The notes under the pieces were generated by a model that saw nothing but the letters and a program-made list of their open reading frames with translations, did not search any database and was not told the origin of the DNA. This document shows positions 1-38,424 of a stretch of DNA of 38,424 nucleotides, piece after piece. The stretch's first letter is position 1, and every line of letters begins with the position of its first letter. The position numbers and the translations under genes are program-made. Source of the stretch: a virus; IMG/VR virus record IMGVR_UViG_3300048694_001055, positions 1-38,424 of that record. One strand, written 5' to 3'.

Positions 1-481
1 TTTTAAAAGTTATTTCTATATTTGGTTTAGTAATTCTCCAAGCAAAAAAAGTTTCAGCAAAATGAAAAAAATCTGTTCTTAATGTTATATCCATTGGAAT
101 TGCCCCATCAAACAAATAATTAGGAGGGCCTGTAATTATTGAAAGGTGCTCTGGATCAGTTTCAATACAAATATTAGATAAAAATGTTAACATTCCATTT
201 CCCGTATGAGTTACAACCATTTTTTTTCCATTATAATATTCACCTTTTAATATTTTAATATGGTCTGGGCTGGAATCAATAATCCCGTCCCAAATAACTG
301 TTACATCTTGAGGAAGTAAAAATTCCCAACCAAATACATTAGATGTAGTCATTGGCTTGCAATGATAGCCATGAGACATATAAGTTTCATTTAAAAATTC
401 TCTTTGAACTCTACCCTGTCTTATTTCTGGGTAATCTGCTTTACTATCAATTTTCCAAAAATTAATAAATGGGGAATTCAT
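1..481 (-). CDS. DUF6065-like protein, C-terminus outside window
   Basis: Open reading frame running leftward off the window edge; about 160 residues are visible from the ATG at 479-481. The visible part has the features I associate with DUF6065: an N-terminal region ending in a GWEFLLP segment, then VIWDG, an HTGNG loop, TDPEHLSIITGPPN and an FFAW segment near the edge. The function of DUF6065 is unknown; members often sit beside methyltransferases and 2OG oxygenases in modification clusters, as here. The start lies 5 bp after the stop of the oxygenase at 487, so the two are probably co-transcribed. The family call is from memory of the motif pattern and the role is open. Confidence 0.72.
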   Translation of the reverse strand, partial: MNSPFINFWKIDSKADYPEIRQGRVQREFLNETYMSHGYHCKPMTTSNVFGWEFLLPQDVTVIWDGIIDSSPDHIKILKGEYYNGKKMVVTHTGNGMLTFLSNICIETDPEHLSIITGPPNYLFDGAIPMDITLRTDFFHFAETFFAWRITKPNIEITFK

Positions 482-486
482 TTAAA

Positions 487-1125
487 CTATTTTCTATATT
501 CGTAAATTGGAGAATCTTTAATATGTGAATATTCATCAATGTCATTCATTATAACAAGAGAATATTTTGTTCCTTCTATTACTGGAAGTGAAGCGTGAGA
601 ATAAATAAAAGCAGATGGACATATAACAAAATCTCCAGCATTTGGTTTATATGTGACTTTTGCATACATAAAATCCAACTCTCCGCCAGTAAAATTATCA
701 TTTATATATCCTACAGCTGATATTGTACATCTATAGGGTTGTCCATCATCACTATGGTGTTTAAAAAAATGTCCTGGCCCATACTTAACAACATTAATAG
801 CTTCTTGATAAGAAACTGTTCTTCCATAGTCCCTAGCATAATCATCTAGACATTCTTTTAAAGATTGAGAAATTTGATCATGCATTAATGTTAAATCTTT
901 AGAATATTCATCAATACCTTCAACATGTTCTTTTTTATATTTAAAATCTTGACAATTTCTGCTCTGAAGATCTTCGGATGAATAACCAACTTTAGCTGCT
1001 GACCATGAATATTGACTATTATTGCCCAACGCATTTTCAAATCTATTAACTAAATTTAACTCTTTAGGTAATGCATTTTTATAAACATTAATTCCTAAAC
1101 CAATAACTTCTTTTTCTGTAAACAT
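487..1125 (-). CDS. 2-oxoglutarate/Fe(II)-dependent oxygenase (prolyl-4-hydroxylase type)
   Basis: 212 residues. The C-terminal half is a double-stranded beta-helix dioxygenase: the iron-binding HxD is H124-S-D126, a GGEL segment follows, the distal histidine is H177, and K187 (GTKYSLV) is placed to hold 2-oxoglutarate. Proteins of this type hydroxylate prolyl or other residues using O2 and 2-oxoglutarate. T4-like phages often carry several, and their substrates are mostly unknown. Its neighbours are a second oxygenase upstream (1139) and a DUF6065 protein downstream, all leftward behind the tail-fibre genes, so a virion or surface-glycan substrate is plausible (inference). Start ATG at 1123-1125. 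Confidence 0.85.
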   Translation of the reverse strand: MFTEKEVIGLGINVYKNALPKELNLVNRFENALGNNSQYSWSAAKVGYSSEDLQSRNCQDFKYKKEHVEGIDEYSKDLTLMHDQISQSLKECLDDYARDYGRTVSYQEAINVVKYGPGHFFKHHSDDGQPYRCTISAVGYINDNFTGGELDFMYAKVTYKPNAGDFVICPSAFIYSHASLPVIEGTKYSLVIMNDIDEYSHIKDSPIYEYRK

Positions 1126-1138
1126 TTTTTTCCTTTTT

Positions 1139-1690
1139 TTAAATTATATCATACTTATTTTCATATTTTTCATCTGTTGTCCAAAATGAATTTATAGTAT
1201 ATCTTATTTTATTGTGTATTTCTTCAATACCGTGCAAAGTATCTCCCGTATGGGTTACAAGCATTCCTGGTTCTGGGCTTGTTTTAAAATTATACTCTGG
1301 ATAATATGTTTGACCGCCTTCATAATCATTATTTAAATAAATAATGCCTGCGTATTCTCTATGATGGAACCATTCTCCCCCTTCAACATCTGTATGTACT
1401 GGAAGGCTGGTATTTGGAAACCACCTAGCAATTTGAATTAAATCAGCATAGATTTTTTTATCTATTCCGTATAAATCTTTGATTGTTTTTTCCATCCTAT
1501 CTCTAATATCTAAAAGTAAAATTGATATTTCTTTTTTATTATTTTCTTGAAGAGAAAGTGGACTTAAGCTTTTATTATTCCAAAACTTTCCTCCACCTAA
1601 ATCCCATTCATCTATTGATGAAATACCTTTTAAAATAAAATCAATTTCATTTTTTGTTAAAATATTTTTATAAATTTTTATATTATTCAT
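1139..1690 (-). CDS. 2-oxoglutarate/Fe(II)-dependent oxygenase
   Basis: 183 residues from the ATG at 1688-1690. The frame stays open further upstream, but there it reads the complement of a proline-repeat gene as a His/Leu-rich artefact, so I reject the longer start. The chosen start overlaps the stop of the upstream gene by 8 nt, a geometry seen repeatedly in this genome. The motifs fit: H99-T-D101 for iron, GG at 125-126, distal H153 and R163 for 2-oxoglutarate. It differs in sequence from the neighbouring oxygenase at 487, so it is a second family member rather than a recent duplicate. The substrate is unknown. Confidence 0.85.
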   Translation of the reverse strand: MNNIKIYKNILTKNEIDFILKGISSIDEWDLGGGKFWNNKSLSPLSLQENNKKEISILLLDIRDRMEKTIKDLYGIDKKIYADLIQIARWFPNTSLPVHTDVEGGEWFHHREYAGIIYLNNDYEGGQTYYPEYNFKTSPEPGMLVTHTGDTLHGIEEIHNKIRYTINSFWTTDEKYENKYDII

Positions 1691-2630
1691 TTTTAACAAT
1701 AGGCATCGTTTTGAAATATGGTGGTACAACAGGTGGTGGTGCTGATGAGAAATATGGTGGTACAACAGGTGGAGGTGTTGCTGCAAAATATGGTGGTACA
1801 ACAGGTGGTGTACCTTTAAAGTATGGTGGTGGTGTAACAGGTGGAGTCGTGAAAGTTGGTGGTGTAACAGGTGGTGTAATTGGTGGTACAACAGGTGGGG
1901 TAATAGGTGGAGTACCTTTGAAGTATGGTGGTGGCACGACAGGTGGTGTAATAGGTGGTGTAACAGGTGGTGTAATAGGTGGTGGTGTAATTGGTGGCAC
2001 GACAGGTGGTGTAATTGGTGGCACGACAGGTGGTGTAATTGGTGGTGGTGTAATTGGTGGCACGACAGGTGGTGTAATTGGTGGCACGACAGGTGGTGTA
2101 ATAGGTGGTGGTGTAATTGGTGGCACGACAGGTGGTGTAATTGGTGGTGGTGTAATTGGTGGCACGACAGGTGGTGTAATTGGTGGTGGTGTAACAGGTG
2201 GTACAACAGGTGGTACAACAGGTGGTGTTACAGAAGTATCGTTGATAGTAATAGTAGAAGAATTTGCAACTACTGTACCAGTTGTAGAAACCGTTCTTAA
2301 ATTAATATTAAATGTTTCAGGGCCTTCTGTGGTTAAATCTGCAGCTAACGATAAAACAAATGATCCTGAATCTGCTGATATTGCAACAGATCCTCCAGAT
2401 GTTACAGCATTGGCGGGAGAACTAAAATCAGCATTATTTACAGTTCCAGATAGTCCTGTGATAGTCCAATATAAAGTTCCTGTACCAAAATTTCTTGTTG
2501 CTACTGTAAATGTTACTGAAGAACCTTCATTTACAGATGTTGTACTTGGAGTTATTGTATATGAGGGAATTCCAATTTGAAATCCATATCCTCTTGCTGA
2601 ACCCGCCCCAAATGCTCCAATTATTGGCAT
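1683..2630 (-). CDS. Calx-beta-like domain protein with long polyproline repeat tail
   Basis: 315 residues. Residues about 22-133 look like a Calx-beta or Ig-like beta-sandwich (VNEGSSVTF, EGPETFNINL, STITIND). From about residue 135 the chain consists of TPP/VPP/ITPP repeats, with three or four copies of a PPYFKGTPP-type unit near the end. Such a tail should form a stiff polyproline-II rod, and its translation probably depends on host EF-P. It follows the tail-fibre genes, so it is probably a virion-surface or adhesion protein (inference). I do not recognise a named family for the whole protein. It ends in an 8-nt overlap with the oxygenase at 1139. Confidence 0.75.
   Translation of the reverse strand: MPIIGAFGAGSARGYGFQIGIPSYTITPSTTSVNEGSSVTFTVATRNFGTGTLYWTITGLSGTVNNADFSSPANAVTSGGSVAISADSGSFVLSLAADLTTEGPETFNINLRTVSTTGTVVANSSTITINDTSVTPPVVPPVVPPVTPPPITPPVVPPITPPPITPPVVPPITPPPITPPVVPPITPPVVPPITPPPITPPVVPPITPPVVPPITPPPITPPVTPPITPPVVPPPYFKGTPPITPPVVPPITPPVTPPTFTTPPVTPPPYFKGTPPVVPPYFAATPPPVVPPYFSSAPPPVVPPYFKTMPIVKNE
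1715..2235. repeat. Imperfect tandem repeats encoding proline-rich tail
   Basis: About 500 bp built from short GGTGGTGTAATTGGTGG-like units (plus-strand reading) with GGCACGACAGGT and GTAACAGGT variants. The repetition occurs at two scales: 9-nt Pro-Pro-Thr/Ile units and longer blocks of several units. Many copies are identical at synonymous positions, which suggests recent expansion by slippage or recombination. Confidence 0.9.
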
Positions 2631-2638
2631 CTTTATCC

Positions 2639-3499
2639 TTATGCAAATCTAGTTTGTGATGCAAAAACTGTATATGCAGAAGATCCTGTCTTAAGAATTG
2701 TGTATGAGTATGAATCTACAGAATTAATATTACCTGCGGTTGGGGCAGTTCCACCTTGCCACTTTGGAGTAATTGCAGATCCATCAATTTGAAAGGCGGT
2801 AGGATAATAAGCAGTTGCACCATTAGTATTTAAAAATACTACAGTTAAAGATTGACCTGTTGCCATTAATGTATTTAAGGATACTGTAGAGCTTCCACGA
2901 ACATTAAATGTCCAGTTAGCTCCTGCATTTGCTGTGTAATATAAAATATTTTTATTTGTTATAACATCATAAGTTACTGTTGTATTAGCTGATGTTGCAG
3001 AAATTGTTGCAGTTTCTATTAATTGTCCATATAAATTTAATGAACCTAATGAATCTATACGCATACGCTCAACTGAATCTGAGGATGCTATTGGAGTTAC
3101 GTTAAATGCTAAACGTGAACCATAATTACCTGGGGAAAAATCTTGTTCTGATCTTGCAATAATATAAGCTCCACGACCATAAGTTGTTCCATCCCAACCT
3201 AAAAAACTGTGATAGCCTATTTCTGAATTATTTACAACTGATCCATTTATATCAGAAAAGTTTCCACGTTTTCTAACGCTTATCCCGTCTGAATAAGGAT
3301 TTTGACTTGAAATAAACAAATAAGTTCCAATAGAACTATTAATGTTTAAATTTCCATTTAAAATAGTATTTCCATTTAATGTAAGATTTCCAGATATATT
3401 AGAAGTACTTCCACCTAATGGAATTATTGTTGACCCAATAGTTATATAAGGGGTTTGTAATACGCTATTTGGTTCATTGGCTGCTCTAGTTAAGGCCAT
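2639..3499 (-). CDS. Tail fibre / virion surface protein
   Basis: 286 residues. The N-terminus has short beta-repeat segments (GNLTLNGNTILNGNLNIN) typical of phage fibre shafts. The middle (SSQNPYSDGISVRKRG, GWDGTTYGRGAYI) resembles fibre head or knob domains annotated in T4-like environmental phages. The C-terminus (ANTTVTYDVITNKNILYYTANAG) is a module seen in many tail-fibre proteins. It belongs to the leftward structural operon, 21 bp after the large protein at 3521. No catalytic motif is visible. The exact position in the virion cannot be told from sequence alone. Confidence 0.7.
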   Translation of the reverse strand: MALTRAANEPNSVLQTPYITIGSTIIPLGGSTSNISGNLTLNGNTILNGNLNINSSIGTYLFISSQNPYSDGISVRKRGNFSDINGSVVNNSEIGYHSFLGWDGTTYGRGAYIIARSEQDFSPGNYGSRLAFNVTPIASSDSVERMRIDSLGSLNLYGQLIETATISATSANTTVTYDVITNKNILYYTANAGANWTFNVRGSSTVSLNTLMATGQSLTVVFLNTNGATAYYPTAFQIDGSAITPKWQGGTAPTAGNINSVDSYSYTILKTGSSAYTVFASQTRFA

Positions 3500-3520
3500 T
3501 TATATTCCCGCCCCTCTATA

Positions 3521-6500
3521 TTAAGCTTGTGCCTCAGTCCAAGAAATACGTCCTAGAACAGATTGGGCTGAAGTACCAACATTTGTTACAACAATTGTAA
3601 GAGTATCTGGTCCATCTGGATAGATTTGATTATTTGGGTATGAATTTCCACCAGCATATATTGAGTTACCTAAATCACGAACTGTTGATAAATCAATTGA
3701 TGCAGTGCTTGATGTAAAGAATCCACCAGTAACCTCACCACCTTGAATTTGATAGTTAGCTCCTGCGTAGTCTGAAATTTGTGCTAATGAAGAATTTGGT
3801 GTCATAGCTGCATTTCTAACAGCATTTGTCCATGTTGTATTTGCAGTTGATGATAAATTATAAACGTTACCATTCAAAACTGCTTGTACAAGAACGTTAC
3901 CTGATGCTCCAAGTAATGAAATATCTAGTGCTTTTGTTTGTAACTGCATACGATTCATAAGTTCACGAGAACCAAATGCTGCTGGGAAACCATTATCTAC
4001 AGAAGGAGCAATACGAATTGACATAAGAGCCTTAGTAGATCCTCCAGTAAATGTATATGTTCCAGAACCTGCTGTGGATAAAGTATTTGACAATGTAACT
4101 GTCCATGTTGGACTTACGCCAGTTACTGCTGTTACATAAGTTCCTGGCTGAATACCTGCTCCTGAAGCTACAAGTTGTCCTGGTACTGGTTGACCTGCTG
4201 TAACTGCTGATGTTGTAAGTACGTTTGTTGAAATTGTTCCTGTTGCTGTTACTGAAGTTGTTGTTGTTCCTCCAAGTAGTGTTGGCGTTGTTTGACCATA
4301 AGTAAAGAGAAGAGATTTATCATCATCAAAACGACCATCCATAATAACAGATGTTCCCCAGTGTGACATTGTTGGGTAGTAGGTTGGGAATGCTTGTTCA
4401 ACAACAACTGGTGCAGTTGCAGAATATGTAAATGCTTGTCCAGTTGTGACTGTAGTACCTGAAGTTGAACCTGCTGTTCCTGTTGTTACACCCATTGCAG
4501 GGAAATAAATTGTTGGGTTAGCTGTAGTTGGAGAAGCAGAAAGAATCAATACTGTGCTTGACCAAATTGCTTCAATTTTTGTATTATCTGGCAATGCTGC
4601 AGAAATTGCTCTCATGCCAACTTGTAATCCAGCTGTTGATGTTACTGTAGCAATATTTGAACCAACTGCCATTGTAGTTACAATACCTGTTGCTCCCGCT
4701 TGACCACGAGTAACACCAGTTAGTGTATTTGAAGTAACACCCGTATAGTTTACATATTCCCATGAAGATCCACTTCTAATTACTGCAGTTCCTGGATATG
4801 TATAGAATGTAGCATTACCTGTTGTTACAGTACCTGAATTTGCTACAGAAAGAGTTAAAGTATTTGTTGATGTATTAATTGCTGTAATTAAAGCACCTGC
4901 ACCAATACCTGTTACTGCTGGAGCAAACATTCCTACTGAAAGTCCAGTAGTTGATGCGACTGTAATTGTACTTTGCCCTGAAGTTCCTGCTGTAATATTT
5001 ACGGTTGCAGTTACAGGAACATACATACCTAACGTATTTGCAACGTTAATGGTTGTGTCAGATGCTGCTACTGATGCTGTTAATTGTGTTGATGCTGGCT
5101 GATTATTGCATTCATAACGACCTGGAAGGTTTCCAGATCTCATATATGCCATTGCATTTTGATTATTATTTTCTAACTTGTGACAGTAAACAATGTTTCC
5201 CTTTGGACCTCTAAAGCCCCAACGGATTGATCCTGCTCCATACCATGAATAATCAATATAAAACATTTGCATCTTAGTTAAATCTAAGTTATACCCAGAT
5301 GATCCAGTTCCATCAACTTTATCAATATTCCACATTGATTGTGGAATTCTTGTATCAATTGTTTTAGATACAATAACGTTTGTTGCTGTTGCTCCACGAT
5401 ATGCTGGTTGAATTGTTAAAGATGTATCTGATGCAATATCAAGAACTTTATATGATTGTCCACGCAATACAATGAAATCTCCTGGTACTAATTGCTTAGT
5501 AAATGTTGTAGGATAGTTTGTATTTGTTTGTGAAATTGTTGCTGATCCCGCCGTTACTGAAACACGTCCTGCAATTTGGAAAATTGATGAACGGCGAACT
5601 GCATATAATTGTTGTCCATCATGTTCAAAGAATACACCATTTTGTTGATCAAAAAGACCTAATCTATTTACAGAACCATTCCAAGAAGAAACTGAAACAT
5701 AGTAATTTCCTGATGCTGTAGCAGATGCTGGTGCGGTTCCTGGAGCATATGTAAATGTATTTAATCCTGTAGTTGAAGTTACGGCAAATGTTCCATTGTA
5801 TCCGCCTTCATTAGCACCAAATACTGTTACTTGGTATCCAGGTTGTAATCCGTGCTTTTCTTTTGTTTGAACTGTTACAAGACCAGTTCCTGATGCATAT
5901 GTTAATGAATCAATTCCGTATGTTGGCTTAATGATTGTTCCAGAAGAAATCTGAATACCCTTACCTGATTGATATCTAAAATAACGTCTTGTTTGACGCA
6001 CCTGTGCAGTGTTATTTGTACCACTATTTGTAGAGAAAATAACTCCACCATCAAAAGCACGGTGTGATACTTGAGATTGAGATCTTCCAAGCACTGTAGT
6101 TGCTAGTGTAACTGTTGTGGTTGATAATGCTGCAGTAACATTCTGAGAAAGAGTAATTACTGTTCCTTGAATTCCAGCAACATATGTATTTACTGGAATA
6201 CCAGTTCCTGTAATTAACATTCCTGGAAGAATATTTGTTGCTGATGCAACTGTACCAGTATTAGCACCTGCAGAAATAGTAGCAGTTGTAGTAAATGTTC
6301 CAGCTGTTGTCAATGTTGTTGGTGCTGTTGCTACATAATATGTAAATACTGTTGGAGATGTAACCGTAGCAACAATAAATGTACCATTTGGCGGATTTGC
6401 TGATGCAATTGATCCAATCATAGAAATTTCATTTCCAATATGTAATCCATGTGGGGATGCTGTTGTAACTGTAATTAAATTACCTGATGATGCTAGTGTT

Positions 6501-7693
6501 GATACAGAAATTCCAGACGCTGTATATAATGGAAGCATTGCAACAATTGTTTTATTTGGATCAAAAATTGTTTGAGATGCCCAGCCTGTTGGGGTTGATC
6601 CATTTGCAGAATATGTAAATGAAGATTCTGAAGCACGAGTTAAAACTGTATATGTTCCAACTGCATGTGAAGAAAATGTATCAACAACTGATATTGAAGT
6701 TCCTACTGCTGGAGCTACACCAGCAGTTACAGTACCTGTTCCTGTTGCTGCTGTATTTGCAGCTACGGCAGATGCAATAATAAATGTTGTAGTAGAAGGA
6801 ACTGCAAGAATTACAGCTGGTTGACCTGATGTAGTATTATTTGCAGTAGTTGTAAAGCCTGTAATAGTTACAAGTTGCCCTACTGTAAAACCGTGAGCTG
6901 CTGTTGTCGTATAGATAGCAGTAGTACCATTACCAACTACGTTACCAGCATTGACTGTTGCAGTTGTTGTAGTAAGTGAAACTGTAATTGTTTTTGTTCC
7001 TGCTGTTGATGTTTGAATATCAGAAACAGTTAAAGCATTTGCATTGTTTACATATGCAAATGGACGATTGTTAATTAATCCTAAATTCTCCCATTTAGAT
7101 ACTTGTGGGCCATATTCAAAGTCTGTATCAATAAGTGCTTGTGGAGTAGATGTTCTAAATTTTCCAACTGGGTCTGTTAATTCTTCAGATGCAGTAATTC
7201 TTTCATTAAACTCATCAATTGTAATTTGTAATTTATCTGTTGCAGCAAGTGTTGCAGTATTATAGTTTAATGTAACTATTGTATTTTCTCTTATGCTTGC
7301 AATACCACCAGATGAATATGTTCCATTTACTGTTGATGCAATTGAAAATGTTGTTGATGTTGCTGCTGTTATCTGACCAGTAATATTAAATGATGTAGGA
7401 GTTACACCAGAGATTGTTACCCATTGACCTGGCACAAATGAATTTGTTCCAGTAAAAGTTATTGTAGAGCCTGTTCCAGTAGCAGAAGTGATTGTAGATG
7501 TTAATGAATTTTCTGCATATGTAGATACTGCAGTTGCTCTAAGTGAAGGATCTGAAAAATTATAAATTACCTTATTAGCTGTTACATCTGTTATTAAAAC
7601 AAGTCTTTCCCATGGAACAATTTTTCCAATAATTACTTGTTTTGTAGTTGGATTTAAATAATAACTACCGTCTGTTAGAACTTTTCTTGCCAT
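3521..7693 (-). CDS. Large virion structural protein (tail/baseplate-associated), T4-like cyanophage type
   Basis: 1390 residues and the longest gene here. The N-terminal part contains RTSTPQALIDTDFEYGPQ and KWENLGLINNRPF, a signature I know from large structural proteins of marine T4-like myophages. Most of the rest is Thr/Ser/Gly-rich and repetitive, with recurring units of the type HGLxxGxxVTI..NGTFxV that look like repeated beta-sandwich domains. A non-repetitive segment near the middle (SIFQIAGRVSV to MWNIDKVDGTGSSGYNLDLTKMQMFYIDYSWYGAG) resembles a conserved core of the same family. It probably forms part of the tail tip or long fibre. The start is an ATG at 7691-7693, 6 bp after the upstream stop. 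Confidence 0.75.
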   Translation of the reverse strand: MARKVLTDGSYYLNPTTKQVIIGKIVPWERLVLITDVTANKVIYNFSDPSLRATAVSTYAENSLTSTITSATGTGSTITFTGTNSFVPGQWVTISGVTPTSFNITGQITAATSTTFSIASTVNGTYSSGGIASIRENTIVTLNYNTATLAATDKLQITIDEFNERITASEELTDPVGKFRTSTPQALIDTDFEYGPQVSKWENLGLINNRPFAYVNNANALTVSDIQTSTAGTKTITVSLTTTTATVNAGNVVGNGTTAIYTTTAAHGFTVGQLVTITGFTTTANNTTSGQPAVILAVPSTTTFIIASAVAANTAATGTGTVTAGVAPAVGTSISVVDTFSSHAVGTYTVLTRASESSFTYSANGSTPTGWASQTIFDPNKTIVAMLPLYTASGISVSTLASSGNLITVTTASPHGLHIGNEISMIGSIASANPPNGTFIVATVTSPTVFTYYVATAPTTLTTAGTFTTTATISAGANTGTVASATNILPGMLITGTGIPVNTYVAGIQGTVITLSQNVTAALSTTTVTLATTVLGRSQSQVSHRAFDGGVIFSTNSGTNNTAQVRQTRRYFRYQSGKGIQISSGTIIKPTYGIDSLTYASGTGLVTVQTKEKHGLQPGYQVTVFGANEGGYNGTFAVTSTTGLNTFTYAPGTAPASATASGNYYVSVSSWNGSVNRLGLFDQQNGVFFEHDGQQLYAVRRSSIFQIAGRVSVTAGSATISQTNTNYPTTFTKQLVPGDFIVLRGQSYKVLDIASDTSLTIQPAYRGATATNVIVSKTIDTRIPQSMWNIDKVDGTGSSGYNLDLTKMQMFYIDYSWYGAGSIRWGFRGPKGNIVYCHKLENNNQNAMAYMRSGNLPGRYECNNQPASTQLTASVAASDTTINVANTLGMYVPVTATVNITAGTSGQSTITVASTTGLSVGMFAPAVTGIGAGALITAINTSTNTLTLSVANSGTVTTGNATFYTYPGTAVIRSGSSWEYVNYTGVTSNTLTGVTRGQAGATGIVTTMAVGSNIATVTSTAGLQVGMRAISAALPDNTKIEAIWSSTVLILSASPTTANPTIYFPAMGVTTGTAGSTSGTTVTTGQAFTYSATAPVVVEQAFPTYYPTMSHWGTSVIMDGRFDDDKSLLFTYGQTTPTLLGGTTTTSVTATGTISTNVLTTSAVTAGQPVPGQLVASGAGIQPGTYVTAVTGVSPTWTVTLSNTLSTAGSGTYTFTGGSTKALMSIRIAPSVDNGFPAAFGSRELMNRMQLQTKALDISLLGASGNVLVQAVLNGNVYNLSSTANTTWTNAVRNAAMTPNSSLAQISDYAGANYQIQGGEVTGGFFTSSTASIDLSTVRDLGNSIYAGGNSYPNNQIYPDGPDTLTIVVTNVGTSAQSVLGRISWTEAQA

Positions 7694-7699
7694 GTTTTA

Positions 7700-10072
7700 T
7701 TACACTCCTAATAATATATCTACTGGTCTAAATGGATAATTTCTTTGATATGTTGATTGTGTGTCTGGTCCCGCCATTAATCTACCATCAAAAATTGATC
7801 CTTCTGGCGGAACTTCTGTAAACGATAGATATCCATCAGAATCTACATAAAATCCATCCAAAATATATCCTGAAAGCCATGTATTTTCAGGAAAACTTAC
7901 TGTTTGAATTATACCATTTATAGATAATAAAAGCCTAAGAGGATTATTTATAGCAACTTGAGAACCCTGATATGTTGGCAAAAATCTTTGTTCTTTTCCA
8001 TCAAATTTATATTGTAAATTATCAAGAGGTATTATATCAGGTTGAACATATCCAGTTGATACTGATCCGTCAGCCATTAAATATTGACTTGATGTTCCCC
8101 CCGATTTTACAATATTGGTTGCTGTAACTGTCCCTGTTACAGTTTGAGAAGTTGAAAAATTGTTATTTGCATTTGTAACGGCTATATTTGCTATAGCTCC
8201 AGATGCTCCATTTACTGTAGTTACGCCTGTTGTAGATGTTAAATATGTATTTGTGTCTACTGATAGAAGGCCTGCAGCTGAAGTTTTTACAAATCCCGCC
8301 GTTAAAAGGCTTCCAAGTGTGATTGAACCATTTAACTGAATTGTAGACGTTGCACCAGAATTAGAACCTATTGTTATAGCTGTTGTTCCACCTGTGCTGG
8401 AAGTTCCTATATTTATAGTTTTACTATTAGCAATACCTGGATAAGTACCTATATTTATATTAGCTGCACCATTTGCTGTGGCAATATTTACAGCCATAGT
8501 TCCGCTTGCAGAACCAGAACTCATTATATTTACAGTTTTTGTTATTGAAGTGCCTTGGTTAGCATTTCCTATTGATATAGATCCAGATGTTACTCCACTT
8601 CCTATTGATATAGATCCTGTAGTAATATCTGACCATAATGCTGCAGCAGTTGCTGCCCCAGTATTTGTATTAATTGTATCAATAAGTGGAGTTGTAATAG
8701 TTGGAGATGTTGAAAGAACTGCTGATCCAGTACCAGTTATAGTGTTAAATCCTGAAAATTCATAGTCCCAGGATGCTGCGGTAGTACCAGTTATAAGAAT
8801 AACTGTAAATGTTGCAGCAAGTCCCGCTGGAATTGTTGCAATTGTATTTAAACCAGAGGATTGAACTGTAATAGTACCCGTAGAGTTGTTATTAATTTCA
8901 TAAGCCATACCTAGAGCAAGTGTGCTTACTACTGGTAATACAACAGTTTGAGTTGTGGTTCCTGTAAAGTATTGCTTAAAGTTGCTTGCAGAAGTTAGAG
9001 TTGTAGTTCCCGCAGCTGTAACAGTAGTTGTATAACCTATTTTTATATTATCAATAATTGGTAATGATAATGTTGGTCCTGTTCCAAAGACTAATGATCC
9101 AGATCCCGTCTCATCTGTTATAGCACCCGCCAGGTTAGCAGAAGAAGGGGTGGTTAAAAATGTTTGAACTCCAGTTGCGGTTGAATTTAATAGTGTTACA
9201 GCATTTGGAATAGTTGTTCCATTTACAGATGTTACACCTGGAAGTGCGGTAATTGTTCCAGTTCCTTGATTTATTGCTATTGCTTGTGTACCGATATAAA
9301 ATGTTTGTCCAGTTGTGGCTAAAGTCCCGCCACTAGAAGGAATTATTGTTGTTCCATATACTAAATTGGTTCCATTATAACCAAAACTATTTGTATCAGA
9401 GCCGAGTCTGATATAACCTAATGAAGATGACTGTTGACCTCTTATTGACAAAGTATTGCTGGTATTTATATCACCAATCCATGCATCATCTCCAACTTTA
9501 AAATTAGTTCCATTTCCATTGTTGGTTGCAGCAACTTGATCTGCTGAAACAGTTCCAGTTAAACTAAGATTTGTAGTAGGCAATAATGTATTTAATTCTA
9601 TCGCTGTAAGTACTGGGCCATCTATTTCTCCAAAATTAAAAGCTCCTGTTGCTGCAGCAGTAATTGTTTGTAAACTATAAGTATAAGTTCCTGCAGTTGG
9701 TGTATCAATTACTGTTATGGCATATGGAATATTTTCTGATGCAGCAGAAGATTCAACATTTATACCTTTACCAATTGCAGTTGTGCCTCTAAATAGTTGT
9801 AATCTTATCCATCCTCCAGCAACAGTATTTTCAGCATCTCCAGTAACTAAAACTTGTACTGGATTTCCTCCAGTAGTTATACTGGTGCTTACAATAGTAA
9901 CGCCAGATGTAGATATATTAGATTGTTTTGTAGCTTGCGTTTGAGCATAGTTCATGGATGTGGTAGATGACCCAGTTGTGACTGATCCATCTGCCATTAG
10001 ATATTGATTTGATGCTCCCCCAGACTTTACAAAAGAGGGAGCTGCAATACTGACTTTAAACGCTTTTGTCAT
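7700..10072 (-). CDS. Tail fibre protein with repeated LMADGSV modules
   Basis: 790 residues. The module SGGxSxQYLMADGSVxTG, widespread in phage fibres, occurs near the N-terminus and again about 640 residues in. Between them lie long Thr/Gly/Ser beta-repeats (TTxxGSISIGSG, NIGTSSTGGTTAITIGS). The C-terminal region (PLRLLLSINGIIQ, DGFYVDSDGYLSFTEVPPEGSIFDG, YPFRPVDILLG) closely resembles the end of fibre proteins from T4-like cyanophages. It is a trimeric-fibre candidate and may be the host-recognition protein. A TATAAT-like -10 box and AGGAG lie just upstream. Confidence 0.75.
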   Translation of the reverse strand: MTKAFKVSIAAPSFVKSGGASNQYLMADGSVTTGSSTTSMNYAQTQATKQSNISTSGVTIVSTSITTGGNPVQVLVTGDAENTVAGGWIRLQLFRGTTAIGKGINVESSAASENIPYAITVIDTPTAGTYTYSLQTITAAATGAFNFGEIDGPVLTAIELNTLLPTTNLSLTGTVSADQVAATNNGNGTNFKVGDDAWIGDINTSNTLSIRGQQSSSLGYIRLGSDTNSFGYNGTNLVYGTTIIPSSGGTLATTGQTFYIGTQAIAINQGTGTITALPGVTSVNGTTIPNAVTLLNSTATGVQTFLTTPSSANLAGAITDETGSGSLVFGTGPTLSLPIIDNIKIGYTTTVTAAGTTTLTSASNFKQYFTGTTTQTVVLPVVSTLALGMAYEINNNSTGTITVQSSGLNTIATIPAGLAATFTVILITGTTAASWDYEFSGFNTITGTGSAVLSTSPTITTPLIDTINTNTGAATAAALWSDITTGSISIGSGVTSGSISIGNANQGTSITKTVNIMSSGSASGTMAVNIATANGAANINIGTYPGIANSKTINIGTSSTGGTTAITIGSNSGATSTIQLNGSITLGSLLTAGFVKTSAAGLLSVDTNTYLTSTTGVTTVNGASGAIANIAVTNANNNFSTSQTVTGTVTATNIVKSGGTSSQYLMADGSVSTGYVQPDIIPLDNLQYKFDGKEQRFLPTYQGSQVAINNPLRLLLSINGIIQTVSFPENTWLSGYILDGFYVDSDGYLSFTEVPPEGSIFDGRLMAGPDTQSTYQRNYPFRPVDILLGV

Positions 10073-10081
10073 ATTACTCCT

Positions 10082-10125
10082 ATTATAGCATTTGGGGGAT
10101 TAGGGAGAATAATCCCCAATCCCCC
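10082..10125 (-). promoter_or_regulatory. Hairpin plus candidate -10 box before fibre gene
   Basis: The 72-bp gap between two fibre genes holds an 8-bp inverted repeat (GGGGGATT at 10094-10101, AATCCCCC at 10118-10125). Reading leftward, a TGC-TATAAT extended -10 box follows at 10087-10082, with AGGAG before the ATG. The hairpin has no T-run in the direction of transcription, so I do not call it a terminator. No convincing -35 is present. It may be an internal promoter or an mRNA processing site. Confidence 0.4.
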
Positions 10126-10144
10126 ATTTTTAATATTTAATTAA

Positions 10145-12604
10145 TTATCCAACCATTACTACGTTATATGTAATACCAGTTGCTGGAGCTGTTGCAAATG
10201 CCACAGTTATAGTTCCAGTTGTTGCTCTTGTAATATCAACTTCTACTTCTGCATACTGAGTATCTGGTGTTGCAGATGTTTGATAGACTTGTACTTGAAC
10301 ATCTCTTGTTGCAAGATTATGATTTATTGTAAATGAAGATGTTGTGCTATCTCCAGTAATTGTTGCAACTTGCTTTTGTGTTGCATAAGTATATGCTCCA
10401 CCAGAAACACCTGTTCCTGATTGAGTTGTTGTACCTGTTGCATAAGATATTGCATTTCCAGAAAGTGTAAGACCAGTTCCTGGTGTATTAATTGCAATAC
10501 CTGCAGTTGAAGATGTAAGTCCTCCAGTAGAACTTAGTCTTACTTGAAGTGTTCCACCAGATAATGAAAGTCCTGAAGTTCCTGTTCCAGTTGTATTATC
10601 AAATGCAGATCCTAGTGATACTGCTACTGAATTTCCTGTTACAACAATACCGTTTCCAGCTGTTACTGTTCCAGTTCCAGATGTTTGAACAAAAGTAATA
10701 GCAGATGTTCCTATTACAATTGTTCCTGGGGAATTCATAATCCATCCAGTGCCTTGGTTAGTTGGAGTTCCAGTTATTTCTGCTGCTGGTGAAATAACAT
10801 AAACCATATCTCCAGCATCTACTTCGCCTGGTGTGCTTTGATCATAATCATTTGCACGAGTAAGTACCCAGTTTGTAGATCCTGAACCTACACTTGTAAC
10901 TGTATAAATACCATTTTGAGTATTTGTTGATTGATTCTTTACAAGAATACGATCTCCAACTATTGGAGTAACACCGTCAATAACAAGAACTGCCTGAGTT
11001 CCTGAATTTGTAAGAGTAGCACCAACTCCAGAAGTTCCATTATTATAAGTTGCTGTTAGATTTGCAGTTGTTGCAGTAACTACAGATTGATGAGCATTAA
11101 CACCAGTTGCAATATTATCAACATATTGTTTGGTTGCTACCTGCAAAGCTTGTGATGGATCTGTGGATACTGTAACTTGAGATACGGCAATATTACCTGA
11201 CGAATCACGTTGTACAACTGCACTATTTACATTTGTAGAAGATGCTTGTGTCCATGTTGGAGCACCAGTTCCACCTGATGTTAATAAGTATCCTGATGTT
11301 CCAGCAGCAGATATTGCCATTGCAGATGCAGTTGAATATACAATTCCTCCTGCTGTTGCAGTTAGTGAAGCATTTGTTCCACCATTAGCAAGTGCAATAT
11401 TTGTACCATTCCAAACACCAGAAGTTATTGTTCCAATACTTGATAATGAAGATAATGTTGTAACAGATGTGTTAACAAGAGTTCCAGATGTTGGAAGTGT
11501 TACGTTTGTTGCACCTGTTGAAGTTAAAGTAATTGAATTTGCACCACTTGTAACAAGTGATGATCCATCAGCTAAAGTTAATGTTGCTGAAGTGGTTGGT
11601 GCTGTAATTGTTACTTTATTTACAGTTTTATTAGTTAAAGCTTCTGTTCCAGCTAAAGTTGCAAGAGTTCCAGTTGTTGGAAGCGTCAAAGAAGTTGTTC
11701 CACTAGATGTAAATGTTACGTTATTAGCACCTGAGAATGCAATTGTAGCTGCTGGAATTGTTAAAGTACCAGTTGTAGTAGATACAGTTAATCCACTAAT
11801 AGTTTTATTTGTTAAAGATTGTGTTGAAGATAGATCAACAAGCGTTACAGTTCCTACTGGAATTGTTGCATTTGTTATTCCTGTAGCTGTAAGGGTTAAT
11901 GCAAAATTTCCAGATGTTGCAAAAGATGAAGCTGTTGTAAATGCTCCACCAGTTGTAATATTCCCACCAAGATTGATTGTTCTATTTGCATCATTTGTGG
12001 TAAGAGTTAGTGTTCTTCCAGCTGTTAAATTTTCTGTATTTGCAAATGTTAAATCAAATGCACCAGTTCCAGTTGAACGAATTGCAAGACCAGTAAGAGC
12101 TGTTGCTGATCCTCCATTAATTGTTGGAGATGTTAAAGTTTTATTTGTTAAAGTATCTGTTGTATTACGAGCTACTAATGTATCATTTGAAGCAGTTGAA
12201 GGCAAAGAAATTGTGCTGCTTGCTGTTGTTGATTGTGCTTGTAATGTTACTGTTCCTGAAGTTGCTCCAGGGAATGCTACTGATCCACCTGTAGATAATG
12301 TAATAGCGGTAGGTAAAGAAATTGTAACTGTACCATTTGGAGTAGAACCTGAAGCTGTAAGTGTAATTTGTCCAGCGGTTCCAGCAAATGTAGTTGTTCC
12401 ATAAAGTGTAGATGCTCCTACAACTACTCCACCATTAATAGGGGTAAAAGCTGTACCATCATATACATAAAGAAGTTTACTTGATGTGTTGTAGTACATG
12501 TGACCAGCACCTTTGGCTGTGGGTGCTGATGTGGCTGGTTGAATTAAAGAATTGAGAAGTTGATTTCCCTTTAAATCAAGATTAGTTAAAAAACTCTTTG
12601 CCAT
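10145..12604 (-). CDS. Tail fibre protein
   Basis: 819 residues. The N-terminus (SFLTNLDLKGNQLLNSLIQPATSAP, then GHMYYNTSSKLLYVYDGTAF) is a typical attachment region of phage tail fibres. A long repetitive shaft follows, rich in TLTNKTL and GTLTIP units. A conserved block near residues 480-640 (ATKQYVDN, GDRILVKNQ, NGIYTV, WVLTRANDYD) is shared by many phage fibre proteins. The C-terminus contains FTINHNLATRDVQVQVYQ, a fold-capping motif also present in the next gene. The start ATG lies 17 bp after the upstream stop. Confidence 0.78.
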   Translation of the reverse strand: MAKSFLTNLDLKGNQLLNSLIQPATSAPTAKGAGHMYYNTSSKLLYVYDGTAFTPINGGVVVGASTLYGTTTFAGTAGQITLTASGSTPNGTVTISLPTAITLSTGGSVAFPGATSGTVTLQAQSTTASSTISLPSTASNDTLVARNTTDTLTNKTLTSPTINGGSATALTGLAIRSTGTGAFDLTFANTENLTAGRTLTLTTNDANRTINLGGNITTGGAFTTASSFATSGNFALTLTATGITNATIPVGTVTLVDLSSTQSLTNKTISGLTVSTTTGTLTIPAATIAFSGANNVTFTSSGTTSLTLPTTGTLATLAGTEALTNKTVNKVTITAPTTSATLTLADGSSLVTSGANSITLTSTGATNVTLPTSGTLVNTSVTTLSSLSSIGTITSGVWNGTNIALANGGTNASLTATAGGIVYSTASAMAISAAGTSGYLLTSGGTGAPTWTQASSTNVNSAVVQRDSSGNIAVSQVTVSTDPSQALQVATKQYVDNIATGVNAHQSVVTATTANLTATYNNGTSGVGATLTNSGTQAVLVIDGVTPIVGDRILVKNQSTNTQNGIYTVTSVGSGSTNWVLTRANDYDQSTPGEVDAGDMVYVISPAAEITGTPTNQGTGWIMNSPGTIVIGTSAITFVQTSGTGTVTAGNGIVVTGNSVAVSLGSAFDNTTGTGTSGLSLSGGTLQVRLSSTGGLTSSTAGIAINTPGTGLTLSGNAISYATGTTTQSGTGVSGGAYTYATQKQVATITGDSTTSSFTINHNLATRDVQVQVYQTSATPDTQYAEVEVDITRATTGTITVAFATAPATGITYNVVMVG

Positions 12605-12621
12605 TTTTTATTTACTCCTTA

Positions 12622-13221
12622 TTAAGATAAGTATGCGTATCCTGAAATTGGTTCTGCAAATAATAAAACCATCTGATTGGTACTTACCTGTTCTATATCA
12701 CATTCTACATTATTTCCGCCATAATCTGAAATATTTACATTAGGTTTAAAACCTAGATTATGATTTATTGTCCATGTACTTAAAGCAGATTGCTGCTCGT
12801 GTCTATATGATATTTCATTTTGATTAATTATGTTGGCTGTTACAACCCAACCCGACTGGGTTTTTTGATAAAGATTCCCAGATGCTGTATCTAAATAAGT
12901 ATCCAGTAAATTTCCAGTGCTTAAAGATGGGGAGCCTACCCCAGTTAAGAAAGATTTTCCATCTTTACCTTGCAATGGGGTATAACTGTCTAAATTCCAT
13001 GAATTAGTTCCAAGTTTTGGACCATATAAATTATAAGTATGAGTATCTAAATAATAATCTCCAGGGCTTCCTAAAGAATCTAATGGATCTCCTGACCCTT
13101 TGAATATTTGGCTTCCTGGTAGGCCTCTTGCTCCCTGCTCAGAAACAACTACTTGATTTTCTATTTCCAGTAATTCTATTTCTTGATTATTTATTTCTAC
13201 AATATTAATTTCATTAGCCAT
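12622..13221 (-). CDS. Tail fibre-associated protein with short collagen-like segment
   Basis: 199 residues. The N-terminal 30 residues are acidic and Ile/Glu-rich, followed by a short Gly-x-Y stretch (GARGLPG) and LGSPGDYYLDTHTYNLYGPK, a motif common in collagen-like phage fibres. The C-terminus (STWTINHNLGFKPNVNI) matches the terminal motif of the fibre encoded next at 10145, so the two may share a folding or attachment domain. It starts in an 8-nt overlap with the gene at 13214. Confidence 0.7.
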   Translation of the reverse strand: MANEINIVEINNQEIELLEIENQVVVSEQGARGLPGSQIFKGSGDPLDSLGSPGDYYLDTHTYNLYGPKLGTNSWNLDSYTPLQGKDGKSFLTGVGSPSLSTGNLLDTYLDTASGNLYQKTQSGWVVTANIINQNEISYRHEQQSALSTWTINHNLGFKPNVNISDYGGNNVECDIEQVSTNQMVLLFAEPISGYAYLS

Positions 13222-13603
13222 TTATAACTCCAACTCCAACAATAAACCATCCTTGTAATATTGTAACCTTGTTTCCATAAGTATCAGTTCTTTGTATCTG
13301 ATAAGCTGCTTTAGGATTGCTAAATTTATTTGTTTTTGCAGGAGATAAATTTACATTAATAATTCCATTTGTTGCATCAATAATAGTAATTCCATCTCCA
13401 AGAGAAGCAGAAGCTGCCAAAATATTTCCACCTGGTTTGTCTTTTACTTCCATGAGAAATGTAAATCCAGTAATATCTAACGGAATATAATTTGGGTTAT
13501 TTAAATCAGTACTATTTGGATCAGGAACTTTACAAGTAATTTTTAAATTAAATGTATCGCCTTGAGTAATATCAAAATTTTTATTATTTTGTGATGATGG
13601 CAA
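13214..13603 (-). CDS. Putative baseplate/fibre adaptor protein
   Basis: 129 residues. FDITQGDTFNLKITCK near the N-terminus and a beta-rich body (GFTFLMEVKDKPGG, GIINVNLSPAKT, YQIQRTDTYGNKVTILQGWF) resemble small Ig-like proteins at the N-terminal side of phage baseplate and fibre operons (BppU-N-like). This is a structural guess rather than a clear family match. The start is TTG at 13601-13603, supported by AGGGAG seven bases upstream. It is the first gene of the structural operon. Confidence 0.6.
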   Translation of the reverse strand: MPSSQNNKNFDITQGDTFNLKITCKVPDPNSTDLNNPNYIPLDITGFTFLMEVKDKPGGNILAASASLGDGITIIDATNGIINVNLSPAKTNKFSNPKAAYQIQRTDTYGNKVTILQGWFIVGVGVING

Positions 13604-13623
13604 TTTGATCTCCCTTAACTTGA

Positions 13624-13629
13624 ATTATA
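13624..13629 (-). promoter_or_regulatory. Candidate -10 box for tail-fibre operon
   Basis: A TATAAT hexamer on the minus strand sits between the upstream terminator and the TTG start at 13603. Any -35 element would fall within the T-rich terminator tail and is not convincing. Confidence 0.4.
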
Positions 13630-13640
13630 TCATTAAATAA

Positions 13641-13671
13641 GAAAAAACCCCGCCCACTAGTGACGGGGTTT
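13641..13671 (-). terminator. Rho-independent terminator after ribonucleotide reductase
   Basis: A perfect 8-bp stem, AAACCCCG (13645-13652) with CGGGGTTT (13664-13671), and an 11-nt loop. Reading leftward it is followed by a T-run. It closes the reductase transcript before the tail-fibre operon begins. Confidence 0.88.
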
Positions 13672-13688
13672 ATAATCTAATTATACTA

Positions 13689-15620
13689 TTAAGCGTTTAT
13701 ATCTACAATTTCACATTCTCCAGCTACACAAGCAAGTGCTTGTGTTCCAGTAGTAGTATCTTCTGTTTCATAAAGAGATAAAGCATCCCAATTGATTGCA
13801 CTTGGCATTTTTGCCAAAGCCTCAAGATATTCTTCTTCTGTGCAATCTTGATATGGAGCTTGCTTATAAGTATGATCTGAGTAAGGCAAGAATGAAATTC
13901 CAGATACTTCATCAAAATGTTCCCATACCCATGCTCCTACTGACATCCATTCATCTTCTCGAACTGAAACAGTAATTGATGGTTTGTGTTCACACCATGC
14001 TCTTTGATATGTCAACCAAATATTAAGATGTTCAATAGCTGTAAGATCATTTCTAAGGATAGCTCCATCTGGAGCTTTCATTGGGAATGAAAATACTGTT
14101 GTATCATTTGGCTTCATAACATCATCTTCTGCTGGGATTCCCGCATCAGTTAAAAATTTTGTAAGCGGATCTTTTTTATCACCACGGACAGTACGAATAT
14201 AATAATCGTTATGCCATGGATGCATTCCAGATGAAACTCCAACAAGTTGTGAAACTGTACCTGACGGTTTTACACAAGTAATTGCTGCAGATTCATTAAT
14301 TCCAATTTTATTAGCTTCTTGTTTGTTTGTATATCTTGCAACATCACGAATACTTTCTAAAAATTTTTCAAGTTCTTCAAGATTTTCTTTACCTGACATA
14401 AATTTATGTCCGAATTGACCAGTAAGGGATACTCCAAGTAATCTTTCTTCTTCTGTATTATCTTTCCAAATTTTACGAAGATATTTAAAATCAGTAAGTG
14501 TTGATTGCCAAGTTCCAAGAATTGTTGCAAGCTTTACTTTTTTAGCAATATCTTCTTTTGTATCATTTTGACGAATTACAACTTCTGAAAGATTGCAAAA
14601 TTGATATGGGCGAAGAATAATTTCTGAACAAGGGTTTGTTCCATAATGAATTTCTGAACTTCTACGTCCCCACCTTGCTGCTTGTTTTTGAGCTGCTGCA
14701 ACATTATAAATTCCACGCTCTCCAGATTTAGAATCATATAAAGATTTCCATTCATTTATAAATTGTGCCATTTCTGGTTTGCGAGAATACGCTACTGAAT
14801 TATTTGATAAAGATCTTTGAGGGTTTTGCTCCCACCAATTTCCAGATTTTGCAGCTGCCATTTCAATGTCGTTGATGTTCGAAAGAGAAATCATTGCAGA
14901 TCTACGAACTCCTCCAACAACAACAACTTCTCCAATTTTGCACATAATATCATGTGCTTCAATTGGTTTTAATTGACGACCAACTGCTCCTTTAAAAGTT
15001 TTAATTGTAAAATCAAAAAGATTTACTAAAGGTTGTGGTCCAGATGAACGACCACCCATAGTCTTTAATCTTGCTCCAGATGGACGAAGTTTACTTACAT
15101 CAATTGCTGGAATTTGCCCTGCGTAAAGTAAAGAAATCAATTCTTTAAATGCTTTTGCCCAACCTTGTTTTGAATCCTCAACAACAACAACGGTATTTGA
15201 TTTTTCTAAAGTATCTGGTATTGCTGGGAGTTTATTAACATACTTGTATTCAACTGAGAATCCAACTCCAGTTCCACACATAAGAATATACATTGTTTCG
15301 TCAAACGATCTAACATTATCAACGGGAACAAAAGAACAGTTATATCCAGCAACATGATCTCTTTCTAGTGCAGGGCCAGATGTCATAACAGAACGCATAG
15401 ATGGCATTACGTTTCTATTGAATACCGCTGTTTTTAATTCTTCAACAAGAGATTTATCTGGAAAATAATTATGAGTTCCTGCTAAATGATTCAACATAAA
15501 ATCAAAATAACGATCAACTGTTTCTTGCCAAGTTTCTCTGCGATTATCTTTTTCTAACCAACGGGCATAACGAGAAAGTGCAATAAAATTTTCATATGGA
15601 TTTTGGATAGCTCCAGACAT
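13689..15620 (-). CDS. nrdJ: Adenosylcobalamin-dependent class II ribonucleotide reductase (monomeric RTPR type)
   Basis: 643 residues, shorter than the roughly 740 of the Lactobacillus enzyme. It reduces ribonucleotides to deoxyribonucleotides with a B12-generated thiyl radical, supplying DNA precursors without oxygen. Expected cysteines are present: C95 (GYNCSF) as the first active-site thiol, and C331 in NPCSEI with C342 exactly 11 residues later, matching the radical cysteine and its partner. The C-terminal shuttle pair is C631 and C636 (C-x4-C, GECEI). No cobalamin riboswitch fits in the 46 bp upstream, and I see no other B12 or thioredoxin gene, so the cofactor and reductant must come from the host. 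GAGG precedes the ATG at 15618-15620. Confidence 0.93.
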   Translation of the reverse strand: MSGAIQNPYENFIALSRYARWLEKDNRRETWQETVDRYFDFMLNHLAGTHNYFPDKSLVEELKTAVFNRNVMPSMRSVMTSGPALERDHVAGYNCSFVPVDNVRSFDETMYILMCGTGVGFSVEYKYVNKLPAIPDTLEKSNTVVVVEDSKQGWAKAFKELISLLYAGQIPAIDVSKLRPSGARLKTMGGRSSGPQPLVNLFDFTIKTFKGAVGRQLKPIEAHDIMCKIGEVVVVGGVRRSAMISLSNINDIEMAAAKSGNWWEQNPQRSLSNNSVAYSRKPEMAQFINEWKSLYDSKSGERGIYNVAAAQKQAARWGRRSSEIHYGTNPCSEIILRPYQFCNLSEVVIRQNDTKEDIAKKVKLATILGTWQSTLTDFKYLRKIWKDNTEEERLLGVSLTGQFGHKFMSGKENLEELEKFLESIRDVARYTNKQEANKIGINESAAITCVKPSGTVSQLVGVSSGMHPWHNDYYIRTVRGDKKDPLTKFLTDAGIPAEDDVMKPNDTTVFSFPMKAPDGAILRNDLTAIEHLNIWLTYQRAWCEHKPSITVSVREDEWMSVGAWVWEHFDEVSGISFLPYSDHTYKQAPYQDCTEEEYLEALAKMPSAINWDALSLYETEDTTTGTQALACVAGECEIVDINA

Positions 15621-15666
15621 TTAGTAAAACCTCTTATTCTTTAAAATTGATATAGATGTTATTCTA

Positions 15667-16710
15667 TCATGAATGCTTTTTTAAGTCTTCAAGATTAAAA
15701 TATTTTTTTTGTTCCTGTAGTTCTTTGTCTATCTCATGCAATCTTGCTACTGCAGGTTTTGTAACATTTAACCAATCATATTTTTGATGAATTGCAAAAG
15801 CGTTTCTAAAAGTCTCAGGTAAAACTTTAGAGTAATTTTGAACTGAGTTAAACATTTGCGTTTTTAAATGCTCTTTATTTGGCTTCAGCATATATCCTGG
15901 GTGTTTGTCTTGCCAAGGACTTAAATGCCAATTTGAATCAACTGGCCAAGTTATAAAATCTTTATAGTCCGCCCAACCATCAACACAAATTGTTGGCATT
16001 CCCATTGCTAAAGCTTGTAATGGTTGAAAACCAAAACCTTCTCCCCAACTTGGATAAACAAAAACATCAGACTGATCATATAAACCAATCATTTGTTCTT
16101 CACTAAGAATTCCAGTTATTTCTATAATATTATCATATGCAGCTGACGGGGAACAATCAAACCCTCTAGGATGCTGTACTCTTGTAGTATTCATTTTATG
16201 ACATTTTAAAATTAATCTATAATTTGGATCATCTCCAAATAATTCTATAAATGAATCAACAACTAGTTGTGCATCTTTTCTTGTAAACGGCTCACCAATA
16301 TGAAAAAATGTAAAAGGTTTATTTGCTTCTTTTCTTAATTTAGGTTTCCAGGATTCACTAATGCCATGACTATAAGTAAAAACTTTTTTATATGGAAATA
16401 TTTTTTTATAAACATTAGTAATCCAATTTGAAGTTCCCCATAATTCATCACAGTAAGAAACATTTTGTTTAAAAGCTTGAGACATTTCTGAAGATTCCCA
16501 AGCTGAGTATCCTATTTTATAGGATAAGTGATCATAAAAAACATAATTACCTGGGTCAGCAAAACAAATTTCTATATCTGCCTTTTCAGATTCTATTTCT
16601 ACATCAATTCCTAATTCTTTAAATGATTTAAACATGTGGTATGAAGCTTCTCCATAGCCCACTTCTCTATTCATATATCTAATTGCAGGACCTGTAAATG
16701 ATACTTTCAA
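15667..16710 (-). CDS. GT-B glycosyltransferase (GT1/GT4-like)
   Basis: 347 residues. The C-terminal Rossmann domain has the glycosyltransferase family 4 pattern: a GEPFTRKD loop, FVYPSWGEGFGFQPLQALAMGMP (an E-x7-E-like motif in which the second acidic residue is Q) and a following VDGWADYKD. The N-terminal half has MNREVGYGEASYHM, resembling the acceptor-side glycine loop. It probably transfers a sugar from an NDP-sugar to a surface glycan or a virion protein (inference). Start TTG at 16708-16710, chosen because AAGGAG lies five bases before it and no in-frame ATG is near. It faces the lysin gene across a 74-bp divergent promoter region. Confidence 0.85.
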   Translation of the reverse strand: MKVSFTGPAIRYMNREVGYGEASYHMFKSFKELGIDVEIESEKADIEICFADPGNYVFYDHLSYKIGYSAWESSEMSQAFKQNVSYCDELWGTSNWITNVYKKIFPYKKVFTYSHGISESWKPKLRKEANKPFTFFHIGEPFTRKDAQLVVDSFIELFGDDPNYRLILKCHKMNTTRVQHPRGFDCSPSAAYDNIIEITGILSEEQMIGLYDQSDVFVYPSWGEGFGFQPLQALAMGMPTICVDGWADYKDFITWPVDSNWHLSPWQDKHPGYMLKPNKEHLKTQMFNSVQNYSKVLPETFRNAFAIHQKYDWLNVTKPAVARLHEIDKELQEQKKYFNLEDLKKHS

Positions 16711-16719
16711 GCGTACTCC

Positions 16720-16748
16720 TTGTTTTCTTTATTATATCATGCTAGAAT
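16720..16748 (+). promoter_or_regulatory. Promoter for lysin operon
   Basis: TTGTTT (16720-16725), a 17-nt spacer ending in TGC, and TAGAAT (16743-16748). It matches the extended -10 form used by the early promoters of this phage. A leftward TATAAT overlaps it at 16736-16731 and may serve the glycosyltransferase. Confidence 0.6.
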
Positions 16749-16784
16749 TGATCTTACCTGTCAGTAAAACTAGGAGGTAAGGGA

Positions 16785-17429
16785 ATGAAGATAAAAACTA
16801 AATTCCATCTAACATTAGTTATATTGATAACTATAGCTAATTCTTTATTTGGCAATCCAATTGCTGGTATAGAAAAAGCGGATGCACTTGACATTAAAAA
16901 TCAAGCTGTGTATAATAAAAATATATCTAATATATATAATAATATTAATATAAAATATATAAGTATTAAATTATATACTAAATATAATAATATATATATT
17001 AATAATAATAAAAACACAATAAAGAAAATGAGTAATTCACTCAGCTTCAAAGAAAAAGTTGAAATCCTTATGTATTCTATAAAACAAGTAGAATCACATG
17101 GCAGGTATAAAGCCAGATCAAAATGGTCTCAGGCTTGTGGAGCATATCAATATATGCCTATAACTTGGAATAATTATAAGGGTTTCAAAACTGCATGTCT
17201 TGCTCCCGAATGGGCACAAGACTCTCGCATGAGAGGCGAGGTTAATTATCTCTGGAAGAAGTATCATGATTGGGAAAAAGTAATTGCCAGTCATTATATG
17301 CCAGCCTACGCTGGTAACAAGGCTAAATGGGATACAAAATATTTCCGTGGACAGCCTACTATCAGAGAATATGTTCAGAATGTTGAAAACAATTTGAACA
17401 AAGTAATGGTAGGTTTGGCAACTACCTAA
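16785..17429 (+). CDS. Secreted lysozyme-like/lytic transglycosylase lysin
   Basis: 214 residues. Residues 1-25 form a signal peptide or membrane anchor (charged start, then LTLVILITIANSLF). Residues 40-85 are a low-complexity Asn/Ile/Lys/Tyr linker. The catalytic domain begins near residue 88: E103 in the QVESHGRY helix is the likely acid, GAYQYMPITW (119-128) is the family's substrate loop, and YMPAYAG (171-177) completes it. Such domains cut peptidoglycan glycan strands. Being exported, it could act as a signal-arrest-type endolysin; no separate holin is obvious nearby. The Shine-Dalgarno AGGAGG is the strongest in the window. A hairpin follows the stop codon. Confidence 0.82.
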   Translation: MKIKTKFHLTLVILITIANSLFGNPIAGIEKADALDIKNQAVYNKNISNIYNNINIKYISIKLYTKYNNIYINNNKNTIKKMSNSLSFKEKVEILMYSIKQVESHGRYKARSKWSQACGAYQYMPITWNNYKGFKTACLAPEWAQDSRMRGEVNYLWKKYHDWEKVIASHYMPAYAGNKAKWDTKYFRGQPTIREYVQNVENNLNKVMVGLATT

Positions 17430-17436
17430 TTTTAAA

Positions 17437-17464
17437 AATGGGGGGATGTAAAAGTCCCCCCATT
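17437..17464 (+). terminator. Perfect hairpin after lysin gene
   Basis: A 10-bp perfect inverted repeat, AATGGGGGGA (17437-17446) and TCCCCCCATT (17455-17464), with an 8-nt loop, 7 bp after the lysin stop. No clear T-run follows, so it may attenuate transcription or stabilise the lysin mRNA rather than terminate fully. Confidence 0.6.
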
Positions 17465-17482
17465 CCTATTAGAAAGTTTAAT

Positions 17483-17689
17483 ATGCGTTTAAAAATTTTT
17501 ATAAGACATCAAAATGAATCAAGCCAACCTTTTATGTGTATAAACACAGATCATGCTATGCCTTTAATTCCACTAATCACAGATGATTTAAATATAATAT
17601 TAAAATGTTTTATTAAAGATTGTGGATATGTTTATTATCCAGGTCTTTTAGTTTATGAAAAAATTTTAAAAGAGCAATTAAATGTTTAG
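17483..17689 (+). CDS. Hypothetical protein
   Basis: 68 residues, no recognised family. I start it at 17483, with AGAAAG upstream, because the earlier in-frame ATG at 17438 lies inside the hairpin that follows the lysin gene. The product has an MRLKIFIRHQ start and a DCGYVYYPGLL segment. It ends in an 8-nt overlap with the next gene, so the two are probably translationally coupled. Confidence 0.6.
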   Translation: MRLKIFIRHQNESSQPFMCINTDHAMPLIPLITDDLNIILKCFIKDCGYVYYPGLLVYEKILKEQLNV

Positions 17690-18140
17690 AGATTGTGGAG
17701 AATGCACTAAATGCTGTGAAGGATATCTTCATGGAGAAACTGATTTAACTATGAAAAATGGTAGAGTTTTTAAACTTGGAGGATCTCCGTGTCCAATAGT
17801 TGAATTAGGTAAAGGATGCACAGATTATGAAAATCGCCCAGAATCGCCTTGTAGAGGCTTTAAGTGCGAATGGTTGAAAAGACCTGACGTATACCCCGAT
17901 GAAATGCGTCCAGATCGCATCCTAGCCATTTTTAGCCTGCAGGAAGTAGAAGGTGTTCCGTATCTTAGAGTAACTGAAGCTGGATCAAAATTAGATTCTG
18001 AAGTTTTGTCTCATGCAATTAAAGTAACCCTAAGCAATAGGTTTAATCTTTATTGGGAAGTGGATGGCAAAATGCATTGGTTTGGGAATAAAGATTTTAT
18101 TACAGTTATGAATAAATATAAAGAAAAGAGCCTAAAATGA
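17682..18140 (+). CDS. YkgJ-like CxxCxxxCC metal-binding protein
   Basis: 152 residues. The N-terminus carries CGECTKCCEG, the cysteine cluster of the YkgJ/CxxCxxCC family, and further cysteines follow (SPCPIVE, GCTDYENRP, CRGFKCEW). These proteins are thought to bind zinc or an iron-sulfur centre; no reaction is established. Homologues are common in T4-like and environmental phages. The start overlaps the upstream stop by 8 nt and the stop overlaps the next start as ATGA. Confidence 0.8.
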   Translation: MFRDCGECTKCCEGYLHGETDLTMKNGRVFKLGGSPCPIVELGKGCTDYENRPESPCRGFKCEWLKRPDVYPDEMRPDRILAIFSLQEVEGVPYLRVTEAGSKLDSEVLSHAIKVTLSNRFNLYWEVDGKMHWFGNKDFITVMNKYKEKSLK

Positions 18141-18325
18141 ATGAAGAACAAAAAGAAGCAATGCAAGAGCTACTTGCAGGAATTTATATACAAAATTTAA
18201 GAATATATGATGTGCTTATGGCTTTACTTGCATCTCAAAATGTAAGCACAGCCAATAAATTAGAAGAATTACACAAAGAAGGAAAAATATTGGGTCCAGC
18301 CCCAGCATTAAAGATTGAAGATTGA
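18137..18325 (+). CDS. Hypothetical protein
   Basis: 62 residues, largely helical, with no recognised domain (EEQKEAMQELLAGIYIQ, LEELHKEGKI). It starts in a 4-nt ATGA overlap with the YkgJ-like gene, which supports real translation. It could be a small coiled-coil partner. Confidence 0.6.
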   Translation: MNEEQKEAMQELLAGIYIQNLRIYDVLMALLASQNVSTANKLEELHKEGKILGPAPALKIED

Positions 18326-18353
18326 TATAATAGCGATATATGGTATCGCTCCG

Positions 18354-18635
18354 ATGAATGCCCAAGAAATTCGTTACAGGGTAGATAAAATAAAATTAAA
18401 AGCAGGATGTGAAATCTGTGGGTACAGAAAACATCCAGCAGCATTATCTTTTGATCATACAGATCCAACAAATAAATATAAAACAAAATCTGGTAAAAAA
18501 GTAAACATAGCTGATATGGTAAAAGGTGGAAGATACGCTTGGAAAACAATAGCAGAAGAAATACAAAAATGTAGAGTGCTATGTATGAATTGCCATATGG
18601 AAGTAACTCATCCAAGAAAAGATTTGAAAGGGTAA
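18354..18635 (+). CDS. HNH endonuclease-like protein
   Basis: 93 residues with the layout of small phage HNH proteins: C19-x2-C22, the catalytic-type D34-H35 (SFDHTDP), then AWKTIAEEIQKC and C77-x2-C80-H81 (CMNCHMEVTH). The four cysteines should bind zinc. Some such proteins nick DNA in packaging or homing; others are of unknown use. An in-frame TTG at 18315 would give a longer form overlapping the previous gene, but the ATG at 18354 matches the usual N-terminus of the family. Confidence 0.75.
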   Translation: MNAQEIRYRVDKIKLKAGCEICGYRKHPAALSFDHTDPTNKYKTKSGKKVNIADMVKGGRYAWKTIAEEIQKCRVLCMNCHMEVTHPRKDLKG

Positions 18636-18636
18636 A

Positions 18637-19209
18637 ATGTCAAAATTTTGGAAAAGTATAAATGATAAAGATATTGCTCTTGATGCAATACTCACAGGGT
18701 ACAAAGGTGAAGTAGAAAATATGCCTGTATATGAAGAAGTTACAAAAAGGCTAAAGCATCATGGCTCTATTTTAGATTTTGGATGCGGAGCAGGAAGAAA
18801 TATAAAATATTTACAAGATCACTATGATACTGTATATGGGTATGATTATGATAATATGTTGCAATTTGTTTCACGTGAAACATTAAATAGTAATGTAATT
18901 TTAACTTCTGATTTAAATAAAATTTATCTTTATAAATATGATGAAATATTATTTTCATTAGTTTTACAACATATTACACCAAATGAAATTAGATCAATCT
19001 TAGAAAATCTTTCTCTTGCTTCCCGTAGATTTATTATACATTCAAGAACTTGGGTAGATTTTACTTTTGAACCAATTCTTCCTATTCTTGAAGAATATTT
19101 TAATATAGTTGAAATAGAATATATTAAAGATCACAATTCTCCTGAAAATGATCACTTTATAGGAGTTTTTACAAATAAAAACAGTTATAAACCATTACTT
19201 GTTGGTTAA
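18637..19209 (+). CDS. Class I SAM-dependent methyltransferase
   Basis: 190 residues. Motif I is ILDFGCGAGRNIKYL, followed by an acidic YGYDYDN segment, as in Rossmann-fold methyltransferases. The substrate is not predictable. It is paralogous to the protein at 37496: both share the DxGCGxG loop, the Y(G/A)YDxxNML segment and an I-x-SDLNxI stretch, so the phage carries two diverged copies. It starts 1 bp after the HNH stop in a run of tightly spaced genes. Confidence 0.83.
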   Translation: MSKFWKSINDKDIALDAILTGYKGEVENMPVYEEVTKRLKHHGSILDFGCGAGRNIKYLQDHYDTVYGYDYDNMLQFVSRETLNSNVILTSDLNKIYLYKYDEILFSLVLQHITPNEIRSILENLSLASRRFIIHSRTWVDFTFEPILPILEEYFNIVEIEYIKDHNSPENDHFIGVFTNKNSYKPLLVG

Positions 19210-19238
19210 TATGATAAAATAATATTAAAAGGAGTAAA

Positions 19239-19400
19239 ATGGGATATAGACATAACAGGTTTTATGGGACCCCACCATCTTTTACTGGATATACCATTAA
19301 TTCAAGAAAAGTTGGTACTTCTAAAAAAACAGGATTTTTAAAAAAAGTAGTTAAGAGAATACATGATTATACAAGTAATAGGACTGCCAGGTTCAGGTAA
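19239..19400 (+). CDS. Small basic protein
   Basis: 53 residues, Lys/Arg/Thr-rich (MGYRHNRFYGTPPS, TSKKTGFLKKVVKRIH). A good AAAAGGAG lies five bases before the ATG. It overlaps the following kinase gene by 38 nt in another frame. No family recognised. Its charge would suit nucleic-acid or membrane binding. Confidence 0.55.
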   Translation: MGYRHNRFYGTPPSFTGYTINSRKVGTSKKTGFLKKVVKRIHDYTSNRTARFR

Positions 19401-20118
19401 AACCACATTTGCAAAAGAATTGGCAGCTAGAATTAATGCAATACATTTAAACGCAGATGATGTTAGAGCAGAATTAAATAAAGATTTAGGTTTTAGCGAA
19501 GAAGATAGAATTGAACAAGCTAGACGAATGGGAGCTTTGTCTAGATTAATTAATAATCAAGGCTATCATGTTGTAGTTGATTTTATTAATCCTACTAGTA
19601 AAACAAGAGATGCTTTTGGAAAACCAGATAAAATTGTATGGTTAAACAGAACCCCAATGCGTAATTTTGCAGATACAACAGCAATGTGGGAAATCCCTAC
19701 AAAAGCAGATTTAGTTTTTGACGATATGCTTGAATATGAGCAAGCAGTTAGGCTTGCAATAATTGATTTTGGTTTACACGACTGGCGTGAACCAACAACA
19801 TTAATGTTAGGTAGATATCAGCCATGGCATGAAGGACATCATGCTTTATATAAAGAAGCGGGAAAGCGAACCAATCAAGTTCTTCTTGGAGTAAGAGATA
19901 CATATAGAACAAGCGAAAAAGATCCATTAAATTTTGAACAGGTAAAATACTATATTGGTAAAGATTCAGTAATGGATAAAGCAATGGTTTTAAAACTTCC
20001 TAATATAACTAATATCGTTTATGGAAGAGATGTTGGATATAAAATTGAGCAAGTTGAATTGCCAGAAAATATACAATCTATTTCTGCAACTCAAAAAAGA
20101 AAGGAAATGGGCATATGA
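19363..20118 (+). CDS. APS kinase-like / nucleotidylyltransferase fusion
   Basis: 251 residues in two domains. Residues 1-135 resemble adenylylsulfate kinase (CysC): P-loop GLPGSGKT (7-14), DDVRAELNKDLGFSEEDR (32-49) and VVDFINP. That enzyme makes PAPS from APS and ATP. Residues 145-251 are an HxGH nucleotidylyltransferase: GRYQPWHEGHH (150-160) and the C-terminal ISATQKR (240-246), the pattern of NMN adenylyltransferases and relatives. The order is the reverse of NadR. The second domain is too short for a full ATP sulfurylase, so its substrate is open. A PAPS-type sulfotransferase lies four genes downstream. It ends as ATGA with the next gene. Confidence 0.83.
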   Translation: MIIQVIGLPGSGKTTFAKELAARINAIHLNADDVRAELNKDLGFSEEDRIEQARRMGALSRLINNQGYHVVVDFINPTSKTRDAFGKPDKIVWLNRTPMRNFADTTAMWEIPTKADLVFDDMLEYEQAVRLAIIDFGLHDWREPTTLMLGRYQPWHEGHHALYKEAGKRTNQVLLGVRDTYRTSEKDPLNFEQVKYYIGKDSVMDKAMVLKLPNITNIVYGRDVGYKIEQVELPENIQSISATQKRKEMGI

Positions 20119-20312
20119 AACATTTAAATTTAGTTAAAGAAAATTATTTTAAACATATGCTAGAGGCATGGCTAGTTGCTTTTGTTTTTATTCTATCTGG
20201 AATAATTTGTTTTATTCATTCATTTTTCCCGTTTTTGTTTCAAACAACTGCATCAACAATGGTAAAAAAAATTATTAAAAGAACTAATGATAGGCAAAAA
20301 AAAGATGAATAA
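20115..20312 (+). CDS. DUF6356-like small membrane protein
   Basis: 65 residues. The pattern NYFKHMLEAWLVAFVFILSG, then CFIHSFFPFLFQTTAS and a basic C-terminus, matches DUF6356 as I remember it: one or two hydrophobic segments with conserved His, Pro and Phe. Members occur in alphaproteobacteria and in T4-like marine phages; the function is unknown. The start overlaps the upstream stop as ATGA. Confidence 0.7.
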   Translation: MKHLNLVKENYFKHMLEAWLVAFVFILSGIICFIHSFFPFLFQTTASTMVKKIIKRTNDRQKKDE

Positions 20313-20604
20313 AATATTTTACATATGGAAAATTGTTAAAGATCGTTGGTTAAAGCCTTATGACGATATAATTTTGCGTTTTAATACAAAAGCAGAACAA
20401 GGAAATCCACTTATTTGGCGTGTATTTGTAAATGGAATAGAATATCTAGCTAGTGAATTTGAAATTCATGGTTATGTTTACAGTGCACTTACAAAAGAAC
20501 AAGATAATATAAAATATAATGTAGGATGCAAAGGTAGAATTAGGTGGGAAGGCTCTAAGGCAGTTATAATTACTCCAAAAAAAGCTAACGATATTGTTAT
20601 ATGA
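20305..20604 (+). CDS. Hypothetical protein
   Basis: 99 residues from the ATG at 20305, chosen over 20287 because it gives the 8-nt start-stop overlap used elsewhere in this genome. The pattern NPLIWRVFVNGIEYLASEFEIHG, then GCKGRIRWEGSKAVI, resembles a conserved unknown family of T4-like environmental phages. It is probably a small beta-rich protein. It ends as ATGA with the next gene. Confidence 0.65.
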   Translation: MNKIFYIWKIVKDRWLKPYDDIILRFNTKAEQGNPLIWRVFVNGIEYLASEFEIHGYVYSALTKEQDNIKYNVGCKGRIRWEGSKAVIITPKKANDIVI

Positions 20605-21206
20605 AAGAATTTTTAAGTAAAATATTTAAATACTATGATCCATTTACTTTAATACATCATAAAAATTATGATGTATCTAAAATAGAAAAACATATTTCTA
20701 GTTATACAGAAAAAGAATGGTTGCTAGACACTTCTAGACAAAGCATGTTTGGATCACACCAAGAAACTAATTCATATTTTATTACAGACCATAGAGCAAA
20801 TTGGAATTTAAGAGAAAACTACGAACCAATATTTAGATGTCAAGATCCAGTACTTTGGGAATTGGTAAAGCCAATTATTGAAGATTTAGAGCATATACAT
20901 AATGGTAAAGTTGGAAAATCATTATTAATTAAACTTCCTGCACACGCATCAATAGAAGATCATTATGATTCAGGACAGTTATTGGGAGTATCAAGAAGGA
21001 ATCATGTTGTTATTACTACAAATCCAGATGTATCTTTTATAGTTGACACAGATACTGTTCACATGAAGCAAGGAGAATGCTGGGAAATTAATAATGACAA
21101 GCGTCATGAAGTAATTAATGCAGGAGACACAGATAGAGTACATTTACTAGTAGATATTATTCCACAGTGGGCTATAGATATGTATGAGCTTCAAAGACCA
21201 GAATGA
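20601..21206 (+). CDS. Aspartyl/asparaginyl beta-hydroxylase-like dioxygenase
   Basis: 201 residues. The central segment LIKLPAHASIEDHYDSG places H121 and D123 as iron ligands. A basic SRRNH follows, with KRHEVINAG (distal H169) and DRVHLLVD (R179 for 2-oxoglutarate). This is the AspH-type cupin arrangement, a third Fe(II)/2OG enzyme in the window and in a different subfamily from those at 487 and 1139. The substrate is unknown. It overlaps its neighbours by 4 nt on both sides. Confidence 0.8.
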   Translation: MKEFLSKIFKYYDPFTLIHHKNYDVSKIEKHISSYTEKEWLLDTSRQSMFGSHQETNSYFITDHRANWNLRENYEPIFRCQDPVLWELVKPIIEDLEHIHNGKVGKSLLIKLPAHASIEDHYDSGQLLGVSRRNHVVITTNPDVSFIVDTDTVHMKQGECWEINNDKRHEVINAGDTDRVHLLVDIIPQWAIDMYELQRPE

Positions 21207-21799
21207 TATACTCTCCAGACCATAAACTATTAGTTTTAAAAAATTATAAAGTAGGTAGCACATCTTTAGAAATTGAGCTATCCAAAATTTTGCCAGAAAA
21301 TGCTATAGCAACTCCTATTTGGCCAGAACATAAAGACCATAAGCCAAGAAACTATGGCCAGTATACAAATCATGAACTAATAAAAGACATAGACCTTCCT
21401 TACGAGACATCAATAGTTTTTGTAAGAAATCCATTTGAGCAGGTATTATCATATTATTATATGCTTTTATATATTATGGGATTGGACGACACAAGTGAGG
21501 CCGTCAACAGGTATTTTAATGATAATTTATCAGATATGTGGCTAAGAAGTACACATGATGTATATACAATAAATAAAGAGATAGCAGTTACTCATATATT
21601 GCGATATGAGAGGGGGATTGAGGCGGAAATGAACCCAATCCTTAAAAATCTAGGTATACAACCTATAAAGCTTACTACGAATGAAAAATCATTCAATAAG
21701 CATAAACGGTCTTATAAGGACGTATTTTCCTCTGATCAACTAGATATGATCAGAAATGAATGGATATGGGAATTTACTCACTTATATCCCATGGAATAA
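21203..21799 (+). CDS. PAPS-dependent sulfotransferase-like protein
   Basis: 198 residues. The N-terminal LKNYKVGSTSLE (K16, GSTS 18-21) is the 5'-phosphosulfate loop, and VFVRNPFEQVLSYYY (R75, S83) is the 3'-phosphate motif, as in carbohydrate sulfotransferases of the Sulfotransfer_2 type. It would move sulfate from PAPS to a sugar hydroxyl. The APS-kinase-like gene in the same operon could supply PAPS. The last 18 nt overlap the convergent deacetylase gene. Confidence 0.82.
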   Translation: MIYSPDHKLLVLKNYKVGSTSLEIELSKILPENAIATPIWPEHKDHKPRNYGQYTNHELIKDIDLPYETSIVFVRNPFEQVLSYYYMLLYIMGLDDTSEAVNRYFNDNLSDMWLRSTHDVYTINKEIAVTHILRYERGIEAEMNPILKNLGIQPIKLTTNEKSFNKHKRSYKDVFSSDQLDMIRNEWIWEFTHLYPME

Positions 21800-22432
21800 G
21801 TCATCTGAGCTGAGACAGACTCCTTTGACTATTTTGTAGTTTTCTTTTGCAAGATTTCCCGTCGAAAAAAAGTATTCTCCAGCCATAGCTAATTGACTCT
21901 TATACTCAACCATAGCTTTAAGCTTTCTATCCAGCATATTTGGATTGTATATGCCAATAGGAGCATTTATACTAGGCACTGAAGAGAATATTCTAGGTAT
22001 GCTCCAACTGGAGAGCTTATCAGCTAGCATTACCGCCTCAAAAACTTTAATATGATCAGGATGTCCATATCCGCCATACTCATTATAGGTTAAGACTACG
22101 TCTGGTTCTTCTTTTTCTACAATATTCGCTATGCGTTTAGCTAAGATATAAGTATCAACTTTATCTAATTTTCCATCCATATAGCCTAATCTGTGAATAT
22201 TACTTATTCCAATGTGTCCCGCTGCTTTTTGCAATTCCTCAATTCTAAAAATAGGATCTTCGTCTATTGTTAAATCGTATAAATTAGGAACTCTTACATT
22301 TTCACCTTGTTGTCCATCTGTACACATAATTAAAGATACATTTATGCCTAAATCAGAGTAATGACTAGATGTAATTCCATTACATATAGTCTCATCATCT
22401 GGGTGTGCATGTATTAGTAGTAACTTAGGCAT
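21782..22432 (-). CDS. PIG-L family N-acetylglucosamine deacetylase-like protein
   Basis: 216 residues. AHPDDE (9-14) and GHPDH (H124, D126, H127) are the zinc-binding motifs of the PIG-L/MshB family, which deacetylates GlcNAc conjugates. In actinobacteria such enzymes act in mycothiol synthesis; in phages the substrate is probably a surface glycan or a nucleotide-sugar product (inference). It converges on the sulfotransferase and is preceded by the FkbM gene, so these enzymes form one glycan-modification neighbourhood. Confidence 0.85.
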   Translation of the reverse strand: MPKLLLIHAHPDDETICNGITSSHYSDLGINVSLIMCTDGQQGENVRVPNLYDLTIDEDPIFRIEELQKAAGHIGISNIHRLGYMDGKLDKVDTYILAKRIANIVEKEEPDVVLTYNEYGGYGHPDHIKVFEAVMLADKLSSWSIPRIFSSVPSINAPIGIYNPNMLDRKLKAMVEYKSQLAMAGEYFFSTGNLAKENYKIVKGVCLSSDDLFHGI

Positions 22433-22434
22433 AA

Positions 22435-23055
22435 TTATTTAGTGAATATAACATTACTTTGTTTACGATATGGGAGTATATCTGCAAAATCCAATTCTTT
22501 AAACCCATATCCCGCCAAATAATTTATAACATCATTATACAACCATTGATCTTGCCAAAAATGATGATTTTCTATTTCAATATGAATACTAGAAACTTTT
22601 TCTAATAATTTACTAGCACCTAGAAGAACTTCTTTGTTTGCTCCTTCAACATCTACCCATAAACAAATATTTTCTTCTGTATCCTTAAAATATTCATCTA
22701 GGGTTGTTGTTTCAACCCCTAGTTCTGAATATAAAATATTATAAGCTTCATGAGGAGCTAATATACTATTTCTTACTTCTTTTGCTGGATTTGTATCATT
22801 ACGCATTTTAAAAGTTCCCGCACCTGAAGTATTAGATATTGTTTTATTTATGTAATTTATTTCTTTAGGTATTTCATTTTTAAAATTATTATAAACAAAA
22901 GGACTTGCTTCAAAAGCATATATTGTATTTACTTTTCCAATCATTGTTTTAGAAAATTCTGCTTTGTATGCTCCAACTTCTATAGATATAGTTGGCTTTA
23001 ATGCTTCTTGCATTTCAATAAATCTATTAAATAATCTAATTTCTTCTTTATTCAT
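22435..23055 (-). CDS. FkbM family methyltransferase
   Basis: 206 residues. SIEVGAYKAEFS is motif I, YAFEASP is the acidic loop, and TTLDEYF, followed by WVDVEGANKEVLLGA, is the FkbM hallmark. Members O-methylate sugars or polyketides. It starts with an ATG after a poor ribosome site, 9 bp downstream of a leftward TATAAT, and ends 2 bp before the deacetylase start. Confidence 0.85.
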   Translation of the reverse strand: MNKEEIRLFNRFIEMQEALKPTISIEVGAYKAEFSKTMIGKVNTIYAFEASPFVYNNFKNEIPKEINYINKTISNTSGAGTFKMRNDTNPAKEVRNSILAPHEAYNILYSELGVETTTLDEYFKDTEENICLWVDVEGANKEVLLGASKLLEKVSSIHIEIENHHFWQDQWLYNDVINYLAGYGFKELDFADILPYRKQSNVIFTK

Positions 23056-23063
23056 ATTTTTTA

Positions 23064-23069
23064 ATTATA
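23064..23069 (-). promoter_or_regulatory. Candidate -10 box for FkbM/deacetylase pair
   Basis: TATAAT on the minus strand, 8 bp before the FkbM ATG. No clear -35 is present. The resulting mRNA would have almost no leader. Confidence 0.45.
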
Positions 23070-23195
23070 CCCCACTTTTTCATTTTGAAAAAATGTTAAT
23101 ATTTTTTTAATTTGTATGATCCACGTTTTAAAATCAAAAATAAAAAAAGATAGTGTGCCCATATTGTCCCAATATGTCCGATTTTTTTCGTAAAA

Positions 23196-23211
23196 TGTGG
23201 TCTATATCACA
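23196..23211. promoter_or_regulatory. Crp-like palindrome (one mismatch)
   Basis: TGTGG-TCTATA-TCACA, one base off TGTGA-N6-TCACA. It lies 54 bp before the -10 box of the next promoter. Confidence 0.55.
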
Positions 23212-23242
23212 TGAATTTTGTCCGTTATGTCCGTTTTGCGAC

Positions 23243-23271
23243 TTGAAAAAGTCAGATTTGTATGCTAGTAT
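23243..23271 (+). promoter_or_regulatory. Early promoter
   Basis: TTGAAA (23243-23248), a 17-nt spacer beginning AAGTCAG and ending TGC, and TAGTAT (23266-23271). It has the spacer GTC and the extended -10 shared by this promoter family. Confidence 0.65.
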
Positions 23272-23313
23272 TCTACTATAACAATTAAATATAAAGTAAA
23301 TCCTGTGAGCCTC

Positions 23314-23354
23314 TGAGCCTAGCAAATAATCCGAAAGGTGAGCCTAGCAAATAA
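23314..23354 (+). repeat. Two 16-bp direct repeats in early leader
   Basis: TGAGCCTAGCAAATAA at 23314-23329 and again at 23339-23354, with a further AGCAAATAAT just after. They lie in the transcribed leader. A CCGAAAGG resembling this phage's ribosome site lies between the copies. Confidence 0.8.
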
Positions 23355-23408
23355 GAGCAAATAATCAGGTCAGCATAGTTAAAGAATATCTCTTGAAAGG
23401 AGAATATA

Positions 23409-23606
23409 ATGTCTAAGTATTCAATTATTCAGACCCCACTTAATAAGTGGGCTGTTATCTGTCCAATGGTAGAGAGAGCATACTCTACTTCCCGCCTTGT
23501 TATGCCTACATGGTTACCTGCTAACCATACTCATATGGGTATCTTTAATACACTAGATGAGGCTAGTGTTCGTATGCATAACCTTAGAGAAACTGAGGTG
23601 CTATAA
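23409..23606 (+). CDS. Hypothetical early protein
   Basis: 65 residues, unrecognised (WAVICPMVERAYSTSR, GIFNTLDEASVRMHN). GAAAGGAG lies six bases before the ATG. It is the first gene of the early block and ends as TAATG with the next gene. Confidence 0.65.
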   Translation: MSKYSIIQTPLNKWAVICPMVERAYSTSRLVMPTWLPANHTHMGIFNTLDEASVRMHNLRETEVL

Positions 23607-23812
23607 TGTCTTTAATGACTGATAATAAATATATTCCTACATGGGAACGCTCATATAACAAATGGGATACAGAACCCGAAATATGGGATAAGGATATTGT
23701 AGAAGAAGAAACTACAGAAGAAGACCTTGCTACTTCCCGCTTTCTTGCATCGCTTGACTTAATGGAAATAGATGAGATAGAATTAGAAGAAGACCTAGAG
23801 GAAGAAGAATAA
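23606..23812 (+). CDS. Acidic early protein
   Basis: 68 residues, strongly acidic, with a C-terminus of almost only Glu/Asp/Leu (EIDEIELEEDLEEEE). Acidic small phage proteins can act as DNA mimics or bind host enzymes, but nothing here is specific. The start shares one base with the previous stop (TAATG). Confidence 0.62.
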   Translation: MSLMTDNKYIPTWERSYNKWDTEPEIWDKDIVEEETTEEDLATSRFLASLDLMEIDEIELEEDLEEEE

Positions 23813-23814
23813 TA

Positions 23815-23931
23815 ATGGATTTAGGGCGTATTGGTTTTATTGGTTTAGAGATATGCATACTAGGTATTCTCTTAATTGAATTGTATAAAGTAACTAGTGA
23901 TTTATTTACAGAATTAAAGGAGAATAAATAA
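23815..23931 (+). CDS. Small single-span membrane protein
   Basis: 38 residues: one hydrophobic segment (GFIGLEICILGILLIEL) and a charged tail. It has no strong ribosome site of its own and sits 2 bp after the previous stop, so coupling is likely. Confidence 0.5.
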   Translation: MDLGRIGFIGLEICILGILLIELYKVTSDLFTELKENK

Positions 23932-24099
23932 ATGCATTGCAATTGTAAAGAAACAGCTTTTAAAACAAATAGTGTGTGTGGCTGTAATTGCCACCCTAAC
24001 AATAAAGATGCTTTTGGTTTTTCTAATGCAATACAATTAGATCATCTTAGTAATGAACAGATAAATATGCTAGATGAAATGTTTAAAGACTTTAAATAA
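23932..24099 (+). CDS. Small cysteine-rich protein
   Basis: 55 residues. CNC near the N-terminus and CGCNCH later suggest a bound zinc. The C-terminal part is helical (LSNEQINMLDEMFKDF). AAAGGAG lies eight bases upstream of the ATG, within the end of the preceding gene. Confidence 0.6.
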   Translation: MHCNCKETAFKTNSVCGCNCHPNNKDAFGFSNAIQLDHLSNEQINMLDEMFKDFK

Positions 24100-24224
24100 A
24101 ATCTAATAATTTATGCGTAAATAATTTGGACATTTCGGGCAGCCCCACGTGTGCCACGTGCGTCAAGTCAACACGCCGTATAAAATGGTCATATTTTATT
24201 TTATGACTAGTCCTACCTACAAAA

Positions 24225-24240
24225 TGTGACCTACTTCACA
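24225..24240. promoter_or_regulatory. Crp-like palindrome (exact)
   Basis: TGTGA-CCTACT-TCACA, an exact match to the Crp/GlxR half-sites, 56 bp before the -10 box of the promoter at 24297. Confidence 0.7.
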
Positions 24241-24272
24241 ATCCCAAATGTCCGTTTTGATAGCATTTTGCT

Positions 24273-24302
24273 CAAAAAAATGTCGTACCCCCATGTTATA
24301 CT
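24273..24302 (+). promoter_or_regulatory. Early promoter, weak -35
   Basis: TATACT at 24297-24302 preceded by TGT; the -35 (CAAAAA) is poor. The spacer has the ATGTC element. GAAAGGA and an ATG follow about 30 bp on. The weak -35 is consistent with a need for an activator. Confidence 0.55.
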
Positions 24303-24334
24303 TCAGTATATAAAGTTAAAGAAAGGAAGTTAAA

Positions 24335-24517
24335 ATGACTTCACTAAATGAAATTGAAAAAGATATCGCTATCGAATTTGGCTTCGAGGCTATCGGTTAT
24401 GGTTTGCCAAAAATTACTAGCGAGCAATTAACAAATGCTCAACGCTTATTTAATGCTCTCTCAGTAGATGAGCAAAATGAAATTGTAAATAATTATTTTA
24501 GAAAGTTAGGTGCTTAA
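24335..24517 (+). CDS. Hypothetical early protein
   Basis: 60 residues, mostly helical, acidic N-terminal half (LNEIEKDIAIEFGF), no recognised domain. The GAAAGGA ribosome site is eight bases before the ATG. Confidence 0.65.
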   Translation: MTSLNEIEKDIAIEFGFEAIGYGLPKITSEQLTNAQRLFNALSVDEQNEIVNNYFRKLGA

Positions 24518-24518
24518 T

Positions 24519-24668
24519 ATGGATAAAGTTAGAATTGACGAATTAAAGCGTTTTAATGATAACGCTCAATATCTAGCAGATATTGCTAGACTTGATGAGC
24601 TTATTGCTAAAGGTCAATATGTCGGAATAAATGACTTATTTGATCAAGATGACTTATTGTGTGATTAA
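24519..24668 (+). CDS. Hypothetical early protein
   Basis: 49 residues, acidic, unrecognised (VRIDELKRFNDNAQYLADIARLDELIAKG). It begins 1 bp after the previous stop. Its last codons overlap an exact Crp-like palindrome. Confidence 0.58.
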   Translation: MDKVRIDELKRFNDNAQYLADIARLDELIAKGQYVGINDLFDQDDLLCD

Positions 24669-24675
24669 ACTCACA
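24660..24675. promoter_or_regulatory. Crp-like palindrome (exact)
   Basis: TGTGA-TTAAAC-TCACA, spanning the stop codon of the preceding gene and 45 bp before the -10 box at 24721. Confidence 0.7.
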
Positions 24676-24697
24676 CTCCCGCCTTGCGGCGTGTCGC

Positions 24698-24726
24698 TTG
24701 AAAATGTCTGACCTATAGGCTATAAT
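24698..24726 (+). promoter_or_regulatory. Early promoter, near consensus
   Basis: TTGAAA (24698-24703), a 17-nt spacer starting ATGTCTGACC, and TATAAT (24721-24726). A GCGTGTCG box touches the -35 (24689-24696). Confidence 0.78.
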
Positions 24727-24777
24727 TGCCACTATAATTAAATAAATAAAAGTAAGTATCTTAGAAAGGATAACTAA

Positions 24778-24879
24778 ATGAATTTAGACGAATTCCGTGC
24801 TTATGTTGAAGCACAAAGAAAAACCTCTACTTTAGAGGCTATTGCAAAATTAACTACAAAAGAAAGTGAGACTAACTAA
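24778..24879 (+). CDS. Very small early protein
   Basis: 33 residues (MNLDEFRAYVEAQRKTS..). GAAAGGA lies seven bases before the ATG and a strong promoter lies upstream. It opens a chain of five genes joined by single-base TAATG overlaps. No function known. Confidence 0.6.
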   Translation: MNLDEFRAYVEAQRKTSTLEAIAKLTTKESETN

Positions 24880-25085
24880 TGTCTGCAAATATTTATTCTA
24901 TTGAGAGTTTATTAGAAAACTCTTATTATCGTTCCCGTTCTCTAGATGGACAAATTGTTCATGCTGAAATAGATAATCGTGCCGTATGGTATGGTGAAAA
25001 TACTCGTTCATATTTGGTTCGTGTAATCCCTAGCAATGGTGGAAAATCACAATGGCGAACTCTTGCAGTTAGTTTGGGGGAATAA
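24879..25085 (+). CDS. Hypothetical early protein
   Basis: 68 residues, beta-rich in appearance (VHAEIDNRAVWYGENTRSYLVRVIP, SQWRTLAVS). No family recognised. The start and the stop both share a base with the neighbouring genes. Confidence 0.65.
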   Translation: MSANIYSIESLLENSYYRSRSLDGQIVHAEIDNRAVWYGENTRSYLVRVIPSNGGKSQWRTLAVSLGE

Positions 25086-25258
25086 TGATAATTAAATTTG
25101 ATAATATTTCCGAAATTGTAGGAATTCCTTGTGATGATTGCGGGAGCGGTGGTTTCGTTATCCTTGATGTTCATGGAAATATTGAAAGAATGGGTTGCGA
25201 TTGTGTTGGTGTGGAAGATGAATATTTTCCGTTTGACGAGTTTGGAGAATGCGACTAA
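25085..25258 (+). CDS. Small zinc-ribbon protein
   Basis: 57 residues. CDDCGSGGF and CDC flank a short beta-hairpin (VILDVHGNIERMG), like half of a DnaJ-type zinc-binding module. Common in form among actinophage early proteins; the role is unknown. Confidence 0.62.
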   Translation: MIIKFDNISEIVGIPCDDCGSGGFVILDVHGNIERMGCDCVGVEDEYFPFDEFGECD

Positions 25259-25404
25259 TGAAAAAAAATGTTTTAATTTCTTTTGTAACTGAAGCAGAAA
25301 CTGATTTAGAAGCGGTATTTAATCTAAATAAAATTTTTAGATTTTTAACCGATAAAGAATTATCACAATTTGAAGCGTTTGATGTTGTGGAGGTTGTAGA
25401 ATAA
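25258..25404 (+). CDS. Hypothetical early protein
   Basis: 48 residues, no recognised motif (KKNVLISFVTEAETDLEAVFNL). Joined to both neighbours by TAATG. Confidence 0.58.
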   Translation: MKKNVLISFVTEAETDLEAVFNLNKIFRFLTDKELSQFEAFDVVEVVE

Positions 25405-25586
25405 TGATGACTAGAAAAGACTATGTTAAAACCGCTGAAATCTTAAAGAATTACTATGATAATAATCCAGTAGAACTTTCAGATTTTAAATATTTAGTAT
25501 TTGATTTTGTTGATTGGTTTGAAGAAGATAATCCTAATTTTAACGAAGAAAAGTTTTTGGAGGCAATATATGGAAAAGCAAAATAA
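25404..25586 (+). CDS. Conserved small phage protein
   Basis: 60 residues. The pattern TRKDYVKTAEILK, then FVDWFEEDNPNFNEEKFLEAIYG, fits a small helical family seen in many phages (recalled as a DNPxF..xxFLxA motif), function unknown. The TAATG start follows the chain. Confidence 0.68.
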   Translation: MMTRKDYVKTAEILKNYYDNNPVELSDFKYLVFDFVDWFEEDNPNFNEEKFLEAIYGKAK

Positions 25587-25728
25587 AGTAACTCGTGTGC
25601 AAGAATTGCGGAGAAGTAATGCAGCTACTCCGCAAAAAAATAAAAAGAAATACACACGCAAAGTTAAAAATAAAAAAACAAGGTCGTTAAAAGTTTTTAG
25701 CGATCTTGTTTCACCTTATTTTAGCTAA
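25570..25728 (+). CDS. Small basic protein
   Basis: 52 residues from the ATG at 25570, with TTGGAGG upstream. It overlaps the previous gene by 17 nt. It is highly Lys-rich (KNKKKYTRKVKNKKTR), so nucleic-acid binding is possible. Its last codons form one arm and the loop of a long inverted repeat. Confidence 0.55.
   Translation: MEKQNKVTRVQELRRSNAATPQKNKKKYTRKVKNKKTRSLKVFSDLVSPYFS
25676..25711 (+). terminator. Long inverted repeat at end of early operon
   Basis: A 17-bp stem (25676-25692 with 25695-25711) including two G-T pairs, overlapping the last codons of the basic protein and followed by a broken T-run. It is probably a terminator built into coding sequence. Confidence 0.55.
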
Positions 25729-25758
25729 ATTTATGCGTAAATAATTCGGACAAATCGC

Positions 25759-25842
25759 CCCACGTGCCACGCACTCGGGCGTGTCGCATATGATATTAAT
25801 CACATTAAATTAATCTCATATTTTGAGAATTACGGCGTGTCG
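25759..25842 (+). promoter_or_regulatory. CCACGTG and GCGTGTCG boxes with Crp-like site
   Basis: CCACGTG (25759-25765), GCGTGTCG (25779-25786 and 25835-25842) and TATGA-TATTAA-TCACA (25789-25804, one mismatch), the last 63 bp before the -10. A TCTCA/TGAGA inverted repeat sits between (25814-25828). The layout recurs at 26594-26680. Confidence 0.65.
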
Positions 25843-25844
25843 AA

Positions 25845-25873
25845 TTGATTATGTCATACGATTATGTTAAAAT
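25845..25873 (+). promoter_or_regulatory. Early promoter
   Basis: TTGATT (25845-25850), a 17-nt spacer beginning ATGTCA, and TAAAAT (25868-25873). Confidence 0.65.
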
Positions 25874-25903
25874 TACACCCTCAACCCGAAAGAAAGTAGA
25901 AAA

Positions 25904-26179
25904 ATGTCAAGTATATCAAAAGCATATGAACTAGCAGAAGCAGGCAAAGAAGCAATGACATCGTTTGATGTTATGGTGCAGGCTGCTAATATTGTAAAAA
26001 ATGCTAACACTTTATCAGAGCAAGAATTAATTGATTTAATGTTTAAGTATTCAGGAACTTTAACCGCCGCAGTTGCGTCTCGTGTAACAAATGTTCTTAT
26101 GTCAGAATCAGATTTTGATTCAATGTGTGCAGATATCCAAATGTTTGATGAAATTGAAAAGGATGTGTTAGGTGAGTAG
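25904..26179 (+). CDS. Hypothetical early protein
   Basis: 91 residues, helical, acidic at the C-terminus (AYELAEAGKEAMTSFDVMVQAANIV, FDEIEKDVLGE). Unrecognised. CCCGAAAGAAAG precedes the ATG. It ends in an 8-nt overlap with the next gene. Confidence 0.68.
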   Translation: MSSISKAYELAEAGKEAMTSFDVMVQAANIVKNANTLSEQELIDLMFKYSGTLTAAVASRVTNVLMSESDFDSMCADIQMFDEIEKDVLGE

Positions 26180-26312
26180 TTTATTTCAAGTATTAGCAAA
26201 TAATCATCCTGACGGAAACTTTAATGAAGAAGACTTATGGAATGCAATTGCAGAAGCAAATGATTTAGATGTAAATGTTATAATGGACGGAGACTTAGCA
26301 GAATGGCTATAA
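26172..26312 (+). CDS. Hypothetical early protein, GTG start
   Basis: 46 residues. The GTG start at 26172 is supported by AAAAGGA eight bases upstream and by the 8-nt overlap with the previous stop. The content is acidic and helical (DGNFNEEDLWNAIAEANDLD). No family known. Confidence 0.6.
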   Translation: MSSLFQVLANNHPDGNFNEEDLWNAIAEANDLDVNVIMDGDLAEWL

Positions 26313-26518
26313 AAAAAATTAAAAACGGTAATATCTTTACAGCAATGATAGCTGACATGTTAGATGTCTCTGATTCAGTGGCCCTGCGTGTGCACAATTA
26401 TATAGATGAAAATTATAATTTAGACTGGTCCGAAGCAGACGAGGATGAAATTAAATTCTATGCATTCATGGCCTTCGAAGATTTAAATGAAGAGGTCCCC
26501 GCCGAATTTTATATGTGA
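26303..26518 (+). CDS. Hypothetical early protein
   Basis: 71 residues, acidic C-terminal half (LDWSEADEDEIKFYAFMAFEDLNEE). The N-terminus has a short basic stretch. Overlaps the previous gene by 10 nt. A strong terminator follows. Confidence 0.63.
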   Translation: MAIKKIKNGNIFTAMIADMLDVSDSVALRVHNYIDENYNLDWSEADEDEIKFYAFMAFEDLNEEVPAEFYM

Positions 26519-26530
26519 CGGGTGAGAGAG

Positions 26531-26558
26531 CAAGGGCCAGGATGTTTCCTGGCCCTTG
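26531..26558 (+). terminator. Perfect 12-bp stem terminator
   Basis: CAAGGGCCAGGA (26531-26542) pairs fully with TCCTGGCCCTTG (26547-26558), 4-nt loop. The T-run after it is weak (TATAAACTTTAC), but the stem is strong and sits 12 bp after the operon's last stop. Confidence 0.75.
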
Positions 26559-26593
26559 TATAAACTTTACAAGATCTGAATAGTTATGCACTT

Positions 26594-26680
26594 CCACGTG
26601 CCCCCGCACTCGGGCGTGTCGTTACGAATGTGATATTAATCACCAAAAATGTGTCTCAAACTTTAAGATTATAGCGTGTT
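26594..26680 (+). promoter_or_regulatory. Second copy of CCACGTG / GCGTGTCG / Crp-like leader
   Basis: CCACGTG (26594-26600), GCGTGTCG (26614-26621), TGTGA-TATTAA-TCACC (26629-26644, one mismatch, 64 bp before the -10) and GCGTGTT (26674-26680). Shares the 17-mer CGCACTCGGGCGTGTCG and the TGATATTAATCAC core with the leader at 25759. Confidence 0.65.
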
Positions 26681-26684
26681 TAAA

Positions 26685-26714
26685 TAGACAGATGTCAGCC
26701 TAAAATGCTATAAT
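26685..26714 (+). promoter_or_regulatory. Early promoter
   Basis: TAGACA (26685-26690), an 18-nt spacer with ATGTCAG ending TGC, and TATAAT (26709-26714) followed by TGC. CCCGAAAGGA precedes the next ATG. Confidence 0.72.
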
Positions 26715-26744
26715 TGCAACCTATCAAACCCGAAAGGAAATAAA

Positions 26745-26987
26745 ATGGCAAAATGGAATAACTATCCGTTTACAGTAGGCGGAGTTAATTTTAACTCTCG
26801 TGTAAATATGGAGTCAAGTATTGGTAAGCAAGTTTCTCGCATGGGAGATAAAATGTTTACTCTTGCAAATACTCAGGCAGTGTCAGCACTTCTTGGTGAT
26901 GTTTCTTTAATGTCTTTAGATGAACTTAAGTCTGAGTTAGTTAGAGTTAATGCAGGTGGAAGCGAAGCGTTTATTGAATTAGCGTAA
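26745..26987 (+). CDS. Hypothetical early protein
   Basis: 80 residues (WNNYPFTVGGVNFNSRVNMESSIGKQ, SLDELKSELVRVNAGG). No recognised domain. Own promoter and ribosome site. A hairpin follows the stop. Confidence 0.66.
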   Translation: MAKWNNYPFTVGGVNFNSRVNMESSIGKQVSRMGDKMFTLANTQAVSALLGDVSLMSLDELKSELVRVNAGGSEAFIELA

Positions 26988-26992
26988 TTAGT

Positions 26993-27016
26993 GGGGGGAT
27001 TTTACAAAGTCCCCCC
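26993..27016 (+). terminator. G/C hairpin after 26745 gene
   Basis: GGGGGGA (26993-26999) with TCCCCCC (27010-27016). It resembles the hairpin after the lysin gene. It overlaps the -35 and spacer of the next promoter, so termination and initiation share the same bases. Confidence 0.5.
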
Positions 27017-27030
27017 TCATATGCTATACT
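27001..27030 (+). promoter_or_regulatory. Early promoter
   Basis: TTTACA (27001-27006), an 18-nt spacer starting AAGTC and ending TGC, and TATACT (27025-27030). No Crp-like site upstream. Confidence 0.62.
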
Positions 27031-27061
27031 CACCTATCCCTACAACCCGAAAGGCTATCAA

Positions 27062-27271
27062 ATGGAATACAATTATGTCCTAACAACACACTATGACGGC
27101 GATTATCACGCAAGTTTTAGATTTCCCGATGCGTTATCTGCCGTAGATGCGTTTAGAAAATGCGTTGATGCTGGAGATGCTAAGTCATACGCAACCTATA
27201 ATCTACTAGAGCCAAATGGCAAACTACACACACTTAATTTTTATAGAAATGGAGAAGTAAGTGGGAAGTAA
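27062..27271 (+). CDS. Hypothetical early protein
   Basis: 69 residues, alternating beta/alpha look (YNYVLTTHYDGDYHASFRFPDALSAVDAFRKCVD). Reminiscent of small sequence-diverse actinophage proteins, but no firm family. CCCGAAAGG upstream. Confidence 0.66.
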   Translation: MEYNYVLTTHYDGDYHASFRFPDALSAVDAFRKCVDAGDAKSYATYNLLEPNGKLHTLNFYRNGEVSGK

Positions 27272-27575
27272 TTTAGCAACAGAATTAGCAAATGGTGATT
27301 TAGATGTATCTTATAGACAAGGTATAGCTATTCAGTTACAAGGTAATCATTATCCACCCGTCCCGCTTTCTATGATTGATCCGTGTATTGAAGCGATTGA
27401 AGCGTGTAACGATGATGACTATAATCGTTTAATTAAACTACCTGAGGGAGTATCCTGGAGAGGACAAGACTCTGCTCCCGCCTCTGCTATCGTAGAGGGA
27501 CACCACCTAGATGCGTGGCTTAATCACGCTGATTGGTGTGATTGCTCAGATTGTGTGACGGAAGTCACAGAATAA
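27261..27575 (+). CDS. Conserved actinophage early protein
   Basis: 104 residues, GTG start with GGAG upstream and an 11-nt overlap. The pattern GNHYPPVPLSMIDPCIEAIEACNDDD, then LPEGVSWRGQDSAPASAIVEGHHLDAWL, matches a family I recall from actinobacteriophages, function unknown. The C-terminal CDCSDC may bind metal. Codons for its last residues hold an exact Crp-like palindrome. Confidence 0.73.
   Translation: MGSNLATELANGDLDVSYRQGIAIQLQGNHYPPVPLSMIDPCIEAIEACNDDDYNRLIKLPEGVSWRGQDSAPASAIVEGHHLDAWLNHADWCDCSDCVTEVTE
27554..27569. promoter_or_regulatory. Crp-like palindrome (exact), inside coding end
   Basis: TGTGA-CGGAAG-TCACA, within the last codons of the 27261 gene and 54 bp before the -10 at 27624. 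Confidence 0.68.
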
Positions 27576-27599
27576 TCATCTCAAATAATAAGATTGGGC

Positions 27600-27629
27600 T
27601 GGACAAATGTCTGACCCAAATGCTACAAT
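27600..27629 (+). promoter_or_regulatory. Early promoter
   Basis: TGGACA (27600-27605), an 18-nt spacer with ATGTCTGACCC ending TGC, and TACAAT (27624-27629). A TTAGCAAATTGCTAA near-palindrome follows at 27639-27653 in the leader. Confidence 0.68.
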
Positions 27630-27675
27630 AGACCCCTATTAGCAAATTGCTAATAACTTACAGAAAGGAAGCAAA

Positions 27676-27840
27676 ATGACCATTGGCAACAAGACATATC
27701 AGATTGGTGATTTATACACCACTCAGAAGTCAAAGGTTACAGGAACTATCAAGCAGATTGTTCCAAACGCATCTGGCTCGGTGCGTGTGCAACTTGAAGT
27801 AGATGGCGATACTCGCTGGACTACTTTCAAGAATAACTAA
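27676..27840 (+). CDS. Small conserved actinophage-type protein
   Basis: 54 residues. The pattern GDLYTTQKSKVTGTIKQIVPN, then VRVQLEVDGDTRWTTF, resembles a small beta-barrel-like protein common in actinophages; no function known. GAAAGGAAG precedes the ATG. It forms its own one-gene unit between two promoters. Confidence 0.65.
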   Translation: MTIGNKTYQIGDLYTTQKSKVTGTIKQIVPNASGSVRVQLEVDGDTRWTTFKNN

Positions 27841-27854
27841 ATAAATATGCTGGT

Positions 27855-27888
27855 GGGGTCAGAAAATGTCTGACCCCCCTGCTACAAT
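27855..27888 (+). promoter_or_regulatory. Early promoter combined with hairpin
   Basis: TACAAT (27883-27888) with TGC before it and a poor -35. A 9-bp inverted repeat GGGGTCAGA / TCTGACCCC (27855-27863, 27869-27877) covers the -35 and the ATGTCTGACC spacer element, so hairpin and promoter overlap. Confidence 0.55.
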
Positions 27889-27926
27889 AACTCTCTCAAA
27901 CAAACCCGAATAGAAAGAAGAAATAA

Positions 27927-28346
27927 ATGGCTAGAAGCAAAGCAATAAATGTAAAAATCGCAACCGCTAAGGTAATCAAAGCACTTGAAGCAAAGTTGGC
28001 AGAAATTAAGGCTGACTATGCAAATCAAGATAAGTTACAGGAAAAGCATAAGAAAGCAGTAGAAAAGTGGCAGAAAGAAGTTGGCAAACTTGCTTTATCT
28101 GCTATGGCTAAGGCTGAAGATGTCTGTGCTAGCGAACGCTACAATGGCGCAATTCAAGTTTCATTTGAGTTACCAAAGGGAACTATTGAACTTCCTGAGC
28201 GACCTGAAGCAGACTTCTCAGTTATGCACCAATGGCAATACAAAGAAACAACTAACGAAATTGAAAACGCAATTCGTATTCTCAAAATGACGGACGAAGA
28301 AGTTGTAAGCACTTCAACTTACAATACTATCGCTCAGTATCTCTAA
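27927..28346 (+). CDS. Coiled-coil early protein
   Basis: 139 residues. Residues 10-65 are a Lys/Ala/Glu coiled coil (VIKALEAKLAEIKADYANQDKLQEKHKKAVEKW is split by no proline). A beta segment (IQVSFELPKGTIELPERP) and a helical end follow. Similar coiled-coil proteins occur in actinophages; the role is unknown. It is followed by a strong terminator. Confidence 0.7.
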   Translation: MARSKAINVKIATAKVIKALEAKLAEIKADYANQDKLQEKHKKAVEKWQKEVGKLALSAMAKAEDVCASERYNGAIQVSFELPKGTIELPERPEADFSVMHQWQYKETTNEIENAIRILKMTDEEVVSTSTYNTIAQYL

Positions 28347-28362
28347 TTAGAGTTTGGTTTTC

Positions 28363-28391
28363 GGTGGGTTTCCTAAGTGTAAAAACCCACC
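28363..28391 (+). terminator. Terminator after coiled-coil gene
   Basis: GGTGGGTTT (28363-28371) pairs with AAACCCACC (28383-28391), 11-nt loop, 16 bp after the stop. Confidence 0.72.
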
Positions 28392-28395
28392 ACTA

Positions 28396-28490
28396 ATTTT
28401 CCAAAACCTCCTTTCGCAAATTAGGTTGGAAACGAAACAATGGCAGTTTGTAAGTGTTCTCGCCAAATGTCGTAAGGAATAACTTTCACA
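28396..28490 (+). other. Non-coding stretch with a second hairpin
   Basis: TTTCCA...ACCT pairs with AGGT...TGGAAA around a 13-nt loop (about 28398-28433). No ORF or further motif is visible. Confidence 0.5.
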
Positions 28491-28632
28491 TATAATTTAA
28501 TAAGTGGTCGTGAGTGATAACAGGTAAGTGTTATAGTAGCCTATAACCACCACTAAAATTTGATTGGGTAGATGCTATTTGCAGCTGCTAAATAGGATTG
28601 CGATTCTAGATCTAAAAATCCGTTCCCAATCA
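28491..28632 (+). ncRNA. Candidate structured small RNA with own -10 box
   Basis: TATAAT at 28491-28496 would start RNA near 28503. The first folded unit is closed by GTGGT/ACCAC and holds two exclusive hairpins sharing one arm: ATAACA with TGTTAT, or GTTATAG with CTATAAC. The second unit is closed by TGATTGGG (28561-28568) and CCCAATCA (28625-28632), with an inner CTATTTGCAG/CTGCTAAATAG stem. There is no ORF. It is not a tRNA, since no T-arm fits. The -35 is poor, so the promoter is the weakest part. Confidence 0.5.
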
Positions 28633-28634
28633 TT

Positions 28635-28730
28635 TCACATTGTGAGACCCACGTGGGCCATGACCAGTCATTGTCAAATAGACACGCCGATCTGAAAATG
28701 TGATTTACGACACGCATTTTGGAATTGACA
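28635..28730 (+). promoter_or_regulatory. Operator-like boxes upstream of DUF932 gene
   Basis: TCACA-T-TGTGA (28635-28645), CCCACGTGGG (28648-28657), GACACGCC (28681-28688), CGACACGC (28708-28715) and half a Crp-like site (TGTGA at 28699). The same set of boxes as other early leaders. Confidence 0.55.
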
Positions 28731-28754
28731 AATGTCTGCCCAATCTGTTATACT
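28725..28754 (+). promoter_or_regulatory. Early promoter, consensus -35
   Basis: TTGACA (28725-28730), an 18-nt spacer starting AATGTCTGCCC, and TATACT (28749-28754) followed by TGC. Confidence 0.78.
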
Positions 28755-28781
28755 TGCACAATCTCTAGAAAGGATATATAA

Positions 28782-29816
28782 ATGACGAATCTCGCTCATG
28801 AAAAAGAAATTGCAGATAATTCTGTAACTTTCGCTCTCGTTAATTCCCGCTCAAATCCTGCATGGCATTCTGCTGCTAATCATGTATGGAATACAGATGA
28901 GGAACAGCCTACAATTAAGCAAATCATGGATTCTGCTAAATTATCAAATTGGAATGTTCGCTTAGAGCCTGTTTCAGAATTGGCTACACAGCATAATTTT
29001 CTAACAGAATCTTTCTTAGTTGTTCGTGATAACCCGCACAAGGCTAATGCTACAGATGTTTTATCTGTTGTAGGTTCACGCTATAAAGAAGTTCAGAATG
29101 AAGACTTATTCGCATTCGCTGAAAATCTTCACGATTCAAACCCTGAAGTAACTGTAGATTCTGCAGGTTCATTCAAGAATGGGCGTGTTGTATTTGGTTC
29201 ATGGTCTGTCCCGCAAACTTTAGTTCTTGACCCTAAAGGTGCTAATGATAAAACTAATTTGTATTTAGTTGTTTACACTAGCCATGATGGTTCTGTTGCT
29301 GTTCAAGCAGCAATTACACCTGTTCGTGTTCGCTGTCAGAATACACTTAATTTTGCTATGCGTAGTGCAAAGCAATCTTTCAAGATTCGCCACACTCAAA
29401 CTGTAGATGGAAAAATTGCACAGGCTCGTGAAGCCTTAAATCTATCTGTTGCTTATATGGACGAGTTTAGCAAAGAAGCAGAAATGCTATTTCAGCGTGA
29501 AGTTACAGATAAGAAATTTTCTGAAATTATTAACGCTATTTACCCAAAGCCTGAAACTGATAAAAAGGGTTCATTAACTAAATGGGAAAATAAAGTTGTA
29601 TTGCTTGACGAGTTGTATCACAATTCAGAAACCAATGCTAATATCAAAGGAACAGCATGGGGAGCATTAAATGCTTTCACAGAACGCCTTGATTATTTCC
29701 GCACTGCCCGTAAAAATGGTGGCGAATCACTTATTTATTCTGCAAGTGGTTTTGACCCTGTTATCACAGCAGAAAAAAATAATATCAAGAAAAAAATTCT
29801 TGCACTAACAGCGTAA
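28782..29816 (+). CDS. DUF932 / TIGR03299 phage-plasmid protein
   Basis: 344 residues. VLSVVGSRYKEVQNEDLFAFAENL, VFGSWSVPQ, LYLVVYTSHDGSVAVQAAITPVRVRCQNTL and the helical segment KIRHTQTVDGKIAQAREAL are characteristic of DUF932, a family widespread on phages and plasmids; the length is typical. The biochemical role is not established. It is the largest early gene, monocistronic, with its own strong promoter and GAAAGGA, so it is probably made in quantity early. A tRNA gene follows. Confidence 0.88.
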   Translation: MTNLAHEKEIADNSVTFALVNSRSNPAWHSAANHVWNTDEEQPTIKQIMDSAKLSNWNVRLEPVSELATQHNFLTESFLVVRDNPHKANATDVLSVVGSRYKEVQNEDLFAFAENLHDSNPEVTVDSAGSFKNGRVVFGSWSVPQTLVLDPKGANDKTNLYLVVYTSHDGSVAVQAAITPVRVRCQNTLNFAMRSAKQSFKIRHTQTVDGKIAQAREALNLSVAYMDEFSKEAEMLFQREVTDKKFSEIINAIYPKPETDKKGSLTKWENKVVLLDELYHNSETNANIKGTAWGALNAFTERLDYFRTARKNGGESLIYSASGFDPVITAEKNNIKKKILALTA

Positions 29817-29855
29817 GAAATAAATTCCTGAGCATGAATTAAAACTGCTCCACAT

Positions 29856-29929
29856 GGTGCGTTAGAATAGTTGGTTAATTCGCTACCCTGTCACGGTAGA
29901 GATCACGGGTTCAAGTCCCGTACGCATCG
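29856..29929 (+). tRNA. tRNA-Asp (anticodon GTC)
   Basis: 74 nt with a full cloverleaf: acceptor GGTGCGT with ACGCATC (one G-T pair), D-stem GAAT/ATTC, anticodon stem CTACC/GGTAG with loop CTGTCAC, five-base variable loop, T-stem ACGGG/CCCGT with loop TTCAAGT, discriminator G. CCA is not encoded. It reads GAC/GAT, abundant in these acidic early proteins. Confidence 0.93.
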
Positions 29930-29930
29930 C

Positions 29931-30047
29931 ATGGAAAATAAAAATCTAAAAGAAATACAAGAGCTAATTAATACTGCATGGTGGAATGGTGACATTAGCG
30001 ATGAAGCTGCTGATTGGTGGGGAGAAAATGCTAAAAAGCTGATGTAG
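29931..30047 (+). CDS. Very small protein directly after tRNA
   Basis: 38 residues (KEIQELINTAWWNGDISDEAADWWGENAKKLM), resembling short Trp-rich actinophage proteins. The ATG lies 1 bp after the tRNA discriminator, leaving no room for a ribosome site outside the tRNA. Tentative. Confidence 0.45.
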   Translation: MENKNLKEIQELINTAWWNGDISDEAADWWGENAKKLM

Positions 30048-30050
30048 TGG

Positions 30051-30130
30051 CCACGTGCGTGTGATCAAAATCACAATTACGATATGTCCTATTTATCCCA
30101 TAATTACGAATTACGATCTATAAATTACGA
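30051..30130 (+). promoter_or_regulatory. CCACGTG, exact Crp-like palindrome and four ATTACGA boxes
   Basis: CCACGTG (30051-30057), TGTGA-TCAAAA-TCACA (30060-30075), then ATTACGA at 30076, 30103, 30110 and 30124. The Crp-like site is 89 bp from the -10, further than in the other leaders. Confidence 0.68.
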
Positions 30131-30141
30131 TTAAGAACCTA

Positions 30142-30170
30142 TTGAAATTGTCAGTGGTTTTTGCTATAAT
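30142..30170 (+). promoter_or_regulatory. Early promoter, near consensus
   Basis: TTGAAA (30142-30147), a 17-nt spacer starting TTGTCAG and ending TGC, and TATAAT (30165-30170). Confidence 0.78.
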
Positions 30171-30199
30171 TGGCTATTCTCGAACCGAAAGGAAATTAA

Positions 30200-30862
30200 A
30201 TGCCAAACTGGGTATCAAATAGTATTACTATAGAAGGTAATCCTGAATTAATTAAACAAGTAAAAGAACAATTATCTAAGCCTTATATTATGCCTGTAGC
30301 ATCAGTAGGGGATTTAAACTATAAAGTTTCAGAGATGAATATAGATAATGTATTCTCATTCTGGAATATCATTGCTCCCACCAATTTAGTTGAATATGTA
30401 AAACAACCTTGGACTAAAGAGGGTAATGAAACTATTTCTAATCCTGATTCTTGGTATAACTGGAATAACCGTAATTGGGGATGTAAATGGGATACAACTA
30501 ATCCTGAATTAGAAGATGAAGTTGAAAATGGAGATAACTTAGTTCTTGTATATTCATTTGAAACTGCATGGGGAACTCCTGATAATGCTCTTATTGAATT
30601 GTCTCGTCAGTTCCCGTCTCTTCTTATTACTAACGAATATAAAGAAGAAACAGGTTGGGGTGGAGAGACAGAATATCTTCGTGGTGAAATCACTGCTGAA
30701 TCTAGTTATAACTGGGCATGCTGGGAATGTGATTATAAAGAAACAGGCGAACCACCATATTGTGAAGACTGCGAATACGATATGTGTCCTTCTTGTGGTC
30801 ATGGAGAACCTGAAGAGGAATTAAGAACAAATTGTCCTATACATGGAAAGGTGGATGCATAA
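30200..30862 (+). CDS. YubB/DUF1281-like protein with C-terminal zinc ribbon
   Basis: 220 residues. The N-terminus MPNWVSNSITIEGNPELIKQV, the FSFWNIIAP segment and WGCKWDTTNPE with SFETAWGTPDNALIELS are typical of the ferredoxin-like YubB/DUF1281 family of plasmids and phages. Residues about 173-215 add a zinc ribbon (CWEC, CEDCEYDMCPSCG, CPIHG) not usual in the family. The function is unknown. It ends as TAATG with the next gene. Confidence 0.78.
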   Translation: MPNWVSNSITIEGNPELIKQVKEQLSKPYIMPVASVGDLNYKVSEMNIDNVFSFWNIIAPTNLVEYVKQPWTKEGNETISNPDSWYNWNNRNWGCKWDTTNPELEDEVENGDNLVLVYSFETAWGTPDNALIELSRQFPSLLITNEYKEETGWGGETEYLRGEITAESSYNWACWECDYKETGEPPYCEDCEYDMCPSCGHGEPEEELRTNCPIHGKVDA

Positions 30863-31491
30863 TGTCTATGGATCTTAATAGCTGGACTAAGTATACATAT
30901 TCTTGTGACCCTAATGAATGTGATTCTTTAATTGAATATACATGTAAGGATACCTTTGGATTCCCGTCTGGTAGTGTGATGAATATCACATGTCCTTGTG
31001 GTCGAAAACCCAACCTTTTGTCAGTGCAGGATGCTACAATTGGACCCTTAACAACAAACCCGAAAGGAACAACAATGGAAACCGCAACACTTAACGAGCA
31101 AATTAAAAACGAATATGATTTGCTTTATGGCAACCGTATCACAGAATTAGAAAACGAGTTATCTGCCATTCGACAGAATCGTGAATACTATCTTGCAGAA
31201 AATGGTCGTGTTCAAGGACAGATTATTGATGTGGTTGATGAAATCCAAGCAGGTAATTGGACAGATGTTGATGACATTGCAAACACACTTTGCGAAATCA
31301 TTGACTATAATCCTGTAAAGGAAATTGAATTTACTGCAACTATTCGTTTTACAGGTCGTATGGAAGTTCCTGTATCTGAATACAATAATGGATTTGATAT
31401 CTCAGATGCATTGTCTGATGCATATGTAGATATTAATAATGGTGATATTATTATTGACCAGTATGATATTGAAGATGCAGAGGAGTGCTAA
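30862..31491 (+). CDS. Zinc-ribbon protein fused in frame to a downstream early gene
   Basis: 209 residues from the TAATG start. Residues 1-55 form a cysteine-rich unit (CDPNEC, TCK, CPCGRKP). Residues 72-209, from the ATG at 31075, look like a separate early protein with a coiled start (ETATLNEQIKNEYDLLYGNRITELENELSAI) and a beta-rich end. Between them the reading frame runs through an exact Crp-like palindrome, a -10 box and the CCCGAAAGGA ribosome site with no stop. So the short form (31075-31491) is probably made from its own promoter, and the long form from upstream. Confidence 0.66.
   Translation: MSMDLNSWTKYTYSCDPNECDSLIEYTCKDTFGFPSGSVMNITCPCGRKPNLLSVQDATIGPLTTNPKGTTMETATLNEQIKNEYDLLYGNRITELENELSAIRQNREYYLAENGRVQGQIIDVVDEIQAGNWTDVDDIANTLCEIIDYNPVKEIEFTATIRFTGRMEVPVSEYNNGFDISDALSDAYVDINNGDIIIDQYDIEDAEEC
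30975..30990. promoter_or_regulatory. Crp-like palindrome (exact) inside ORF
   Basis: TGTGA-TGAATA-TCACA, in coding sequence, 44 bp before the -10 at 31035. Confidence 0.7.
31011..31040 (+). promoter_or_regulatory. Internal early promoter, poor -35
   Basis: TACAAT (31035-31040) preceded by TGC; TTGTCAG is present in the spacer but there is no -35 match. CCCGAAAGGA and the ATG at 31075 follow at the spacing used by other early genes. Confidence 0.58.
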
Positions 31492-31691
31492 TGATAGTTA
31501 CTCTTCAAGCTGCTTCCCGCCAACAAGTTGGGTCCATCATGGTAGAGGCCTGGAAGTATGGCGTAGAGGCAGAACATCTCCATGATCACCAAATTGAATT
31601 AACATCTGCTCATGACACCAGGATGCGTGACTTGATTTCCAAGTTCCCATCTGCTAGAATTCTCCATACCGAATTAGTAAAGGAGATTTAA
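31491..31691 (+). CDS. Hypothetical early protein
   Basis: 66 residues from the ATG in TAATG, with AGAGGAG just upstream; an in-frame GTG at 31485 is less likely. VTLQAASRQQVGSIMVEAWKYG suggests a helical start. No family known. Confidence 0.63.
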   Translation: MIVTLQAASRQQVGSIMVEAWKYGVEAEHLHDHQIELTSAHDTRMRDLISKFPSARILHTELVKEI

Positions 31692-32036
31692 ATGGCTATG
31701 ATGTGTGAGGAGTGTAAATGCTCTACATATTTAAACGAAGATACAGGAATGTACTCATGTGAATCAGGCTGTGCTTGCTGCAATGACCCTGACTATGAAT
31801 CAGACTGGGACCAACATCTTAGAATAATGAAACAAGTGCGGGAATATGTAAATCTCCACTATATTTCTTTAAACCAAGATAATGACCGTATACAGTCCGA
31901 GTTAAATGCAATTGAAGACATGGAATCAGATGAATATAAGTTTAAAGAGATTGAAGATATCTCAGTCTCAGGACAGATTATTGCTACATCTCATATATTG
32001 AAATACCTTGACAACCTCTCTTACGAAGGAGTATAA
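31692..32036 (+). CDS. Cysteine-rich early protein
   Basis: 114 residues. The first 31 hold eight cysteines (CEECKC, CESGCACC), probably one or two zinc sites. The rest is helical (IMKQVREYVNLHYISLNQDNDRIQ). No named family. Directly abuts the previous stop, with AAAGGAG upstream. Confidence 0.65.
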   Translation: MAMMCEECKCSTYLNEDTGMYSCESGCACCNDPDYESDWDQHLRIMKQVREYVNLHYISLNQDNDRIQSELNAIEDMESDEYKFKEIEDISVSGQIIATSHILKYLDNLSYEGV

Positions 32037-32044
32037 TATTTGCC

Positions 32045-32392
32045 ATGACCAATATCGAACTATTAGAGCAAGCATATGCATTAGTATCTAACTATTCTAA
32101 TGTTACATCCCGCCCCGCAATTACAGATTTAGCATGTTACGATGTGCTAATTGGAATGCATGACACTGACTATGAAGATGTGAATAACATGTCTTATATT
32201 TGGTTTAAAACCCCTGATGAAGTTATGCAACACATTTTAGATTCAAATGAAAAACCTGGCGATTTAGAATATGGCTGGGAGCAATTTGATGAAGAGATAA
32301 GAGACTATCTACTACAAAAAGAATTCATTGCTTATGCTGATGATGTAAGCGATGAGGAATTGCAAGCCAACTTAAAACAAAGGATAAAATAA
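32045..32392 (+). CDS. Hypothetical acidic early protein
   Basis: 115 residues, strongly acidic, with ITDLACYDVLIGMHDTDYED, then IWFKTPDEVMQHIL. No recognised motif. AAGGAG lies about 20 bases before the ATG, further than usual. Ends as TAATG. Confidence 0.63.
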   Translation: MTNIELLEQAYALVSNYSNVTSRPAITDLACYDVLIGMHDTDYEDVNNMSYIWFKTPDEVMQHILDSNEKPGDLEYGWEQFDEEIRDYLLQKEFIAYADDVSDEELQANLKQRIK

Positions 32393-32565
32393 TGGAAAAA
32401 ACAAATGCTCGTGAATATCTAGTAAGCAAGGGATTTAATCCAGGTTCCCGTGGTCGTTTCTCAAAGGAAATGATTCAGGTCCTTAATGATTCTGGACTTA
32501 CCTTTACTCGTCCTGTTAAAGAACCAACAGGCCGCAAAAAGGTGTCTAGCGTCCCTTTAGTGTAA
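32392..32565 (+). CDS. Lsr2-type DNA-binding domain protein (mini-Lsr2)
   Basis: 57 residues. AREYLVSKGFNPGSRGRFSKEMIQVL matches the C-terminal domain of Lsr2, the actinobacterial xenogeneic silencer; RGR at 20-22 is the AT-hook-like loop entering the minor groove. The N-terminal dimerisation and bridging domain of Lsr2 is absent; a basic tail (EPTGRKKVSS) follows. Full-length Lsr2 proteins are known in actinophages; a binding-domain-only form could block host Lsr2 from silencing this AT-rich DNA (inference). It starts in a TAATG overlap. Confidence 0.75.
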   Translation: MEKTNAREYLVSKGFNPGSRGRFSKEMIQVLNDSGLTFTRPVKEPTGRKKVSSVPLV

Positions 32566-32648
32566 ACCCCTATTCTGCTGAGATCCCACTACGGCCATCC
32601 CGTACATTGTATGGTTTGGACCGTATGGGCATCAAGGTAGGATATGTT

Positions 32649-32753
32649 ATGTGCGGGGACTGCCAAAAGCATATGACCTTCTGCAATTGCAGCGGTGGAG
32701 TAAAAGCTCCATCTCAAATAGTGAAACCACTTGACAGACTAGTTCGTATCTAG
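32649..32753 (+). CDS. Very small zinc-ribbon protein
   Basis: 34 residues: CGDC then FCNC. GGTAGGA seven bases before the ATG supports this start; an in-frame ATG at 32625 would add eight residues. Its last codons contain the -35 of the next promoter. Confidence 0.5.
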   Translation: MCGDCQKHMTFCNCSGGVKAPSQIVKPLDRLVRI

Positions 32754-32759
32754 TAGAAT
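32731..32759 (+). promoter_or_regulatory. Promoter, consensus -35, leaderless-type
   Basis: TTGACA (32731-32736), 17-nt spacer, TAGAAT (32754-32759). The next ATG is at 32769, about where transcription would start, so a leaderless mRNA is likely. Confidence 0.72.
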
Positions 32760-32768
32760 GGGAAGCTT

Positions 32769-32915
32769 ATGGAACTTGGATTAGTAATAGTTTTATTATT
32801 GTTTATTTTATTTGTTGCAGGTTCTTTACTAGTTTTAGCATTCTTACCTTTTCTTGGTTTAGAAATGATTCATCAATTAAGGAAACATGAACACGATTTG
32901 ACAGATAGCAACTAA
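32769..32915 (+). CDS. Small single-span membrane protein
   Basis: 48 residues, one long hydrophobic segment (residues 4-30), then a charged tail (MIHQLRKHEHDLTDSN). It could be a holin-like or inner-membrane regulator; nothing settles it. Probably leaderless. Confidence 0.6.
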   Translation: MELGLVIVLLLFILFVAGSLLVLAFLPFLGLEMIHQLRKHEHDLTDSN

Positions 32916-32927
32916 CAATGATACAAT
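32898..32927 (+). promoter_or_regulatory. Promoter, consensus -35
   Basis: TTGACA (32898-32903), 18-nt spacer, TACAAT (32922-32927). The -35 lies inside the end of the membrane-protein gene. Confidence 0.7.
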
Positions 32928-32948
32928 GCCTGAACTAAAGGAGATGCA

Positions 32949-33107
32949 ATGCCAAAATATAATGTATGTATAACTGCTGATTTTTATGATGTGGTAGATG
33001 CTCCATCAGAGGACGAAGCACACGATATTGCAGAAACTCGTTTTTGGAACGGGGAGTTGCAAATAGACAGCATTTTAGATATTAACTCAGAACAACTAAT
33101 AGAATAG
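32949..33107 (+). CDS. Hypothetical early protein
   Basis: 52 residues (YNVCITADFYDVVDAPSEDEAHDIAETRFWNGEL), resembling small actinophage proteins of alpha/beta look. AAAGGAG seven bases upstream. Confidence 0.65.
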   Translation: MPKYNVCITADFYDVVDAPSEDEAHDIAETRFWNGELQIDSILDINSEQLIE

Positions 33108-33174
33108 GAGACATAAAATATCTTCCAATGATAAAACTATCAAAGATATAACAGATGCTTTATCAGATATAAGA

Positions 33175-33411
33175 ATGGACCCTATGCTTGTAGTTAACAG
33201 TATTTCTAAATTGCCTGCAAAACAGCAATCTAGATTTATGCAATTATTAATTAGTTATGTACAAGTTATGGCCTCTTATGCAGACAAAGGATTTGTGGTC
33301 ATGGGCATGCAAGATGTTGTATATGCTTGCAGGGACCTATTAGAAGTGCTAGAAGCACACTTTCCAGTTATAGAGCAAGAACCAAAGACAGTGGAGTATA
33401 TGCAAATATGA
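33175..33411 (+). CDS. Hypothetical helical protein, start uncertain
   Basis: 78 residues from the first usable ATG, which has no ribosome site. The frame is open upstream to 33118, where GGAG sits seven bases before an ATA codon; reading from there adds 19 residues of normal composition (SSNDKTIKDITDALSDIR). The true start may be that ATA, or a lost ATG. No family recognised. Ends as ATGA with the next gene. Confidence 0.62.
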   Translation: MDPMLVVNSISKLPAKQQSRFMQLLISYVQVMASYADKGFVVMGMQDVVYACRDLLEVLEAHFPVIEQEPKTVEYMQI

Positions 33412-33620
33412 AAGTTAGAATCAGTTTAGAACAAACATTTGATATTGATGACGACAATATCTTTTTAGTAGATGATCCGTTTATGGAAGATAACCTGGAT
33501 TCATATGATCTGGAGAATCGTGTGGATATCCTTATAAACCGATTTGCAGAGGACATAGACCATATGGTAAAATATGACCTTGTATCAGATTCAATCCAAG
33601 TAGAATATATAGAGGACTAA
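33408..33620 (+). CDS. Hypothetical acidic protein
   Basis: 70 residues from the ATG in the ATGA overlap; the frame extends upstream in the shadow of the previous gene, which I reject. Acidic, alternating pattern (VRISLEQTFDIDDDNIFLVDDPF). No family. Confidence 0.62.
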   Translation: MKVRISLEQTFDIDDDNIFLVDDPFMEDNLDSYDLENRVDILINRFAEDIDHMVKYDLVSDSIQVEYIED

Positions 33621-33622
33621 TA

Positions 33623-33961
33623 ATGGGAGCTAGAACTAATTACACAATCATCACTACTGACAATCCCGCACAGAATATTAATGTGTATGCACACTGGGAT
33701 GGTGAAGAAGGACCGTCTATTCTGTGGGGTGCTGTAAAGGCAGCAAAGCCACGCTGGAACGATACCTCATATGCAACCCGCATTATTGTAGACCAACTCA
33801 CAAAGGGCGGGAGAGATTCAGAAACAGGCTATGGTTTATATGTAGGAGAAATAGACCATGAAGAAGAATATGAATATAAGGAAGTAAACTTAGTTAATCA
33901 TACTGTCACTATTGCTAGTCAAACATTTAAACTTGACGAATACATAAATGCAGTGGTATAA
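33623..33961 (+). CDS. Conserved phage protein
   Basis: 112 residues. NYTIITTDNPAQNINVYAHWDGEEG, then AAKPRWNDTSYATRIIVDQL, resembles a family common in Caudoviricetes of actinobacteria, probably beta-rich; function unknown. Last gene of the rightward early block; a strong terminator follows. Confidence 0.7.
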   Translation: MGARTNYTIITTDNPAQNINVYAHWDGEEGPSILWGAVKAAKPRWNDTSYATRIIVDQLTKGGRDSETGYGLYVGEIDHEEEYEYKEVNLVNHTVTIASQTFKLDEYINAVV

Positions 33962-33998
33962 TAGATATGCAAATATAAGTCCTAACTCATAGGCAACC

Positions 33999-34040
33999 AA
34001 GACCCTCACGGATTCGGGACCGTGGGGGTCTTTCTCTTTT
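33999..34040 (+). terminator. Strong rho-independent terminator
   Basis: A 13-bp stem (33999-34011 with 34020-34032, one G-T pair), 8-nt loop, then TCTCTTTT. It closes the early block before the origin region. Confidence 0.88.
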
Positions 34041-34430
34041 CCCACCTGCAATGTATCTTTATTTTATCATATAATATATTCATAAAGTTCTACCTGCAAA
34101 AATAGCTTTGGGCGGGATTACGAAGGACCCTAAATTTCACCAGATCCTATCAAAAATACCATTACGAAAACACATATAAAAACATATAGAATATAAAAGA
34201 ATATTAAAATAAATAAGCATTTATGAACAGATAATGTTCAAATTGAACATATTTTGTTCAAATAATGCATAAAAAAATATATGACCATATAATGACCATA
34301 TTACGATTGACAATATAAATCATATGTGATATGCAAATATATGGTCATATGGCTATTTGACATATAAAATAGGGTTGTGGTATATTACGAACCGTGCATA
34401 TAGGCTGTATTATAACCTAATACACATATC
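34041..34430. other. AT-rich gene-free region beside DnaA boxes
   Basis: No plausible gene. Contains GTTCAA/TTGAAC half-sites forming palindromes (TGTTCAA-A-TTGAACA at 34235-34249; TGAACA-N5-TGTTCA at 34224-34240), TGACCATAT at 34282 and 34293 with its inverse at 34339, and ATTACGA at 34117, 34161, 34300 and 34384. Fits an unwinding region with initiator or regulator sites. Confidence 0.65.
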
Positions 34431-34582
34431 TGTGGATAACCTGTGGATAAATATCAAAAAAGGGTATATTTATCTACACTATTCTCCACAATACTCCACT
34501 ATTATCCACTATATAAGCTTATTTATACATAGTCCAATAAGAAATACCCTGTGGATAAGTATAATGTAATGCGTGTGGATTA
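34431..34582. other. Probable replication origin: DnaA-box cluster
   Basis: Exact TGTGGATAA (inverse of TTATCCACA) at 34431-34439, 34442-34450 and 34550-34558. One-mismatch copies at 34470-34478, 34482-34490, 34502-34510 and 34574-34582. Boxes occur in both orientations and the first two are in tandem, 2 bp apart. Next to an AT-rich stretch this is the layout of a DnaA-dependent origin. Confidence 0.75.
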
Positions 34583-34749
34583 GATAGATCTAATATACAA
34601 TCTGGCGGGATAATTAAATGATCTGAGCATACAAATTTAATGAAGGCTCCTTCAGCTATAATATCAATGCTCTTATTCTGACAATATGCACATATAGATG
34701 ATTTCTTCTTATTAGATTCTCTTATGTAATATAGGTATTTATTTGACAT
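34519..34749 (-). CDS. Small zinc-binding-like protein overlapping origin
   Basis: 76 residues. CAYC, then FVCSDH 18 residues later, gives a C-x2-C...C-x2-H set. The 3' part of the gene overlaps the last two DnaA boxes. The ribosome site is weak. No family known. Confidence 0.55.
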   Translation of the reverse strand: MSNKYLYYIRESNKKKSSICAYCQNKSIDIIAEGAFIKFVCSDHLIIPPDCILDLSNPHALHYTYPQGISYWTMYK

Positions 34750-34770
34750 TCCCGCATCTGTTTTCGCTCA

Positions 34771-35310
34771 TTAAAGTCCCGCTTTATTTATAGCTGATAT
34801 AAGAGATTTATACCAACCATATGAGGTATATGAAGCTCCTGATACAGCAGATATATTGGCACTTTGTGCTGCAAGGGTTTCTTGGCGTAATGTGGCTATT
34901 GCTGTTTTATTTAATTCTCCACTTTTACCAGTATTTGGATACTGAACTGCTTGGGCATCTATTATCTTATTATCTTGTATTACGATCTTAACCTGCATAT
35001 TGCCATAGCTTATATCTACTGCATCCCCCATAAAAGTACCGTTTATAGCCTGTATAACAGGCTTAGGGGCTTCTGTAGGGTTAGATATAGGTGTATCTGT
35101 TGGTGTAGGTTTTACCTGTATATCTGTTTTTATAAGTGTTGATGTATTTAAAGATACATTACGATTAGTTGTTTTTATCTGTGTACTTCCACCAGATATT
35201 GGCAAAACTACTGGGGTTACATTATTTTGATATAGATTAGGTGGATTAATTAATAAAACAGTTGTTAAGCTAATAAATATACCATTAGCTATAATTAATT
35301 CTCTTTTCAA
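34771..35310 (-). CDS. Membrane-anchored FMN-binding domain protein
   Basis: 179 residues. Residues 5-22 form a membrane anchor, 30-88 a Thr/Pro-rich linker, and 90-179 an FMN_bind domain: GTFMGDAVDISYGNMQVKIVI, and AVSGASYTSYG (157-165), where the NqrC/RnfG-like SGAT motif would hold FMN; here the flavinylation Thr is replaced by Ser or by T162. Such proteins pass electrons across the envelope. A phage copy is unusual. The start abuts the stop of the Ser/Pro-rich gene. Confidence 0.82.
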   Translation of the reverse strand: MKRELIIANGIFISLTTVLLINPPNLYQNNVTPVVLPISGGSTQIKTTNRNVSLNTSTLIKTDIQVKPTPTDTPISNPTEAPKPVIQAINGTFMGDAVDISYGNMQVKIVIQDNKIIDAQAVQYPNTGKSGELNKTAIATLRQETLAAQSANISAVSGASYTSYGWYKSLISAINKAGL

Positions 35311-35811
35311 TTAGTGATCGTTTCCTTCATTTTCTGAATGAGAAGGTCTAGGCGTAGGTGTTCTTGTAGGTCTAGGAGAAGGATTTCCTGTTCCCCCGCC
35401 ACTTCCTGGAGCTGGAACATATGTTGACCCTGATGCACTAGTAACTCCTGTAATAGTAGGAGGCATAGTAATTGGATTTAAAGTCTGTGTAACCAACGGA
35501 GTTGGTTTAACGGACGGGGCGGAAGCAGAATTACTTGCACTAGGTTGTGCACTTGTTTGTGCACTTGGCGTAGAAGATAAAGTTGGAGATGCTGAACTTC
35601 CTGCTGGAGCAGGATTTAGCATTACTGAATAATTTGATTGAGATTTACCTTTTGAATAATAAATAGTTTTTGGAGAGTTTGATGCATTTGGAATAATATC
35701 AGTAGAATTTTCAGGCTGAATATTATTATTAATTAATGATGCACCACCAAATATAATGGCTAAATCAGCAGCTATTATTCCTGCAACCTTTGCAGCTTTT
35801 TTTGTAGCCAT
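35311..35811 (-). CDS. Membrane-anchored Ser/Pro-rich protein
   Basis: 166 residues. A short basic N-terminus and one hydrophobic helix (VAGIIAADLAIIFGGASLI), then an extended Ser/Pro/Thr/Ala-rich region ending in PRPTRTPTPRPSHSE. It resembles a wall-spanning or surface-exposed stalk. Directly upstream of the FMN-binding gene, with which it probably works. Starts as TAATG. Confidence 0.7.
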   Translation of the reverse strand: MATKKAAKVAGIIAADLAIIFGGASLINNNIQPENSTDIIPNASNSPKTIYYSKGKSQSNYSVMLNPAPAGSSASPTLSSTPSAQTSAQPSASNSASAPSVKPTPLVTQTLNPITMPPTITGVTSASGSTYVPAPGSGGGTGNPSPRPTRTPTPRPSHSENEGNDH

Positions 35812-35966
35812 TATGCCACAGGTGTATCAATAGTATATTGAATACCATTAATATCGCACCAATACTTTGCTTCATCTAATGAATTAAATACAGTTGTATT
35901 ATTTGTTCCTTCTTCATTGACTGCCCAAAATTTTGGGATAAGTGTATCTGATATTACGAATGTCAT
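35811..35966 (-). CDS. Hypothetical small protein
   Basis: 51 residues (FVISDTLIPKFWAVNEEGTNNTTVFNSLDEAKYW), the style of small actinophage proteins. AAGGAG precedes the ATG by six bases. Ends as TAATG. Confidence 0.63.
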   Translation of the reverse strand: MTFVISDTLIPKFWAVNEEGTNNTTVFNSLDEAKYWCDINGIQYTIDTPVA

Positions 35967-35982
35967 ATTTTCTCCTTAATTT

Positions 35983-35988
35983 ATTATA
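35983..35988 (-). promoter_or_regulatory. Candidate -10 box for FMN-binding operon
   Basis: TATAAT on the minus strand, 16 bp before the ATG at 35966. The -35 is weak (TGATAT at 16-bp spacing). Confidence 0.45.
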
Positions 35989-35991
35989 CCA

Positions 35992-36111
35992 TTAATCAGC
36001 CCATATATCATTTATATTGGGATGTCCTTTTAATATATTAAAAGTTATAAATGCAGTTATAGCCATGATAATGGCTAGGATTACTGCGGATGTTTTCAGT
36101 TTTCGGCTCAC
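35992..36111 (-). CDS. Small membrane protein, GTG start
   Basis: 39 residues, one hydrophobic span (SAVILAIIMAITAFITFNIL). The GTG start shares one base with the previous TAG (TAGTG). No family. Confidence 0.52.
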   Translation of the reverse strand: MSRKLKTSAVILAIIMAITAFITFNILKGHPNINDIWAD

Positions 36112-36275
36112 TATTTGCCCCAACCTGTGTTATTAGGCTTATATCTTTTATAAGCTATAGGATCTTTAAATCTATCTCTGATCCAATGCCATTCATGTAT
36201 TTCTAAGCCAATTTCTTTTGCGTAATTTGCCCCTGTTTGGTAATCGCTTGTCATGATTATGTATTGCGGAGTCAT
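36111..36275 (-). CDS. Hypothetical small protein
   Basis: 54 residues from the ATG in an ATGA overlap (MTPQYIIMTSDYQTGANYAKEIGLEIHEWHW). An in-frame ATG at 36296 is earlier but lies within the next upstream gene. Resembles small actinophage proteins with alpha/beta pattern. Confidence 0.6.
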   Translation of the reverse strand: MTPQYIIMTSDYQTGANYAKEIGLEIHEWHWIRDRFKDPIAYKRYKPNNTGWGK

Positions 36276-36355
36276 TCTTTTTCCGCCCATTTCCATAAAT
36301 AATCAATTAGCTTTTTATAAGCTAAACCTAATATAAATCCTATCACAAACGTCAC
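36272..36355 (-). CDS. Tiny membrane protein, GTG start
   Basis: 27 residues (VTFVIGFILGLAYKKLIDYLWKWAEKE). GGAG five bases before the GTG, and GTGA/ATGA overlaps on both sides, support translation. Short enough to be doubtful. Confidence 0.45.
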   Translation of the reverse strand: MTFVIGFILGLAYKKLIDYLWKWAEKE

Positions 36356-36531
36356 TTCAACTCCTTCTCAATAGCCCGCCAATCTTTCCAACTTCCGTAG
36401 AAGTCATACTTTTGCACTACTTTATAGATTTTCCCGCAATCGCATACCCACATTTGACCAATCTTCCATCTAAAAGATAAACGAGGAGCCTTGCACCAAT
36501 CTTGATAACCTTTATTGTGTTTTTGTATCAT
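36352..36531 (-). CDS. Small zinc-binding-like protein
   Basis: 59 residues. VCDCGKIYKVVQ is a small metal-site hairpin. The C-terminus (WRAIEKELK) recalls the end of the next upstream protein (IQAIEKELG). Starts in an ATGA overlap. Confidence 0.58.
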   Translation of the reverse strand: MIQKHNKGYQDWCKAPRLSFRWKIGQMWVCDCGKIYKVVQKYDFYGSWKDWRAIEKELK

Positions 36532-36782
36532 CCTAACTCCTTCTCAATAGCCTGAATAGTTGGGCAGGGATACTTAGCATATCCTCTACCTTCCGCACAT
36601 TGATTACACCATACAGGCCCTTCTGGTTTATCTGGGTAGTAAATTGGCTTATGCAATTCAACTACTGCACGAAGGGCTTGTTCACATTTGGTTCCATCTG
36701 CGGCATACTCAGAGAATCCACTTTGAGCATAACCAATTGAAATATGTAAATCTATTAACTTTAACAATTCTTCATGGGTCAT
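36528..36782 (-). CDS. Conserved actinophage protein (YPCPTIQAIEKEL family)
   Basis: 84 residues from the ATG in an ATGA overlap; the frame is open to 36836, but that part is the shadow of the next gene. ALRAVVELHKP, C-x2-C (WCNQCAEG) and YPCPTIQAIEKEL match a family I recall from actinophages, function unknown. A metal site of three cysteines is likely. Confidence 0.7.
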   Translation of the reverse strand: MTHEELLKLIDLHISIGYAQSGFSEYAADGTKCEQALRAVVELHKPIYYPDKPEGPVWCNQCAEGRGYAKYPCPTIQAIEKELG

Positions 36783-36913
36783 AACAATTCTTTCATATTT
36801 GAATCTATTTCTCCGTCTGTATGTTGATCTTCCCATGGTAATTTGGGATTAATTAAACGCCAATTGCTTCCCGTCTTTGGGTCTGGAGTATGCCAATCAA
36901 AGTCGTTAGTCAT
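36779..36913 (-). CDS. Small acidic protein
   Basis: 44 residues (FDWHTPDPKTGSNWRLINPKLPWEDQHTDGE). No family. 8-nt overlap upstream and ATGA overlap downstream. Confidence 0.52.
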   Translation of the reverse strand: MTNDFDWHTPDPKTGSNWRLINPKLPWEDQHTDGEIDSNMKELL

Positions 36914-37166
36914 ATTTTTCCATCAAGTCTACTAAACAATTTGTGCAAATAACTGGAAAATTCTCATATTTTTTAAGTATAACTACATATGCCAATTTTT
37001 CATAACAATGTGAACATTTTAATGTAGTTCCACGCTCTTCATGAATAATAGCATTTACAACTGAATTATACATTTGTTCAGGCAAATCTAATTCAATTTT
37101 AGTCCACTTGCCTAACGGCCAACGGATAGGAGATTGAATATACCATTCTTTACCTAATTTAATCAT
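36906..37166 (-). CDS. Zinc-ribbon protein
   Basis: 86 residues. C-x2-C (KCSHCYEK) and C-x2-C (ICTNCLVD) about 23 residues apart form a zinc ribbon at the C-terminus. The role is unknown. 8-nt overlaps with both neighbours. Confidence 0.65.
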   Translation of the reverse strand: MIKLGKEWYIQSPIRWPLGKWTKIELDLPEQMYNSVVNAIIHEERGTTLKCSHCYEKLAYVVILKKYENFPVICTNCLVDLMEKYD

Positions 37167-37350
37167 TTGTAATTCTTTCTTTATCGCATCTTAAACAAAC
37201 TTCAACATTAGTACCCATTATACCCACCCAAAAATGAAATGTCAATAGGCATTTGGCATATCCATATAAACGATATAACCACCAAGTATATTTAAATAAA
37301 TTGCTTTGAAGATACCACCATTTAAATTTATTTATTATATAGACCACCAT
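37159..37350 (-). CDS. Small Trp/Tyr-rich protein with C-x2-C
   Basis: 63 residues, aromatic-rich first half (NKFKWWYLQSNLFKYTWWLYRLYGYAKCLL), perhaps membrane-associated, ending in CLRCDKERI. Overlaps the upstream gene by 16 nt and the downstream gene by 8 nt. Confidence 0.55.
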   Translation of the reverse strand: MVVYIINKFKWWYLQSNLFKYTWWLYRLYGYAKCLLTFHFWVGIMGTNVEVCLRCDKERITND

Positions 37351-37499
37351 TCTCGTACAGTATAGAAAAGACCTTTTTCTTCTCTATGTTTACGTCTTGT
37401 TTCAGCTATAAGTTCCCAATTAGTTTTGTGACTGTCCCCGCCACATAATTCGCATGGATCAAATTCTACTTCTTTATACACATGTTCACAATAACTCAT
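37335..37499 (-). CDS. Small zinc-binding-like phage protein
   Basis: 54 residues. PCELCGGDSHKTNWELIAETRRKHREEKGLF and EWWSI form a pattern I associate with small conserved phage proteins carrying a C-x2-C. Starts in an ATGA overlap with the methyltransferase stop. Confidence 0.62.
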   Translation of the reverse strand: MSYCEHVYKEVEFDPCELCGGDSHKTNWELIAETRRKHREEKGLFYTVREWWSI

Positions 37500-38080
37500 T
37501 TTGGCATAAACCTTCCTATAAAAAATCCTTCTGGGACATTATCAATTATTAATTCAGCATTATAATATTTTGAAATAATATCTAAAGCTTTTTTATTAGT
37601 TTTATATTGATTATATGGTTCATGCACAATTAAACATGATCCATTTTTGCTAACATTATTTAAAAAATCATCAATAAAAGATTCATTCCAATAATGAAAT
37701 GTCATTGATATAAGTATATCATCATATTTAATAGATTTTATATAATTTAAATCTGAACTTATAATTAAATTATCAAACTTATTGCTATCAGGAATAAGAT
37801 CTAGCATATTTTGAAAATCATAAGCATAAACTTTATTGTATTTGCTGGTCAAACTATAAAAATATTTACCAATCCCGCAGCCCATATCTAAAACAGTTCC
37901 AGATTTAAATAAATTTAAAACTTCTTTCCATTTAGGGATATTTTCAAAAGTAGTTGAATCTTGATACATTGATGCTACCGCCATTTGATAATCCGATATG
38001 CTTTGCCAATGCTTTTCAGCTCCAGAAATACAGTCAACGCATTCATTAAAACCTAAACCATGTAAGCATATTAGATTCAT
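37496..38080 (-). CDS. SAM-dependent methyltransferase, paralogue of 18637
   Basis: 194 residues. VLDMGCGIGKYFYSL is motif I, YAYDFQNMLDL the acidic loop, then IISSDLNYI, as in the 18637 protein. The N-terminus has an additional CLHGLGFNECVDC segment that could bind a metal. The substrate is unknown. 4-nt overlaps on both sides. Confidence 0.82.
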   Translation of the reverse strand: MNLICLHGLGFNECVDCISGAEKHWQSISDYQMAVASMYQDSTTFENIPKWKEVLNLFKSGTVLDMGCGIGKYFYSLTSKYNKVYAYDFQNMLDLIPDSNKFDNLIISSDLNYIKSIKYDDILISMTFHYWNESFIDDFLNNVSKNGSCLIVHEPYNQYKTNKKALDIISKYYNAELIIDNVPEGFFIGRFMPK

Positions 38081-38424
38081 AATACATTCCTAAATGGTTC
38101 TAACAATATGTCAAATACTTTAACATCTTTTACTATCAAAGCCTCAACGGTTGCTTTACCAAATAAATCAATATAAAAATCGGGATAATTTTTTAGTTCC
38201 CATTCTGGCCACCAAGATAAATTAAACATTTTATCTTCTTTGTGTTTCCACCAAGAACCTGGTTTTTCTATTTGCCAATTAGATTCAATCATTTTAGATA
38301 GATATTGCAATCTTGAATTATTTATAAAGTGTAATCTTAATTGTGATGTTTTTTTATAAATATCTTGATTTTCATAACTACTGCCTAACCAATTTAATTT
38401 AAAATTAGAATCCTTATTGTATTC
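38077..38424 (-). CDS. Hypothetical protein, N-terminus outside window
   Basis: 115 residues visible, open through the window edge; the first visible codon is not a start, so the gene begins further right. WQIEKPGSWWKHKED, then FNLSWWPEWELKNYPDFYIDLFGKATVEALIVKD, is aromatic-rich. I do not recognise it. It is coupled to the methyltransferase by a 4-nt overlap, so a shared pathway is possible. Confidence 0.65.
   Translation of the reverse strand, partial: EYNKDSNFKLNWLGSSYENQDIYKKTSQLRLHFINNSRLQYLSKMIESNWQIEKPGSWWKHKEDKMFNLSWWPEWELKNYPDFYIDLFGKATVEALIVKDVKVFDILLEPFRNVL

Follow-up and report, generated by a model that had tools for sequence, protein, structure and literature searches.

Phased Crp/GlxR-type sites over recA-like core promoters suggest that two host regulators switch on the early genes of freshwater actinophages

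The early promoters of a family of uncultured freshwater actinophages resemble the recA promoter of candidate hosts and carry phased Crp/GlxR-type sites upstream, and therefore two host regulators probably switch these viruses on. The window, the whole stretch of 38,424 nucleotides that was analysed, is part of one such phage, of low GC (about 35%) and distantly related to the Streptomyces Stanwilliamsviridae. In the mechanism favoured here, which is considered likely, host PafBC together with host Crp acting in class I fashion would drive the early arm. About ten short early promoters share one layout, in which ten bases separate a -26 element (TGTCAG or a near variant) from a -10 box, a core of the kind that PafBC of the host would open with the housekeeping RNA polymerase. 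An exact or near-exact Crp/GlxR palindrome lies 42, 52, 62, 72, 84 or 95 bp 5' of the -10 box, mostly on nearly one helix face, which would fit class I activation through contact with the polymerase. The early genes would thereby be switched on by host Crp and PafBC ahead of any phage factor.

Operator palindromes and core promoters in the window

The palindrome TGTGA-N6-TCACA occurs in five exact copies against a mean of 0.07 expected, and none of 100 dinucleotide shuffles held five or more. Sites with at most one mismatch number eight against 1.97 expected, again with no shuffle reaching eight (Table 1). A sequence-only reading of this DNA had listed the same five exact and three one-mismatch sites at the correct coordinates, and had put the number of exact sites expected by chance at well under one. 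Like Crp sites, the palindromes have an A/T centre and inner bases that prefer T...A on either side of it, and their reading as Crp/GlxR-type operators is supported.

Two exact sites had also been placed inside coding sequence, which holds for those at 27554 and 30975, while the overlap of site 24660 with ORF 24510-24668 involves the last codons only. The argument built on this overlap, that selection acts on the site itself, is weak for 30975, because relatives retain a similar V-T-x-I-T-C peptide there; this site lies in a frame opening at 30863 and reading through to 31491. Such a partly conserved in-frame peptide would suit an origin of the sites by chance or coding constraint, yet enrichment, early-arm restriction and phasing over 55 gene families refute this origin for the site set as a whole and leave it a negligible probability.

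A promoter matrix trained mainly on relatives gave ten window promoters with scores above 15, all on the + strand, from 23266 to 31035. Eight have one listed palindrome upstream. In the ninth (-10 at 28749) the palindrome carries two mismatches and stands at distance 42, whereas no Crp-type site lies within 150 bp of the tenth (-10 at 27883). At the ninth, which belongs to the DUF932 gene, relatives carry exact Crp-type sites. The earlier claim that the sites lie upstream of early promoters is borne out for all eight, but the PafBC-type core beneath them had been missed.

The spacing in the core plan, TGTCAG-N10-TAnnnT, is identical to that of the actinobacterial PafBC promoter tTGTCRgtg-N8-TAnnnT (consensus given as tTGTCRgtg-8 nt-TannnT, PMC5656591), and cryo-EM evidence places PafB on the -26 motif (PMC11804915). 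The offset from -26 to -10 is constant in 48 of 50 cases, and the N10 spacing accounts for 54 early-arm cases versus 0-5 at any other spacing. The same TGTCAG-type element precedes recA in all four candidate-host genomes checked, and the core under the Crp-type sites is best read as a PafBC-type DNA-damage promoter with a -26 element, like that of the candidate hosts' recA. It is unlikely that this core is recognised instead by a sigma factor, or by ClgR or some other regulator of the host, a reading under which the Crp part would stand. ClgR is reported on the same P1 motif in mycobacteria, as cited in a passage of PMC5656591, and the window elements depart from tTGTCRgtg, often having T where the PafBC consensus has A or G and some differing at further bases. 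The exact N8 spacing, the cryo-EM of PafB on the -26 motif (PMC11804915) and, in candidate hosts, the element before recA and the tandem WYL genes nevertheless favour PafBC as the reader of the core. No phage with PafBC-type promoters was found in the literature searched.

Table 1 Coordinates of predicted elements and marker genes in the window.
Feature	Position	Strand	Basis or remark
Crp-type palindrome, one mismatch (TGTGGTCTATATCACA)	23196..23211	+	centre-to--10 distance 62
PafBC-like core, -26 element AGTCAG, -10 TAGTAT	23250..23271	+	promoter matrix
Crp-type palindrome, exact	24225..24240	+	centre-to--10 distance 64
PafBC-like core, TGTCGT ... TATACT	24281..24302	+	promoter matrix
Crp-type palindrome, exact	24660..24675	+	centre-to--10 distance 53
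GGCGTGTCG element directly 5' of a core promoter	24688..24696	+	sequence
PafBC-like core, TGTCTG ... TATAAT	24705..24726	+	promoter matrix
GGCGTGTCG element 5' of a Crp-type site	25778..25786	+	sequence
Crp-type palindrome, one mismatch	25789..25804	+	centre-to--10 distance 71
GGCGTGTCG element, -35 side of a core promoter	25834..25842	+	sequence
PafBC-like core, TGTCAT ... TAAAAT	25852..25873	+	promoter matrix
GGCGTGTCG element 5' of a Crp-type site	26613..26621	+	sequence
Crp-type palindrome, one mismatch	26629..26644	+	centre-to--10 distance 72
PafBC-like core, TGTCAG ... TATAAT	26693..26714	+	promoter matrix
Crp-type palindrome, exact, within ORF 27261-27575	27554..27569	+	centre-to--10 distance 62
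PafBC-like core, TGTCTG ... TACAAT	27608..27629	+	promoter matrix
PafBC-like core, no Crp-type site within 150 bp	27867..27888	+	promoter matrix
Degenerate Crp-type palindrome, two mismatches, 5' of DUF932 gene	28699..28714	+	distance 42
PafBC-like core of DUF932 gene, TGTCTG ... TATACT	28733..28754	+	promoter matrix
DUF932 protein, early-arm marker gene	28782..29816	+	used to find relatives
Crp-type palindrome, exact	30060..30075	+	centre-to--10 distance 97
PafBC-like core, TGTCAGTGG ... TATAAT	30149..30170	+	promoter matrix
Crp-type palindrome, exact, within longer reading frame	30975..30990	+	distance 52
PafBC-like core, TGTCAGTGC ... TACAAT	31019..31040	+	promoter matrix
Ribonucleotide reductase and glycosyltransferase pair	13689..16710	-	adjacent as in Streptomyces phage Jay2Jay

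Helical phasing and conservation in relatives

The site-to--10 gaps reported earlier were exact, each centre-to--10 distance of the eight listed sites being the gap plus 8. When only the window is considered, the helical phasing claimed from them is modest (p about 0.03 by Monte Carlo at 10.5 bp), but it is very strong once relatives are included. There, site-to-promoter distances peak near 52, 62, 72 and 84, and when each of 55 gene families contributes a single promoter, a 10.5-bp period gives R=0.57 and p~2e-8, while periods of 8 and 13 bp give no signal in the same set. Before homologous genes of different phages the site is displaced by about whole turns, and most promoters of relatives that are homologous to that of the 30975 site have distance 52. 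In the promoter-anchored set, sites with at most one mismatch stand at 199 of 431 promoters versus 0.4% in shuffles, and one-mismatch sites are likewise phased (R=0.80). A half-turn-off minority consists of 8 of 113 exact sites, at 57-58.

Assuming that the -10 box starts at -12, the Crp sites are centred at about -64.5, -74.5, -84.5 and -95. The class I positions of E. coli Crp are -61.5, -71.5, -82.5 and -92.5, placing the phage sites 2-3 bp farther upstream than these classical values. As in class I promoters, the sites lie 5' of the core at whole-turn intervals. Host Crp could instead bind and repress, or the array could titrate it off host genes, a very unlikely alternative. In its favour, three promoters of coliphage T1, those of pir, dam and recE, are repressed by cAMP-CRP of the host (PMC6737242), and candidate-host genomes hold sites that depart much further from consensus than the phage ones. 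Neither simple repression nor titration, however, needs whole-turn phasing to the -10 box, and the sites lie 5' of the core promoter rather than over it.

Among the N6 palindromes in 616 kb of relatives, TGTGA-N6-TCACA ranks first, its 142 exact copies comparing with 30 for the runner-up, and in four relatives of ~105 kb all 23 exact copies fall inside one early stretch of 5-8 kb. The sequence-only reading had named a lack of conservation in relatives as a refutation; by these counts the sites are conserved. The ribonucleotide reductase and glycosyltransferase pair anchors the window to its Stanwilliamsviridae cousins; the Jay2Jay arm corresponding to the window early arm is a long terminal repeat. 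Compared with named phages by megablast, the early arm gave no match. Neither Crp-type sites nor PafBC-like cores occur in 122 of the 133.5 kb of Jay2Jay or in the first 20 kb of Angela, and inheritance of the elements from Streptomyces cousins was therefore rejected.

As a separate observation, the GGCGTGTCG element is specific to the early arm in relatives. DnaA boxes, considered as a further early-arm signal, showed no enrichment.

Host regulators and other possible readers

WhiB is found in 14 of 21 phage records, among them six contigs of ~101-112 kb taken whole, in line with the actinobacterial host proposed earlier. Assignment to a candidate host order is weak, its basis being one 4.7-kb contig with 48% identity that belongs to the bin of an actinobacterial MAG. 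A crp/glxR gene in the predicted host had been suggested as a check; in this weakly assigned order, 74 of 81 genomes pass the HTH_Crp_2 cut-off, and the recognition helix of the candidate-host Crp, ASRETVNKALADFA, is identical to that of the M. tuberculosis Crp structure 3d0s. Judged by sequence, the order carries a GlxR/Mtb-Crp orthologue. The tandem WYL pair (PafB/PafC) is present in all 11 candidate-host genomes tested, and candidate hosts combine it with the same promoter before recA.

Genes for Crp, HTH_Crp_2 and cNMP-binding proteins (PF00325, PF13545, PF00027) were not found in the phage records, some of which are fragments, and a phage-encoded Crp was rejected for lack of any such match; a phage-encoded PafBC-like WYL protein was rejected likewise, these records having no WYL match. 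With neither regulator encoded by the phages found, the most likely activators of the early genes are Crp and PafBC of the host. It is quite unlikely that a phage DNA-binding protein from some other family recognises the palindromes and works as a dispersed activator or repressor, in a layout like that of cluster A mycobacteriophage stoperators. The many copies in one phage arm would suit such a protein, as would the candidate hosts' genomes, where a rich regulon of exact Crp sites was not found (almost none, 2 in 18 genomes). Yet the sites fit the Crp consensus including its inner bases and stand at phased class-I-like distances, the phage records hold none of the three protein types above, and stoperators are asymmetric and not known to be phased to promoters. 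These points favour host Crp as the protein that would bind the sites.

The sequence-only reading had further suggested that the phage reads host cAMP or carbon state. Class III adenylate cyclase was found in 0 of 41 cases in the weakly assigned host order, with a match in the C. glutamicum control; reading of cAMP is thus not supported, and cAMP or carbon-state sensing stays unproven. It could be speculated, tentatively, that two global regulators of the host, PafBC and Crp, gate the early arm in an AND-like manner, without a phage regulator. Here, single-stranded DNA, possibly made by the infection itself, would activate PafBC and open the recA-like core, and Crp docked at least one whole turn upstream would boost the core according to host physiology, such that host stress and nutrient signals would start the phage programme.

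Significance and comparison with known systems

In lakes, freshwater actinobacteria rank with the most abundant bacteria, and to our knowledge little is known of how their phages start infection. If the proposal is true, a whole phage clade would have copied the promoter that its host uses under DNA damage and equipped it with phased sites for one of the host's global regulators, coupling early infection to the stress and physiology of the host. The hundreds of promoters would then form a natural library in which helical phasing of an activator has been tested by evolution.

Jay2Jay and other Stanwilliamsviridae share the order of glycosyltransferase, ribonucleotide reductase and DUF932 early (terminal repeat) arm, and differ in having neither element in the parts searched (Jay2Jay 122 kb, Angela first 20 kb). 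Cluster A mycobacteriophage stoperators are similar in that many dispersed operators serve one protein in one phage, but they are asymmetric sites for a phage repressor and are not known to be phased to promoters. Class I activation by GlxR of Corynebacterium or Crp of Mycobacterium tuberculosis has in common the palindrome consensus, the recognition helix found in candidate hosts and whole-turn positions; here, by contrast, many near-consensus copies lie in the early arm of a phage clade over a PafBC-type core, and the role of Crp is predicted. The PafBC/RecA-independent (RecA-NDp, P1) promoter of Actinobacteria has the same -26 element and N8 spacing to the -10 box and precedes recA in candidate hosts, whereas in the phage it forms a whole set of early promoters, often with T at the R position and with Crp sites upstream. 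Finally, coliphage T1 pir (PMC6737242) is a phage promoter under host CRP, as proposed here; for T1 in E. coli that control is repression, whereas the present sites are phased, activator-like and spread across an actinophage early arm.

Crp-type sites and core promoter of the early arm

The sequence-only reading had placed five exact and three one-mismatch TGTGA-N6-TCACA palindromes (Crp-type sites) on this 38.4-kb viral contig, and all eight were recovered at its coordinates (see table). Exact copies number 5 in the window against 0.07 expected, and palindromes with at most one mismatch 8 against 1.97, while no other arms with an N6 spacer exceed five copies. The sites are also conserved in relatives, with 142 exact copies over 36 loci (616 kb), in which the runner-up N6 palindrome has 30. 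Their inner bases, with T preferred after TGTGA, A before TCACA and an A/T centre, agree with the Crp consensus. Four ~105-kb contigs together hold 23 exact copies, every one of them inside a single ~5-8 kb stretch close to the DUF932 gene. Two long relative contigs carry 8 (G003) and 2 (G009) exact copies, the latter within ~6 kb; two of those in G003 are found towards the other end of the contig, as would fit an assembly that is circularly permuted. Separately, an open frame in the window encloses a promoter with a Crp site, a ribosome-binding site and an ATG, a layout kept in relatives, and the gene may have a long and a short protein form.

Downstream of the sites, the offset from TGTCNG to an extended -10 is fixed in 48 of 50 cases, and TGTCRG-N10-TAnWWT occurs 54 times across six phage early arms, against 0-5 for each other spacing. 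Judged by its sequence, this core is the published PafBC-type promoter, tTGTCRgtg-8 nt-TannnT (PMC5656591), whose -26 motif is contacted by PafB, PafBC being activated by single-stranded DNA (PMC11804915). The core elements of the window are further from consensus than some of its relatives', because in several -26 elements the R position is occupied by T, and some differ from the consensus elsewhere. In addition, GGCGTGTCG/CGACACGCC is ~100-fold enriched in phage early arms, at preferred distances of 33-34, 42, 75 and 96-97 to the -10, which suggests a putative third regulator reading this element.

Features of the window
Feature	Position	Strand	Remark
Predicted oxygenase	487-1125		2-oxoglutarate/aspartyl hydroxylase type
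Virion protein	3521-7693		1390 aa
Predicted oxygenase	20601-21206		2-oxoglutarate/aspartyl hydroxylase type
Early arm	roughly 23-34 kb		
Crp-type site	23196		one mismatch
Crp-type site	24225		exact
Crp-type site	24660		exact
GGCGTGTCG/CGACACGCC	24688-24696		
GGCGTGTCG/CGACACGCC	25778-25786		
Crp-type site	25789		one mismatch
GGCGTGTCG/CGACACGCC	25834-25842		
GGCGTGTCG/CGACACGCC	26613-26621		
Crp-type site	26629		one mismatch
Crp-type site	27554		exact
DUF932 gene	28782-29816	+	
tRNA-Asp (gtc)	29856-29930		
Crp-type site	30060		exact
Open frame	30863-31491		internal ATG at 31075
Crp-type site	30975		exact

Helical phasing and proposed mechanism

Measured from the site centre to the -10, distances concentrate around 52, 62, 72 and 84 bp; in the window, the earlier gaps proved exact and correspond to centre distances of 62, 64, 53, 71, 72, 62, 97 and 52. 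The claimed helical phasing held when promoters were grouped by the protein encoded downstream to take out shared ancestry: a single promoter from each of the 55 families gave R = 0.57 at 10.5 bp (p~2e-8), against 0.07 and 0.11 at periods of 8 and 13 bp. Within families, sites shift between phages by about whole turns, as at the DUF932 gene (61-62, 73, 84-85 and 105), and off-phase distances also occur (57, 65, 91 and 98-100). A second, promoter-anchored test used a viral scan with the core motif alone, yielding 80 contigs, about half of which contain Crp sites. Once these contigs were pooled with the other loci, 199 of the 431 promoters proved to carry an exact or one-mismatch site no more than 140 bp away, versus 0.4% in shuffles; at 10.5 bp, R reached 0.66 for exact and 0.80 for one-mismatch sites, with a half-turn exception in a minority of exact sites at 57-58 bp.

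Host Crp might instead repress through the phage sites or be titrated by them, yet neither requires phasing to the -10. In the likeliest mechanism, the -26/-10 core would be recognised by PafBC and RNA polymerase of the host, and Crp at whole-turn positions would touch the polymerase from upstream. The phage sites are displaced 2-3 bp upstream relative to the E. coli class I positions; either the way start sites were assigned or the geometry of the actinobacterial polymerase may explain this shift.

Candidate readers in the host

Searches of the phage records for the Crp, HTH_Crp_2, cNMP-binding and WYL families gave zero matches. A distant relative (48% identity), itself with a Crp-type site, is contained in a single Actinomycetota-labelled MAG, whose order was taken as the candidate host order. 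The Crp-family regulator anticipated in the host is found there, with an HTH_Crp_2 protein above cut-off in 74 of 81 genomes; 20 of these proteins read as GlxR/Mtb-Crp orthologues, and their recognition helix SRETVNKALADFA agrees with the Mtb structure (3d0s). A tandem WYL pair is present in all 11 genomes tested, and at least one core match in 13 of 18 scanned (up to four each), many being TGTCAGTGGCGCCTGCTACCTT or close variants. In the four genomes read, recA has the core 150-210 bp upstream of it, closely followed by a LexA-like box; CGACAC, related to the third element, precedes the recA core in candidate hosts.

The order keeps its conserved GlxR/Crp orthologue despite the lack of a detectable class III adenylate cyclase (0 of 41 genomes; control C. 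glutamicum positive). Exact or one-mismatch Crp sites are not enriched in its genomes, exact ones being almost absent. Across the phylum, many genomes hold more copies of the Crp motif than of its reversed control (e.g., 17 vs 1, 10 vs 0). Given these results, either the candidate-order Crp has few native targets and acts independently of cAMP, or another part of the phylum contains the true host, so a read-out of host carbon state by the phage is no more than a possibility.

Phage affiliation and known systems

The ribonucleotide reductase of the window shares 66% identity with reductases of Streptomyces Stanwilliamsviridae phages, and its DUF932 protein 48-49% with their homologues. With one such phage, Jay2Jay, it has a glycosyltransferase/reductase pair and a DUF932 arm in common order, the arm being a long terminal repeat in Jay2Jay; at the DNA level, no named phage searched is close. 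IMG/VR relatives reach 112 kb, and WhiB, an actinobacterial hallmark, was found in 14 of 21 records, including all six fully fetched ~101-112 kb contigs. Unlike the reductase and DUF932 genes with their actinophage ancestry, the virion protein shows similarity to structural proteins of T4-like cyanophages (~41-43% identity over 64-74%). The window also encodes two predicted oxygenases, and its early arm contains a single tRNA gene, placed after the DUF932 gene and ahead of the site at 30060.

Phage promoters under host CRP are already known, as T1 promoters are repressed by it (PMC6737242), and hosts themselves are known to use class I Crp promoters and, separately, PafBC promoters. No paper linking PafBC to phage promoters was found in the literature searched, outside which many subscription journals lie. 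What is new is the combination of Crp sites with a PafBC-type core in a phage early arm.

Follow-up and report, generated by a model that had tools for sequence, protein, structure and literature searches.

The initiator O of bacteriophage lambda binds iterons that lie inside gene O. In the same phage, DnaA-box-like sites are located downstream of pO, and DnaA stimulates the transcriptional activation of oriLambda (PMC3985674). Predicted DnaA boxes have also been reported in a Pseudomonas phage (PMC11512268), and DnaA sites surveyed in alphaproteobacterial phages showed no asymmetry of position (PMC9437464). We found no description of the start of replication in large virulent actinophages in the literature searched, and a search that was thin on subscription journals returned nothing linking Streptomyces phages with DnaA boxes. 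The present study concerns a cluster of such boxes in a 38,424-nucleotide stretch of viral DNA (hereafter the window; IMG/VR record IMGVR_UViG_3300048694_001055). Its sequence suggests that the cluster controls replication by binding host DnaA, probably as an origin that, like oriLambda, is activated from a promoter close by, a reading to which we give a little less than an even chance; the phages concerned are large actinobacteriophages, namely the Stanwilliamsviridae and their freshwater relatives. The locus resembles oriLambda in combining DnaA-box-like sites beside promoters with phage-encoded initiation proteins, but no initiator like lambda O was identified here, and the locus is intergenic, at a convergent junction. 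With bacterial oriC and plasmid origins it shares tandem and inverted TTATCCACA boxes at 11–24 bp spacing by an AT-rich stretch, whereas no dnaA or par genes and no skew signature were found with the phage locus, and its linkage of boxes to a repeat array was found in phages only. Like datA it is a noncoding cluster of DnaA boxes, but it differs from datA in having a promoter and phage-specific repeats.

The original prediction of three exact and four one-mismatch boxes within about 150 bp was reproduced exactly, the seven boxes spanning 152 bp (34431–34582). The exact TTATCCACA boxes, all on the minus strand, are at 34431–34439, 34442–34450, and 34550–34558, and the one-mismatch boxes are at 34470–34478 (plus strand, TTATCTACA), 34482–34490 (plus, TTCTCCACA), 34502–34510 (plus, TTATCCACT), and 34574–34582 (minus, TAATCCACA). 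The single further exact box in the window, at 4073, falls within a tail-type gene. Three exact boxes, or seven boxes of at most one mismatch, in an equal span arose in none of 400 simulations under a window-wide order-3 Markov model, and the cluster was matched in none of 20,000 simulations under a local AT-rich model fitted to the region's own sequence. The cluster is real and beyond chance, and its solid core is the tandem pair at 34431 and 34442. The convergent setting ascribed to it also held, with plus-strand ORFs stopping at 33961 and minus-strand ORFs occupying 34519–38310. The surroundings had been called gene-free as well, which is correct for 33962–34518 only; the boxes at 34550 and 34574 lie within the ORF at 34519–34749 (minus strand).

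From left to right, the locus consists of a terminator hairpin, TTACGA(A) motifs, AT-rich palindromes, TTGACA sites with overlapping TTACGA, the DnaA boxes, and a TTCTCCACTnnGCTCCACTnnACTCCACT array with a 10-bp pitch. The left flanking gene (33623–33961, plus), which served as the query for relatives, encodes a 112-aa protein of PHROG 31860, of unknown function. Beyond it, an intrinsic-terminator-like hairpin with a T-rich tail (34000–34040, plus) closes the rightward gene block and recurs at the same position in six relatives (L005, L007, L008, L133, L259, and L261). Two TTACGAA motifs (34118–34123 and 34162–34167, plus) form a conserved upstream motif with invariant columns in a six-phage alignment. 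They are followed by AT-rich imperfect palindromes of the form GAACA..TGTTCAAATTGAACA..TGTTC (34225–34262), for which we infer an iteron role; relatives have different palindromes at the matching position. A TTACGA motif then precedes a promoter-like −35 element, TTGACA, that is conserved in the six-phage alignment (34301–34312, plus), and a rightward promoter-like TTGACA-N18-TATATT, with TTACGA overlapping and following the −10, occupies 34357–34390 (plus). The hairpin, the palindromes, and this last element were read in the sequence. A homologous promoter block, TTGACATTACG..TATGCTC.AT.AC, is present in 48 dereplicated elements. The exact box at 34431 is invariant in relatives, where it lies within a ATCTGTGGATAACCT block; the second, 11 bp from it, emerged from both the box scan and the six-phage alignment, and the box at 34470 from the box scan. 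A separate 10-bp direct repeat recovered by array scans, the CTCCACT array (34482–34510, plus; TTCTCCACA, TACTCCACT, TTATCCACT), takes in the one-mismatch boxes at 34482 and 34502; it is the homologue of a conserved TTCTCCACTnnGCTCCACT array that has a single copy in contigs of related phages. The two right-hand boxes, identified by box scan and alignment, are coding sequence, because the ORF that covers them, which encodes a small conserved 76-aa protein with a CxxC motif and 68% identity to L259/L260, is conserved through the peptide LHYTYPQG, encoded over the box at 34550; this box lies in the 3′ part of the ORF and encodes part of TYPQ.

TTACGA motifs number 19 on the plus strand of the window and 3 on the minus strand, and their tandem arrangement suggests an operator for a phage regulator across the early region. 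Tandem copies, often ~22–23 bp apart and overlapping a promoter-like TTGACA, were seen at window positions 30077–30130 and in two other contigs (L006, 6509–6585; L009, 6730–6781). For the transcript running from promoter to array, the consensus RNA structure was weak and nothing stood out, and an Rfam search of the window returned no match except one tRNA.

The window is a 38-kb fragment of a virus, a 3-kb stretch of which had no DNA match among 50,697 isolated phages. In uncultured relatives the boxes are kept at the same syntenic spot. The 112-aa flanking protein led to six relatives in IMG/VR, three of which (L005, L007, and L008) have a homologous intergenic locus with three to four exact boxes each; in L007, two neighbors of the exact boxes carry one mismatch. 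An unbiased set of relatives was obtained via the DUF932 gene (28782–29816 in the window, plus), a syntenic anchor situated 4–5.5 kb upstream of the locus in relatives. Twelve loci were at least 74% identical and had enough downstream sequence; 10 of these contigs have two to four exact boxes 4–5.5 kb downstream of DUF932, and L262 and L265 have no box cluster downstream. The independent cases are fewer than 12, because L259 and L260 look near-identical and L263, L266, and L269 are contigs already met. At more distant DUF932 loci the locus is kept and the boxes are gone, and the sister clades L262, L265, L276–L278, L281, L285, and L286 lack boxes but retain the array, in most cases together with the promoter block. 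The Actinomycetia phage DSL-LC01, a weak match of the flanking protein, has neither an exact box nor an array.

In the six-phage alignment ATCTGTGGATAACCT is invariant and its flanks are variable. Three layouts occur: boxes directly upstream of the array (the window, L005, L007, L008, and G001), boxes 50–100 bp downstream of it (L131, L154, L159, L162, and L170), and a box pair ~360–440 bp upstream of it that also forms a T-tailed hairpin (G002, G004, L148, and L185). G001 is a genome of 112,158 bp with a 123-bp end overlap, and all three of its exact boxes are inside this cluster. Two extra intergenic box pairs were observed near DUF932 in G002 (66168–66197 and 68032–68063) and in G004 (112459 and 114080), with TTACG motifs between the boxes and G-rich and C-rich flanking arms.

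A scan of IMG/VR for TTCTCCACTNNGCTCCACT returned 59 viral stretches, in 47 of which an exact DnaA box lies no more than 500 bp from the array, and 11 of 12 large records contain the array exactly once. Among 85,000 cellular genomes there were 35 array matches, scattered over unrelated taxa and without exception lacking an exact box within 500 bp; the linkage of CTCCACT array and boxes was found in phages only, and the possibility that the array mimics a host oriC was rejected on these grounds. Across the 48 elements, conservation is strongest in the promoter block and the CTCCACT array rather than in the boxes. Of 55 contigs, 5 (L153, L156, L169, L171, and L188) stop no more than 300 bp downstream of the array, against ~0.6 expected, an excess that may reflect the end of the genome, a shift in coverage, or a hypervariable site of insertion.

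The underlying premise, that tailed phages seldom have DnaA boxes, proved weak. The tandem pair CTGTGGATAACCTGTGGAT is found in at least 120 IMG/VR stretches, and 79 of the 120 listed have at least three exact boxes within 300 bp; a DnaA gene was present in none of 50 contigs with the pair. DnaA boxes in phages are not rare. A triple unit, TTATCCACAGGnTTATCCACAnnnTGTGGAT, was encountered in L311, L318, L320, L343, and L366 and in 113 stretches, in unrelated settings, sometimes as a T-tailed hairpin and sometimes doubled.

The closest isolates are Streptomyces BE/BK phages of the Stanwilliamsviridae (RNR, 66%; DnaB of G001, 62%; DUF932, 49%), and WhiB together with the shared replication, RNR, and DUF932 genes places the window's phage, on sequence criteria, as a Stanwilliamsviridae-like actinophage. 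WhiB is encoded in six of the seven records, the window fragment being the one that lacks it, and indicates actinobacterial hosts, for which it has already served as a marker (PMC6802176). Samistivirus (BE1, for example Jay2Jay) resembles the window in having an inverted box pair 22–24 bp apart, a TTGACA-like promoter, and TTACGA on the same side of DUF932, but differs in that an 11.4-kb direct terminal repeat (DTR) has its boundary right beside the boxes and in that no CTCCACT array was found. A box pair with at least one exact member and a partner of at most one mismatch is present at the junction in all 11 Samistivirus genomes inspected, the DTR boundary having been located in Jay2Jay only. 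There the junction reads TTATCCACA-N13-TGTGGATAA and then TTGACA; the boxes lie 52 bp outside the DTR start (122094), the terminal repeat is 11,438 bp long, and six copies of the TTACGAA motif stand at its end. These junction boxes were found in the present analysis, and no description of them was met in the literature searched.

In Annadreamy, Byblos, Moab, and Muntaha (Loccivirinae or relatives), three exact boxes lie in a homologous gene-free region. In Muntaha the ~30-bp box unit is inverted and 93% identical, and this conservation despite inversion is as expected of a binding unit. The Annadreamy gap (118436–119921), the largest in the stretch read, shares with the window three exact boxes, palindromic repeats (here GTTCAAC), and TTACGA motifs, but differs in being at neither a convergent junction nor a DTR. 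Because the Annadreamy DTR is short (789 bp) and ~6 kb from the boxes, it is the noncoding locus, not the genome end, that the boxes track. A further difference from the window is a 134-nt noncoding stretch beside the Loccivirinae boxes (L298, 13912–14045) that is 74% identical to one in the tectivirus Forthebois (L398, 3428–3560), an unrelated Streptomyces virus in which the counterpart is intergenic and beside the DNA polymerase gene.

G001 encodes DnaB_C, a Toprim/Zn-ribbon primase, and RecA, and its 1090-aa protein has a PHP-like start that gives the impression of Pol III alpha. The annotation of Jay2Jay lists helicase, primase, SSB, and Pol III, with DNA polymerase III at the place corresponding to the G001 1090-aa gene. 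Among the seven records, two of which (G000 and G012) are fragments, there was no match to the DnaA C-terminal domain (PF08299), ParA (PF13614), ParB (PF02195), or tyrosine integrase (PF00589). Use of host DnaA, as originally proposed, is plausible because the boxes are conserved, the phages have their own DnaB-, DnaG-, Pol III alpha-, and RecA-type proteins, and no DnaA homologue was found; status as an origin is supported neither by GC skew nor by the boxless sister clades, and a novel phage initiator may exist in these phages. The accompanying suggestion of an episomal or phage-plasmid stage is unsupported, since no DnaA, ParA, ParB, or tyrosine integrase was found in the seven records; cultured relatives of the BE cluster are presumed to be virulent (PMC10690885).

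At the locus, cumulative GC skew reaches or approaches its maximum, not its minimum (G004, G011, G012, and Jay2Jay), and third-position skew there has the wrong sign for a bidirectional origin. Both measures are confounded by gene orientation and gene class, and Annadreamy, in which gene orientation does not change at the locus, has no skew shift. GC skew follows gene orientation, with a sign opposite to that of an origin, and was dropped as origin evidence. It also counts against an origin here that its forks would meet most genes head-on. The region is AT-rich, as predicted, but unexceptionally so for an AT-rich phage: its helix-stability rank is 5–8 in the window and 6–17 in the complete relative G001, and helix instability was likewise dropped, the region being no extreme. 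Further evidence against an origin comes from satellites: MulchRoom, which has no replication genes and depends on a Samistivirus, has no exact DnaA box, and MiniFlayer has one, unpaired. MulchRoom (L402, 9460–9697) and Samistivirus phages including the helper (L295, 18468–18698) have in common a 240-bp noncoding segment at 72%, which in Jay2Jay lies away from the boxes, at a divergent gene junction and at the cumulative GC-skew minimum (18538). This segment has no Rfam match; it may represent an origin or a noncoding RNA common to both, and because it looks terminator-flanked and self-complementary, possibly an RNA, it was not counted as a second origin.

In the oriLambda-like model that we favor, host DnaA would bind the tandem or inverted TTATCCACA boxes, and rightward transcription from the adjacent TTGACA promoter, if active, would join DnaA in opening the AT-rich DNA, with a phage factor probably acting at TTACGA, the palindromes, and/or the 10-bp CTCCACT array. 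The opened DNA would let the phage DnaB-type helicase, primase, and Pol III alpha load, the outcome being a host-DnaA-assisted, transcription-coupled origin with a mechanism like the DnaA-stimulated activation of oriLambda. This model fits the presence of boxes, promoter, repeats, and AT-rich DNA together at a single conserved noncoding site, in phages with a replisome and no recognized initiator. A more elaborate version is distinctly unlikely: a composite origin of DnaA boxes, promoter with TTACGA operator, and CTCCACT iterons beside the genome end, at which initiation would also duplicate the long terminal repeat during concatemer processing. On its sequence features, the locus is a good candidate for an origin of replication, or a control switch, that works with help from host DnaA. 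It is common to uncultured freshwater phages and laboratory Streptomyces phages, which makes reliance on host DnaA testable in culture, including whether such reliance persists in phages that supply a helicase, primase, and polymerase themselves; in metagenomic genomes, the single-copy CTCCACT array and boxes provide a sequence handle for the same site.

The strongest rival, although somewhat unlikely, is a DnaA-controlled promoter that is no origin, at which DnaA, as a transcription factor, and a phage regulator at TTACGA would govern rightward transcription, the product being an RNA, noncoding or antisense, except in certain phages where inserted genes would be expressed. It would account for the promoter block and CTCCACT array outranking the boxes in conservation across the 48 elements, for the box–TTACGA–box modules that G002 and G004 have in two further intergenic places near DUF932, and for the tectivirus-like 134-nt stretch adjoining the Loccivirinae boxes. 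However, no RNA structure emerges clearly as a consensus, inspection by eye showed no intrinsic terminator after the array, and no coding target is evident, because in the window and in G002/G004 the first genes rightward occupy the opposite strand. Improbable, too, is an element of the genome end, or concatemer junction, whose boxes would flag the edge of the terminal repeat and function in packaging or in duplication of the ends. The Jay2Jay boxes 52 bp outside the DTR start, the TTACGA motifs filling the DTR end, and the excess of contig ends downstream of the array (5 versus ~0.6) speak for it, but the Annadreamy boxes are ~6 kb from the 789-bp DTR.

That a phage-encoded protein rather than DnaA occupies the TTATCCACA-like sites, as look-alike operators or iterons, is also improbable: the CTCCACT array has the TCCAC core too, was found box-linked in phages only, and persists without boxes, but the boxes match the bacterial DnaA consensus exactly, both in Streptomyces phages and in those of freshwater actinobacteria, and many viral contigs that are unrelated have similar units. 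Still less probable is a datA-like sponge, through which multiplying phage genomes would titrate host DnaA and stop initiation on the host chromosome. Several strong boxes per genome multiplied by many phage copies could achieve this, yet most relatives have only two to four strong boxes at the locus, and titration needs neither pairing with a promoter nor a fixed position. Finally, a chance cluster or terminator by-product, in which hairpins or codons happen to hold TTATCCACA, is extremely improbable; the box pair does form a T-tailed hairpin in one clade and two window boxes are in coding sequence, but the 0/20,000 simulations and the conservation of the core pair across the family contradict it for that pair.

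Away from the locus, the window gene at 487–1125 resembles 2OG-Fe(II) oxygenases (PF13640), and several members of an adjacent gene series in G001 (L192, 5830–11732) look like such enzymes by eye. At 1683–2630 (minus) the window encodes a protein with a long TPPVVPPITPP repeat, owing to which the opposite strand is open for 308 codons.
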